Shown here: piece by piece, positions 1 to 64,000 of the stretch
How positions within the stretch are numbered: the stretch's first letter is position 1
How the letters are laid out: the number at the start of each line of letters is the position of its first letter
Position numbers and translations under genes: made by a program
Notes under the pieces: generated by a model
Databases searched by the model: none
What the model was told of the DNA's origin: nothing
The model's input: only the letters and a program-made list of their open reading frames with translations
Assembly: GCF_018446385.1 (NCBI RefSeq)
Contig: NC_056001.1
Coordinates: 7,893,600 to 7,957,599, forward strand
Length of the DNA stretch: 64,000 nt
Direction: 5' to 3'
Source: Zingiber officinale
Lineage: Eukaryota > Streptophyta > Magnoliopsida > Zingiberales > Zingiberaceae

Positions 1-748
1 TTTCATTGAGCGTCGGAACCCCAACCCGGTCAGGGCGCCTTTTACTACCGAATGTCCATTGGTCGGCCGATCGGCCTTATCCATTTCTTCCAAGTTCGGT
101 TGGCTCACCCTTCTCCGGAGGGCTACTTGGCCATTTGACCTCCACGTGGCGTTGACCCCTCGTTAGGGGGTCCCGGGCTTTTACCACCGGATCAGAAAGT
201 AAAAGATATCCTCTGTCACAGGGCTCCTTGTTATACAATCCAAAAAACCTCTTCTACATGATGATCAAAACTTTGCATCTACATGTATTGCCCCTCACAC
301 ACATTTCGTCAAATACATTCAAGGCACAACATGATAAAACAAGTTATAAAACATATCATTGCATTAGAAAATATCCAACTATATAGTTCATTCATCAAAC
401 ATGCATCACAATTACTTTCTACATCTTAGATCTAGAGGGTGACCCCATAACAAAGGAATTACAACCCAAAGACATAAATGAAAGCATTTATACGATTCAA
501 ATTAGAGAATAGAAATAAGAAATGCTTAGGAAGAAGATTCCCAGTATCTTCGATGTTGTTTCTTTGTGTCGGAGATGGATTAAGTGTCGTAGTTGATGAA
601 AGTGATGTCCCTAGGGTTTTCCCAAGAGGGGAAAATCCTCTCCAAGGAGGAGGACCCATTCCTCCGATCCAAACCACTCTCGCCCCACAGGTCCAATGGG
701 ATGAACCCCTTTTTATAGGGGATGAGGTTGGTCGCGTGACACGACCCA
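1..748. other. Unidentified repeat-like DNA left of the gag-only element
   Basis: No gene is supported here. The GC-rich start (1-250) followed by AT-rich sequence looks like part of a dispersed repeat, possibly LTR-derived, but no second copy lies in the window. Short open frames here have no recognisable domain. Confidence 0.3.
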
Positions 749-1753
749 TGTTGGAGGATCGGTGGTCGGCTTGAAGGGGGGTTGGATAGACGGCGCCCCC
801 AAATCGCTCGCTTTCTACGTATTTGTTAGTTGCACAGTGGAATACAAATAATACAAACACAAATACGAAAGCTAAATACAAATACAAAGAACAAGAAAGA
901 GCAAGCAAACCAACACGCGCCGATTTACGTAGTTCGGAGATAAAACTCCTACTCCACGGCGTGTTCGTAAGGTGGACGATCCCTATCCGTCGGTGGATTA
1001 CTCCCCGGAAGACCTCCGGCTAGCTCAAACCTCCTTGTGGGTGGAGAAACCTTACCACAAACTCACCAAGACTTCTTGGACACAAGGAAAACTCTTGAGC
1101 ACTTGTAGACTACTAATTAGACCTTAACCAAGTCTAATTTCGTCACCTTGACCGGCCATCCCAAACTCCTTCTTATAGAGCTTGGAGCAAATCAGCATCC
1201 TGATTTGCCCGTTACCAGTCGACTGGTCCATGCACTAGTCGACTGGTGCCAACCCAACGGCTATCTCAACGGTTCTCTGCTACAGTGCATCAGTCGACTG
1301 GTCCATGCACCAGTCGACTGCTACAGTGCCGCTACAGTACCGCTACAGTAAACCGCTAAAACTAGGATTTTACTCCGAGTACAATCTCTCATACGCTCGT
1401 ACCCTTACGACTCACTTGATACTTCCTTTGCAGCTTTGACCTCTTGTCTTCAAGTCTACTTCCTTTGGCTCTCGTCCCTCGGATGCATTCAAGTCCGCGG
1501 CTCGTCCTCAATGCCATCCTTCGCGTATGCCTCGAAGTCGCTTCCCTCGGCCCTTGTCCTTGCTGCCTTGTCCATGGTCCCTCGGATGCTCCATCTTTCA
1601 CCAGACCCGAAGCCTTTAACCTGAGTCTCATGTGTATCCTGTATTCCTGCACAACTCAAGTACACATATCAAATAACAGGGTGAACCTAACTTAAACCCT
1701 TTGCCCAAACACCAAAACACATGGTCCCGTGGACCATTGGGATTGCTCCAACA
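749..1753 (-). repeat. 3' LTR of the gag-only element
   Basis: About 1 kb, sharing long blocks with 3959-4941 (for example the stretch starting TTGGAGGATCG and the end CCATTGGGAT). It contains four copies of AGTCGACT, mostly within the palindrome CCAGTCGACTGG, followed by CTACAGT repeats. Confidence 0.8.
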
Positions 1754-1769
1754 ATCTCCCCCTTTTTGA
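1754..1769 (-). other. Polypurine tract of the gag-only element
   Basis: Read on the minus strand this is a CAAAAAGGGGGAGAT-like purine run directly next to the TGTTGG start of the 3' LTR. This is the position used to prime plus-strand synthesis in LTR elements. Confidence 0.7.
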
Positions 1770-1806
1770 TGTTTGGCAATACGTTTAAGTTAGGGAAAAC
1801 AATATG

Positions 1807-1990
1807 CTAAAACAAATGGACTTACGTTGCCAAGGCTACACACTTGGACTTACACCGCCGAATGGACTTACGTTGCCAAGGCTACACACTTGGATTTACA
1901 CCACCGAATGGACTTACGCACACTTGGACTTACACCGCCGAATGAACTTACGTTGCCAAGGCTACACACTTGGACTTACACTGCCGAAAC
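1807..1990. repeat. About 46-bp tandem repeat inside the gag-only element
   Basis: Four units, one shortened, built on GGACTTACGTTGCCAAGGCT followed by ACACTTGGACTTACACCGCCG-like sequence. It lies just inside the 3' LTR in the untranslated interior. Similar reiterated blocks are common in the 3' interior of plant LTR elements. Confidence 0.85.
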
Positions 1991-2299
1991 AAAATGGAAC
2001 ATGCATTTGAACCTATTCCAAGGCTCCCCTACACCTAAGCTCTCCAATGAGCTAGGATTTTCCCACAGGGATATTTAAGAACCTATCCCAAGGTTCCCCC
2101 TACGCAAAGGCACTTAAGGTTTTCACAACTAAATCTTACTTCTCCCCCTTTGCCTAACATCTAAAAAGTTCTACAACAATATCCCAATTGTTGAAAACTT
2201 ATCATCCAAACTGACCCTAAACTCGTATATTTATCCCCCATGGATCTCATACATCTAAACGAGTTGACATGGTTAAGAACATCACTGAGAAACAATATC

Positions 2300-2515
2300 A
2301 GGCTGGTATCAGTCGACTGCCCCAAGTACCAGTCGACTGCACCCTTCGACGTAACCTTACAGAACCATTCTGTGGTCGAAAAACATTGTTACCAGTCAAT
2401 TGGTATTGACACCAGTCGACTGGTACCGACAAAATGAGCTTACAGAGACATTCTGTGCTCAAAAACATTGTTACCAGTCGACTGGTATCTGCACCAGTCG
2501 ACTGGCACCCTATTT
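2300..2515. repeat. Cluster of CCAGTCGACTGG palindromes in the element interior
   Basis: Five copies of the AGTCGACT core, several extended to the full palindrome ACCAGTCGACTGGT. The same motif occurs in both LTRs, giving about twelve copies across the element. The spacing is irregular, so it is not a simple tandem array. Confidence 0.85.
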
Positions 2516-2937
2516 CTGCAAAAATTAACCTTTTCAGGCCAACTTCAGAAATGCACCGGAAATTCCCTAGACCTCCAAAAATTTCCAAATTTTATGGAGA
2601 GGTCTATTGTACCCTTGTCTACCTGGGAAAAATATATAAAAATATATATCTATCACCAATCCCAAGATTGAAACAAAATCCAAAACTAGCTAAATGGTTC
2701 AATTGAACCTTGACCTAAAGTCCTAGTTTTGGCTTCCTCTTGATGTATTTGCCCATACCAACCCAAAATACATCCCTAGCATTGGTTTATATGACATCTA
2801 TATATCCAAAATCAATTATCATTCAAAATGACCCCAATGTCATATTTCCTTGCATGAAACATAATCCATGTGTGTCAAATCCCTAGGTTTGAGACTCAAG
2901 TCTGTCTCTAAACCATTTGGCACACTCCATGGCTCCT

Positions 2938-3831
2938 CTAGACCACCAAGTAGAACCCACCTGAGATCCATTGACCATGGGTCCCAAATTGACTCTTGGA
3001 GCTCCCCCTAGAGCTCTTTCTTCTCTTCTTCTCCCATTTCTTCAAATGCGCCAACTTCTTGATTTCTTTCTTCTTTGGGCATTTGGTGTGGTAATGACCC
3101 CGCTCACCACACGTGAAGCACACTATGTGTCATTTCTTCTCCTTCTTTTGGGCTTCTTTATTCCTACAACCCATGTTAGTATTTAAAATAACTTGATTGA
3201 GTTTAGGATTTACCTCTTTCTTACCCAAAGGACACATACTCTTGTAGTGTCCCTTCTCATTGCAACCGAAGCAAATGATGTGGTCCTTTGACTTTGCTTC
3301 GGTGGAGGTGCTTGCTAGATTGACCACTTCCAAGATTTCTTCTTCATTTGTCTTGGACTCTTCTTCAACCCTTGAGGATGTAGATGATGCTTCATCTTCC
3401 TTCTCCTCCTCGGTTGTTGAGCATTGCTCAACTTCCGGTTGCTCCTCCTCTACTTGAGCTACTAAGCCCATCTCCTTGGGCTCCACATCCAATTGATCCT
3501 TCTTCTCCTTTTGGACCACTTCATCACTTTCTTCGGATTTTTCTTCTTCTTCTTGTGTAGGAAAAAATTCTTCCCATGAAAATTTCTTCACTTTGCTCCA
3601 TAATTCATGGGCATTCTCATATTTACCTACATGACTCACAACATCATTAGGTAAAATATTAATCAAAATAGATATTACCTTATCGTTTGCCTTTGATCGT
3701 GTGGTTTGCTCCTCCGTCCAATGTCGTGGTCGGAGCTTCTTCCCTTTCTTGTCTTTCGGGACTTCGAACGGTTTCTTGATCACCATCATGATATCCCAAT
3801 CCGCGTCGAAGAAGATCTCCATCTTTATCAT
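2938..3831 (-). mobile_element. Gag region of the gag-only element
   Basis: The main frame (about 3130-3831) starts in a gag-like segment, passes through a very acidic Glu/Ser-rich stretch, and ends with a CCHC zinc knuckle, CFGCNEKGHYKSMC. A second knuckle, CFTCGERGHYHTKC, lies at about 2940-3123. Two knuckles with an acidic linker suit a nucleocapsid-type RNA-binding Gag. The region looks fossil rather than plainly intact. Confidence 0.75.
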
Positions 3832-3944
3832 TCAATAGGTGATGTCCCCAAGGCTTCCTCTTTCAAACTTTGGAGGTTCAATCAAGTCGGCCATCTTCTT
3901 GTATTTGCTCTTCTCGGTGATTAGTCCGGTGAAGTGCGACCTTC

Positions 3945-3956
3945 GCTCTGATACCA
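3945..3956 (-). other. Primer binding site of the gag-only element
   Basis: The minus strand reads TGGTATCAGAGC, the classical plant Copia site complementary to initiator tRNA-Met, two bases inside the 5' LTR. It fixes the element's orientation. Confidence 0.85.
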
Positions 3957-3958
3957 CT

Positions 3959-4941
3959 TATTGGAGGATCGATGGCCGGCTTGAAGGGGGGTTGGATAGA
4001 CGGCGCCCCCAAATCGATCGCTTTCTATGTATTTGTTAGTTGCACAGCGGAATACAAATAATACAAACACAAATATGAAAGCTAAATACAAATATAAAGA
4101 ACAAGAAAGAGCAAGCAAACCAACACGCGCCGATTTACGTGGTTCGGAGATAAAACTTCTACTCCACGGCGTGTCCGTAAGGTGGACGATCCCTATCCGT
4201 CGGTGGATTACTCCCCGGAAGACCTCCGGCTAGCTCAAACCTCCTTGTGGGTGGAGAAACCTCACCACAAACTCACCAAGACTTCTTGGACACAAGGGAA
4301 ACTCTTGGGCACTTGTAGACTACTAATTAGACCTTAACCAAGTCTAATTTCGTCACCTTGGCCGGCCATCCCAAGCTCCTTCTTATAGAGCTTGGAGCAA
4401 ATCAACATCCTGATTTGCCCGTTACCAGTCGACTAGTGCCAACCCAACGGCTATGCTACAGTGCATCAGTCGACTGGTCCATGCACTAGTCGACTGCTAC
4501 AGTAACTGCTACAGTGCCGCTACAGTGCCGCTACAGTAAAATCCTAAAACTAGGATTTTACTCCGAGTACAATCTCTCATGCACTCGTACCCTTACGACT
4601 CACTTGATACTTCCTTTGCAGCTTTGACCTCTTGCCTTCAAGTCTACTTCCTTTGGCTCTCGTCACTCGGATGCATTCAAGCCCGCGGCTCGTCCTCAAT
4701 GTCATCCTTCGCGTATGCCTCGAAGTCGCTTCCCTCGGCCCTTGTCCTTACTGCCTTGTCCACGGTCCCTCGGATACTCCATCTTTCACCGGACCCGAAG
4801 CCGTCAACCTGAGTCTCATGTGTATCCTGCAGTCCTGCACAACTCAAGTACACATATCAAATAACAGAGTGAACCTAACTTAAACTCTTTGCCCAAACAC
4901 CAAAATACATGGTCCCGCAGACCATTGGGATGGCTCCAACA
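3959..4941 (-). repeat. 5' LTR of the gag-only element
   Basis: Partner of 749-1753 in the same orientation. It carries three AGTCGACT cores, fewer than the 3' copy, because a block around the first palindrome pair is shorter here. Confidence 0.8.
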
Positions 4942-5846
4942 GCCTATGCCGCTGGGAATGGGCAGTCATGTCAAGTGCAGAATCTCCATATCTAGCTAGG
5001 CACAACTCATGTCATAGGGCACAGGTGTCCATGGCACGACGACCAAATGTGCCATAGCCCGTGCCGTGGATCGTGGCAGGGAGGCAGAGCCGACCACGAG
5101 TCATGCTATTGGGCACAACCGCCCGTGGCAGAGCAAGCCTTCTTTAGCATGGCCTTTTCGCTTCCTATTTCACTCCGATCTTCGCTTCTGTCATCCAAAA
5201 TATACGAGAGCAATATCCAAGAGTAATAAAACATGAAAATGAAAATTATAATCAAGTTATCATAAATTATGCATGCAAAAGTGAGTTAAATATGGTGTGA
5301 AAATATGATGAAAACCTTATATATTTAACACCTATCTAAAATCATGACAATGCATATTGTTTTTTTTTAATGAATTCATCGACATTTTTTCTTTTTTATA
5401 AGAAGAAAATTTCATTGATTCTTTATTATGATTCATATAATTTTGATTGATTTTTTTCACCATTTTTTCACTGTTAATACTAATCGATACTATTTGCTAT
5501 GAGATAAATTGTATACATAATTATCTTATTATTAATATTGTATGCATGATTACCCTATTACTAATATGCCTTAAAATTATTTTCACATTGGAAAGAAAAA
5601 TATGATATTAATGTAATTTAATTTTAGGCTTTATTAAAATTAGTTATAAAAGAGTCTAGATTTTTAATTAGATAGTAAGATATATATAAGTAAGATTTCA
5701 ACTGTTAAAATTTTTTAAAATTAAATGCATCTCTTATTTTTTTAAATGTGTCTCAAATATATTTTCTCCGTTAACTCTATTGTTTATAATTAACAGAATA
5801 AATATATGCTTCTCACATGAGTTTGCAACATTAATTAAAAACTTAA
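4942..5846. other. Intergenic stretch, no gene seen
   Basis: 4942-5170 is GC-rich with GTGCCATGG-like phrases resembling the LTR-like block at 38.9-39.3 kb, so it may be another retroelement scrap. The rest is very AT-rich with no coding signal. Confidence 0.4.
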
Positions 5847-6953
5847 GGGGTGTTTGGTTCTTTCCTAGGAATAAGAATCGGAATGAGAATCATTGTATTG
5901 CGGAATGAGAATGGGTATAAGCATGAATATCACTCTGAAAAGCAATGTTTGATAAGTTGTATATTTTTTATCGGAATAAATCAAAATTTCCTTTTTTACC
6001 TTTAAAGGAAAATAAGAGAAAAAATTATATGTGAGAGAAAGATGAACGTGAGAGAAAAATATGATGAAAGAGAATGATGAGAGAGAAAGTATGATGAAAA
6101 AGAATGGAGAGAGAGAAAGTGTGATAAGAGAAAATGAGAAAAGAGGGTGTGATAGGAGAGAGCATGATGAGAGAAGATGAGAGAGAAAATATGATGTGAG
6201 AGAAAGTATGATGGGAGAGGATAAAGAGAGAGAAAATGTAATGAGAAAAAATGAGGAGAGAGAGATTAAGGAGAGAGAAAGCATGGTGAGAGAGAAAGTG
6301 TGATGAGAAAGAAAGAAAACAGTGAGTGTGATGGGAGAGATTGAAGAGAGAGAAAGTATGATATGAGAGAAAGTATGATAAGAGAGAAAGTGTGTTGAGG
6401 AAAAAAGGAAGGAGTGTGACAAGAGAGATTGAGGAGAGAGAAATTGTGATGAGAAAAAAAGAGAAAAGATAGTGTGATGGAAGAGATTGAGGAGAGAGAA
6501 AGTATGATGAGAAAAAAAAGAAGATAGTGCGATGGAAGAGATTGAGGAGAGAGAAAGTATGATGAGAGAGAAAGTGTAATGAGAAAAAAGGAAAGAGAGT
6601 GTGATAGGAGAGAGAAAGCGTGATAACATGATGAAAGAGAAAATATGATGAGAGAGAACAAGGAGAGAGAAGTGATATGAAAGAAAAAATAAATAAATAT
6701 ATTTGATATTTGATATTAAGGGAGAAAATTTTAGTTTTAGGTCAAGAGTATTTTTGGAATAAGGGAATATTTGATTGATGAAAATAGGATAATAACTCAT
6801 TGAAGGGGAGGTACATGGGAATGAGTTATTACCCAATTTCAAGGATTCATTCCCTTATTTGTATTTCTATTCCTGTAATCCAAATAGTAACAATGACAAT
6901 CAATGATTCTTATTCCCATTCTCTACTCCTATTCTTCTAAACCAAACGCCCCC
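5847..6953. mobile_element. MITE-like inverted-repeat element with purine-repeat core
   Basis: The left end reads GGGGTGTTTGGTT and the right end, reverse complemented, GGGGGCGTTTGGTTT. Both continue into matching GGAAT(A/G)AGAAT-type sequence, giving imperfect terminal inverted repeats of about 50 bp. There is no transposase. The middle (about 6020-6690) is strand-asymmetric GAGAGAAAGTATGATG-type repeat. A long minus-strand open frame over it is only the low-complexity complement. The ends resemble Tourist/hAT-type MITEs, but I cannot fix the target duplication. Confidence 0.6.
6020..6690. repeat. Purine-rich degenerate tandem repeat
   Basis: Almost only A and G with interspersed TGTGATG/TATGATG. 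It repeats GAGATTGAGGAGAGAGAAAG at irregular 45-70 base spacing. Such an R/Y-asymmetric tract could adopt H-DNA (inference). Confidence 0.8.
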
Positions 6954-7093
6954 TCAATCTTCCCATATAAGTTATCTATGTGAGCCCTAATTTCCAAATC
7001 CCTTCTTGATTTCTTTACAAATCACCGACTTTCCTCTGATTACGAGCTGCGATGGTGCCGGGAGCTACAACAATGTCATTGAACCACTATAAA

Positions 7094-8281
7094 GTGAGCT
7101 AGTTATTTTTATGACGATTCCTAGAATAGGAGTGAACAAGTTGTAAAATTTTATAAACTTTTTAATTTTGATAATGAAAAATTCTATTGGTATTGGCTGC
7201 CGTGTAGTTGGTATTTTTATCGAACCACATCATTTTATTTGTGCTCATCTTTCTCTTCTTTTTGATATGAATCTTGAACTTTCTATGCTCATCGGTGAAA
7301 TTGAGAGCTATTTTTTGTGTTCAATCTTACAAGCTAGAAAACTTTTGTGAATAATTTGATTATTGAATTTAAGGGAATTGAATTCATTTAAATTTGGGTT
7401 CAAATTCCTAACCTTCTGTATTGTAAAGTAGTAATTAAATTATTTATTATTTGTTCCTGAAAACTCATTTTAATATTTTGTTATTGTTATATTAAATAGT
7501 GAAGATGCATTTTTGCATTGAGTTGTGATGACTAATTAAAGGAAGTAAATACTTTTTGAAATTCACCCTTGGTATTTTCTATCTTTTTTAATACTTTAGT
7601 TATATATTTGTTGTTTAATTTCTTGGTACATTGCACTCATAAAACTTATTTTTATGTATTTATTTTTTATTTACAGATTATCTTGAAGAATTTGAGTTTT
7701 TTAGTTTGAAACATGATCTAAAGGGTTAACAAAGCGGACTCACGTGAAAAGCACATCTTCATTCCGTTAATTATAAAGGACAGAATTAACAAGAAGAATA
7801 TATTCGACACACATTTAAGAAACAAGGAACACATTCAACTCCTAAAATTATTTAAGGATGTAATTGAAATACTTTTTGAAATTCACCCTTCTTCCATGTG
7901 ATTTCAGATTACTTTTTGGCCGAAACTCGGGGTAGTCGGGGCGTAAATCCCCGGTCCCTGTGCAACTCACCTCACCTGTCACATGCTCGCTCAGGATGCT
8001 ATGATTTACCTCCCTTGTGATGACCTTAGGTCGGGTGCGACGGAGACACTGGAGACGAACGATTTCGCCTTTTGCCACATCATATTGCTTTTTGGCGCTC
8101 TGGTGGTTAGTGTGTTTGCTGGCTCTGTTTCATTCGCCTTCTTTGTTATTCTCAAGCTTCTACTTCTTAAATCTACCAACTTTGAAAGGACGTTAAAGCT
8201 GCTTAGCTTCTTTTTACCATTAGCAAAAGCATTGTTGATATACCTTACTTAACATGAATAAAAAGACTTGGTTTTTTGCAG
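7094..8281. other. Region without the expected PLAC8 second exon; repeat-derived
   Basis: AT-rich to about 7900, then a GC-richer block (7918-8060) similar to 27905-28045. No exon of the PLAC8 family was recognised. Insertion or replacement here may have removed it (inference). Confidence 0.45.
7918..8060 (+). repeat. Dispersed repeat, copy 1
   Basis: Shares an ordered set of phrases with 27905-28045: GTCGAAAC/GCCGAAAC, TAAATC(C/T)CC, (G/A)TCCCTGT, CTCACC, GCT(A/G)TGATTTA(C/T)CTC and TGATG(A/G)CC. Both are on the plus strand. Family not identified. Confidence 0.55.
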
Positions 8282-9734
8282 TGGTCCTTGTGTGTCATAC
8301 ATGCTAAGGAAAAGGGCTCTTTACAATGACATGTCAAGGTAATAACAGTTCTTTTCAATCCTTCTTCGAGTTATTATTAAGGTGTAATTATTTACTCATA
8401 AAATGTTGGGATCTTTATGTTGGTGTAATCTGAATGCGGGTAGAATACTGTTATTTTGGTTGAGTCGAGGTTAGAATTAAACTCTATTTCTTTAAGACGA
8501 ATTTGTCCCGCACATGGTGCTCATGGAACACGACAATCATTTTCTAAGATACAATGATTTTATCTTGCGATAACAGCACTGCAAATCGTAACACCTCCAA
8601 ATCGAAAAAGACTTCTCGAACTCTCCAATGCAAGTATGGAAATGCCTGCTTTGCTTGGAAGGAATTGAGTGAGTAAAATGATGATGCGAGAGACTTTATT
8701 ATACTAAATGACGGGGTATAAAAATTTCTTGATTCAACTAGATCTTATCCATCCATTTTAAATTGGATAATGTAAATCACATCTTTTCCTAAAAGACACA
8801 CTCCCTCTTCATAAAATGTCATCCTTTAACTATCCAAAAGACACTTACCTCTTTTAATTTCTAACATAAAATTTGCCCCTGTTTTTGCAGGTATGTATGC
8901 TGTGCTGGTTATGTTCGCTGTAGTGGAAATTGTGGTGAAAGCAGATGCCCAGAGTTGTGTCTTGCTACTGAGGTAGTCCAGCTGTTCTAGGTCTTATTAG
9001 ATTTTGGTCTTTAGTTGTCAGTTCACAAAATTTATTATTATTGTTGGATAAAATCACTAACTATATATCATTGAGCTTTTTAAATTTTAATTCTTTGCAG
9101 GTATTCCTCTGCTTTGGCAACTCAGTGGCATCAACTCTCTTCTTGCTGCAAGATGAGTTCAACATAAAGACAACACAATGTGATAATAATTGCATCATTG
9201 TATGTATAATTCTTTACAATGTGATAGCGTTTTGTTTATTTTCCATAAAAATGTATCTATGCCCAACTGCTTAATTCCCGAGTGAAATAAAATCCAGGGA
9301 TAAAACCCTAAAATCCATCGTTGCAATGATTGTTGGAAGTGGTGAGCTCTCAGAAGCTTCCCAAATACTCAACTGCGCGCTGACATAGTTTACTACTCGT
9401 AAGTTTAATATCCATGCTAAAATTCTTCTTCAGATTCAAGCAATAACACTTCAATTCTTTTTGCAGGGTTTGTGCGTGCATGCAGGTATAAGCTTGAGTT
9501 TTAATCGTTTCCATGAGTTTTCTATCATGAATTTGTCACTGATTGAAGGATAAAATGAGCGCAGATACAGCCCAAGATTGAAATGGACAAAACAGATGGC
9601 AAGTTTGGCGATCACCCAGTGATGGCTGCTCCCCCATTCCAGCAGATGTCTCGTTTAGACCAGCCACTTCCTCCAAATGTAGGCTACTATCCGCCGCCGC
9701 CGCCCCAATACGCGCAGCCTTACACCTATCCTCC

Positions 9735-9790
9735 ATCATCCTCGACGACGACGACGACGACGACGCCGCCGCCGCCGCCGCCGCCGCCGT
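9735..9790 (+). repeat. (CGA)n/(CCG)n trinucleotide repeat
   Basis: About seven CGA units followed by about nine CCG-type units within the PLAC8 remnant, encoding Thr and Pro runs. Probably length-variable. Confidence 0.85.
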
Positions 9791-9890
9791 ATGGACAGCC
9801 TTATGAGTATCACTGTATCAGTACTCTGTGCCAGGCTATCCTTCAGCTCCAAATAGTGGCGCTAAGTACTGAAGTACGAATTTGGATTTT

Positions 9891-10861
9891 GTCTGTCACT
9901 GTGCAAAGGATTTTAGAACAAGAATGTTGGAAACTTTGGTTTACTCTTTCAGTAAGATCGTGAGTTGTGGTGAATTTTTCAAAGGTTAGTAGTCGTTCGT
10001 AATTTATCTCGTTCATGTTGATCCTAGAATGAATTGACGAAAATACTAGGGACTAATATATTCATCTTTTTGCCACTGTGAGTTATGGTGAAGTATTACT
10101 GTCATCGATATATGAGGTTCTATCTATGCGAGTGTTTGTACTAGAATAAGTCAAGCTCAATTTGAAGTTAGATGGTGCAACATTAAATCACAAATCACAA
10201 ATTCTAATTAAAAAAATAATCTCTAATACGTGCAATAAACCTTTTTTTTCGAAACCTCAAAACTTCTTGCACAGAACTATTTTTTTTCTAAATTATTTTA
10301 ATCAAAGTAAGAATCACTTTAAATTGTCGCTTTTGGTTAATAGTTGACTCTTAAGAAAGAAATTTTTATAAGTTTTTAATGAATCTTTTCGTATAAGTTT
10401 TATTTTTAAAAAACATTTTTCTCTTGAGGGATATTTTGTGGCCGAAATTGGTTCAAAACTTCTTCTTTTGCATTTGAAAGAAACAATTTCTCCTTTCTTT
10501 TATTCTTTTAATCATTTTATTATTATTATCCTTTAACTTGCTTCCCAAGAAACTCAATAATTTGAGAAATATCAGAAATGGAAAATAATAATGCATTCGC
10601 TAAAAAATACGGTTAAATTCTGTGTTTCACATCAAGTTAACGGTTAATTCGATTCTACCGTGCCGTAGAAAACTTTCTCTGATATTAATTAGATTTTATT
10701 TTAGAGTTGTGGGCTTGAATTATAATATTTTTTATAGCAATTTTGTTTTTTTTTGGCTCTACCGTGAGGGTTTGACTATAAAATTTTGGAGCTTCGTTCA
10801 ATCTCGGACCCAATTGGGTTTTCGCGAGCCGATTCGACAGCATAAAGAACTGAGACGAGAG
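9891..10861. promoter_or_regulatory. Upstream region of the stomatin-like gene, no gene seen
   Basis: AT-rich DNA with no supported exon. The last 200 bases before the ATG are more balanced in composition and probably hold the promoter and 5' UTR. I could not point to a definite TATA box. Confidence 0.35.
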
Positions 10862-13800
10862 ATGGCGACGCTGCTGAGATCCAAACGCCTTCCGCTCCGC
10901 CCGGCCGCCGCCGCTGCGGCCGCTGCCATCCAATCACCCTTCTTCCTCCGCCGAGTAGTTCCTCTGATTCCCATTCGCGAGTACCGTAGCAGCCGCTCTC
11001 GCGACGACTTGCCCTCCTCCAGGTGCGACACGCCTCTCTCCCTCTTTACTATTCTTGATCAACAAGTTTCTCTAGGCGTGATTGCTAAAAAAGATAGTTT
11101 GGGTTTCTTTTAGGTATGAGCACCAGTCGCTGCCTATCAATTGGGGCATCCGAATCGTGCCTGAAAAGAAGGCTTATGTTGTGGAGAGGTTCGGAAAGTA
11201 TCAGCGGACGCTAGACTCTGGGATTCACGTCCTTCTCCCGTTCGTTGACCGGATCGCGTATGTGCACTCACTCAAGGAGGAGGCTATCCCCGTTCCTGAC
11301 CAGTCGGCCATTACCAAGGACAATGTTAGCATACTCATTGATGGGGTTCTGTATGTTAAGGTTGCTATTTTTTTTTATCTGACATTTTTTAGTCTAAATG
11401 CGGTTTTTTTCTTGTTATGATGATTATACTTGGGTTTCTTATAGTTTGTAAATAAATTTACATAGATTGTTGATCCCATCCTTGCTTCTTATGGCGTGGA
11501 GAACCCACTATATGCCGTAATCCAGCTGGCACAGACAACGATGAGGAGCGAGCTGGGGAAGATCACTCTAGATAAAACCTTTGAAGAAAGGGATGCTCTA
11601 AATGAGAACATTGTGGTGTGTGTTTCTTTTTCTTCCTATGCAATTTCATCTCTCGGGCAAAAATTTGTTTGGAAATTCCTTTATGAATAGAAGAAAATAG
11701 CATTCCTTTCTGGGCCTGATTACAATTTTCATTGTTTTACTTTTGTTGGATATTTCGTTGAATTCTTTTTTTTGCTTCCTCCATACTTGTGGTATTTTAG
11801 AGTTGGCTGTATGCTATGCAAAGCAAGGCCAAATTATTTTGTTGAGATTCATGGCTTTCTACATCACACTATTTTTTGGAAATGCTATGAAATTTCATAC
11901 CTTCACAATGGCATATACTCATACACTTCACTCCCCGTAAGAAAATCAATGTTTATATAGCATCTCCCAACATGGTCTATATTGGAATAATTCATCCTTA
12001 TCTCTGCAGAACTAATCTTAAAGCTTCTACATTAATATTTTATGCTAGAACTTTACACTTGTTTGTTTCTTCAATGAACTGCTTTATTTATAGACTTAAG
12101 TCTATTATAGAGATATTTGGGTAGCATCCTTCTTTGAGCCGAAGTAATTCAGCAAATGTAACCTGGTAATAAGTCCATTTGATAGGCCTAGGATTGCTAG
12201 AAGTGCAGTTGTGCTCATGATTGCAAAAGTTTAATCAGTATTTTTTTTGGCTTCATTTTTACCCATGTTTGTCCCTTCAACAGAGAGCAATCAATGAGGC
12301 TGCTTCTGATTGGGGTCTTAAATGTTTGCGTTATGAAATCCGTAAGTTGAAGGATTTATTTTCTTTTATATTTGTGCTTGTATCAGTTTCTTTCACTTTC
12401 TTTTGTAAATATGGATTGCTTTCTTTCTGCAGGGGATATATCTCCACCACCTGGAGTTAAGGCAGCTATGGAGATGCAAGCTGAAGCAGAAAGAAGAAAA
12501 CGTGCTCAAGTTCTTGAATCTGAAGGTACTTCTGTACTGTGCTAAGTAATGTCCTTTGTCACAAAATGTTTTCCGTAGCATGCCATTATAGATAGGTTTA
12601 TTGGACAAAGTTCATCTTGTCAAAGTATCAACTCTATTAGATCTTTGAATTATTTCATCTGCCATCTATTCAATTTCAAGTAAAACACTTAAACTTATAT
12701 TTAACAGGAGAGAGACAAGCTCACATAAACATTGCGGATGGAAAGAAAAATTCAGTGATACTACAATCAGAAGCAGCAATGATGGACCAGGTTAACAGGG
12801 CAAAAGGTACTTTTAATAAGTTAGCTTTACCCTATTTTCTGATATGAATTAAGTTACCATGCCTTAATGTAAGCAGTTACTTTTATGGTTTTGTACTTTT
12901 TGGAAAGAAAGATTCTTGGTTATCTCTTGTTGTCATAAACTTATAATAAAAGAACTTTAAGTTTTATCGAAGCTCAGAGTTGACAGTTGATGATAAACCT
13001 ATAGCTACAATAGCTATAGACAATTCTTGTGTCACACTTCCAGTAGCTCTAACACTATAACATCATTATCCTATATAGCTTTTATCAAATAGATATAATT
13101 ATATTAGATATTTTTTACTATAATTAAGTATTGTATTAACTCAAAACTTCTCCCATACATGGGATCCTAATAACCCTTTTTTATAAATGGATGCCAAGAC
13201 TTATTCTTTATAAAATAATAGACATTTATATAAAAACTCAAGACTGTTTTAAAAAACTAGACATCCTTTTATGCAAACTAACTAATATTATATCCCATAA
13301 TTTACAGAATCATAATCTCACGATTTAAGAAATATCTTCCATCTAATTTTTTGGGGCATGGTTACAAAATCATATTTCTCCACTACTTTTTCTCCTTCAG
13401 ACCCATCATAAATTTTATCTAGAGATTCTTTCATATACATGTATATATTTAAAATCTATAACATGTGAAAAGACTTGTGCTTTTTCAAAAAGGAAGAACA
13501 TTGACTTTTGCACCAACATCTAAGTTACTTCTAATTATAGATACCATTAGGAATTGTAATTCTCTTATTTACTGAATTGATCAGCCAATGGTACCATTTT
13601 CTTCTCTAATCATCAAATTAATTTTCTATTGTATAATTTCTACCATATTCACTACTTCCTTTTGTGATACTGCAATTTAATCTCAAAAGGAAACTTATTA
13701 GCTAGTCATGTCAGAATGTATAGGCTTAGATAAGTTAACTGCCATCAAGTTGGCTTTATGCATGGTAGACAATGTTCAATTTTCTGATTGGGCTTGGTTT

Positions 13801-16328
13801 ATGTAACATCATATTAGACCATATTAGAAAAAGCTTATGACAGAGTTATAAGGAAAATTATGTGGAGAAATTTTTTACAAAAAGGCATTAGCGTAACATA
13901 TATTAAAATAATTGAGGATATGTATGAGAATGTAATGATGAGAGTGAAGGCTTCAACAAGATTAACCGAAGAGTTTCCTATATAGATAGGGTTATATCAA
14001 AGATCAGCTCAAAGTCCCTATTTTTTTTTTTTGCACTAATCATGGATGAACTCATTGGACATATCCAATACATGTTACCATCGTGCATGTTGTTGGTAGA
14101 TGAGACACGTGAAAACTTAAATGTTAAGCTTGAATTTTAACAGAAAATATTGAAGTGAAAGGTTTTAGGCTTTAATAGTATAAAAATAGAATAAATAAAA
14201 TTTAAATTTTGCAATATTAGACGTAGTAAGACAATTGTTAAAATAGGAGATGACGAGTTACTTATAATTGAGAACTTTAAGTGTTTAAGATTCTTTTTGC
14301 AAAAGAATGGAGGGGTTGAGAGAGATATTTTACATATAATACAAGCATGATGGTTGAAATGGAGGAGAGCGTTAGGTGTTCTTTGTGATTGCAAGGTATC
14401 TCTAAAACTTAAAAAAAAGTTTAAAAAATGGTGGATAGATTTGTAATGTTATATGGAGTTAAATGTTGGGCTTTGTCTCGAGCACACGAGCAAAAGGTGA
14501 AAGTCACAGAGATGAAGATGTTAAAGTGGATGTGCGAATATATGAGGAGATGACTGTGTAAACATATGAGGATAGACAGAATAAGAAATAAAACATTAAA
14601 GGAAAAGTCGGGGTTGTGCTTGAGGAAAAAATTCCTAGAGACACATTTAAGATAGTATCGATATGTACTCAGACGACCAATAAATACTATAGTTAAGCGA
14701 TGTGAGAATGACAAATACACATTAAACAAGAAAAAAGAAGACCAAAGAAGATATGCTTAATAATGATAAAACATGATAAAATTCATTTAAATATAGATGA
14801 TGATATAATAAGGGATAGAGGATCCATATAGCCAATCTCACTTAGTGGGATAAATTTGGTTGTTGATTTGTTGTTGTTGTTGTTGTTGTTGTTGCTTGGT
14901 TACAATTTTGGTATCTCAATGGACCTAATTCTCCTCTTGTTGTTGGAATCCAAATATCTAATAGTGAATGGCTTAGTAGATATGGGCCTTGAAGTGGAAA
15001 TAAGCATCAAGTGGGGGAGATTGCAACACTATTGAAATTTGTGGCCTTATCATATTGACACATTGAGTATAGTTGGATGCCCTGTCATTAACTGGAGGTT
15101 AATACAAGAGGTCGCTAATCTTGTATTATTCCAGTCCTGACCTTGACTTCTACATGACTGAGATTAGGATGTACGATGTGTACTTGTGACTACTGGATTG
15201 TAGTTTATACTTTACCACTGATCTCAATGCAGTAATATTTTCATTGAGTTACTAAGAATTATCCTTCATTGGCCACAATTATTCTCTGATTTTCAATGCT
15301 GTAACTGTTAAACATGATTTAGGTCTCTTAAATCACTTTCCAAACTAATACTAGCATATCACATACAAGAGCCCATGGAAGAAGTACCATATGCAAACAC
15401 ACGTTGGTTACCTGGAAACTCTAAAGTGGAAAGAAAAACATTTGAGGAAAACAGAAATCTATGTGATGCATTAGAGCATGCTGCCTAATGTATGAAATAA
15501 AGACTATCCTTTGGAAATGAACACGTTGTATAACTACTTAGGTGGTGTGGTCTATTCACTTTACAACCTATAGTTTTATCATTATATCCTTGATTTTTGT
15601 CTAAACATGTCAGTGTTGCTGTAAGGATTCACTCCTTTTTTAATATTGAGATTCCACATTGATTGAACTTCTAAAAGATTCACCTTATCCTCCTCTTATC
15701 AGGAGAAGCTGAGGCAATCCTTGTTAGGTCTCAGGCAACTGCTCAAGGTCTCAAGATATTGTCAGAAGCCATCAAAGCTGATGGTGGTGCAGAGGTGAGA
15801 TCGTCTTTCCTCCTCGTCACACTCAGACTGAGCAAAAACATTGTCACTTAAATTTTGTTCTTAAAATTTGAATTTGGTCATACATCTGGATTCTAAAAAC
15901 GTGCTTTGTTTGTGTTCAGGCAGCAAGTTTGAGAGTTGCTGAGCAATACATCAAAGCATTTGGTCACATAGCAAAGGAGGTATGAAACCAAATTTTAAAA
16001 TAGTTCATTGAAATCCTTTTACATGCAAGAGTTTCTGATTTAAATCATTCATCTCTTTGTGCAGGGAACTACCCTTCTACTCCCTAGTGCCATCCAAAAT
16101 CCTTCTTCCATGATAGCTCAGGCTCTAGCAATATACAAGCAGCTCAATCCTGCCAATCTCTCTACTTCCTCTGCAGAAAGTTCCCATCCAGAGACCTCTG
16201 TCAATAGCAAAACCTATACTGGCCATGCGATTGATGACGTTGAAACTTCCAGAAACAAGGCAACTGATCCAGTTCTTTCAGATCCTAGTGGAAAAACATT
16301 CTCCCTCCAAAGCCCACCAAGGGATTGA
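10862..16328 (+). CDS. SLP1: Mitochondrial stomatin-like protein (SPFH/band 7)
   Basis: Nine exons splice to 407 residues: 10862-11022, 11114-11360, 11466-11615, 12284-12341, 12433-12525, 12708-12806, 15703-15794, 15920-15979 and 16065-16328, all with GT-AG introns. The first 55 or so residues are Arg/Ala-rich and lack acidic residues early on, fitting a mitochondrial presequence. The SPFH domain starts near residue 65 ([20 protein letters not shown]) and runs through the family block [20 protein letters not shown]. An Ala/Glu/Lys-rich coiled coil ([20 protein letters not shown]) and the C-terminal TLLLPS segment follow. Plant SLPs and human SLP2 form large inner-membrane complexes and organise cardiolipin-rich domains and respiratory supercomplexes. 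The start codon is the first ATG in frame and opens the presequence. The sixth intron (12807-15702) is enlarged by an RTE fragment. No coding damage was seen. Confidence 0.93.
13750..14894 (+). mobile_element. 5'-truncated RTE-type LINE fragment in a stomatin-like intron
   Basis: Conceptual translation in shifting frames matches the minus-strand RTE at 48.2-51.4 kb: an NQFGFM-like start near 13.75 kb, EKAYDRV, then a [14 protein letters not shown] block, a MDEL-like block and the C-terminal WMC-type region. It ends in (TTG)n at 14867-14894, the usual short simple-repeat tail of plant RTEs. It carries many stops and frameshifts, so it is old and dead. It lies in the sense direction of the host gene, inside intron 6. 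Confidence 0.8.
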
Positions 16329-16996
16329 TCTATCCTTCTTGCTCTAGAGTCAACTCGATCATTTTTTGCAAGTCAAGGAAGCATTACCTTCTAGTTGTTT
16401 ACTTTCTTGATGAGGTCTAATCTAGAATTTGAAATGGACAATACCTCACAGGCTCTCGGTCATCTGAATGCGTTGAGCAAATACACTCGGAAAGCGTCTG
16501 ATCACACAATAATTGTGAATTTGTGATGATTGTTTCGTTTACTTTTCATATGGTGCTGTTTCTTATGCTCGTTAATCTCACTCTAAATTCTCACACTAGT
16601 ACATCGAAAATGCCAAAAATAATTGGGTTTGCCAAATATACTTACCAAGCACTTTAGCTTTGAAAAACAAAAATTATTAATAATAAACAAGCGGCCGAAC
16701 TCGAGGCCACCACCGCGAACTCGTGCAGGCTCGCCGCGAGTTCGCCTGGCTGAGTCGGTGGCGGTCGACGGAGGATTCCTTTCCTTCTCGTTTGTTTTCT
16801 TTATTTCTTTCTTTACTTCGTTGTGGACATTTTTACGGTCGATCCGATCAGTGATAGGCCATAAATGGGCTGGGCCTTGTTAGATTGTCAAAACCTTCTG
16901 GCCGTCGGATGGATCCGATCCCATGTCAGCACAGTATAAAAATCGCGCTGAAGTGATACGGTGAAGTAGTCGAGCAAAGAGGGGTTGTGGAGGGAG
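16329..16996. promoter_or_regulatory. Intergenic space: 3' UTR of SLP and promoter of the GTPase gene
   Basis: The first part is presumably 3' UTR of the stomatin-like gene. The GC-rich part after 16690 is probably promoter and 5' UTR of the downstream GTPase gene; CAGTATAAAAATC at about 16930 is a reasonable TATA box, 60-70 bases upstream of the ATG at 16997. No further gene is seen. Confidence 0.4.
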
Positions 16997-19900
16997 ATGA
17001 ACAGCGGCAGAGCCTTCGGTCTCCTCCAGCAATGGCGTGTCCCTTCCGGCAAGTTACTCTGGGGAAGGATTGGAAGGAGGAGCTCTCCGTCGTCTCATAA
17101 AGGTTGTTGTTACTTTACTCAGCGTCTTCATCACCTGTTGCCATTTCAGCAAACACCCACCTTGCAGTGTCGATGAACGAGCCACCTAGCAAAGCGTCGG
17201 CTTTCTTGTCTGTATTTATTTGTTCTTGCACCCATTTTTCCAGACGTAGTCATTTTTTTCTTGTTTCAGATGCTGTGTTCGCGTTTTATATCTTTCTGCG
17301 TCATTTCGTCGAGCATTTGATGTTTGTACCAGTGTTCTTTACCCCCTACTTTTATCTATGGTTCGTCTTGTGGTTACTTTGAGACTCGAATCTCAGAAGC
17401 TACTTTTGACACCTCTATCCGCGTACACGATTGTTTGGATAGTTTTAAGCAAACTTATTGAGTTTTTCGGATGGGAAATTTCGACGATAATGAATTTACG
17501 CATTTGCCCGTTTTCTTTTCTTGCTGTTGGATTGCTGGCGCTAATTGTCTGGATCGGCATGTTCCCATTTTTTTCTTATATGTCACGTGTCAGGTTTTGG
17601 AGTGCGAAGAATGTTCTCTGCTTCATGTCCGGGGTTCGCTAACAAGAATCCGATGAGATCCACTGAGGATGGAAACATCATTATGGTAATTTTCCTTTGC
17701 CAAAATGACCATGAGATGCAACTGGGTATATCCGACTTCTGAAATGCCTTTCTTGATCGATGACATCTTAATAATTGTAATAATTAAATCCAGTGCTTTA
17801 TTGCCTCAGTATGAAAACCTGTATTTCGCACTTTGTAGTGCTTATAAGATTATTGATTTAGTGCCTCCATCTATTATGTGTCACCCGTTCTCCAAACTTT
17901 AATAAATAGTGAAGTTTTTGTATTAATAGTTAAGACAAGAGATCCTTAAATTTGATATCACACCTGAAAATTTTAGCCTACACCTTCCTGTTTGGGTGAT
18001 AATGAAAATCCATAGATTCTTTTTGAGTTATTATGATATTAGTGGCATCAATAGTACTGTGGTTCTCTTCATGTCTTTTTGAGGACATTTAACTATATTG
18101 CTGACTATTGAACCATGGGATGACCTTTTTGTTGTTTATTTCTTAGTTCTTCTATTCTCTTAATATGGTTTTGGACTGTTATAGTGATAACCATTATCCC
18201 ACTAATTGTATAGACTCATTTCATCATTTTATGCTTAAATGCTTTGTAACTATCTTCAGGTGGAACCTTCACTTAAAGATAAAACAACTGGTGCATTTCA
18301 GAAGCTACCTATGGTGATGCCGTCTATGAATATTCTTTCCTCAGCACAAAGGAAAGCTAGGAACATCTCTCCTACTAAGGGTAATGCATCTTGTGATTTT
18401 CTCTTAGGTCATATTACAATTTATTATAATTCAATGTGATGTTTTGCTTATTTAGGTTATTGATAGCCATATGTTCAATAATTTATAGGTATTCAGAACA
18501 TAGCAAAGCGAGAGAGAAATAGAGGCGCGAAACAACTTGATGCGCTGATGAAAGTTAGATACTATTTTTTTTTCCTTTTTATTTATGCAACTTCTTTGTG
18601 GTCAATAGTATTTGAATCAGTTCTCTACTTAAAATTATTTTACAGGAATTAGCTGTTCCTTTAAGACAATACACAGAAACCTTCCCAGACAAGCGACACT
18701 TACATCCATATGAAAGATCTCTCATCGAGCTTACTTTTGGCCAAGGAAACTATGAAAAGGTTGTTTAACATTCTTCCTTTTACAATCAACATGAATGATC
18801 TAGCATCATTAATATGCACACTAATCAATTGACACTAGATACCTACTCGTTGATGCAATAGCCTTTCTCATGATGCAACTACTTGTGCACTAAAAAGTGT
18901 TTTCTTCACAACTACTATTGATCCAATAATCATATTGCCTTCAGTAGTTTCTTTTGTGGGTTCACATTGCCGAGTGCTGAAATTTTAGTTCAATCTCAGT
19001 TGGCTGAATATGCTAAACTTTTCATCACCAAATGTTTGGTATTTAAAGTTCATTATTCAATTAGCTTAATATATTAAACTTGTCATTGTCAAGTGCTGGA
19101 TATTTTAATTCATTGTTCAATTGGCTGAAAATGTCTCCTGTTGCGACTAGCTTTTCACATATCAATTAGAGACATAATCATAACAAATGCTGTTTTCTTA
19201 TATTTTCAAAGACAACCTTGCATTCAATGTTGGTGCATCTTAGAAACATGCTTATATTCTAATTTCAGGAGACCACACCATTGGTAATATATAACTGAAT
19301 CTAAAGCGTGATAGTTTTGTTCCTGTTTGTCTTAGAACCAGTTAAGGCTTTGGCAGGTTTTAAAAGGAGTTCAGTTTGACACTTTTGAGCTCTTACTGAA
19401 ATATGACCAGCAAAGTTATTTTAAGATAAATCTTCATAAGCAGTAAAGGTTCAGAAGTTTAGCAGTTGCTAAGTCTGATCAACTAGAAAAACAGAAGTTG
19501 TCAATACTCTTCTGGACTTGTATTCATTATTTCATCTTTGGAATCCATGTCTGTCTTGCATCATAAGAAAGTGTACATGCAATTCATAATCTTCTGCAAA
19601 TCTTTTTCAGAGATAAATCCTTTACATGTAATATGTTTTTTTTTGCCAAATTAACTTACCATTATAATCATTAAGTTACTTTCTCTGATATAGAATTCCT
19701 TGTATATGCCAAAGAGTGAAAAGTAACACTAGATTTAGAATCTATTCATTCTGTCCAAATCAACAGGTTTCCTCTTATGACATTTCTCTTTGCACATTTA
19801 ACTTACAGTGTGATATTCCTTAATGCTCATAATGCTCACTATCTCATCAGGTATTAGAAAGAGTTGATTGTTTGAGGAAGAAGCTTGTTTCTGTTGGAAA

Positions 19901-22900
19901 GCAGCATGCATCTCTTTGCGCTCAGGTTTGACTCTGTTATAGATTTGTTTTTTTATGGTGGATTATTTGTGTTGTGTCTATGTATTTGGAGTGAGTCTAA
20001 ACAAAAGCGAAAGAATGCTCCAATTATGAGAGGAGCTTGTTATTCTTTTTTAATTTTTCCTAGGTGATGTATCAATTGCTTGCTGATTACATATCCATCT
20101 CTGCATGTTCAATTCTTCATCCAAATTTCTATTGCTCCCTGGTTATTTACTACCACAAAAGTTACTTTTGGGCTAACATTTGCTTTGCAACTTATCCATC
20201 CTTTGCAGTCTGCTTGGTGTAATTTACTGTTGATTTTATAGGCTTTGTTCAAAGTTCTACAATCTCATAAAGATTTCAAATGATTTTTCAACCATAATGC
20301 TCTCTTTGCCTACACTAAATTGGTCCAACCTTTAAGTCTGTTTAGGATGCCATATCACATTCCTGAGTGCGCACTAATCTATTTTAACTGCCATATCGAT
20401 TTTTCAACCATATTGCTATTTTGACTGTCTATGAAAAAAACACAGATTGCCATTCCATTAGAGAGCAAGTGCAATCCAATGAGATTGTCACCTCATTTGC
20501 TCCAACAATTAACTAACAAACTTGCTAATCCAATCTTGAAGGGGTTCTACACTTGATTATATGTATAACAAGCCAAATTTCCACATATTTGAACCACTTG
20601 AGGGGATTATAAATCAATTAAAATGAAAATACTTGTAATATGAGGACTTGTCTGAAATATTTTTCATTGATCAATATCATATATAGATAGAGGGTTTACC
20701 TAAGAAACAAACATAATTTGTTTCCCCATAATGTAAAAGGGCAGCCCGGTGCACGAAGCTCCCGTCATGCGGGATCCCGGGGAAGGATCCATTGTACGCA
20801 GCCTTACCTTGTTGTTTTTTTGCAAGAGGTTGTTTCCAGGATTCGAACCCGTGACCTTTTGGTCACATGGCAACAATTTTACCGTTGCGCCAAGGCTCCC
20901 CTTCTTGTTTCCCCATAATGTAACAGTTCTAATTCATGATTGAAAACAAAATCAACGAGCACATAGAGGTTAGTCTTTAAATTACCAGGCCTGCTTTTAG
21001 GTTTTGGGTTTACATATGCAAATTTACTATCCCAAAAATTCTTATATTGTGTGTTTTTAGGAGTAGAAATGGTACTGCTGTAATCAAATTCATATTTGAA
21101 ACACAAACTTATGATTTCAGTCAGTTTGCTAGTTATCTGTCATTTGACTGGATATCATAATATCTGTCCCAAAGAACTGCTTTGTAATTTATCACCAGAA
21201 ACAATTGCCTGAATTGAAGTTCATTTCCGATGCACTTTGTGTTTTCAAAACTTCAATGTTTTCCTGCTCACCTCTCTATGTGTAGTATGAATGCATAGAC
21301 TGTTATTCAGGTTGGCTCTTTAATCTTGACAGTCCACAACAAAACGTGAAGCAGAAGAGCGACTAAATGAGGTTTGTTCTGATTCAATTTCATTTGTGTA
21401 TCACATTTATCTGTAGTATTTACTTCTATTGTGCTTCTTGCCTGATGTTCATCATAGATTCACTTCAACTTTTAGGGCCTTAAAAAGCTTGAGGAAGCTT
21501 TTCAAGTTGGAAAAACTGCTATTGATGATTTGTTAAATGTTGCAAAGGTAATATGACTTTTTTTTTACCAAATCATGTTTCTAAATCAGTGACTCACAAA
21601 TTTTTTTAGCAAGATTTTCTTGTAGGTTCATATCATGATTTCATTTCCAGATTGTGAATATGCTTGAGTGCATGTATTAGTATTTACCGTACATTAATGT
21701 GAAAAACTATGCTGGTTCTCTTGTTCGTTAACTTTTGCTTTGCCTTCATTTTGTCCGAGTTTGCTTATACCATTGGCTTTGTAGACTCTGCGTGCGATGC
21801 CAGTGGTGGACCTACAAACACCTACCCTTTGTCTCGTCGGATCGCCTAATGTTGGGAAATCATCACTAGTACGTATTCTGTCAACAGGGAAACCAGAGGT
21901 AATTTTTTTACCTTTTCATGTTATTTAGCTTTTCATGAGCCCAGACACATCACCTATCTGATGAATGTTTAATTGAGAAGTAGATTCAATTTGTTCCGCT
22001 ATCTTGTTTTCTTGTTACAAAGAGTTCTCCTAAATGGTGGTTTTCTTAATGTAGGTTTGTAATTATCCATTCACCACTAGAGGAATTCTAATGGGTCATA
22101 TCATGTTGAACTATGAACGATTTCAGGTTAGTATTTCAGTTATATTGATTTTCCCGTTTGATGCGTTCTCTTATCTTCATATAGAAATAAGACATTTGAA
22201 CTGCAGGTAACAGATACTCCTGGTCTTCTTACAAGACATGATGGTTAGTGATCCAAACAATAGCATTTTTTTAGTTCAGCATGCACTGAAAATGAATCAT
22301 CATGATACTGAGACATTTGTTTTTTGGGTGAAATTTTCTTCTGGACTTGTTATAGAAATTTTGCAAGTCCTGTTGTGTGACGTTTCTCCTTTCCATCTGA
22401 TGTTTTTACCTTACCAGATATCTTTGAGATGTATCTACCATTACTTTGTGACCTGAGGTAGCAAAGTATTCTACTTACAATTACTGATTATTTCTATTGA
22501 CAAAAATATGATATCATATGAACCCAGATGAGAGGAACAATATAGAAAGGTTGACACTCTCTGTCCTTTCTTATTTGCCAACTGCCGTATTGTATGTCCA
22601 TGATCTGTCTGGAGAATGTGGGACTTCACCTAATAATCAGGTACGATAGGCATAAAGCTAATTACTTGCCTGCTTATTTCGATATTGCTTTTTCCAACAT
22701 TTGTATTACCTTCAAGTTTTTCCTACCAACTAATGAATGTATCTGCTTGTTCATATGTTGAATCAGATGCCACTCTTTTGCTGGCATCTACAATCACAAT
22801 TTTTCCCATCATTGTTTGCTTTTGCATTTCCTATCATGGTTGATGCTACTGCAGTTAGTCACATACAAAGAGATGAGAGAGAGATTCAAGGATCATCTCT

Positions 22901-23209
22901 GGCTTGATGTTGTTTCCAAATGCGATCTCCTGCAAGAGTCTCCTGCCTGCATTTTACCAGATGATGAATTTGCTAGATATAAGAGGTGTGGACCTGATGG
23001 CGCCATTCATGTCTCCATAATGAGCAATCAAGGTGTCGACGAGGTAATCACAAAAGCACGATACAAGAATTTCTGAATCCTCTTCCAGATTTTTTTTTCA
23101 CCATACTATTGTGATTCTTTTTTTCATCTGCTATCATCAGCTGAAGGCCAGAGTTCATGACCTACTTCTCTCCCAAATGGCTCGCATCTCAAGTACACCA
23201 GCAGGGTAG
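16997..23209 (+). CDS. Organelle-type NOG1/Obg-like GTPase (PDE318-like)
   Basis: Fourteen exons splice to 425 residues: 16997-17102, 17594-17685, 18260-18380, 18489-18553, 18646-18759, 19851-19925, 21333-21371, 21476-21547, 21785-21898, 22055-22126, 22207-22243, 22528-22640, 22855-23043 and 23141-23209. The Arg/Ser-rich N-terminus looks like an organelle transit peptide. A NOG1-type N-terminal helical region (about residues 85-230) precedes the GTPase core: P-loop GSPNVGKS (247-254), switch II DTPG (293-296) and a G4 motif SKCD (361-364). Cytosolic/nucleolar NOG1 is much longer (over 600 residues). Size and leader fit the Arabidopsis PDE318 type, implicated in chloroplast development, probably ribosome assembly. 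The first two exons are the least certain, although phases match. G4 has Ser where Asn is usual. An Au SINE sits in the 19926-21332 intron. Confidence 0.88.
20718..20736. repeat. Target-site duplication, left of SINE
   Basis: TTGTTTCCCCATAATGTAA, identical to 20905-20923 on the other side of the SINE. Confidence 0.95.
20737..20904 (-). mobile_element. Au-type SINE
   Basis: The minus strand starts GAAGGGGAGCCTTGGCGCAA, the typical Au SINE head. It continues through tRNA-derived box A and box B (GGTTCGAATCC) and the AAGGCTGCGTACAAT phrase, and ends at GTGCACCGGGCTGCCC plus a T run. Length is about 168 bases. Au SINEs are transcribed by RNA polymerase III and mobilised by LINE enzymes. It is antisense to the host gene, in the intron between exons 6 and 7, with a perfect 19-base duplication around it. 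Confidence 0.95.
20905..20923. repeat. Target-site duplication, right of SINE
   Basis: Exact second copy of the 19-base sequence at 20718-20736. Confidence 0.95.
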
Positions 23210-23974
23210 TTTACTCAAGACTACAAGGAGTTCAGTGTGCGTTGTTGTAATCTTGTGTTTCACGGTTATATCAACATGGACTCATTTTCTTTTCCCGCTC
23301 GCTAATTATTTTGGTATTTTAAAAATATGGCTCTGTAGGAATTCAACCGTAGACAAGATTTGCAGGGACTTTAAAAATGAATTATCGTTTTTTAAGAGAA
23401 CAAATAACTTCTAATGGTCACTGTTAGTTTTTGGGCTTTTGTTTTATGGAATTTTAATATATAAAAGAAGAGCAAAAGTATAATAAAATTATTACTCACA
23501 AATTATGCGAGACTTCTTAATCTTCTCTATATTCCTTTTCCTTTCTTGAGAAAAGGAGGAAGGAATGCATTTAAATCTCTGAGATTAAAAAATATTCTCC
23601 AGAAATTTAACTCTTCTAGTAAAAGATTATTACACTTGTTTTTGGGTGTTAGATTTTCTAATGGATAATTAAAGTATTTAAGGTTTGAGTCTTGATGCAA
23701 CATGTATGGAATTTTTTCTTTCAATTGGGAAGTGGACCTAATTTCAATTGAGAAGCGCTTTTCAATTCGGTAAATTTTTTTTATAGGATTAGATCGATCA
23801 CCTTTATGATTAATCAGTTTGATTATTAGGGACGGAATTTGTTCCGAGAGCATGTTCATCGAAAATTAATCCATATTATTATATTATAAGAAATCTGCGA
23901 CCCTACTCTTCAATTATTATAGTGGTAAAAAAGCACAAAAAGAGGAGTTTTTAATTCTTCAATTGAATAAAAAG
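23210..23974. other. Intergenic, 3' UTR of the GTPase gene then no gene seen
   Basis: The first 200 bases are probably 3' UTR. The remainder is AT-rich. A 110-residue minus-strand open frame (23527-23859) has no recognisable motif and is not supported. Confidence 0.4.
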
Positions 23975-24047
23975 TGGAGATGCGGGGTATCGAACCCCGT
24001 ACCTCTCGCATGCAAAGCGAGCGCTCTACCATGTGAGCTACATCCCC
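23975..24047 (-). tRNA. tRNA-Ala (anticodon UGC)
   Basis: The minus strand folds as a 73-nt tRNA. Acceptor GGGGATG pairs with CATCTCC, discriminator A; the D arm is TAGCTCACATGGTAGA; the anticodon stem CTCGC/GCGAG holds loop TTTGCAT (anticodon TGC); the T arm is CGGGGTTCGATACCCCG. There is no intron and no encoded CCA. The sequence is the nuclear cytosolic type, unlike plastid trnA-UGC, which differs in the anticodon and T arms. Confidence 0.95.
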
Positions 24048-25068
24048 ATCACATTTTGTTTTGGCATTTTTTTAAAATTAACAGTGTTTATTTAAGTACA
24101 ATCTATTCTTTTTCTCTGTCTACCAGGTACCTTCAGTATTGTAAATAAATATTTCCAGGATCATTCATGAACACGATGAGGCCTTTATTACAACAACCAG
24201 AATTTTTTTTCTCCCCCAGTATGAATATGCCAAATGGTCCTTGTGAAGAGAATCAATCTTAACCTTGAGGGTTTTTTTACAACCAAAAAATAGCATATTC
24301 TTGATAATGTTAAAAGAAATATCAAGTTGTAATGAAAAGAATAACTAAGATGAAGAAACCAACTGAGATTTTGATAAAGTTTGATATAATTACGAACAAA
24401 ACAAGACGCTTAAATATAAGAGTTTCAAAATCGCAAAGCCTAATAATAATAAAAATAATTGTTATATTAGGCCCGTGGAAAGACTGTTCCAATAAATTAA
24501 CTATTAAAATAAGTGCTCACATTCGCTAATCTTTGAAAGCCATCTTGGATTAGCCAACCAAGCTGACAGTAAAACATTTTCTTCAAGTTTTCACGTCTCT
24601 AAGTCTAAAATATTCCTCAACTTTTCACCCCATACAATTTGTCTTCCTTAATCTAAGATAGTTGACCTCATAGATTTGACAATCAAGCACAAAGTTAAAT
24701 GTGTTCTCAACTCTTAGTTATACTTCAAATACTCTGCAATTACTATGCTTGTATCAACACATTAGAAGTCCAACTGCGAAACACATTTTGGAAGCACAAA
24801 CCATGACTGATAGACTAAATCAAACTCATGACTCTCGTAACGGGATCAAGTTAGATTATCGACTATTTAAGATAATCGCTTGGTCGTTCACCAAAACTAT
24901 GTTAGTCACAGCACAAGCATAACGTGAGAAAAATGCCCTAACAAAGCAAATTGGCACATGTAATTATCATAAGTTTTTTTTTTTCCTTTTTTCCTCTGAT
25001 GTGAATTGCTGAATATTTGATGCTAGATGATCTATCTCGAGGCTATCCAAAAGTTTCCAAAGTTGGCC
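24048..25068. other. Intergenic, no gene seen
   Basis: AT-rich sequence between the tRNA and the 3' end of the HSF gene. It probably includes the HSF 3' UTR near 24.9-25.07 kb. No supported open frames. Confidence 0.4.
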
Positions 25069-27542
25069 TTACATCCCTTCATTTTTGCTAGAATTAACCA
25101 ACTCTAGATCAACATAAAGTGGATTTGCTTCTAGGAATTGTTCCCAGAAAGGATCATTTATACTTGGAAGTTTGTCATCTTCATTCAAGGTATCCATACC
25201 AATATCAGAAGGGAACTTTCCAGCTTCAACAACAACCAGATCACATTCATGATTGATGTTTACGTAATTGCTCTTTGCCTGGGGTATTGAATAACTTAAA
25301 TTTTGAGTAACATTAGCTTCCCCAATTGGTATCCTACCTTGCATTGCGGAAACTTGTGCGGCAAAAGGATCAGAATGGTAGAGAGCAATGGCCTCCGATA
25401 TTCCAGGTTCCAGATTTGTTTTTGCCATCTCAGCTGGTGTAATCATGGCCTCAGAAGATTGAATCTCTGATGGAGCAGGTGATGAAAGAATCATTGAATG
25501 TTCTGTGGGAGCAGGAGAGCAAGAAACACTAGATGTTGAAGGGACCTCAGATAGAGTAACTCTGGAGTTCCTCAAAGTTTCACAATCTAAGGTTTCCACG
25601 GAGGAATGGATGTCATCGACCAAAGTGTTCCTAGATTCACTGACAGATTCCAGCCTGGGAGTTGTGCCATACTTTAGAATCTGCATCATCATTGCTTTAG
25701 CTGCTTTATTTATCAACAGCTTGTATTTGATAATCTGACCTTCATGCGATGAGTTTTCAACCTTAGTTCTATCCAGATTAGGATATCGACGTTTCTTATT
25801 AACCCCAGCTATCCGTTGACTGCTGTCATTTTGTTGCACGAACTGGGATAGGAAACCAGGATTCTGCATAGCTTTTGCCAAGAATGACATCATCTGCTGC
25901 TGGTGATGTTCCATGCCTTGAAGACGTTGCACTAAGGTCTTCAAATGATGATCAGTGGATTGCTGCTGCTGTCTAAGCCTATCCAGTTCTTGCATTAGGA
26001 CATTTTTATCCCTCTTAAGCCTCTCAATCTCCTTCACCAATCCAAACTTACCTAACTCGACACATGCTGCCCCAGTAGCGTTTTGTGTTTGTAACTCCTG
26101 AGGTTGGTTCTGTGTATGTGTAGTTTTTCTCCTGTTGATGGTCTTCAACAGATGTTTCTGGCCTCTTAAGAACCCCTCATTTGCAAATTCCCATTGATCA
26201 GGATCAACCTTTCTAAAACCCTGTTTAACCAGTTAGAACATAAGCAGATTCAAGATTCCTCCCCACTCAAAAAGAATAACTGCATATCAAACACCACTGA
26301 AATTTTTAAAAAATTTAAAATATCTGCTAATTTGATAATAATGCATAATGGAGACAAGATTCTAGCATTTAACTGTCATTTAAACATTGCTAGAACCTTC
26401 AAGTTAAGTATTAAGATCATTTATGCACATCAATTAACATAACAGCAAGAAAGTTAATTGAAGTGCCTAAGGAGTATTCAAATGAAAAATCTTTTATGAA
26501 CATCAAGTAAGTTTGTTATTTGTTGGAACCAAACTTGGAATTGTCCATACCTTGTAAGCAAATTCTTAGATATAGCTCTCATAGATAATCAGGACACAAG
26601 CTAACTTGAATAACTTGAAAACCTTCAAACAGCATGCAAAAAGATGTTGAGCAAGTGAAGCATAACAATGAAATAACCAAAAGCTCCAAGACGAAATGAC
26701 AAAAGGTATTTGTTTGTTATCATTTCGAGCCTGAATTATTTTTTCTAATAACAAATACCACATGTCCATTTGATGTGAACATCAACAAGTCAAATATCTA
26801 GAGTAAAAGCTTCTTGATGTACCACAAAAGAGCAGCTAGGTTGATCTTAGAAATGCATATTAATTTGAAGAAATATATTCCATAAATTACACCTATGAAA
26901 GTGGCTGTTCTAAAACCCTAGATGACAGATTGTAGGACCAAGGAACCTACATCATGCTTGTGCAAACTAGGATTGTACCACTGGACAATTGTGTCTGTTG
27001 CTTACTCCGGCTGCAAATGGTCTTAAACCCTGGCTTACAGATAAAGGATGTCTCACCATCTAAGTTTCCATCCAAACATATTGATCGGACGGATTCCCAT
27101 GCTCACCCGACCTACTAATCCCGACTTCCAACTTTGGAATTAATAGTATTTCTAAATCCAATTTGTTTGTGTCTATCTCTGTTAGATGACCAACCTCACT
27201 GCAAGTCTCTTCTGGCTAAAATTAACACTTCGATCAGACACTCCAGAAGCACGGAAGACAGAGCTTAAAGAAGCTTACATATGTATTGAGCTGCCTAACA
27301 AAGCTGGAGAAATTGTCGTGCTTGAAGTACTTGGGGAGGAGGTTCCTCGCGAACTCGGGCGGATTCCAAACGACGAAGTTGTTGTTCGCATCTCCCCACG
27401 AGACGATAGAGTTGGTAGAGAGGTCATCCACCATCTCATACGTCTTGCTGAGGAACGGCGGTGGCGCGCCGCTGACTAGGTTCGCATTAACGGTGGCTGC
27501 CGTCGGCGCAGCCTCTCCACCGGCGTTCTTCGCCGCAACCAT
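25069..27542 (-). CDS. HSFA1: Class A1 heat stress transcription factor
   Basis: Two exons, 27279-27542 and 25069-26220, give 471 residues. The intron (26221-27278) lies at the conserved HSF position inside the DNA-binding domain, between QLNTY and GFRKVDPD. The winged helix-turn-helix domain spans about residues 24-117, with recognition helix sequence [11 protein letters not shown]. The HR-A/B oligomerisation coiled coil (about 147-205) has the longer spacing of class A. NKKRRYP near 230 is a likely nuclear signal. NDPFWEQFL near residue 443 is an AHA activation motif, and the Leu-rich end (YVDLELV) may help export. HSFA1 proteins are master regulators that trimerise and bind nGAAn arrays to start the heat response. 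A GA-rich 5' leader lies at 27630-27655. No damage was seen. Assignment to A1 rather than another class A member rests on the AHA and linker. Confidence 0.92.
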
Positions 27543-28269
27543 TCTCTCCCGATATCGGAAGCAGACAAAGGCCGCGCGTTAGGGTTCGGGTAACCGTAAT
27601 TCGATCAGGAGAAGAGTGAAGAAAGGATCCACAGAAAGAGAGAAAGAGAGAGATGGTGGCCGAAGTGGCAACTGGCAAAGGAGTTTTTCGTTCGGTGGGT
27701 TTTGGCTTCTTCTATTCTGTCGCATAAAATCGGAAAAAGTTTCGAATTAATTCGATTCGACTAAAGAATAATAATAAGGAAAATATTTGTCCGGTAACTG
27801 ATACTGTTTATTTACAAAGGAAATTTGACCCGCTATGTTTACTTGGAAAGATAAAATATGACCCCGTGGGTCATCCGAGACTGTATGGGACGGGAGTTGC
27901 TGTAATGAGATCATCGGGTCGAAACTTAGTGGCAGTAGGGGAATAAATCTCCTATCCCTGTATCTCACCCGGTCCGTTCCGTTAGTTCGGGTGCTGTGAT
28001 TTATCTCTTTCATGATGGCCGTGGGTCCGGTCGGTGGAGGCCCTGCTGTAATTGGAAAGATAAAATATAAAACAAGGTGATGTTTTTGTTTACTTGGAAA
28101 TTTGACACCACGCTTGCCCTTCAACGAGACCAGTGGCCGAACTGCTTCCACAACACGAGGTTCCAGTCTATCCTCTCCGTGCGCGCTCCTCCATCCACAA
28201 CCAGACCTCCCTTTTCTTGATCCTTTATCCCCATCTCCCACCCATGCGTCAACTCCAACCGTCGCCCAA
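27543..28269. promoter_or_regulatory. Shared divergent promoter region of HSFA1 and ENH1
   Basis: The two start codons face away from each other across 727 bases. The HSF side has a GA-rich leader. The centre holds a dispersed repeat copy (27905-28045). I did not find a convincing heat shock element. Whether one promoter serves both genes is unknown. Confidence 0.5.
27905..28045 (+). repeat. Dispersed repeat, copy 2
   Basis: Second copy of the 7918-8060 repeat, here in the intergenic space between the divergent HSF and ENH1 genes. The alignment is by eye and imperfect. Confidence 0.55.
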
Positions 28270-30354
28270 ATGGCAGCAGCAGCGGCAGCAGCTCCACCTT
28301 CCGCTTCCTCCGTCGCCGCCGCTTCCTCCATTTCCAAGCGCGCTCTACTTGCTCCCTCCTCGCGCGCTGCGGCACAGGTAAAGTGCTTCTCCTCCGACCC
28401 TTCAAACATGAGGCCGTGATCTTAATCGACCTCAAGTTTGTGCCTTGTGTAGAAGTCTTCTTTCCTTGGCTTGTCATTGGGGGTGAAGATCGAGGGTAGG
28501 AGGAGGAATGCTTCTCTCGAAGGAAGGCGAGGGCTCGAGGTCAACGCGAGGACGGCTGGGACGTCGAAGAACATAGAGGTTGAGGTCGACAAGCCCTTGG
28601 GCCTAACACTGGGGCAGAAGCCCGCCGGTGGAGTCGTTATCACTGTGAGATGATCTTTCTATGGTTGCTATTGCGCGCATTTCACTGTGATAAGTCAATC
28701 AGTTTTGATCTGTAGAAGTATAGTTTTTGCATAATCATATAAATTGGTCGTTTCCTAACAGCTTGTGGCACAATTGCATTCTTGACATTAATGATCAACA
28801 AGTTCAATGGAAAGTGAAAACTCTAAAGACACTTGTAGAGATTAGTACTATTTTAGCTCTTAGAAGTAAGTAATGAACAGGGATCTCTTTCTCTTTGTGC
28901 TCAATTGGGAAAAAAATTAAAAAAGAAGTTATCCAAAAATTACATGGCTTCATTGTATTCTCTTTCAAGTTTCAACCAAGTACATTCAATTTACATCTCC
29001 TTTGCTATTTTCCCAGTTACTTGCTCTTAATATTTCCTTATTTTGTCAGTTTAACAGTGTATTAAATTTTGTATCTGTTTCTCGCATAGATTTCATTTCT
29101 AGGTAAAGTTAGCCAGTAGCTTGACCTTACCATAATGCTCTCATTTTCATCATGATGATATGTTAATCTTATTTTTGCATTGAATTCTATTCAAGACTAT
29201 TGTCACTTCTAATGCTACATAATAAAACAGAACGCCAATCAAGTGATATAATATCGATAGGCATTTGGTTAATCTTTTTTGGTTGACTAATGTACCGTGA
29301 TTGATTATTTTCTAGGCAGTAGATTCTGGTGGAAATGCAGCAAAGGCAGGGCTTAGGGCTGGAGACCAAGTATTGTACACAAGCAGCTTCTTTGGGGATG
29401 AGCTGTGGCCTGCTGATAAGCTGGGTTTTACCAAAACAGCTATCCAAGCAAAGCCAGACTCTGTTTATTTTGTAGTAAACAGGTATGATCTACTGGGGTC
29501 TGTTGTTATGTCTGGCAGAAATACCTAAATATGAAATGGTGAAAATATTTGTTAGGGCTTTCCATCCAGTAATATATCTATGTACTTTTCTTCTTGAAGA
29601 GAGGAACATTTAAATGTTCAGAATATTAGGGAGTTTATAGACACAATGTTTGCACTTTTCCTAATACGTTCTTTATCTTTTATCTGATTCTTATTCTCCC
29701 TGTTGCATTTCTTTACACTCCAACAGGGGAGCAGAGGTAGATGTAAAAAGACTAACTAAGAGGCCTGCTCCTCCTCGATTTGGTCGCACCTTGACTGAAG
29801 CACAAAAGGCAAGCTAATCGTTATGCCTCAGTCTTGACGTTGTCCTGTGACTGATGCTATCATTAGTATAAACTCCATACTTCCACTCATAGTTGTTCAA
29901 ATGGTTCCTACATGCATCTTTTGCAGGAAAGAGCAACTCACATATGCCTCGACTGTGGCTTTATTTACTTTCTGTCAAAGCCTTTTGAAGAGCAGGCAAG
30001 CGCAATTTTGCAAATCTTCCATTGCTTTGCATTCTGCAAAACTCTTTCTGCTACTACTCAACATATATCATGAGTTTCAACTTATTAGAATAGGAGGAAC
30101 ACAAGCTTTGCTTATAGATGAGCATTTCCTTTCTTCTTCTGAAAACACATTAACATAGCAAGCTTGTGGTTTTACATTTGCAGCCTGATGGATACATTTG
30201 CCCGCAATGCAATGCACCAAAGAAGCGGTTTGCTCGCTACAATGCTGTTACCGGAAAAACAATCGGCAGTGGGTTGCCACCCATTGGGGTGCTAATTGGC
30301 CTAGTGGTCGGGATCGCTGCGGTTGGTGGGCTTGTTGTCTATGGTCTCCAGTAA
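28270..30354 (+). CDS. ENH1: ENH1-type plastid PDZ-rubredoxin protein
   Basis: Six exons splice to 262 residues: 28270-28377, 28453-28644, 29316-29482, 29727-29808, 29927-29995 and 30184-30354. The Ala/Ser-rich start without acidic residues is a chloroplast transit peptide. A PDZ domain (about residues 82-170) includes [15 protein letters not shown] and [12 protein letters not shown] rubredoxin domain follows, with iron ligands in CLDCG (C190, C193) and CPQCNAP (C212, C215). A C-terminal membrane helix (about 239-260) completes it. In Arabidopsis, ENH1 acts in plastids in reactive-oxygen detoxification and was found as an enhancer of sos3 salt sensitivity. Introns 4 and 5 begin with GC (AAG/GCAAGC and CAG/GCAAGC) rather than GT. 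The family's protein sequence runs straight across both joins, which supports the unusual donors. Confidence 0.93.
29809..29926 (+). other. GC-AG intron (intron 4 of ENH1)
   Basis: Donor AAG/GCAAGC, acceptor TTTTGCAG. Reading through meets TAA after two codons, and splicing here joins EAQK to [10 protein letters not shown] in frame. Confidence 0.85.
29996..30183 (+). other. GC-AG intron (intron 5 of ENH1)
   Basis: Donor CAG/GCAAGC, acceptor TTGCAG. Splicing joins PFEEQ to PDGYICPQC, the expected rubredoxin sequence. No GT donor nearby gives the same protein. Confidence 0.85.
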
Positions 30355-31780
30355 ATGTTGATATGAATTTTGATTCTTGAATGTAAGAAAGTTTCATGTC
30401 ACTTCATGTTCTGTATGAATTCCTCCTGGCAAATGTTTTAGTATGGAAATCTTATTTTATCAGAATGTTTTACGCTACTACCATGTTTTTCGTGGAGTGA
30501 CGGTAGCCCTTCTGCTGGGGTATACATTCCTTGTAATTTCAATAATATTAGTTGTTAGTTGAAACGTCAACTGCATACCAATAATTCATCTTTTTTCTTT
30601 CACAAAAGTTTTTTTATTCTAACAAAAAAATCTTTTTGTTAAATATCTTTGAAAAGGATATCGATTCGAACAAGATTTTTATTAAATTTTGGCTCACGGG
30701 AAATTCACACTCAAACAAGAGATTCATCAAACTTCTCTGGAATGTTAAAAGGTCCCTTGGTTTGCCGTGTGCCAATGGCCATCACTTTCATTACCACACA
30801 CTCAAGACGCATAGATAATTCCCTGCCCGAGAATTGTTTCAGCTTTGATCAACAAAAAGTTGATACGCTCGTCTCTCAGAGAGTTCGTTTTCAGATTATA
30901 TGAATAGAGGTAAATTGGCTAGGCAATGGGAGGGTTTTTTTTTCCGCTTTGATCAAAATAATATAAATAATCTACCATTGTGCTAATTGATCGAAGAGAT
31001 GAAGTGGTGGCTCTCATGAGTAGTCTTCTTGTCACCTGCTTTCTTTCCCCGTGTAAAAGCAACCATGCTAATGCCAGCTTGTGTTCCATGAGTGGAATTC
31101 CTGCTAAGTCTACGGAGGAATATAAAAGTAATGGTTTGGTAAAAAGGCCTTCTTTGCCTACCTGTTTCATATCTTGCTTTCGTGATTGAAGTCATGCAGA
31201 TAACCTGTTTGTTGTTAGTCCCTGTATATAATAATAAATGCTATCATTTTCATACTTGTCTCCCTTTCGATGATGATAGAACTATAAGAAAATGAAAAAG
31301 TTTACTAGTTTATTATTTGCTGTACGTTTGCAAACCAAACCAGCCGGTAATCGTAGCTGATGAAATTTCATTCTTTTGAGGTTTTTCAGCAGGAGGAATA
31401 TTGTGAATAACGTTAATTTTGGAGATTTAGATGCTATGGTGGTCTTTATGAGGAAAACTGAATCAAGTTTTTAGAATGGTCTCAATAAGTAGCTTGTTAG
31501 TTTACAAAATATTTCTTTTTTTTTTATCTACTAGAGTTTTTTATGCACTAACAACTATTGCCTGACATTTTAGTGGCAGACACTTTGGAGGAAGGAAAAA
31601 ACAAGTAAAACACTTGAAAATCTAGCTACAAGTCCATTGTTATCTGCCATTGAATTTAATCATTTTTTTGTAGAAAAAAAATATGCTTCATGTTTACAGT
31701 TTACATAACCTTCAACCAGTTAAAATTTCACAAGTGCACGATTTATTGTCAAGTAATAAAAATATTGATCTATAACGAAT
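30355..31780. other. Intergenic, no gene seen
   Basis: The ENH1 3' UTR is presumably the first 200-300 bases. The rest is AT-rich; short open frames on both strands lack motifs. Confidence 0.4.
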
Positions 31781-31782
31781 GT

Positions 31783-34700
31783 TGATTAAACACTAAGTGA
31801 GATTACAATGCTAGTTATCTAGACAATAGAGGTTGTGTGCATTCAAGAGAGAGAGAGATATCGATGGCAAATATTATGACACTCTCAATTGCTAAGATTA
31901 TGGAAGAAATTATGACTGAGATTTCACTATCAATTGCTAAGATATGGCAGAAATTATGGCTGAGATTTCAAAATCTAATTTACTATAATTTGTGCATTAG
32001 CAGTATATTTTTTTACCTAAAATAGATTAGCGGTAATGAATGTAATTGCTATAAATATTTTCTTGTCTATAATAGGTTGTACAGTAATTCTTATCTAAAG
32101 AAAAGATCATTAAATAAAGAGGCATTTAGCCATTTTATCAAATATTGTCATGGTATCAAAACAAATTCATAACTGAATCTTCGAATCTTTGTCAGTTTCT
32201 TTTAGCTTATGTCTTACAAAGTTTTCTGGTTTACTATCATTTTTTTTGGGTTGATTAATTTTTGATCAACAACTTTGGCTTTGAGATTTTATTTGTTTGG
32301 AAGAATGTTTGAGAATTTTTTTGGAAGAATGTCTACAGAGACTTTGGCTATCAAATTCACAGGAAAGAATTATGTAGCATGGGAATTTCAGTTCAGAATA
32401 TTTCTGAAAGGGAAGGAGCTTTGGAATCACATTGACGGATCTACTCTTGTTCCTAAAGAAGGTATAGAACTTAGTCAATGGGAAGCAAAGGATGCTCATC
32501 TCTTGGATTTTAGGTTCTATTGAACCTCATATGGTGAACAATTTGCGTTCCTTTAGCATGGCTAAGGAGATGTGGGATTATTTGCAACGCATATAACATC
32601 AAGATAACATTGCAAGATGATTTCAACTAGAACTTTAGATTGGTAACTTTAGTCAAGGTAATCTCCCTATTGAGCAATATTATTCTGGATTTATTATTCT
32701 ATGGAGCGAATATTCTCGTCTTATCTATTCAAAGGTACCTAAAGAGGCCTTAGTCAGCCTTCAACCAATTCATGAAGATAGTAGACATGATCAGTTTTTG
32801 ATGAAACTGAGGCTAGAATTTGAAGTTGTACGGGCTGGATTACTGAATAGAAATCCTGTCTCTTCCTTGGATATATGTCTTAGAGAATTATTGTGTGAAG
32901 AACAAAGAATGACTACACAAGTTGTTCTAGGTTCGACTAAGGAGATATCTGAGGTTGTTAATGTTGCTTATGCGGCTCAAGGGAAGAACCGAGGAAAGGG
33001 ACAAATGCAATGCTATAGTTGCAAAGAGTTCGGGTATATTGCCCGCAATTGTGGTAAGAAATTTTGCAATTATTGTAAACAAAATGGACACATTATCAAG
33101 CAATGTCCTACACGCCCAGAAAATTGATGAGGCGAAGCTTTTCAGGCTGCTATCTCAAACCCTTCCACTATCAGCTCTACAACCACAATTGATGGCACAA
33201 ATCAATCTTTTGCTACTCTAGAAATGGTCCAACAAATGATCATCACAGCATTTTCTACTCTTGGACTTCATGGTCAGGGTAAGATTGTTTCTTCTCCTTG
33301 GTTTGTTGATTTTGGGGCATCAAATTATATGACTAGATCACCTAATTGGTTGTATAATCTTTAGAAGTATACTGGTAAATAAAATATTCAAATTTCTAAT
33401 GGTAGTAATCTTCCAACCATTGGTGATATTGGACCTTCCTTTCGTCATGTATTTGTCTCTCGTGGATTGTCTACTAGTTTAATTTCTGTTGGGCAGTTGG
33501 TATATAATAACTGTGATGTAAATTTCTCTCACTGTGATTGTCTTGTGCAGGATCAGAGGTCAGGGAAGGTGATCGCGAGGGGGCCTAAAGTGGGTAGATT
33601 ATTTCCATTGCAATTTACTATTCCTAGAACTTTATTTTTGGCTTCTATTATTATTGAAAATAAGGCTGACGTTTGGTATAAACGATTGGGCCATCCAAAT
33701 AATGTGATATTGTCTCATTTGATGAAGCATGATTTTCTTGGCAACAAAAATCAGTGTTCTTCTAATAGTTTCTCTCTTGATTGCTCTGTTTGTAAACTAG
33801 GAAAGAGTAAAATATTACTTTTTCCTACTTATGGTACTCGTGCTAATATATGTTTTAAGAGTATGCATAGTGATGTTTGGGGTGTTACTCCTATCATTTC
33901 ACATATGCAATATAAATATTTCATGGACATTTATTGATGACTATAGTTGTTTCACATGGATATATTTTCTGCGTATCAAAGCTGAAGTGTTAACTGTTTT
34001 CAGAATTTTTGTGGCTTATATTGAGACTCAATTTTCACCTTCGTTAAAGTTTTACGGTCTGATAATGGTGGTGAGTATATGTCAGATGATTTCCAAGATT
34101 TCCTACAACAGAAAGGTATTATATCTCAACGATCATGCCTTTATACCCCTCAACAGAATGAGGTGGCTGAATGGAAGAACCATCACTTGCTAGATATGGT
34201 TCACACTTTACTCTTAGAGATATCAATTCCGCCTAGATTTTTGGTGGAAGCTCTGCCGACTGCAGTTTATCTGATTAATCGGTTACCTTCTCAACAATTG
34301 AATTTTAATTCTCCTTACTTTTGCCTTTTTGGTATACAGCCTGATTATCATATGCTTCACACTTTTGGATGTATTTGCTTTGTTCACTTACCTCCACATG
34401 AACGCCACAAGCTTACAACTCATTCAGTAAGGTGTGAATTTATGGGATATAGCACTACTCACAAAGAATTTCTGTGTTATGATGCTGCCACTAATCGACT
34501 GCGTGTTTCTAGAAATGTGATTTTCTTTGAACATGAGTACTATTTTCAGCAGCAATATCTCCCTTCAAATTGTGTTCTTCTTCCTATCTTTGATGATATA
34601 TCTCCCTCCATTGAGCGTTTTAAACTTGATTTTGTCAATCAACGACGACAATCCCCGTCATCGCAAATCCTTCCCGACCCTGATCGAGTGCCCACTTCAG

Positions 34701-35106
34701 TGGCTCCTCGAAGATCTAATCATATCAGTCGTCCTCCTTATTGGTATGATTTTTCTACTATTTTAGCTGATATTACAATTCCTACCTCTTAATCTCAGGC
34801 TACTAAATATGTATGTTGGGAGAAATCTATGCAAGAGGAACTTCAAGCTTTTCAATAGAACCATACTTAGGATATTGTCCCTTGTCCTACTGGTATCAAA
34901 CCTATTGGTTATAAATGGGTATATTCTATTAAGATGAGATATAATGGCTCACGTGATCGATACAAAGCAAGGTTGGTGGCACTCGAAAATCGACAAGAGT
35001 ACGAAGTTGATTATGATGAGACATTTGCACCATTAGCAAAAATGACAACAATGTGCTTGTTCTAGCTATTATTGCTTCTAAGGGCTGGTCATTAGACAGA
35101 TAAATG
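31783..35106 (+). mobile_element. Copia-type retrotransposon fossil, 3' part missing
   Basis: TGGTATCAAAAC at about 32152 is an initiator-Met-type primer site, so a 5' LTR should end just before it. Its start is uncertain (a TGTTGATTAAAC at 31783 is a candidate). Downstream come gag with a CCHC knuckle pair (CYSCKEFGYIARNC, CNYCKQNGHIIKQC), protease, GAG-pre-integrase and integrase with its C-terminal part, then the start of reverse transcriptase. The element stops at about 35.1 kb where another LTR begins, and no 3' LTR was found. It is broken in many places and probably old. Confidence 0.75.
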
Positions 35107-36264
35107 TGTTAGTGCGGTTAGCACTAACAGTCTAACTCGGGTTTTGATGAATGACAAATTAGGTTAAGTTAGTTTTGTTGTTGATCTAACACTTTGACCG
35201 AGTGTGCAGGCGAAGCCCAGACAGGTCGACGGGCTGACCGGATGTCTGGCACGAATCCTAGTTAGGTCGACGGGCCGACCGGATAGCTGGCACGAAGTTC
35301 AAATGGGTTGAAGCGTTGATCGAACATTTGCCACGAAGTCCAGCTAGGTTGACGGGCTGACCAGATAGCTGCCACGAAGTCCAGACGGGTTGAAGGGCTG
35401 ACTGGACGTCTGGCAGGTAAGTAAAGGTAATGCACTGGAGGGGAGTGACTGTGAGGACGCGTTCCCGGGAAGGGAACTTAGGTGTCGATCCAACTTAGAT
35501 CCATTTCAGAAATCTAAGTTGAGATCGTGACTAGATTCCGATCTTCGAAAGACGGAATCTAAGTCATACTCTTTATGTTAAAATTATAAACTGTGCTAAT
35601 ACTTTGTTTTGCAGGATATACATTGCCTCAGACTAACCTTGTCTTGCAGGAGAAGGAGTCTCTGGAGAAAGGTGGTCCGGGCGCCCGGAGGGGATCCGAG
35701 CGCCCGGAGGCAAGTTTTATCCCTTGACGCGACATCGACACGTGAAGCTCGTTGGTTGGGCTTGCTACGTCATGGTTGAGGTGCCCTGAAGGTTCCAGGC
35801 GCCCCGAGCATCATATAAAAGAAGGGTCAGGGGTGGAGCTTCAGAGACAACTCAGAATTGGCAATCTGCTTCCTCGTGCTGCTGCGACGCTATGATCTCC
35901 GACAAGCTTTCCTTTTATGTTCTAATTCTTTTTATTGTCGGTAATTTTTTTTATTGACAATTTTGTACTTAATTTGTAATCTATATTCGAATTGCTAGTG
36001 AATTGCCCAACGAAAGCACTCGACGAGTGCGGGCCTTAGAGTAGGAGTCGACACATGCTTCGAACCAAGTAAAAAGAACCTATGTTAGCCTTGTTTCCTT
36101 TTGCTTATATTTTCCGCTGCGCTAAACTCTTTTCGACGTTTTTTTTGTTATCGAATATTCACCCCCCCTCTATCGATTCTTCACGGTCCAACAAGTGGTA
36201 TCAGAGTAGGTACCGCTCTGATTTGGTGCAACCACCAATCAGACAAGGGGGTTTTCTGTTTTAA
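35107..36264 (+). mobile_element. LTR plus primer site of another LTR retrotransposon, inserted in the Copia fossil
   Basis: A TGTTAG...CCAACA long terminal repeat (35107-36193, about 1.09 kb) is followed two bases later by TGGTATCAGAGT, a Met-tRNA-type primer site. Only about 70 bases of interior remain before sequence of a different element. There is no partner LTR or coding region in the window. It abuts the reverse transcriptase part of the preceding Copia fossil, suggesting insertion into it. Confidence 0.75.
35205..35420 (+). repeat. Degenerate tandem repeat in the LTR
   Basis: About five units of 46-50 bases, each with a GACGGGCTGACCGGAT-like phrase followed by (G/C)GCACGAA or TGCCACGAAGTCCAG. 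Probably part of the LTR U3 region. Confidence 0.75.
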
Positions 36265-38450
36265 AATTCTATTTGCTACTCATGTCAAGTCATATTCTGT
36301 TGACTTCATAAAATTCTTGAAACTCCATTGAGGTAAATTCTCCTCCTCGATCAGAACACATAACTTTGATCTCAAGACCGCTCTCCTTTTCTATAGTAAC
36401 TTAAAATTTCTTGAATATGCCGAAGACCTCCGATTTTTTGCTTTAAGAAGTATACCCAAGTTTTTCTAGAAAAGTCATCTATGAAAAGAATGAAATAATT
36501 ACTCTTACCAAGTGAACTTGGCTTTATCGAATCGTAAACATCTGTGTGTATAAGTTCAAGCGGCTTTTGAGCTCTTGAACTTGACTCTTTTGGAAAACTT
36601 TTTCTAAATTGCTTCCCATGTAGACATGCTTCATATAATTGATTAGGATGTTTGATGCAAGGTAGTCCTCTCACTATCTCCTTCTTTGAAAGCAATTCTA
36701 GTCCTCCAAAATTGAGATGCCTAAATCCAAGATGTCATAGCCAAGTGATGTCTTTATAACAAGCTTTGAGACAATTAACAACATCATTTTGAATATTAAG
36801 CAAGAACATTCTATTTCTTGACATAAGCACCTTAGTAATTAATCAACCAATATCATCTTTCAAGATAAACATATTATCTTTTAGATGAATATCATATCTT
36901 TTTTCTAAGAGTTGTCCTAAGCTCAAAATGTTACTCTTCATATTTGGCACAAAGAATACATTTGAGATAAATTCATGTTTTCCATTCTTCAAACGAATAA
37001 GAATGTTATCTTTGCCTTTCACCTCGATCTTTGATTCATCCCCGAAGGATACATTACCACCAACTGATTCATCAAGCTCTACGAACATGTTTATTTTTCC
37101 ACACATATGATTGCTTGCACCAGTGTCGAGATACCAGATTGTATCTTCACCTTTTTCATTATCTTTATATGCTAGCAGTAGGGTGTTATCTTCTTCGTTC
37201 TTTTCTTTCATATAGTTTGCTCTTTCATATACTTTATTCTTGGGTGATCTACATTCTTTAGCATAATGCCCAAATTGTCACAATTGTAGCACTTAACTTG
37301 AGATTTATCGTACCTCGAATTTGTGTACCCTCTTTCACATCCTCTTGTTGAACGTTCTCCTCTTTCATTGTTGTTGTTGGAAACTCATCCTTGCTCATTA
37401 GGACAGCCTCGTCCATATCCACGACCTCTTCCACGTTGACTTCTATTGTTACTGAAGCTTTCATCTTTCTTTGTTGGTTGAAGAGTCATCTTTAAGAGTT
37501 ATTGAGTAATTTCTTCATTTATCTTCTTCTTTTCTTCATGGGCTTGTAATAAATCCAAGAGTTGCTCTATCATTATGGCTTGTAGATCCTTGGTCTCTTC
37601 GATGATGGTTGTAATGCTATCGAATTTTGAATCCAATGATCGAAGAATTTTCTCAATGATAATTACTTCTTCTAGTTTCTCACCATTTCTCTTTAGTTGA
37701 TTAGAAATGGTAGAGACTCTAGAAAAATAATCAGATACCAACTCACCTTCTTTCATATGAAGAGCATCAAATTGACTTCTTAATGTCTGAAGTCATACTT
37801 TTTTACCTTTTCTTCTCCTTGATATGAGACTTGGAGATTTTCCCATGCTTTTTTTTTCTCAAAACCATCCTCATCTAAAGCTTGATAAATGAGGAAGAGA
37901 GCCTTCTTGTCTCTCTTTCTTAAATCTCTCAGACTGTCTTTTTCAGTCTGAGATAGCGCCAAGTCATCATGCGGCTCAATGTACTTTTTTCTATAACCTT
38001 CCAAACATCATGAGCTCCAAGAAGTGTCTTTATCTTGATACTCCAATTATCATAATTGCTCGCCTTGAGTACTGGAACTTGGAAGGGAGTCATACCTCCA
38101 TTAGCCATGACTCTGATACAACTTTGTTGGAAAAAAGAATTATAAGAGAAAAATGCACTCTACGTGAAAGAGGAGGAGAATAAAACAAAGAACTCAACTT
38201 GCTTCATTCATTGGAAAAAGTATATATTTATAGGCTTATTGGATAAACACTAATCTCAAATACATTGAATCTAGACCTTTTTTATTTTTCTTTATTCTAT
38301 CTCCACGAAACTCTTATTCTTATCAAGATTGTCACCTCATCAAATTCTATCTCTATCCTATCATGAACTCTCAACAAGAATTGTCACCTCATCATTCTAT
38401 CTATATCCATAATATTTTATCTCTATCAAAATCATGTTTAATTTCCAATA
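36265..38450 (-). mobile_element. 5' part of a Copia retrotransposon fossil (minus strand)
   Basis: Read on the minus strand: a 326-base LTR (38125-38450), a primer site TTGTATCAGAGTC, gag beginning in an MANGG-like sequence with the UBN2-type region, a protease/DTGASNHMCG region, GAG-pre-integrase and the integrase core (IHTDVYDSIKP, FIDDFSRKTWVYFLK). The match stops at about 36.27 kb. The same LTR family occurs at 47351-47675 in the opposite orientation. The element is broken in several places. Confidence 0.8.
38125..38450 (-). repeat. 5' LTR of the rearranged Copia fossil
   Basis: TATTGGAAAT...CCAACA on the minus strand; collinear with 47351-47675, differing at roughly 20 positions by eye. 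Its outer flank reads ATTTC on the minus strand. Confidence 0.85.
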
Positions 38451-38729
38451 GAAATTAGTTAGTTGATCTAGTGTTGAGAATGATAATGAAATAGAGGTCT
38501 GCAATGCCAAAATAGATTTGGTTAGTGACTGACCAAGTGGGACTAGAAGACTACAAAATTAATGGAATCTTCGGATAAAGATATTGCAAATATTGTCTTT
38601 TTCTTTATATAAAGAAAGTCAATTGCTTCTGTGAAATTTTAATCTGATTAAAAGCTATGTAAACATGAAACAAATATTTTTTTCAAAAAGAAAATTGATC
38701 AAATTCAATGCCAGATAACAATAGACTTG

Positions 38730-39750
38730 TAGTGATGTGTAAATTATGCATGTTTTAAAGCATTATTTAGCATACATTTTGTTGCATTTCATGAGCATAT
38801 TTTGCATTAGCACACCCTCGTTCTATGTGTTTTTATTACTTTTACTCTTTTGCTTTGGAGAGCTGCTCTTTTCTTATTTTTATTGATAGGATGCATTCTT
38901 GGAGCTAAATTGGAACATAAAACCCTTGTAACATGGAGTTTAAGCAAGGAGAATGCTCTAGCCGTGCCCATGACATGGGCATGCTCCTACGACTAAAAAA
39001 AGAATAATGGAGCGAAAAAAGGCTCAACCTAGGCATGACCGTGCCTCATCATCGAGCCGAACATGGATTATATGGGAAGAAAATGACGTTCACAATATCA
39101 TCAAATTGAAGCTTAAATTAAGGAATATGCTATGGTCGTGTTTCATGACATGTGTGTATTCCTACAGATGAATTTTGGTGCAAAATAGAGCAAAAATGGA
39201 GTCTACAGCCTTTCACACGACTTCCCTATGCCTCAAGCAAGGTCGTGTCTAATTTCCCATTTTTCTCAAGCCAAACACGACCTAGCCATGCCTCCCAGGC
39301 ATGGCTGTGTTAGCCTCCGGCTCAAACTGTAGACTAAACTTCTAACGACCATAATTTTGAGCTCGGTTTGAGCCATAAGGCATCCGACCTATCAAAATGT
39401 AGATAATTTCAAGATTTGGTTTAGAGTGCAACTGAGAAAATCGAGTGTAAGGGGTAAAAAAACCTATTTTGGTAGAGCCCAACAAATCTGGCAGATCTGG
39501 AAAGCTTGGAGATGATATAAAAGGATCAAGAAAATCCTTGTTTGAGCCATCTTCGACCTAGCGGCTCCTCCCCTTCCTTGGGAGGAGGGTTCTCCCCTTT
39601 CCAGGGAACCCTAGAGTATTCATCTTCTCAGTCGTAGCGCACTAAAGGAGCTAGGAATCCATCCAAAGACACTGACATCACGTTGATAAGTATTCTCTTC
39701 TCTCTATTTGTTATTTTGAGTTGTAGAATGTCATTTTCTATGTATTGTGG
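38730..39750 (+). repeat. Possible LTR fragment of another element (Gypsy-like)
   Basis: Begins TGTAGTGATGTGTAAATTATGC, has GC-rich CGTGCCCATGACATGGGCATG phrases and a GATATAAAAGG box near 39513, followed by a leader-like stretch. This resembles plant Gypsy LTRs, but there is no partner copy, primer site or coding region in the window. Confidence 0.35.
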
Positions 39751-39966
39751 TGTAGAAATAGGAGATTTAGTTTCTGTATTTAGAAAAGATTAAGATTTAT
39801 TTATTTTTGGTAGCACTAAATTTAGGGAATTACAATCAACCAATTGATTGTCTTCCTAATTTATAGATATTCAGTTTCCTAGTTTAGTAGATGTATACTC
39901 TATATATATTATGATGTAAATTGTTTCCTCGAAGGATGAGAAAAAGGGAGATCATCAATTTCTTCA
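39751..39966 (+). repeat. 5' LTR of the 39.8-45.1 kb Copia fossil
   Basis: A 216-base repeat containing GGAGATTTAGTTTCTGTATT and ending TTCTTCA next to the primer site. It matches 44928-45063. Confidence 0.8.
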
Positions 39967-42900
39967 TGGTATCAGAGCAATAGTTCCTCGTTCGTTTTTT
40001 TTGTTCTAGCCGAATTATTTGTTCCTTTTGTTTTCTGGTAGCGTGGCGTCTCCCTCAACTTTCTCGGAAGTAACTTCCAAATCAGAGCCCACTACTGCGG
40101 TTTCCACCCGATTTTTCTCCACACCTTGTTACCAATCACAAATCGAATGGCCAAAACTTTCTGTAATGGTCCCAGTCTGTGTTCATGTTCGTATGTGGCA
40201 GAGGCAAGGATGGACATCTCACCAGTAAAATCGTTGCTCCAGAGGCCATCCAAATTTCGCTTAAGGAAGACTGATGATCATCTAGTTATGTCGTGGTTAA
40301 TAAACTCTATGACCACTGAAGTTGGAGAGAATTTTCTGATTCATAAAACAACCATGGAGATATGGGATGTTGCCTGTGAGACTTATTCCAGCATAGAGAA
40401 TACCTCATAATTATTTGATGTTGAGACATGGCTATACAATCTAAAACAGAGAAACCTAAATGTGACGTAGTACTTTAACAAGCTTACTCGCTGTTGGTTG
40501 CAATTGGATTTGTATGAGACACATTCGTAGAAGTGTGTTAATGTTCATCCATTTGTCGACAGATTGTTGAACAAAAACAGACTATAAGGTTTCTTCTTGG
40601 CCTGAACATATACTTAGACGAAGTTAGGGGGAGAGTTACGGGGATGAAACCCTTTCCCACCATTTGGGAAGCTTTTATAGAGGTTCGAAGGGAGGAAAGC
40701 AGGAAGAAATTAATATTACCCGAAGCCACGATCACCCCAGTAGTTGAAGGTTCAACCCTATTTACTCATATCCCTTCACAAAACAATAGGGCTGGAGAAG
40801 GTTGTCCATGGTGTGATTATTGCAAAAAACCTAGACACGTGAAACCAACTTGTTGGAAGTTGCATGGATGACCCACTGGATTGAAAGTCCTCCAATCGTC
40901 ATACTAGCTTTTTTGCACATCAAGGTACCTCATCTCCTATTTTTGTGTTCGAACTGATCAACCAAGGATGTGGATTGTTGATTCAGGAGCCTCAGACTAT
41001 ATGATGGGAGATTCCAGCATTCTCACGAACTTTCAACCTTGTTCTAGTCACTCATGAGTAAAAATTGCAGATGGCACAATTTCTCCAGTTGCAAGAACAG
41101 GATCTATACATATTATAGAAGACTTACATCTTTTATCTGTTCTTTTTGTTCCAAAGTTGAATTGCAATTTTCTTTTTATTAGTTAGATCACTTGGGATCT
41201 CAATTGCTTCACTAAGTTTTATTCCCATTCTTGTGTTTTTCAGGCAGTGTATTCGGGGAAGGTGATTGGCAGTGCTGATATGCATGGAGGACTTTATTTG
41301 CTCAAACAAAAGAACCTCCCAAGTAGTCAAGTTCATCAATCAAGTTGTGATTCCGAGTCAAGTCCAAAGTCTGTCAAGTTTGTTTCTAATTCCATGTCTG
41401 TTCCCAATTCTAAGTCTATCCCTATAGAGAGTCAAGTCATGTTGTGGCACTATCGCCTTGGTCATCCTAACTTTGCTTATATTAAAAAATTGTTCCCTCA
41501 TTTGTTCATCAATAAGGATTTCAATTATTATCAGTGTGATATTTGTCAATTAGCAAAGCATAAACGACATGTATACTCAAGTTTACTATATAAACTGTCA
41601 CATCCATTTTCAGTCATTCATAGTGATATTTGGGGGCTATCACGTGTGAAAAATATCAATGAGGCTCGGTGGTTTGTAACATTTATCGATGATCACACAA
41701 GAACCACATGGACATTTCTCATGAAAGAAAAATCCAAAACAACCATAATTTTTCAATCATTTCATACATTGATTTTAACACAGTTTAGAAGTCAAATCTA
41801 AGTTCTTAAAACTGATAATGTAAAGGACTATTTCAACTCCATTCTCAATCCTTACTTATCAAAATATGGAATTGTTTATAAAAGTTCTTGTATAGACACT
41901 CCATAATAAAATAGAGTGGCTGAACGGAAAAATAGACACTTGCTTGAAGTCGCCCATGCCAATATGTTCAATAATAATGTTCCTAAAAATTTTTGGGGGA
42001 GGCTATACTTACAGCCATATATCTAATCAATCGGATGTCAAGTTGTGTTTTAAAATTCCAAACACCTCGTCATGTTCTCACTAGAACACATCCTCAAATT
42101 CTTGCTTTCACCTTTGATTTTCCTCTTCGGATCTTTAGGTGCACCGCCTTCATCCACATTCATCATAGTCATCGTACCAAACTCAATCCAAAATCACTCA
42201 AGTGTATCTTTTTAGGGTACTCTTCTCATCAAAAAGGCTATAAATGTTATTCTCCTATTACTAGGAAAGTCTACAATTCCATGGATGTTACCTTCTTCGA
42301 GAGTCGATCCTACTTTCCCAAATCTGACATTCGGGGGAGAATAGTTCCAAAGAATATCAGATTTGGTATTTACTTTAGGATACTCAATCGGTTTTTGTTC
42401 CATTCGATTAGCCTTTAAATTCTAGCACTACACCTGATTCCAGTGCTACTCCTTTAAATTCCAGTACTACTCCTTTCCTTGCACCTCTTCAAATTGTCCC
42501 TGTCACTACAGAAGGTCAAAATCCATTGCAACTTGATACCAATAACACTGAGCTTTGTGTCTTTAGAAGGAGAACAACAATCAAGCAACCTAGAGAACTT
42601 CTGCAAACTCATCACTCTCAAACACAAGGACCAAATCCCACTGTATCTGACACTCACAATGGTATGAATTCCTCTCCTCATTATGCTCCTACTCCTATAA
42701 TTGATGATTCAGATTTTCCCATTACTTATAGGAAAGGGATCCGTGGATGCATTGAATATGCAATTCAAAGATATGTTGCATATGGAAAGTTGTCTCCATC
42801 TTACAAGGCATTTGTCACAAATCTAGACAGTGTTAAAGTGCCCCTATCTATTTAGGAGGCTCTCATATGACCAGAATGGAAGAAAGTTGTAGAAGAAGAG

Positions 42901-43791
42901 GTTTGGGCCTTAGAAAATAACAACACCTGGGTCTTGACAACAATACCACCTGGAAAAAATCTGGTTGGGTGTAAGTGGATTTTTATCGTCAAGTACAAAG
43001 CTGATGGGAGTATAGATAGGTTCAAAGCAAGACTTGTGGATAATGGATTCACTTAATCAAACAAAATTGACTATCAAGAGACCTTCACACCAGTGATCAA
43101 ACTAACCACAGTTCGAGTGTTACTATCCTTAGCAGTAAATCAAGATTGGCCATTATATCAACTTGATGTCAAGAACGCATTCTTGAATGGAGATCTTGAA
43201 GAGGAAGTCTACATGATCATACCTCCTGGACTAGAAAATAGGTCAAACCGAAACTTGGTGTGCAAATTAAGAAGTCATTGTACGGCTTAAAGCAGTCTCC
43301 TCGCGCATGGTTTGAGATATTTGCTAAGACTTTGACTGCCAATGGGTATCACAGTGTCAGGCAGATCACACATTGTTTGTTAAAGGTGAATCAGGAGGAA
43401 AAATGCTAATTCATATAGTATATGTGGATGATATCATCCTTACTAGAGATGTTTCAGAGGAAATTCTTAGGCTGAAAAAAGTGTTGGCAACCAAATTCAA
43501 AATCAAAGACCTTGGCACACTAAGATACTTTCTCGGATGGAGGTGGCTCGATCAAAGGAGGGTATTGTTATATCACAAAGGAAGTATATATTGGACTTGT
43601 TGAATGAAACCCGTTTTCTTGGCTGCAAACCTGCTGATACATCTATGGATTCTACAAAGAAACTGAATCGAAGTGAAGAAGGCATGCCAGTAGACAAGGG
43701 TAGGTATCAAAGGCTGGTTGGAAAGCTCATTTACCTATCACACACTCGATCCGACATTGCTTATTCGGTGAGTGTAGTCAGCCAACATATG

Positions 43792-44331
43792 TGTAAAGAT
43801 CTTGAGCGCAAAATAACACAAGCGTAGCAGAATAAACAACAAGATCCTTTCCACCATGTGAAGGAACCCGTATACTAATTCAAGGTTTAGAGTTATACCT
43901 TTATTGCATAAACACGAACTCCCGACAGCAACTTTGTCCTCGGTAGATCTCAGCATGATCAAGTGGCAGCACCTCTACGGTAACCACACGAACACGCTCC
44001 GTCAATTTCATGAACTCACGATTTAGAAAAGAACTAATTTTGTGGTGCTAGCCACTTAGAAGGTTCGGCTAAAGAGGAAGGAGGAAGAAGACTAAAAGAT
44101 CAAGAGTCTCTCATGAAAAAAGAGCTCAAAAGGCTTTTTATATTCTTCAAAGAATACCAAGAGTCTTTGACTTTTAGTCATCTTCCAATAATGATACAAT
44201 TAATCTCCATTAATCTATATTATCCTTTTAATGGGTTGGATTTATTATATTGGATTAACCATTAACCCAATAAGACATTAACCCAATAAGCCTAATCATC
44301 TCATAATTAACTCTTAGGACTAATACTAACA
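43792..44331 (-). mobile_element. Solo LTR nested in the Copia fossil
   Basis: A 540-base TG...CA sequence. On the minus strand it begins TGTTAGTATTAGTCC and has GAATATAAAAAGCC as a TATA box. It is flanked by identical five-base duplications ATATG (43787-43791 and 44332-44336). No internal domain is present, so it is the usual product of LTR-LTR recombination. Confidence 0.88.
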
Positions 44332-44927
44332 ATATGAATAATCCAACTGAGGATCATTTAGATATAGTGACCAGAATTTTGAGATGCTTGAAGATGACTC
44401 TTGGTCATGGATTACTCTTCAAAAGAGTGGAAGCCATGTAGTTGAGATTTACACAGATGCAAGTTGGGCAGGAGAACAAACTAATAGAAGATTAACTACT
44501 GGTTACTGCTCCTATATTTGGGGGAATCTTGTCACTTGGAGAAGCAAGAAACAAGTTATGGTTTCTCGCAATAGTGCAGAATCAGAATATCGAGCTCTTG
44601 CTCTTGGTATATACGAAGGAATGTGGTTACAAAGATTGCTAAGGGAACTTAATATTGAAGTTTAAGCCCTAGTGAAGATGTTTATTGATAGCCAGGTAGT
44701 CATTAGTATAGCTAAAAATCCAGTGCATCATGATAGGACGAAACATATCGAGATTGATCATCATTTTATCTCTGAAAAGGCCAACATAGGAATCATTCAG
44801 CTTAGCTACATTCCTACAAGACAGCACATTGCTGATGTCCTCACCAAGGCACTTCCAAGAGTCAATTTTGATGAGTTGAATTTCAAGCTTGGTTTGTATA
44901 ACATATACAACTCAGCTTGAGGGAGAG

Positions 44928-45063
44928 TGTAACAATAGGAGATTTAGTTTTTGTATTTAGAAAAGATTAAGATTTATTTATTTTTGGTAGTAATGAATTT
45001 AGGAAAGTATAATCAACTAATTGATTATCTTCCTAATTTATAGATATTCAGTTTCCTAGTATA
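44928..45063 (+). repeat. 3' LTR (partial) of the Copia fossil
   Basis: Aligned with the first about 135 bases of 39751-39966; similarity fades after GTTTCCTAGT. Confidence 0.75.
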
Positions 45064-45132
45064 TAGATTTATTTCTCGCAACAGTTCGTAATCTATAGTG
45101 GCTTGGTGACCGGCGTTCTTTGTTTTAGTTTT

Positions 45133-47675
45133 CGAGTATTCACCTCATGTTGCTCTGCATTACATGCTAAATGGAGTAGCAAATAGAAAGAATCGAACCA
45201 TCCTTGACATGACAAGGAGCATTCTCAAAAGTAGGAGGCTACCAAAGGAACTTTTGGCAGAAGTTGTTGCATGTGTAGTATACTTATCCAATCGATCACC
45301 GACAAGGAGTGTGTGTGGCAAGACACTATAAGAAGCATAGAGCGGAAAGAAGCCTGGGATTTCTCATCTAAGAGTTTTTGGGAGTATAGCCCACATTCAT
45401 GTACCTGATGAAGCAAGAAGCAAATTGGATGATAAAAGTAAGAAGTTTATTTTTATTGGCTGTGATACTAACTCAAAAGGGTATAAGTTATACAATCCAA
45501 ATACTAGGAAGACAATCATCAGTCGGGATATTGTATTTATTGAAGAAGAAGAATGGAATTGGGAATCTCAAAATGAAGATTACAACTTCTTCCTATACTT
45601 TGAAGAAGAAGATGTTTGGTTGGAGCAAACAATAGAAGATCCTACTACTCCATTAATAACACCAACATCAAGTACTCAAGGAAATTCATCTGCATCAACT
45701 TCAAGTGAAAATTCAAGTGAAAGAGTACCACGCTTTAGAAGTTTATGGGACCTTTACGAGGTAACTGAAAATCAAGATAATATTACTCTATTTTGTCTCT
45801 TTGCTAATTGTAAACCTATAGATTTCCAAGAAGCTATAAAGAGCAAAAAGTGAAAAGATGTGATGGATGAAGAAATCAATGCGATCAAGAAGAATGGTAC
45901 ATGAGAGTTAACTCCACTTCCTGAAGGACATAAAGCGATTGGTGTGAAGTGGGTGTACAAAATAAAGAATAATGTCAAAGGAGAAGTTGAAGGATATAAA
46001 TCAAGATTGGTGACAAAAGGCTACGGTCAAAGTTCTGACATTGACTATGATGAGGTATTCGCTCCCGTTGCTTGATTAGAAACTGTCAGACTAATCATTT
46101 CTTTAGCAGCCCAAAATAAGTGGAGAATACATCAAATGGATGTAAAATCTGCTTTTTTTAAATGGAATTCTTGAAGAAGAAGTCTATATTCGGCCGCCAT
46201 CAGGTTATGAAGTCAAAGGACAAGAAGACAAAGTTCTAAAATTAAAGAGGGCTTTCTACCGGCTAAAGCAAGCACCAAGGGCATGGAATAGCTGGATAGA
46301 CAAGTACTTGCAAGAGAAAGGCTTTATCAAATGTCCTTATGAACATGCACTTTACATTCAGAGTAAGGATAAAGATATTTTGATTGTATGCCTATATGTC
46401 GATGACTTGATCTTCACAAGAAGTAATCCAAGTATGTTTGGAGAATTCAAAGAAGCAATGACTAAGGAGTTTAAGATGATTGATATTGGGCTCATGACAT
46501 ACTATTTGGGTATCGAAGTGAACCAAAGGGAAGATAGAATCTTCATCTCACAAGCAGGTTATGCGAGAGAGATATTAAAAAAGTTCAAGATGGATAACAA
46601 TAAGCCCATAAATACCCCAGTAGAATGTGGAGTCAAGATATCAAAGTATGATGAAGGAGAAAAAGTTGATCCAACATTTATCAAGAGCTGGGTTCGAAGT
46701 TTACGATACTTGACGTGCACAAGACCTGATATCCTTTATGCTGTTGGACTTGTTAGCCGCTACATGAAAAATCCAACTACCACCTGCCTTAAGATCGCTA
46801 AGAGAATTTTGCGTTATATCAAAGGTACGATAGATTTTGGATTGCTTTATTCAACATCTAACTAGTTCAAACTTGAAGGATATAGCAACAGTGATTGGGG
46901 TGGAGATATGGATGATAGAAAGAGTACTACGGGATTTGTGTTCTTTATGGGAGATACAACTTTCACTTGGATGTCGAAGACATAACCTATTGTCACACTT
47001 TCTACTTGTGAAGCGGAGTACATGGTCGCGACCTCGTGTGTTTGCCATGCTATTTGGCTCAAAATTTATTGAATGAGCTGAGTTTACCACAAGAAGAGGC
47101 AACCAAGATTCGAGCTGATAACAAGTCTGCAATAGCACTAGCAAAGAATCCAGTTTTTCATGATAGAAGCAAACACATCGATACGCGCTATCACTATATT
47201 AGAGAGTGCATTACAAAGAAAAAAGATGTAAGTGGAATATATAAAGTCTCAAGATCAAGTTGTTGATATTTTTACCAAGCCACTCAAATTCGAAAACTTC
47301 ATCAAGAAGCGATATTTGTTTGGAGTCACAAAATCAAGTTTAAGAAGGGGTGTTGGAAATTAAACTTGATTTTGATAAAGATAAAATATTATGGATAGAG
47401 ATAAATGATGAGGTGGCAATTCTTGATGAGAGTTCGTGATACGATAGAGATATAATTTGATGAGGTGACAATCTTGATAAGAATAAGAGTTTCGTGGAGA
47501 TAGAATAAAGAAAGATAAAAAGGGTCTAGATTTAATGTATTTGAGATTAGTGTTTATCCAATAAACTTATAAATATATACTTTTTCCAATGAATGAAGCA
47601 AGTTAAGTTCTTTGTTTTATTCTCCTCCTCTTCCACGTAGAGTGTATTTTTCTCCCATAATTCTTTTTTCCAACA
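45133..47675 (+). mobile_element. 3' part of a Copia retrotransposon fossil (plus strand)
   Basis: Begins in the C-terminal part of integrase (NGVANRKNRTILDMTRS), then reverse transcriptase (CLYVDDLIFT), RNase H ([23 protein letters not shown]), a purine tract and a 325-base LTR (47351-47675). Its LTR is the same family as 38125-38450, and it carries those element parts that the minus-strand piece lacks. It is broken in several places. Confidence 0.8.
47351..47675 (+). repeat. 3' LTR of the rearranged Copia fossil
   Basis: TGTTGGAAATTAAAC...TTTTTTCCAACA, followed by ATTTC, the same five bases that flank the inverted partner LTR. Confidence 0.88.
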
Positions 47676-48213
47676 ATTTCTGCTAACGCTAATGTTGGAT
47701 GCATTTGATTCTTCCACTTGTATTTCCCTTGTTGAAATCTAGTACCCAGGGATTTGATAGTAGAAGAGATACTTTTCTTAGGACTATAAGCTCTAGGACC
47801 ATCCTTGATAACAACTAGCATTAGCTTAGTTTACTCGGTAGTAAACTCATATTATGTTGTATCTATGGTGTTCAAAATTTCTGATCCTGTAGTTAACAGG
47901 AGACAACTAAGTTAGTTACTAAATTCTGATGGTTGGATACTGTAGATAACTGAATACCTGGTGTTGGGTTGCAGTTGAGATTTCAAGAGGTGGAGATGAA
48001 GGATACATAAGAAATGGAGTGAGTGCATGATGAATTTTGGCTTTGTTTAAGTTTGTGAACTATATATTTGCAGTTCAAAACCTCTGATTCTAGTACAACT
48101 CTAACTTTTGGATGCTGTAGCTATAAAGCTAGGTTGGATTTGAGCTAGAATTTCAAGATGCGGAGAAGAAGAGACTAAAAGGGCTATCTTTTTAATAAAT
48201 TTAAAAAGGTCAA
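47676..48213. other. Between retrotransposon and LINE, no gene seen
   Basis: About 540 bases of AT-rich DNA. A 72-residue minus-strand frame (47603-47821) overlaps the LTR and is not supported. Confidence 0.35.
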
Positions 48214-51200
48214 AGGGCAACAACAACAACAACCAAGCCTTTTCCCACTAGGTGGGGGCGGCTGTATAAATCCTTTTACGCCATTGAGCTCTATCTCCTA
48301 TTATATCATCATCTATATTTAAATAAATTTTATCTTGTTTTATTGTTGCTAACCAAGTCTTTTTTAGTCTTCCTCTTCCTCGTTTGATATGCATGTTTAT
48401 CATAGTTTCACATCACCTAACTGAAGCATTTATTGGCCATCTAAGTACATGTTCGTACCATCTTAAACGTGTCTCTCGGAGTTTTTCCTCAATAGATGCA
48501 ACTCCGACTTTCTCTCTAATGCTCTCATTTCTTATTTTGCCCATCCTTGTATATCCACACATCCACCTTAACATCCTCATCTCTGCAACTCTCATCTTCT
48601 GCTCATGTGCTCGAGTCATAGCCCTACATTCAGCTCCATATAACATAACAGGTCTAACTGCGATTTTATAAAACTTACCTTTAAGTTTAAGAGGTACTTT
48701 ACGGTCACATAAAACACTCGACGCTCTCCTCCATTTCACCCATCCTGCTTATATTTTATGTAAGACATCTCTCTCAATCCCTCCATCATTTTGCAAAAAT
48801 GATCCTAAATATTTAAATCTCTCGGTTCCGGGCAACTCGTCCTCTCCTATCTTAACAATTGTTTCATTACTTCTAATATTGCTAAACTTAAATTCCATAT
48901 ATTCTGTCTTTAATCTACTAAGCTTAAAACCTTTCCCTTCTAGTGTTTCCCTTCAAGATTCTAGTTTAGCATTTACTCCTTCATGTGTCTCATCTACTAA
49001 AATAATATCATCTGCAAACAACATGTACCATGGTACTGTGTCATGAATGTGCGCAGTGAGTTCATCCATAATTAGTGTAAAAAGATAGGGACTTAGAGCT
49101 GATCCTTGATGTACCCCTATCTTTATTGGAAATGCTTTAGTTACTCCGCTTGAAGTCTTTACTCTGGTCGTTACATCCTCATACATATCTTTAATTAGTT
49201 TAATATATGTTACGCTAACACCTCTCTTTTCTAAAATTCTCCATATAATTTCTCTTGGGACTCTATCATAAGCTTTTTCTAAATCAATGAATACCATGTG
49301 TAGATCTTATTTTTGCTCCCGATATTTTTCAATTAATTGTCTAAGAAAATGTATAGCTTCTATTATCGACCTTCCAAGCATGAACCCAAATTGATTTTCT
49401 GTCACTGTGGTCTCCTTCCTTAATCTTTTTTCTATTACTTTTTCCCAAAGTTTCATAGTATGACTCATTAGTTTAAGACCCCTATAGTTTACACAATTTG
49501 TACGTCACCCTTGTTCTTATATAAGGGAACTAGAGTACTTATCCTCCATTGATCAGGCATTTTTTTCGTTTTCAATATCATGTTAAATAATTTTATAAGT
49601 TATTCAATACTTTGTTTTCCTAAACACTTCCATACCTCTATCGGAATATCATCTGGTCCAACAGCTTTTCCATTGTGCATTTCATTTAAAGTTTGTTTTA
49701 CTTCTGAAGTTTGAATTCTACGATAAAAATTAAAATTTCTATGCTCATTTGACCTAATTAAAGTACCTAAGTTAAGTTGGTCACCTAAACCTCATTAAAA
49801 AGTTGATGAAAATACCTCTTCCACCGCTCTTTTATTTCTCCATCATTTACTAATACCCTATTACATTCATCTTTAATACATTTTATTTGGCTAAGATCTC
49901 TTGTTTTCCTTTCTCTCATTTAGCTATTCTATAAATGTCTCTTTCCCCTTCTTTTGTATCCAATTTTTGATATAATCGTTCAAAAGTTTCATTTTTTGCT
50001 TCACGCACTACTTTCTTAGCTTCTTTCTTGGCTATTGTATATTTTTTTAAGTTTTCCTCGTTCTTACAAATATATAATTCCTTATAAGTTATTCGTTTTT
50101 CCTTCACTTTCTCTTGTACTTTCTCATTCCACCATCAAGATTCTTTACTTAGTGGTGCATGTCCCTTTGACTCACCGAGTGCACTCTTACTACTATTTTC
50201 AACTTTGATACCATCTTATCCCATGTTGTATTAGAGTCATCGTATATTTCACCTAATGCTTGTACTTCTACCTTCTCCTTAAATATATTTTGCTTCCCAT
50301 TCTTTAACTTCCACCACTTAATTCTAGGAATTGTATATATTTTCTTTCTATTGATACTATGTTTGAGGCGTATATCCAACACTAATATCCTATGTTGGGT
50401 AGTTAAGCTTTCTCCAGGGATGACTTTGCAATCTTTACAAATCTTTCTATCCTTCTTCCTAACCATAAGAAAGTCAATTTGTGATTTATTATTCCCACTT
50501 TTGAATGTGACTAAGTGTTCTTCTCTTTTCTTAAAAAACGTATTAGCTAATATAAGGTCATATGCTATCGCAAAATCTAATATAGTTTTCCCTTCCTCAT
50601 TCCTCGTTCCAAACCCATAACTCCCATGTACTCTCTCATATTCCTCATTTTTTACTTCAACATGCCCATTTAAATCACCTCCTATTAAAATCATTTCATT
50701 TGGTGGAATATTTTGTAATATTTCATCTAAGTCCTCCCAAAACCTTGATTTGGTAGTTTCATCTAATCCTATTTGTGGTGCATATACGCTAATTATGTTC
50801 ATAGTTTCTTTCACCACTATTATCTTAGGGCTATAATTCTATCCCTTTTTCTAACTACTCCTACAGCTTCATCGTTTAACAAATTATCTACAATAATACC
50901 ACTCCATTTCTCGCTTTACTCTTTCCAGTGTACCATAACTTAAAACCCGAGTTCTCTATCATCTTTGCCTTCTCGCCTGTCCATTTTGTCTCTTGTACAC
51001 ACAAAATACTAATTTTTCTCCTAATCATCATATCTACTACCTTCATTGATTTACCAGTGAGAATTCCTATGTTTCATGTTCCAAATCTTAGATTATTAGT
51101 TTTCCTATCATATTTATTTTTATCCAACGTATGGTGTGAGAACTCTTGCCTATTTAACACTACACCCAAGTTCTCATGGAGATGTAGCGGTCCTTGCTGA

Positions 51201-51450
51201 GACGTTACAGTCGGACCCTGTAACGCGAACTCTTGCATATTTAGCACTACACCCGAGTTCTGGAGATGTAGCGGTCCTTGCCGAGACGTTACAGTCGGAC
51301 CCTGCAACGCGTTCCTTCCGGGGAACAACCTAGCATTAGCACAATAGTTTAATGGATTCATTCATTGAATATTTGTCATAGTTTGACGCTGGCTGACAAC
51401 TTAACGCAACCCTCCTTCTTTATCCGAGCTTGGGGCCGGCCATAACCGGT
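48214..51450 (-). mobile_element. Nearly full-length decayed RTE-clade LINE
   Basis: Minus strand, 5' end near 51450 and 3' end at the (TTG)n tail (48214-48231 reads CAACAACAACAACAAC on plus). From 5' to 3' it has a 5' leader with a tandem duplication, an endonuclease (50817-50149: ISVYAPQ, GGDLNGHV, IDFLMVR), a linker (50107-49916), reverse transcriptase (49297-48953: [31 protein letters not shown]) and a C-terminal region (48739-48413: YGAECRAMTRAHEQKMR, MLRWMCGYTR). The reading frame is split into at least four pieces by stops and shifts, so it is dead. It is antisense to the CYCLOPS remnant and ends at that gene's first exon. Confidence 0.88.
51125..51310 (-). repeat. Tandem duplication in the LINE 5' leader
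   Basis: Two units of about 85-90 bases, each with GCGGTCCTTGC(C/T)GAGACGTTA, CAGTCGGACCCTG and ACTCTTGC(A/C)TATTTA. Leader repeats of this sort often carry promoter activity in LINEs (inference). Confidence 0.8.
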
Positions 51451-54400
51451 CGTCATGGGCGGAGTTTTCCAGACATGCTTAGAAGCTCAACTAAGGAGAT
51501 TCTGAGTTCTTTTATCGATAATCCAATTGGGAGCTGTGCGCCAAACATGGAGATGCTAGGATACAGGACTGCATTGCAAATCTGTAGAGAAGACAGTGAG
51601 GAGCTCTTTACCGCATGGCTGATGAATGGAGAGGTCCGAATAAGGCTTAAACCTGTTCATATTTACATCTTAATGAGTTAATCTTGTTCTACTTTGATGA
51701 TGGAAAGACAATTGCCCCTTGGCTTTAAAGCACTGAAATGGACAAAGTTGTTAGGCATAAAAAAGGGTTGCAAACAATTGCTCGTGCAGCCTAACAAAAA
51801 ATTGCCGTATCATAAAAAACACACTATCTTGGTAATATAACTTTTTATCAGTGGTAGAATCAAGTATATATAGGTAATGAGTAGCCATGTTGATTTAGGA
51901 TCAAAGATGTGTGGTAATTCAATGAAGAATCGTAAGTTCAACCGACTTTGGTCTTAACTCAATATGTTGGATACAATCAGTTCAACTGATTGAATTGTGG
52001 ACATAATCTTTCCAGATAGTGATTCTATCACAAGGGTGTTCCAAAATAAAAGTGGTGTCCAGCAAAGAAAACATCATCAGCTCATTCAATGACAGTTTGT
52101 CATGAATTTCACCTGTATTGGCACCATGTAGAAACATATAGTACTCGCATGTTATGTATTATTGTAAACCATCATTGCATAGCAAAGTAATGAAGTAATC
52201 AGCTGAATTGACATAGCTAGTAATTTATGGAGTTATTTTTTGGCCACAGGAGTTTACTTCATACTTTGTCAACTTGCATCTTTGTCTGACTACTTAAGAT
52301 TTCAGTTCAAAGTGTTTAAGATAAATATTTCTCTGACTTACCTGGTTTCACACATTTGCTTGATCATTTTCTAGATTCCTGGCCGGTTTATGGATTTCCG
52401 GCTCGAACCCCCCGAAACCACTTGATTTGGGCTCAGTCCGCGCATGCATGTAGGCCCCCTTAACTTTGCTAAGCAAGGATGGAAGGGGTCCATATATAAG
52501 GCCTTCCAACCTTCTTTACTTAGCAATATGGAACTAAATACATACATATGCATTACCAAAAAAAATAACTTGAATTAAAACTCAACATAAGCATAGTCTG
52601 CGAAGGAACATTGTGAACTCTTGCACAATTACAAGGTATCTAAATTACCTTGTGGAGTAAAGCAATAGAGACAATATTCATATTGTTGAAACTTTTTCTT
52701 ATGTGCATTTTTTGTGTCATTTTTTTTTTCCGGCAGGAGGAGGTATGTTGCCATGCAAAACCAGATGCAAGCTATTATAGAGTCTCAAAATAACAGCACA
52801 ATACTAGGTGTTGCAAAAGGACCGACAATGCTTAGAAATGAATTCTGCGATGCGTCCATGGTTGAAACTGGCACTCATGTTCAGACGTTTATGTCTCTCT
52901 CCGATTCAGCTACTTCTCCTTTTGATACTCTTTCAGTGGCAGCAGTAGACCCAAATTCTTCTGCTGTCAGCATACTCAATGGCTCACTGAAAAATAAAAG
53001 GCTTTCTAGAGAAGTAACTTCCAATGAGATTTCAAATATTCAACCAGAAGTAAATCACATATGCAATCAAGGCATCCAAAATGAGATCTACTGGCCAATG
53101 AATTTCATTTGGTATCATCTATTTCAGAGCAGAATTCGATGACAAAAGTTGAGATATCGTTGGAGCCAAATACTGAAGCATTTCTTAGTCCAGTAAATCA
53201 GTTCAGAACTGGGACAGTGTCTCAAGAACCATCACAGAGTGGATCATCTACCACAGTGCTCGCCTTCTCCACTGGCTTTGATGCATGTGATGATCTTGTC
53301 AATTCAGCACAAACTAATTCCATTTGTGAGAGTACCAAAAGGCCTATAGGAGGTCAAAATTGGAATCATAAATCCGTAGGTATGTTGCAATTCTATCACT
53401 TATGTGTTTTAGAGGCTAGAGGCTTGTTCTTATTATGGTAGCAAAAAGGTGGAATCCGTCATCCCAGCGGCCCCACACAGTCGGGCTCACGACCATCTGT
53501 GAGGAAGTAAATCGGGAAGCTGTAGTTGGCCACTACGGGAGGGTTTTAAAAAATTGTCACTAAAGGCTTTGGTGATAACAATATCAAATTCTTTTTCAAC
53601 TAATATTTGTTGTAACATAATTTGAATTTCTCATATTGGTACAGTATGCGTCTAATTTGCCCCCACAAAACCTCTCATCTTTGTATCTTTTGTTGTAGAT
53701 TATGGAGAAAACATGTTACAAAACAATGTGAAGGATGACAGAAAGGTATGCGATTTTCTATGGGTGAAGTTATATCTTATTGTACTACTTGTTCATAGGC
53801 GGATTTCTGAATATCGTAACTTAATCACATAGCGTCCAATTTACTTTCACAGAAAGGAAATTTAATTCGGTTGGGATCAGTTAATTCCTCAGTAATTTCT
53901 GGTATGGTTCAGCTGATTCTCAATTTTTGCAACCTTTTTCTTGAAAAAAGTTTAATTCTTATACATTCTCTAATAGTTATCTGCAATCCACAGTCCTCCA
54001 TCGAAGGTTTGTCCATTTCAAAATACATATACCAATTTTATAGCGATGCCCCATTGACTTGCATTGGCCGCGCCTCTCAACCCTTCTTTTTTCTAGTCAT
54101 CTTGTCTAACCAGAGAAGTTATGCAGAAGACAAGGGCCATCCTACAAAGAAGCGCCTGGTCGAGCTTTCAAGGAAGTATGTTGCCAATAACTTGAACTTG
54201 TAATCATCCTTATTTTTTCACAAGTACTGAAATTGAGGTTATAATTTGCTAAAACTGAGCCCTGAGGTTCCCATTGTCTTCAAGTACTGCATATGAAGTT
54301 GATATCTCCTGTAGTCTACTGTCAATAACATTTTACTACCAGAAATTTTTAAATTTTGTTTAATCTCATCATTCAGAATGGCAAGGCAAAAGAGAGAAGT

Positions 54401-54504
54401 TTGGCACCTGCTTTGCCGTCAGATATGCAAGCAGTTCTTAAGCGCTGCGAAACGCTTGAGAAGGAAGTTAGATCGCTGAAACTTAACCTCTCATTTATGA
54501 ATAG
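51440..54504 (+). pseudogene. CYCLOPS: CYCLOPS/IPD3 symbiosis transcription factor, decayed copy
   Basis: Six exon remnants match CYCLOPS in order: about 51450-51631 (GRSFPDMLRSS...SFIDNPIGSCAPNMEMLGYR, then REDSEELFTAWLMNGE), 52737-53379 (RRRYVAMQ...EPSQSGSSTTV, TGFDACDD), 53699-53745 (ENMLQNNVKDDRK), 53853-53901 (KGNLIRLGS), 54127-54175 (EDKGHPTKKRLVELSRK) and 54377-54504 (AKERSLAPALPSDMQ, then LKRCETLEKEVRSLKLNLSF). CYCLOPS is a nuclear CCaMK target that activates RAM1 and NIN in mycorrhiza and nodulation. Here no in-frame start ATG remains; the exon between 51631 and 52737, which should hold the MTRSRSSEL phosphosite, and the last coiled-coil exon were not found; the frame shifts near 53.09 kb and again at 54.38 kb; and the nuclear signal KKRRVERSRK is KKRLVELSRK. 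Most splice sites survive, so decay looks recent. Confidence 0.88.
51632..52736. other. Space where a CYCLOPS exon is expected but absent
   Basis: No sequence resembling the ISSEL...LLLAKAWF...MTRSRSSELR exon was seen on either strand. A repeat-like block (52370-52560) with TCCATATATAAGGCC sits here. Deletion or replacement is likely. Confidence 0.6.
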
Positions 54505-54879
54505 GTATGTAAGTAGGATTCTTTCTTTTATAGTTGTCTAGATTAAGTCAAACTCTTTAGTTCTGTTATTACTAGTAAATCATTTTTTAGTTAATAAAAG
54601 TTTGCGTTCTATGCCATGTGAATTGCAACTTAATTAATCCTTTAAGAACTTTGTTCATTTTAATTGTGTATTATAATGATATGTTCAGGTCAAAATTTTT
54701 ATGATTTTACCCTTAAATTTTACCTAAACGATGTTATGTCAATGGAAATATCTTATATCCTTTTAAACTCATGATTTTTTTCATATCTTTCCAATATGAG
54801 ACTTTAATTGCATCCCAATAATTCTCCTCTCAAACGAAGGATCATAATTACTCTCGAAGTTTGGGTCTCTCTGCAAGTA

Positions 54880-55400
54880 TTAGGTTATTCTTGACTTGCT
54901 CCGGACCTTCCCCGTAAGTATTCGATCATCCTGATCTGCTTCGGGTCTCTCCATGAGCATTCGATCATCCTAACCTACTCCGAGCCTCCCCGCGAGCATC
55001 CAGTCACCTTGACCTGTTACGGGCATTCCTACAAGCATTCAATTACCTTGACCTACTTCGGGTCTCCCTACGAGTATTCGGTTACTTTGACCTGCTTCGG
55101 ACCTCCCTACGAGTATTCGGTTACCTTGACCTGCGTCGGACCTCTTCACGAGCATTTGATCACCCTGACTTACTCTGGACCTTTTCCGGAAGTATTCGGT
55201 AACCTTGACTTGCTCCTGGCCTCTCGAAGAGCATCCCGTCACCTTGACCTACTCTGGCCTCCCTACGAACATTCGATCACCTTGACTTGCTCCGGACCTC
55301 CCCATGAGTATCCGATCATCCTGACTTGTTCCGGGGCCTCCTCGCAAACATCCGGTCAACCTGACATGCTCCAGGCCTACTCTCAACTTCAAGGTCACCC
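54880..55400. repeat. About 45-bp minisatellite
   Basis: About eleven degenerate units of the form CGAGCATTCGATCACC TTGACCTGCTCCGGACCTCCC. The unit length is near a multiple of three, so an open frame of repeated SVTLTCFGPPYEY runs through it; this is not evidence of a gene. It ends in CATGACTGGGATACCATTTATTAG. Confidence 0.85.
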
Positions 55401-56149
55401 CACATGACATCTGATCTGTGCCATGACTGGGATACCATTTATTAGAACTGAAAGATGTTTATATATTTATATAATAATATAATATTATTCACTTTGTATC
55501 TAAACCCTCGTGACTTTATTCTTAGACTCTTTTCAAAAAAATCTTATGTGAATATTTTTTAAATATTTCATCTTTCTCATATTTGTTCAATCTAAAACTG
55601 TCCCAATAATTTTATTGTTACAAACAATGCCAGGAAAGATGCTAACTAACTGGCAGCTGGTGATTGCTTCCTTAATACTTTCACCTGCGAAAACATTTGA
55701 GTAGATTCAGTGTCAAGACCTAAATATACTTTCACTAAAGAAAAGGATTTATCTGTATTTCTGAAACTATGAAATTGGACAGCACTGATTGCTTAACTGA
55801 GTTCAGCTATAAGGTGATGTACCACCTATGAATTATATTGTCAATATGATATAATTTTTGTTATTTAATTAAATATTCATGCACAGAAACAAAAATTTTG
55901 GTATGCGCCGCCGCATGCTAAGGACTATAATGTTGTGTGACATATTATAATACGAAGGTATGAGACTTGATACCGTTAATTATTATGGCAAATAATGATA
56001 ATAATTCTTGTTATTTAATTCAATATTCGTGATTACGTTGATGCTGACCCAATGCAACTAATTGACCCGCGGACGATAAGCGACAAAAAAAACTGACGTG
56101 GAATTTTAGAAATCGACGGGGGAACCGTTTAGCTTAGAATAAGTCCGGG
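55401..56149. other. Intergenic, no gene seen
   Basis: AT-rich sequence after the minisatellite. I looked here for the missing CYCLOPS coiled-coil exon (KDSEQTKQIEEL) and did not find it. Confidence 0.45.
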
Positions 56150-58032
56150 GGAGCAACATACCAAAAGAGTGTGGGGATAAATTGGACAGCTTCCGTCCCT
56201 CGCTCGCACCTCCCCCATTTGTTCCTCCGTCGACGGCACGATTTCAGGAACGGTCTGCTGGAAGGCCGCCAGGTACCGATCTCCATCGAATTTGGTGTTG
56301 TTTGTTTATGTTAGATCTTGGTCGTCTATACTCGATTTGATTTACGGGGCAGTTGCTTGTTGATTGAAACCCTAGGGTTAATCTGGTTCGGAGGTCTGAT
56401 GGTCGTTTGAGGTTTGGAGATTTAAATTATGATTCGCTGAAGGATTAGGGTTTCGATCTTTCGGAGAATTTAGTTGATTTGAGGGGCTATCGTGTTTCGA
56501 GCGATTCGGAGTTGGTTCGATGATACCTGGTAGAGGTTGAGTTTTGAAAATAATTATCAATGGATTTGATTAGAGGGCTCGGATTTTTTTTGATTATATA
56601 GGTTATCGATGCTGAACGTCAGGTTTGCTATAAACATATGCTGATGACTTCTAAGGATATGCCCGTGCTGTTTGAATGTTTCCCGTTGCGGTCAAGTTTC
56701 TATATTTTGGATAGATTGCTAGTTCATCTGTAGTTTTCACGTTGATAATCTTAGCACCTTTTCTCTTGTACTCTTGTAAGCATGATTTTTTTTTTCATAT
56801 CAATAATGTAATACCGGTCGCATGCTTAATTTAGTGTGCCTAATTTTGTATAATTTTTTTTTGTCATGTTTCCATGATCATGTTATTTTATAATTTCCTG
56901 TGGTATCTTCTACACTAGTAATGACTCCATGATCCGTTAGAAACATAACTAATTAACAGGAACAGCTGCATATCACTTTATTCTGAAATACATGTTTGAG
57001 TTGCTCTGATTTGGCATTCAAACATATCTTTGAGGTGCATTCATGCAATTGTGTATTATTTCTTCAGCAGGGATTTTTGTGTCCGTATCTCTGATAACTA
57101 TATATATATATCACATTCTCTCCTTTTTGGTCAGGTCACACAGTGTATTCTACTGCTATAGTGATACTTGACGGATGGCGCAAGTGTACTCTTGGCTGAG
57201 TTTTATTAAGTTCCGAGTTTTGTTCCTTGATGGAGTTATTGATTGGCGACTTTCTGCTAATGGAGACTTTATTCTCACCTCTTTGATGAACTGCACATAG
57301 AATCACACATCCAATCTACAGTACCAAGAGGCTGGCGTTCCGATTTTCTTTGAAGTTGGGGTAGTGTTTGCATTGCTGCCTTATTACTGGACTTCTTGCC
57401 TTTGCATGTATGCAGCACACTTTCTATCAACAACTTTGGCATCTTCTTTTTATCTTACATGGCCACTACAGCCTTTGCGAGAGCCTATTTGAAAGTCATG
57501 AAACCACTGCATGAAAATTATACTGCTGGTATGTTTTTCTCTGCTACTGTATTCTATTTTCATAATAGGGTAATCTCAACTAATTAAATTGTGAAATTTT
57601 CTAATTTTTGCCTTGTTCTCTCAGGTGTCTTTCACTAGCTCTTTCATTGCCCTGTCCCCTTTTCTTCTATCGACTTTTCTCTGTTTCACTTACTGCTTCG
57701 ACTTTTATCAAGAATGGAGTCAATAAACAATCGATAAGTTGATCAAATTTCACCATAAACTTTGGTGCACTTCTCCAGTGTGCTGGTTGATACTATTTAT
57801 TCGAAGTATCTGTTTATTGTCCTTGAGACTGCAGTGGGACAACAATCTCTCGTACATTTTGGCCTATATGTTAGAATGTTTTTGGATCTTCTGTGTCAGT
57901 TTGAACTCTCAACAAGTATCTCAATGCTCTTAGAAGCTCTTCCTGAGAAGTGCTTGTCTGTAGTGGGAACACACTCATTGTTGCACACGCATCCTTCTTT
58001 TGACTAGGACAATAAAAAGTGCACAGTCAAGG
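56150..58032 (+). promoter_or_regulatory. Promoter and 5' UTR region of the CDKF-4 gene
   Basis: A GC-richer block at about 56190-56272 ends in GCCGCCAG/GTACCG, a good first-exon end for a non-coding 5' exon, followed by long AT-rich introns. The exact transcription start and the number of leader exons cannot be fixed. Short frames inside are not supported. Confidence 0.45.
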
Positions 58033-61000
58033 ATGGATAGGTGAGTTCCACATTATAGTGTTTTTCTAGGCTAGCAATATTGAATTGTATTTACTTGGAC
58101 TTTTTAATCCTACAGGTACAAATTAATCAAGGAAGTTGGAGATGGAACTTTTGGGACTGTTTGGCGGGCAATAAACAAGCAAAGTGGTGAAGTGGTGTGT
58201 TGTCCTTTGAGAATTAAGAGGCTTCTATGTTTTCTTTTAATTTGCATTATAATGCTACACTGTTGAGAATAAAAACATATTACTTTATTGTGCCATTCAA
58301 ATCTCTTGCACATTATTCTTTAGCCCACTTTATATGGTCAAACCGTACAACTTTATATGTTCTATTTATGTTGTTTCTGTATTTCTAGAGTCATGCAGCT
58401 GAACAATTTACTGTGGTTTAATGTTTAATCAATCAAAATTAGTTGTCATCTTTGACTACATTACTAAATGTTATTGGAAAAATGGTTATTGTTCTGACCA
58501 TTTGCATCCACAGGTTGCTATTAAGAAGTTGAAAAGAAAGTATTACTCATGGGAGGAGTGTTTGAATCTACGGGAAGTAAAGGTAATTTTGTGTAGTATA
58601 TTTATGCAATATAAATGGTCCTCTTTAGTTTTCTCATCAAGATGCATGATTTCCAGTCTTTGCGAAGGTTAAATCATCCAAACATTGTCAAACTCAAGGA
58701 GGTGATTAGAGATAGTGATATGTTGCACCTAGTATTTGAGTACATGGTATGATTATTCTCTATCTTTGCTTGTCAGAGTTTACCTACTAGGGTCTGAATA
58801 AAGTTTGCTTCAAACAGGACTGCAACCTCTACCAGCTTATGAAAGAAAGGGGCAAACCCTTTTCAAATGTTGAAATTCGAAATTGGTGTTTTCAAATCTT
58901 TCGAGCATTAGCTTACATGCACCAGCATGGTTATTTTCATCGTGACCTAAAGCCTGGTACCGCTCACATTTTCTATATTTTATGAAGGTTGAATTTGTTG
59001 CCATAGAAAAGCTTGTATGCCACCATATATTTGAGGTCCTTTTGGATAATAGTGAAAGATATGCATAATATTGTTTAATTTGCAAGTCAATCATGCATGG
59101 ATTAGTATTTTCATTCACATATTTCAGATTTTTAATTTTTTATGCTAATTAAGCAGTACCAAGCTAATTTGAAATTCGATAATAGATATGAAATACTCAT
59201 AATTCATTACAAAAGATTATATTATCTTTGAAAGATTAGCTTTGTTGAAGTTAGCATTCTGTTAAACTAGATTATGACCTTTGCAGAGAACTTATTGGTA
59301 ATTAAGAACCTTGTGAAGATAGCAGATTTTGGCCTTGCTCGTGAAGTTCATTCGAAGCCACCATTCACAGAATATGTTTCAACACGCTGGTAAGCATGAT
59401 TGTGACATGCACTTGTGATCTTATGTTTTTTTATTTTCACGTGCTTTGGTTGTGGTGATGTCATAGGTATCGAGCTCCAGAAGTTTTGCTTCAATCTTCT
59501 ATTTACAGTTCTGCAGTTGGTTAGTGAACTAAATCCAGTATATACATCTAATCAACTTTGTTTTTATATGAAATTATTATATTATTCAAATGTCAGATAT
59601 GTGGGCAATGGGAGCTATCATGGCTGAACTTTTCACACTTCGTCCCCTTTTTCCTGGATTGAGGTACTCGTCAACTTGGTACATTTTCTTTGTTAACTAT
59701 AAAACTTATAATTTCTCCTATCCTATAACTATAAAGGGATATTGTAGACCCTTTGTTGACTAGCTATTTGCGCATTGTTTATTTTGCTAAATGACGGATG
59801 CTTTAGGTGAATTTGAACTTTCTGTAGAGGTTAAGTAGTTTTAAGTGTCCAGCTAAATTGATATAGCCTTTAATTTCATTGATTGATGTCTCAACCCCTC
59901 TACCAGCTAATCTATTTGGACTATAATTTTCAGTGAGGCAGATGAGTTATTCAAAATCTGCAATGTTATTGGATCTCCAAATAGGTACTCTTGGTCAGAA
60001 GGACTACAACTTGCAGAAGCAATGAAATATCAGTTCCCACAGGTGTGTTTGTTGTTCTGTAAATTTATTTTTCCCCACTCCAAATACCTTCTGTACAACT
60101 GAATTATTAGGATCACTGGGTTATCATTCTTTTGAGAATTTTTTTAACATTTGTCAATTGGTTTGCACATGGGAGTTGCAAACTTGAGATACTAACATAA
60201 CCTATCTTTGGCGGCAGCATGGCTCTTGTCTTGTTGCTTCTTTGATGATCCTAGGTTTGGTGTCCAGACATGGAAAACATTTGTTTTATGTTTTGCTTTC
60301 TTTGCGTTTTGACTCGAATTGAGAGGAACATTGCTTATATCTATGAAAGCTTGAATAAATTTTGATGTCTTATTTTGACTGCCTTAGTTTGCTGGTATCC
60401 CTCTTTCCGTGCTGATTCCAACAGCCAGCAAGGATGCTATTGACCTTATCTCGGTAAGTCACAAAATGAATAATTCTGCTCTCACTATTGGCAGTTTGAG
60501 ATACGTTGACTTTTTTGGGTCTTCTTGTATTCTAATATCTTCACTTACTTGGCAGTCACTTTGTTCGTGGGACTCCACTAAAAGACCCTCTGCATTGGAG
60601 GTTCTTCACCATTCTTTCTTCCAGGTAATTTATTGCATAGTGATCCTTGTTAAATATTATTTGTCGAACAGAATACTCTGAGAAGCAATAAGATTTATTA
60701 TGTTCATGTTCAACTACTTGCAGTCTTGCTTTCACATACCACCATCACCTCAGTTGAAACCAGAGGGAGTGTACAAAACACCTTCATCAGGTTAAGTCTC
60801 AGATGATTTTATTATTATTAAATTCAATTATTCTCTAATCTTGTAATATTAAGCAGCCATTAAAGGTGCGTTGGTGTCAAAATGTGTTAGAGACCCCTCT
60901 CTTGGGGTTTTATCCAGTACAAGGCTTGCAAGAAACTTTCCGACCCATAGTTCAAATGAGTTTTCAGGGATAGGTGGCCTTCATTGTCCTATCTATTTAT

Positions 61001-61577
61001 ACTTTCTCAGTTTTTATCAAATAATTATTCTATAATTTGTTTTATTTTGTGGCTTGTAGGTGTGCAAAGAAAGCTGGAGATGAATCATCGGGTAGTTTAT
61101 AGTTAATTTAATTTCATTTTTTATGTGAACTTGTTTAGTTATCTTATCGCCTATTGTCTGGTGTCTGGTATAACTACAGGACTGCCAGAAGGATAGAACG
61201 ATTGAGAATGATGTTAAACCATATAACCATCAGATAACTCCAAGGAACATCAAAGATGGTAAATCCTTATAATTACCTGAATCAGAAATGATCATTATGC
61301 TGTGGTGATAGAGAAGGGCCTCAATTTTTCCTTTGTTTTGGTAGGATCTCTCGTTAGAGATGTACATAGGACCTCAACTGTGATAGAGAAGTTGGCCAAC
61401 CTGAAACTGAACTCGAATAGAGGTATGGAGGAAGATGGCAAGCTGTTATATGTGAAATCACATCCGCATAGACAACCTCCAAAGAATGGAGTATGGCGTG
61501 CTCATGCCTACAATCTCGGTCGACCCCGTGAAGTTCCTGCTGCTGGAAGTTATTATACTAGAAAAGTCGTTGGCTGA
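58033..61577 (+). CDS. CDKF-4: CDKF-4/MHK-type (RCK family) protein kinase
   Basis: Sixteen exons splice to 459 residues: 58033-58040, 58116-58194, 58514-58582, 58657-58746, 58818-58956, 59287-59389, 59467-59519, 59597-59663, 59934-60042, 60388-60453, 60556-60624, 60724-60790, 60857-60973, 61060-61091, 61180-61258 and 61345-61577. The first exon codes only MD and part of R; this start gives MDRYKLIKE, matching the family's MERYK start. Kinase landmarks are GDGTFGTV (11-18), AIKK (Lys33), a [12 protein letters not shown] helix in place of PSTAIRE, HRDLKPEN (Asp125), DFGLA (142-146) and the dual-phosphorylation motif TEY (156-158). The kinase domain ends near residue 285; a basic, low-complexity tail follows. 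The RCK family includes MAK/ICK and plant MHK. In plants its substrates and role are poorly known. The gene appears intact. Confidence 0.93.
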
Positions 61578-62159
61578 TGCCCTCGTTGATTACTAGAGGA
61601 AGCTTGGTTTGTGGTGGAGGTACCAAAAACCTTAACTTGCAGTCTATCACTATTTTATCAATGTTCTACTAAATAAAACCATAACAACCATATGTTGTGT
61701 TGATGTACGTGTTTTTCCTAGTCTGATGTGTGTTTGTTGAGCTTGTTCTTCGTAATTTTGAATATCATAATAATGAATTGTTGCTGGGATGATTGTGGTG
61801 AGGATTAGAAAACGCCAGGCATGCTGTGTAATTCCAAAATGCCACATTACATTGGTTTCTTTGACAGTGTTTAACTATTTAATATGATTATTTGTCGATG
61901 TGCTTAAATCAATGATAATTATTTAGCTTTATTATCAAATCTGGATCCGTTACACTTGTGAGCCGGCGATTTGGACCGTCGGCATTTCGGTGTAGGTGTT
62001 AACGTACCTCTTCCGATTGGACGTTGGTTTTTCCTTTTCTTTCGTTGAACGGTTTGGTGCTGATATTCTAATAAAGGAATGTATTTTTTAGTATCTAGTG
62101 TTTCTATATTATATTAGATAAGATTACATATTAAATAATTATTTTTATGTTGAATTTGT
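61578..62159. other. 3' UTR of CDKF-4 and intergenic DNA
   Basis: Probably 3' UTR to about 61.85 kb, then AT-rich DNA. No gene is supported. Confidence 0.4.
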
Positions 62160-62770
62160 TGGTAAAATAGAGAAAAATTTCTAACCACAATTTGAATTTT
62201 ACATATAATCTTCACTCAAAAAATTTTGTTTTCACTTCCTAAAGTTTTATTTGCTTCAACTCCCTCATACAAATATTGTGATCTAATTGCCCCTCAGATT
62301 TTTTAGGTACAAAAGGTCCAAAAATGAGTATAATTTCTTTTAAATTAATCGAGTATATTTTCTATTAAATTGAGCATATTTTTTTTCTTGTTTTAATATA
62401 ATTCCTCTTAAATTCAGCACAATATAAAAAGAAAATCTAATATATTTTCTATCCAATTAAGTATCATTTAAAGAAAATCTAGTATATTTTTCATCCAATT
62501 GAGTATCATTTAAAGAAAATCTAGTATATTTTTCATCCAATTGAGATGGAAAAAAAATCGTACTCAATTTGATAGAAAATATACTAGATTCTAATTTAAT
62601 GTACTGAATTTAAGAGGATTTATACTCATTTTTAGACTTTTTATACTTAAAATATCAAGAGCAATTAGGTAAGTAAATTAGACTAGGGAGTGAAAATAAA
62701 GAATTTTGCCAATGAAGAGTGCATGCAAAGTTATGTTTGCCAATGGAGACTGCATGCAAAATTTTCCTTA
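62160..62770. mobile_element. Fold-back (MITE-like) AT-rich element
   Basis: The left arm (about 62287-62331, GAGTAT at its inner end) is the near-complement of the right arm (about 62620-62665: ATACTCATTTTTAGAC...GAGCAATT). Weaker pairing extends outward on both sides (GGGAGT(T)GAA). The loop carries two or three direct repeats of AAAGAAAATCTAGTATATTT. No transposase and no clear target duplication. Confidence 0.55.
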
Positions 62771-63500
62771 ATTTATTGATAGAAATGTTTTTTTTTTGTT
62801 ACGTAAAATGTAGAAATTACTTTTATTTTAAAAAGTTTAGAAGACAAAATTAGAGGTGGGAAAAATATTAAAACTTTAATATATTATTTACATATTAAAA
62901 TACATCAAATCATATCAATATTTTAATATCAATATTCATATCAAATTTTGATATAAATTTTTTTAATACGATAACACGAGATTTAAAAAATTTATTTTAA
63001 AAATAATAGTCAAATTTCAAAACTATTTTTTTCTATCAAAATCAATAACATGAGCAGGACTACTAATAAATAATTAATAAAAATATATAATTTGATAATA
63101 TAGAACCAATAAATAAATTATATTTATTATTATTTTTATTTTTTTGATAATGAAGAGTAATTGATTTTTATGTGACAATAATATGACGATTTGGGATGTC
63201 CTTTGAATGACAACTCCCAACGGCTGCGAACAAAAGATTTGAGTATTCCAACCTATATAATATGTATATATTGCTTTTCACAAACCAGAAATTCTATCCT
63301 GCTACACAAACGATCCGAAAAGAAACATAAATATCTAATTCAGAATAGTGATCCTGTTTTATACCAGCGAACACACTGGTACAATTACAAATCATTTAAA
63401 TTAGGCGACGACAAAATTGGAAAAGTCGCCAAAACCTACATGGCACGTAAAAAAAGATTACCTTGTTTAAGCCGAAATAATTCCATGAATGATTGGTAAG
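62771..63500. other. AT-rich intergenic, 3' UTR of the DnaJ gene
   Basis: Very AT-rich with no gene. The last 200-250 bases are probably 3' UTR of the minus-strand DnaJ gene. Confidence 0.4.
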
Positions 63501-63936
63501 TTATCCAGACGCTCTAGCAGGAGCAGCTTCATCCTTTTCATAATCACGTTGCTCCTCTTTTGCAAACTCCTCAATCAGCTTACGCTGTTTCTGTGTTAGG
63601 TTCCTGGGCAATAGACAAAATATACAACCAAACAATCACTAAAAATAAGTGAGGCAATAGAACGTAGAAAGAAAGAAAAGAAACATACGCCGGAATTGTG
63701 ACATTAAAATGCACACATTGGTCACCGTAGGAAGATCCATTCCTTGTTTTCAATCCTGCAACCAACATATAGTTTTAATCTTCTATCTCTATCACAAGGG
63801 AACCTAAGGTTGTTGGTACCACTTATGAGCTCTTTAATCAAGACGCTTAAAGATATAATATTTGCCAAAGGCTGCTGTTTTTATTACCTTTCCCCTTTAA
63901 GACGACCTTCTGACCAGGCTGAGTACCAGGCCTAAC
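63501..63936 (-). CDS. Mitochondrial DnaJ (Hsp40, GFA2-like), 3' end only
   Basis: Three exons in the window, on the minus strand: 63888-63936, 63689-63755 and 63501-63603, with the stop TAA at 63501-63503. They encode VRPGTQPGQKVVLKGKG, LKTRNGSSYGDQCVHFNVTI and LTQKQRKLIEEFAKEEQ with an Ala-rich end. This is the C-terminal substrate-binding domain of a type I DnaJ, which supplies unfolded clients to mtHsp70. The J domain and Cys-rich zinc domain lie beyond the right edge. The tail pattern IEEFAKEEQ is typical of the mitochondrial GFA2 group (family recall). Phases agree across both introns. Confidence 0.82.
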
Positions 63937-64000
63937 CTGCAGCCATCACTCATCATATTAGCACAATACCCTTTGCCTATTTATATCATAACAACATGAA

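Follow-up and report, generated by a model that had tools for sequence, protein, structure and literature searches.

A decayed CYCLOPS/IPD3 copy with kept introns and uneven divergence along its exons

The 64-kb window, by which we mean the whole stretch of DNA analysed, contains the remains of CYCLOPS, a gene required for hosting mycorrhizal fungi. Queried by tblastn with provisional reference sequences of the Lotus and rice CYCLOPS/IPD3 proteins, the window returned CYCLOPS/IPD3 pieces that are collinear on the + strand from 51,457 to 54,504, with a LINE retrotransposon on one side and a protein kinase gene on the other (Table 1). The Lotus query as typed has 512 residues, which we believe to be a few short of the true length, and carries serines at positions 50 and 154. 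S50 and S154 are CCaMK phosphorylation sites of CYCLOPS, according to PMC5865340.

Table 1. Features of the CYCLOPS remnant and its two neighbours, with positions counted in the window.
Feature	Position	Strand	Remarks
RTE-type LINE retrotransposon, degraded	48218..51454	-	Upper end adjoins CYCLOPS exon 1, placed by eye
CYCLOPS exon 1	51457..51633	+	Without in-frame start codon; Lotus S50 serine and GT donor kept
CYCLOPS exon 2, probable 8-base stub	52375..52382	+	Behind AG acceptor; frame gives I-P-G
CYCLOPS exon 3	52737..53379	+	Frameshift within about 53,041–53,114
CYCLOPS exon 4	53699..53745	+	tblastn, splice ends
CYCLOPS exon 5	53853..53901	+	tblastn (rice only), splice ends
CYCLOPS exon 6	54127..54175	+	Basic stretch with two Arg-to-Leu changes
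CYCLOPS exon 7	54377..54504	+	Coiled-coil start; frame lost near beginning; GT donor kept
CDKF-4/MAK-type protein kinase gene	58114..60624	+	Matched exons open; synteny marker with rice

With the rice query, four blocks scored between 49.3 and 70.9 bits, namely exon 1 (64.7), two blocks of exon 3 in different frames (49.3 and 68.9) and exon 7 (70.9). All four lie above the maximum of a control with 40 shuffled rice CYCLOPS proteins, whose best scores reached at most 28.9 bits (mean 23.9), hence chance similarity is ruled out for these blocks. The short exons 4, 5 and 6 (24.6, 20.4 and 28.5 bits) individually fall inside the shuffle range and were accepted on the support of collinearity, splice sites and a reading phase that was judged by eye. 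The rice query outscored the Lotus query in five of the six blocks found with both, exon 7 scoring higher with Lotus, and exon 5 was matched by the rice query only; on these bit scores the plant looks like a monocot. No second CYCLOPS copy was found in the 64-kb window, where all other matches were at or below 24 bits with either query. Searches of Pfam and PDB returned no CYCLOPS family and no CYCLOPS structure, and a literature search by peptide strings gave no match.

A first-pass annotation had named this gene CYCLOPS and described six exon remnants, in the right order and with mostly good splice sites, between 51,440 and 54,504. Its identification and exon order are borne out by the collinear matches with the Lotus and rice references, and the end of its span is correct, but the start belongs at 51,457. 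Splice dinucleotides are kept at 12 of 12 ends examined (the exon 1 donor, the exon 2 acceptor and both ends of exons 3–7), although we set these ends so that they fit the protein, a procedure biased towards intact dinucleotides. In the matching frames, exon 1 has no stops in 59 codons and exons 3–7 have none in 278 aligned codons, a count that leaves out the surroundings of the frameshift in exon 3. Exon 1 retains a serine at the Lotus S50 position, with R three residues before it. Exon 2 probably survives as an 8-base stub, as an AG acceptor at 52,373–52,374 is followed by 8 bases, noticed by eye, from which the protein reads on like the rice reference (GE-IPG), a match so short that it is only suggestive.

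No in-frame start codon was found for exon 1, and the ATG at the LINE junction is out of frame with it. The rest of exon 2, including the region of Lotus S154, was not found between 51,621 and 52,760 with either query (at most 16.5 bits, taken as noise), nor were the last exon and the remainder of the C-terminal coiled-coil, the start of which is carried by exon 7, found in six frames of 54,501–56,300 (at most 13.5 bits, both queries). The reading frame shifts once in exon 3 (about 53,041–53,114) and once near the start of exon 7, and the remnant has no uninterrupted reading frame that begins with a start codon. The first-pass annotation was therefore right that the start codon, the last exon and frame continuity are gone, and to this we add the LINE, absent from that account, which stands at the place of the start codon. 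It had also reported the loss of one middle exon, which holds for nearly all of exon 2 but not for the probable stub at 52,375. The frameshifts in exons 3 and 7 could be assembly errors, and for assembly quality the neighbouring kinase gene serves as a partial control. Judged by its sequence, the copy as assembled is dead, a pseudogene of the CYCLOPS/IPD3 family and no working member of it.

Two further stretches were noted within and beyond the remnant. Directly behind the exon 2 stub, 52,384–52,580 appears by eye unlike its surroundings and has a TATA-like motif; this may be a small mobile element, with no repeat or ends found. Scanned for inverted repeats as signs of a transposon, the gap left by exon 2 gave four short pairs and no clear element. 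In the region expected to hold the final CYCLOPS exon, 54,890–55,371 is occupied by a minisatellite whose 39-base units are about 70% similar to one another.

The LINE adjoining exon 1 retains a recognisable reverse transcriptase (RVT_1, 1.1e-17, 48,953–49,306) and an endonuclease above the Pfam cut-off (Exo_endo_phos_2, 3.3e-07, 50,149–50,838). Its 3′ tail at 48,218 is a CAA repeat, and we take such a simple-repeat tail to be the mark of the RTE clade. A related copy is present at 13,824–14,820, with 75% identity over 48,289–49,282. Open pieces of the LINE span 48,251–51,361, whilst the assignment of 51,362–51,454 to it, made by eye, is presumptive. We recognised no target-site duplication, the longest word common to the surroundings of both ends being 6 bases and not placeable as a duplication. 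The LINE was perhaps inserted into exon 1, its upper end being placed by eye. The LINE may predate the decay of exons 3–7, as one of its frames (48,251–49,504) has four stops between five open pieces, compared with none in the 278 CYCLOPS codons, although the counts are too small to settle the order.

The kinase gene, the first one downstream of the remnant, matched a provisional rice CDKF-4 sequence with 491.5 summed bits, all nine matches being ungapped and stop-free, and residues 241–261 and everything after 284 were left uncovered. With a provisional MHK-type query two of nine matches were gapped, one of them with stops and seemingly running into an intron. A query with an upstream peptide of the kinase gave nothing. 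We take Os06g0116100, LOC_Os06g02550 and CDKF-4 to be one and the same rice gene. Rice OsCYCLOPS/OsIPD3 is Os06g0115600 (PMC4626465) and OsIPD3 is LOC_Os06g02520 (PMC5104908), while the protein kinase LOC_Os06g02550 has been placed in one group with Arabidopsis At4g19110 and At5g45430 on the basis of a conserved upstream peptide (PMC2075485). By these identifiers the rice kinase lies three locus numbers from rice CYCLOPS, and Os06g0116100, listed as a conserved-uORF transcript in PMC6722916, fits the kinase grouped by its upstream peptide. The introns kept in the remnant and its kinase neighbour together indicate the ancestral CYCLOPS locus or a duplicate thereof. A processed retrocopy is ruled out by the presence of introns with GT-AG ends.

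Elsewhere in the window, a heat shock factor gene is present on the - strand at 25,069–27,578, with an HSF DNA-binding domain at 27,234–27,578 (1.3e-20) and a weak second half in a 387-codon open frame at 25,069–26,232 (0.027, below cut-off). An SPFH/Band 7 domain exon of a stomatin-like gene is found at 11,082–11,420, and a tRNA-Ala (TGC) gene at 23,974–24,047 on the - strand. Repeats include a direct repeat of about 1 kb (751–1,753 and 3,961–4,941, 91% identical) and an inverted pair of 325-base repeats (38,124–38,448 and 47,353–47,676, 94% identical), perhaps LTRs that belong to two members of a single Copia-type family; an RVT_2 domain occurs at 46,146–46,865.

To describe the decay of the remnant, amino-acid columns of the copy were compared with the rice and Lotus references, and all results on rates and dates lean on these provisional sequences. 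Where rice and Lotus agree, the copy is changed in 23 of 51 columns in exon 1. Exon 3 has 15 of 37 such columns changed in its first half and 7 of 26 in its second, and exons 4, 5, 6 and 7 have 2 of 9, 0 of 5, 3 of 14 and 3 of 34, respectively. Changes unique to rice number 1 in exon 1, 14 and 7 in the halves of exon 3, and 0, 3, 0 and 3 in exons 4–7; those unique to Lotus total 36, with 2 in exon 1. Copy-unique and rice-unique changes hence stand at 23 vs 1 in exon 1 and at 30 vs 27 in exons 3–7 (sign test for the latter, p = 0.79), and these ratios differ (Fisher p = 0.000095). The same comparison against Lotus gives 23:2 and 30:34 (p = 0.000077). By shared columns, exon 1 is more changed than exons 4–7 (8 of 62, p = 0.00024) and than exons 3–7 (30 of 125, p = 0.007). 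Exon 3 (22 of 63) is itself more changed than exons 4–7 (p = 0.006) and does not differ from exon 1, either as a whole (p = 0.34) or in its first half (p = 0.83). We read the changes in exon 3 as ordinary because it varies freely between rice and Lotus too. Exon 3 is too variable to support the claim that exon 1 went first, which leans instead on the rate comparison with rice and Lotus. Taken at sequence level, this comparison suggests that exon 1 lost constraint before the remaining exons.

A simple neutral simulation was run forward from the copy's own codons with substitutions only. For 45% of its amino acids to change, exon 1 needs about 0.2–0.3 substitutions per site: the simulated 95% ranges contain 0.45 at 0.2, 0.25 and 0.3 per site and miss it at both 0.15 and 0.35. 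The probability that 278 codons stay stop-free while all 12 splice sites remain intact falls from 0.04 at 0.06 per site to 0.006 at 0.1, 0.0001 at 0.2 and 0.0000 at 0.25. A single neutral phase does not fit both observations, hence exon 1 would either have been released first or have changed fast while still coding. Plant DNA accumulates about 5e-9 substitutions per site per year, and at this rate 0.06 per site corresponds to about 12 million years. The later exons therefore probably died more recently than about 12 million years ago. The fairly recent death proposed on first inspection fits exons 4–7 better than exon 1, given the 23 of 51 and 8 of 62 shared columns changed.

An altered nuclear signal had also been proposed, which is true in part. 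In exon 6, two arginines common to the rice and Lotus references have become leucines, a change unique to this copy. The basic cluster at the start of Lotus exon 5, however, is also absent from the rice reference. Of the first 9 residues of exon 5 the copy shares 6 with rice and 4 with Lotus, and of all 15 columns it shares 7 with rice and 8 with Lotus.

We put at about two in three the probability that this is a non-processed CYCLOPS/IPD3 pseudogene, at the ancestral position or its duplicate, which was once one of two copies and whose 5′ end was released first. A genome or segment duplication would have left two CYCLOPS copies, this gene being one of them. The 5′ end, with the start codon and exon 1, would then have been the first part freed from constraint, perhaps when the LINE was inserted, and the later exons would have been released afterwards, with only slight decay since. 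No complete CYCLOPS protein would be made here, and should the plant still be a mycorrhizal host, a second copy elsewhere would supply the function. Most monocots host arbuscular mycorrhizal fungi, and a redundant duplicate is favoured because of this prevalence and of the early release of exon 1; in our judgement it is a better bet than loss of the symbiosis.

The pseudogene may instead be unitary, in which case the sole CYCLOPS has died and its death marks the loss of arbuscular mycorrhiza in the plant's lineage, a reading we consider unlikely. The kinase neighbour, like the one near rice CYCLOPS, and the lack of a second CYCLOPS within the 64-kb window are both in keeping with it, and the prevalence of these fungi among monocots counts against it. 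The apparent relaxation of exon 1 before exons 4–7 decayed is also more in keeping with a redundant copy than with a sudden loss, though as an argument this is weak. Non-hosts do lose symbiosis-specific genes, as was checked at syntenic blocks in Brassicales according to PMC4102449. If there is no other copy in the plant, the remnant would tie symbiosis loss to a mechanism and a time.

A third reading starts from the same unevenness. After the start codon and the N-terminal regulatory exons were lost, a putative shortened protein with the DNA-binding and coiled-coil parts could have been selected for a time before it too died. The lack of any excess over rice in exons 3–7 beside the 23 vs 1 of exon 1 is what this would produce, and at the divergence of exon 1 the stop-free exons 3–7 and 12 splice sites would be very unlikely under neutrality (0.0001 at 0.2 per site). 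PMC10874911 describes a shortened Medicago IPD3 (amino acids 254–513) as a DNA-binding domain that is constitutively active. It is just as conceivable, however, that exon 1 diverged in a fast-evolving duplicate while it still coded, and exon 3 shows as much change as exon 1 when shared columns alone are counted; moreover, the reference sequences are provisional, and we regard the shortened protein as improbable. It is similarly doubtful that a duplicate lost the calcium-kinase-regulated N-terminus which held it in check, with its putative DNA-binding half long selected before death. If true, this would be a natural experiment in CYCLOPS freed from symbiotic control.

For the redundant duplicate that we favour, as for the other readings, the value of the locus lies in a remnant that is still partly readable at its apparent original position, which makes the order of constraint loss among gene parts testable. 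No report of a CYCLOPS pseudogene in monocots was found among the matches listed, judged by titles and abstract starts. The remnant resembles CYCLOPS/IPD3 of Lotus, Medicago and rice (Os06g0115600) in its exon order, S50 motif, exon 3–7 sequence and coiled-coil start, and resembles the rice gene also in having a kinase in the neighbourhood. Unlike a working CYCLOPS/IPD3, it is without an in-frame start codon and nearly all of exon 2, its last exon was not found downstream, and it carries two frameshifts and two Arg-to-Leu changes in exon 6. Elsewhere in plants, IPD3 went undetected in two fern genomes, Azolla and Salvinia (PMC6786969), and CYCLOPS/IPD3 can exist as two redundant genes, as with the second IPD3-like gene of Medicago, IPD3L (PMC5865340). 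IPD3L is a working legume gene, however, whereas the remnant described here is a broken copy.
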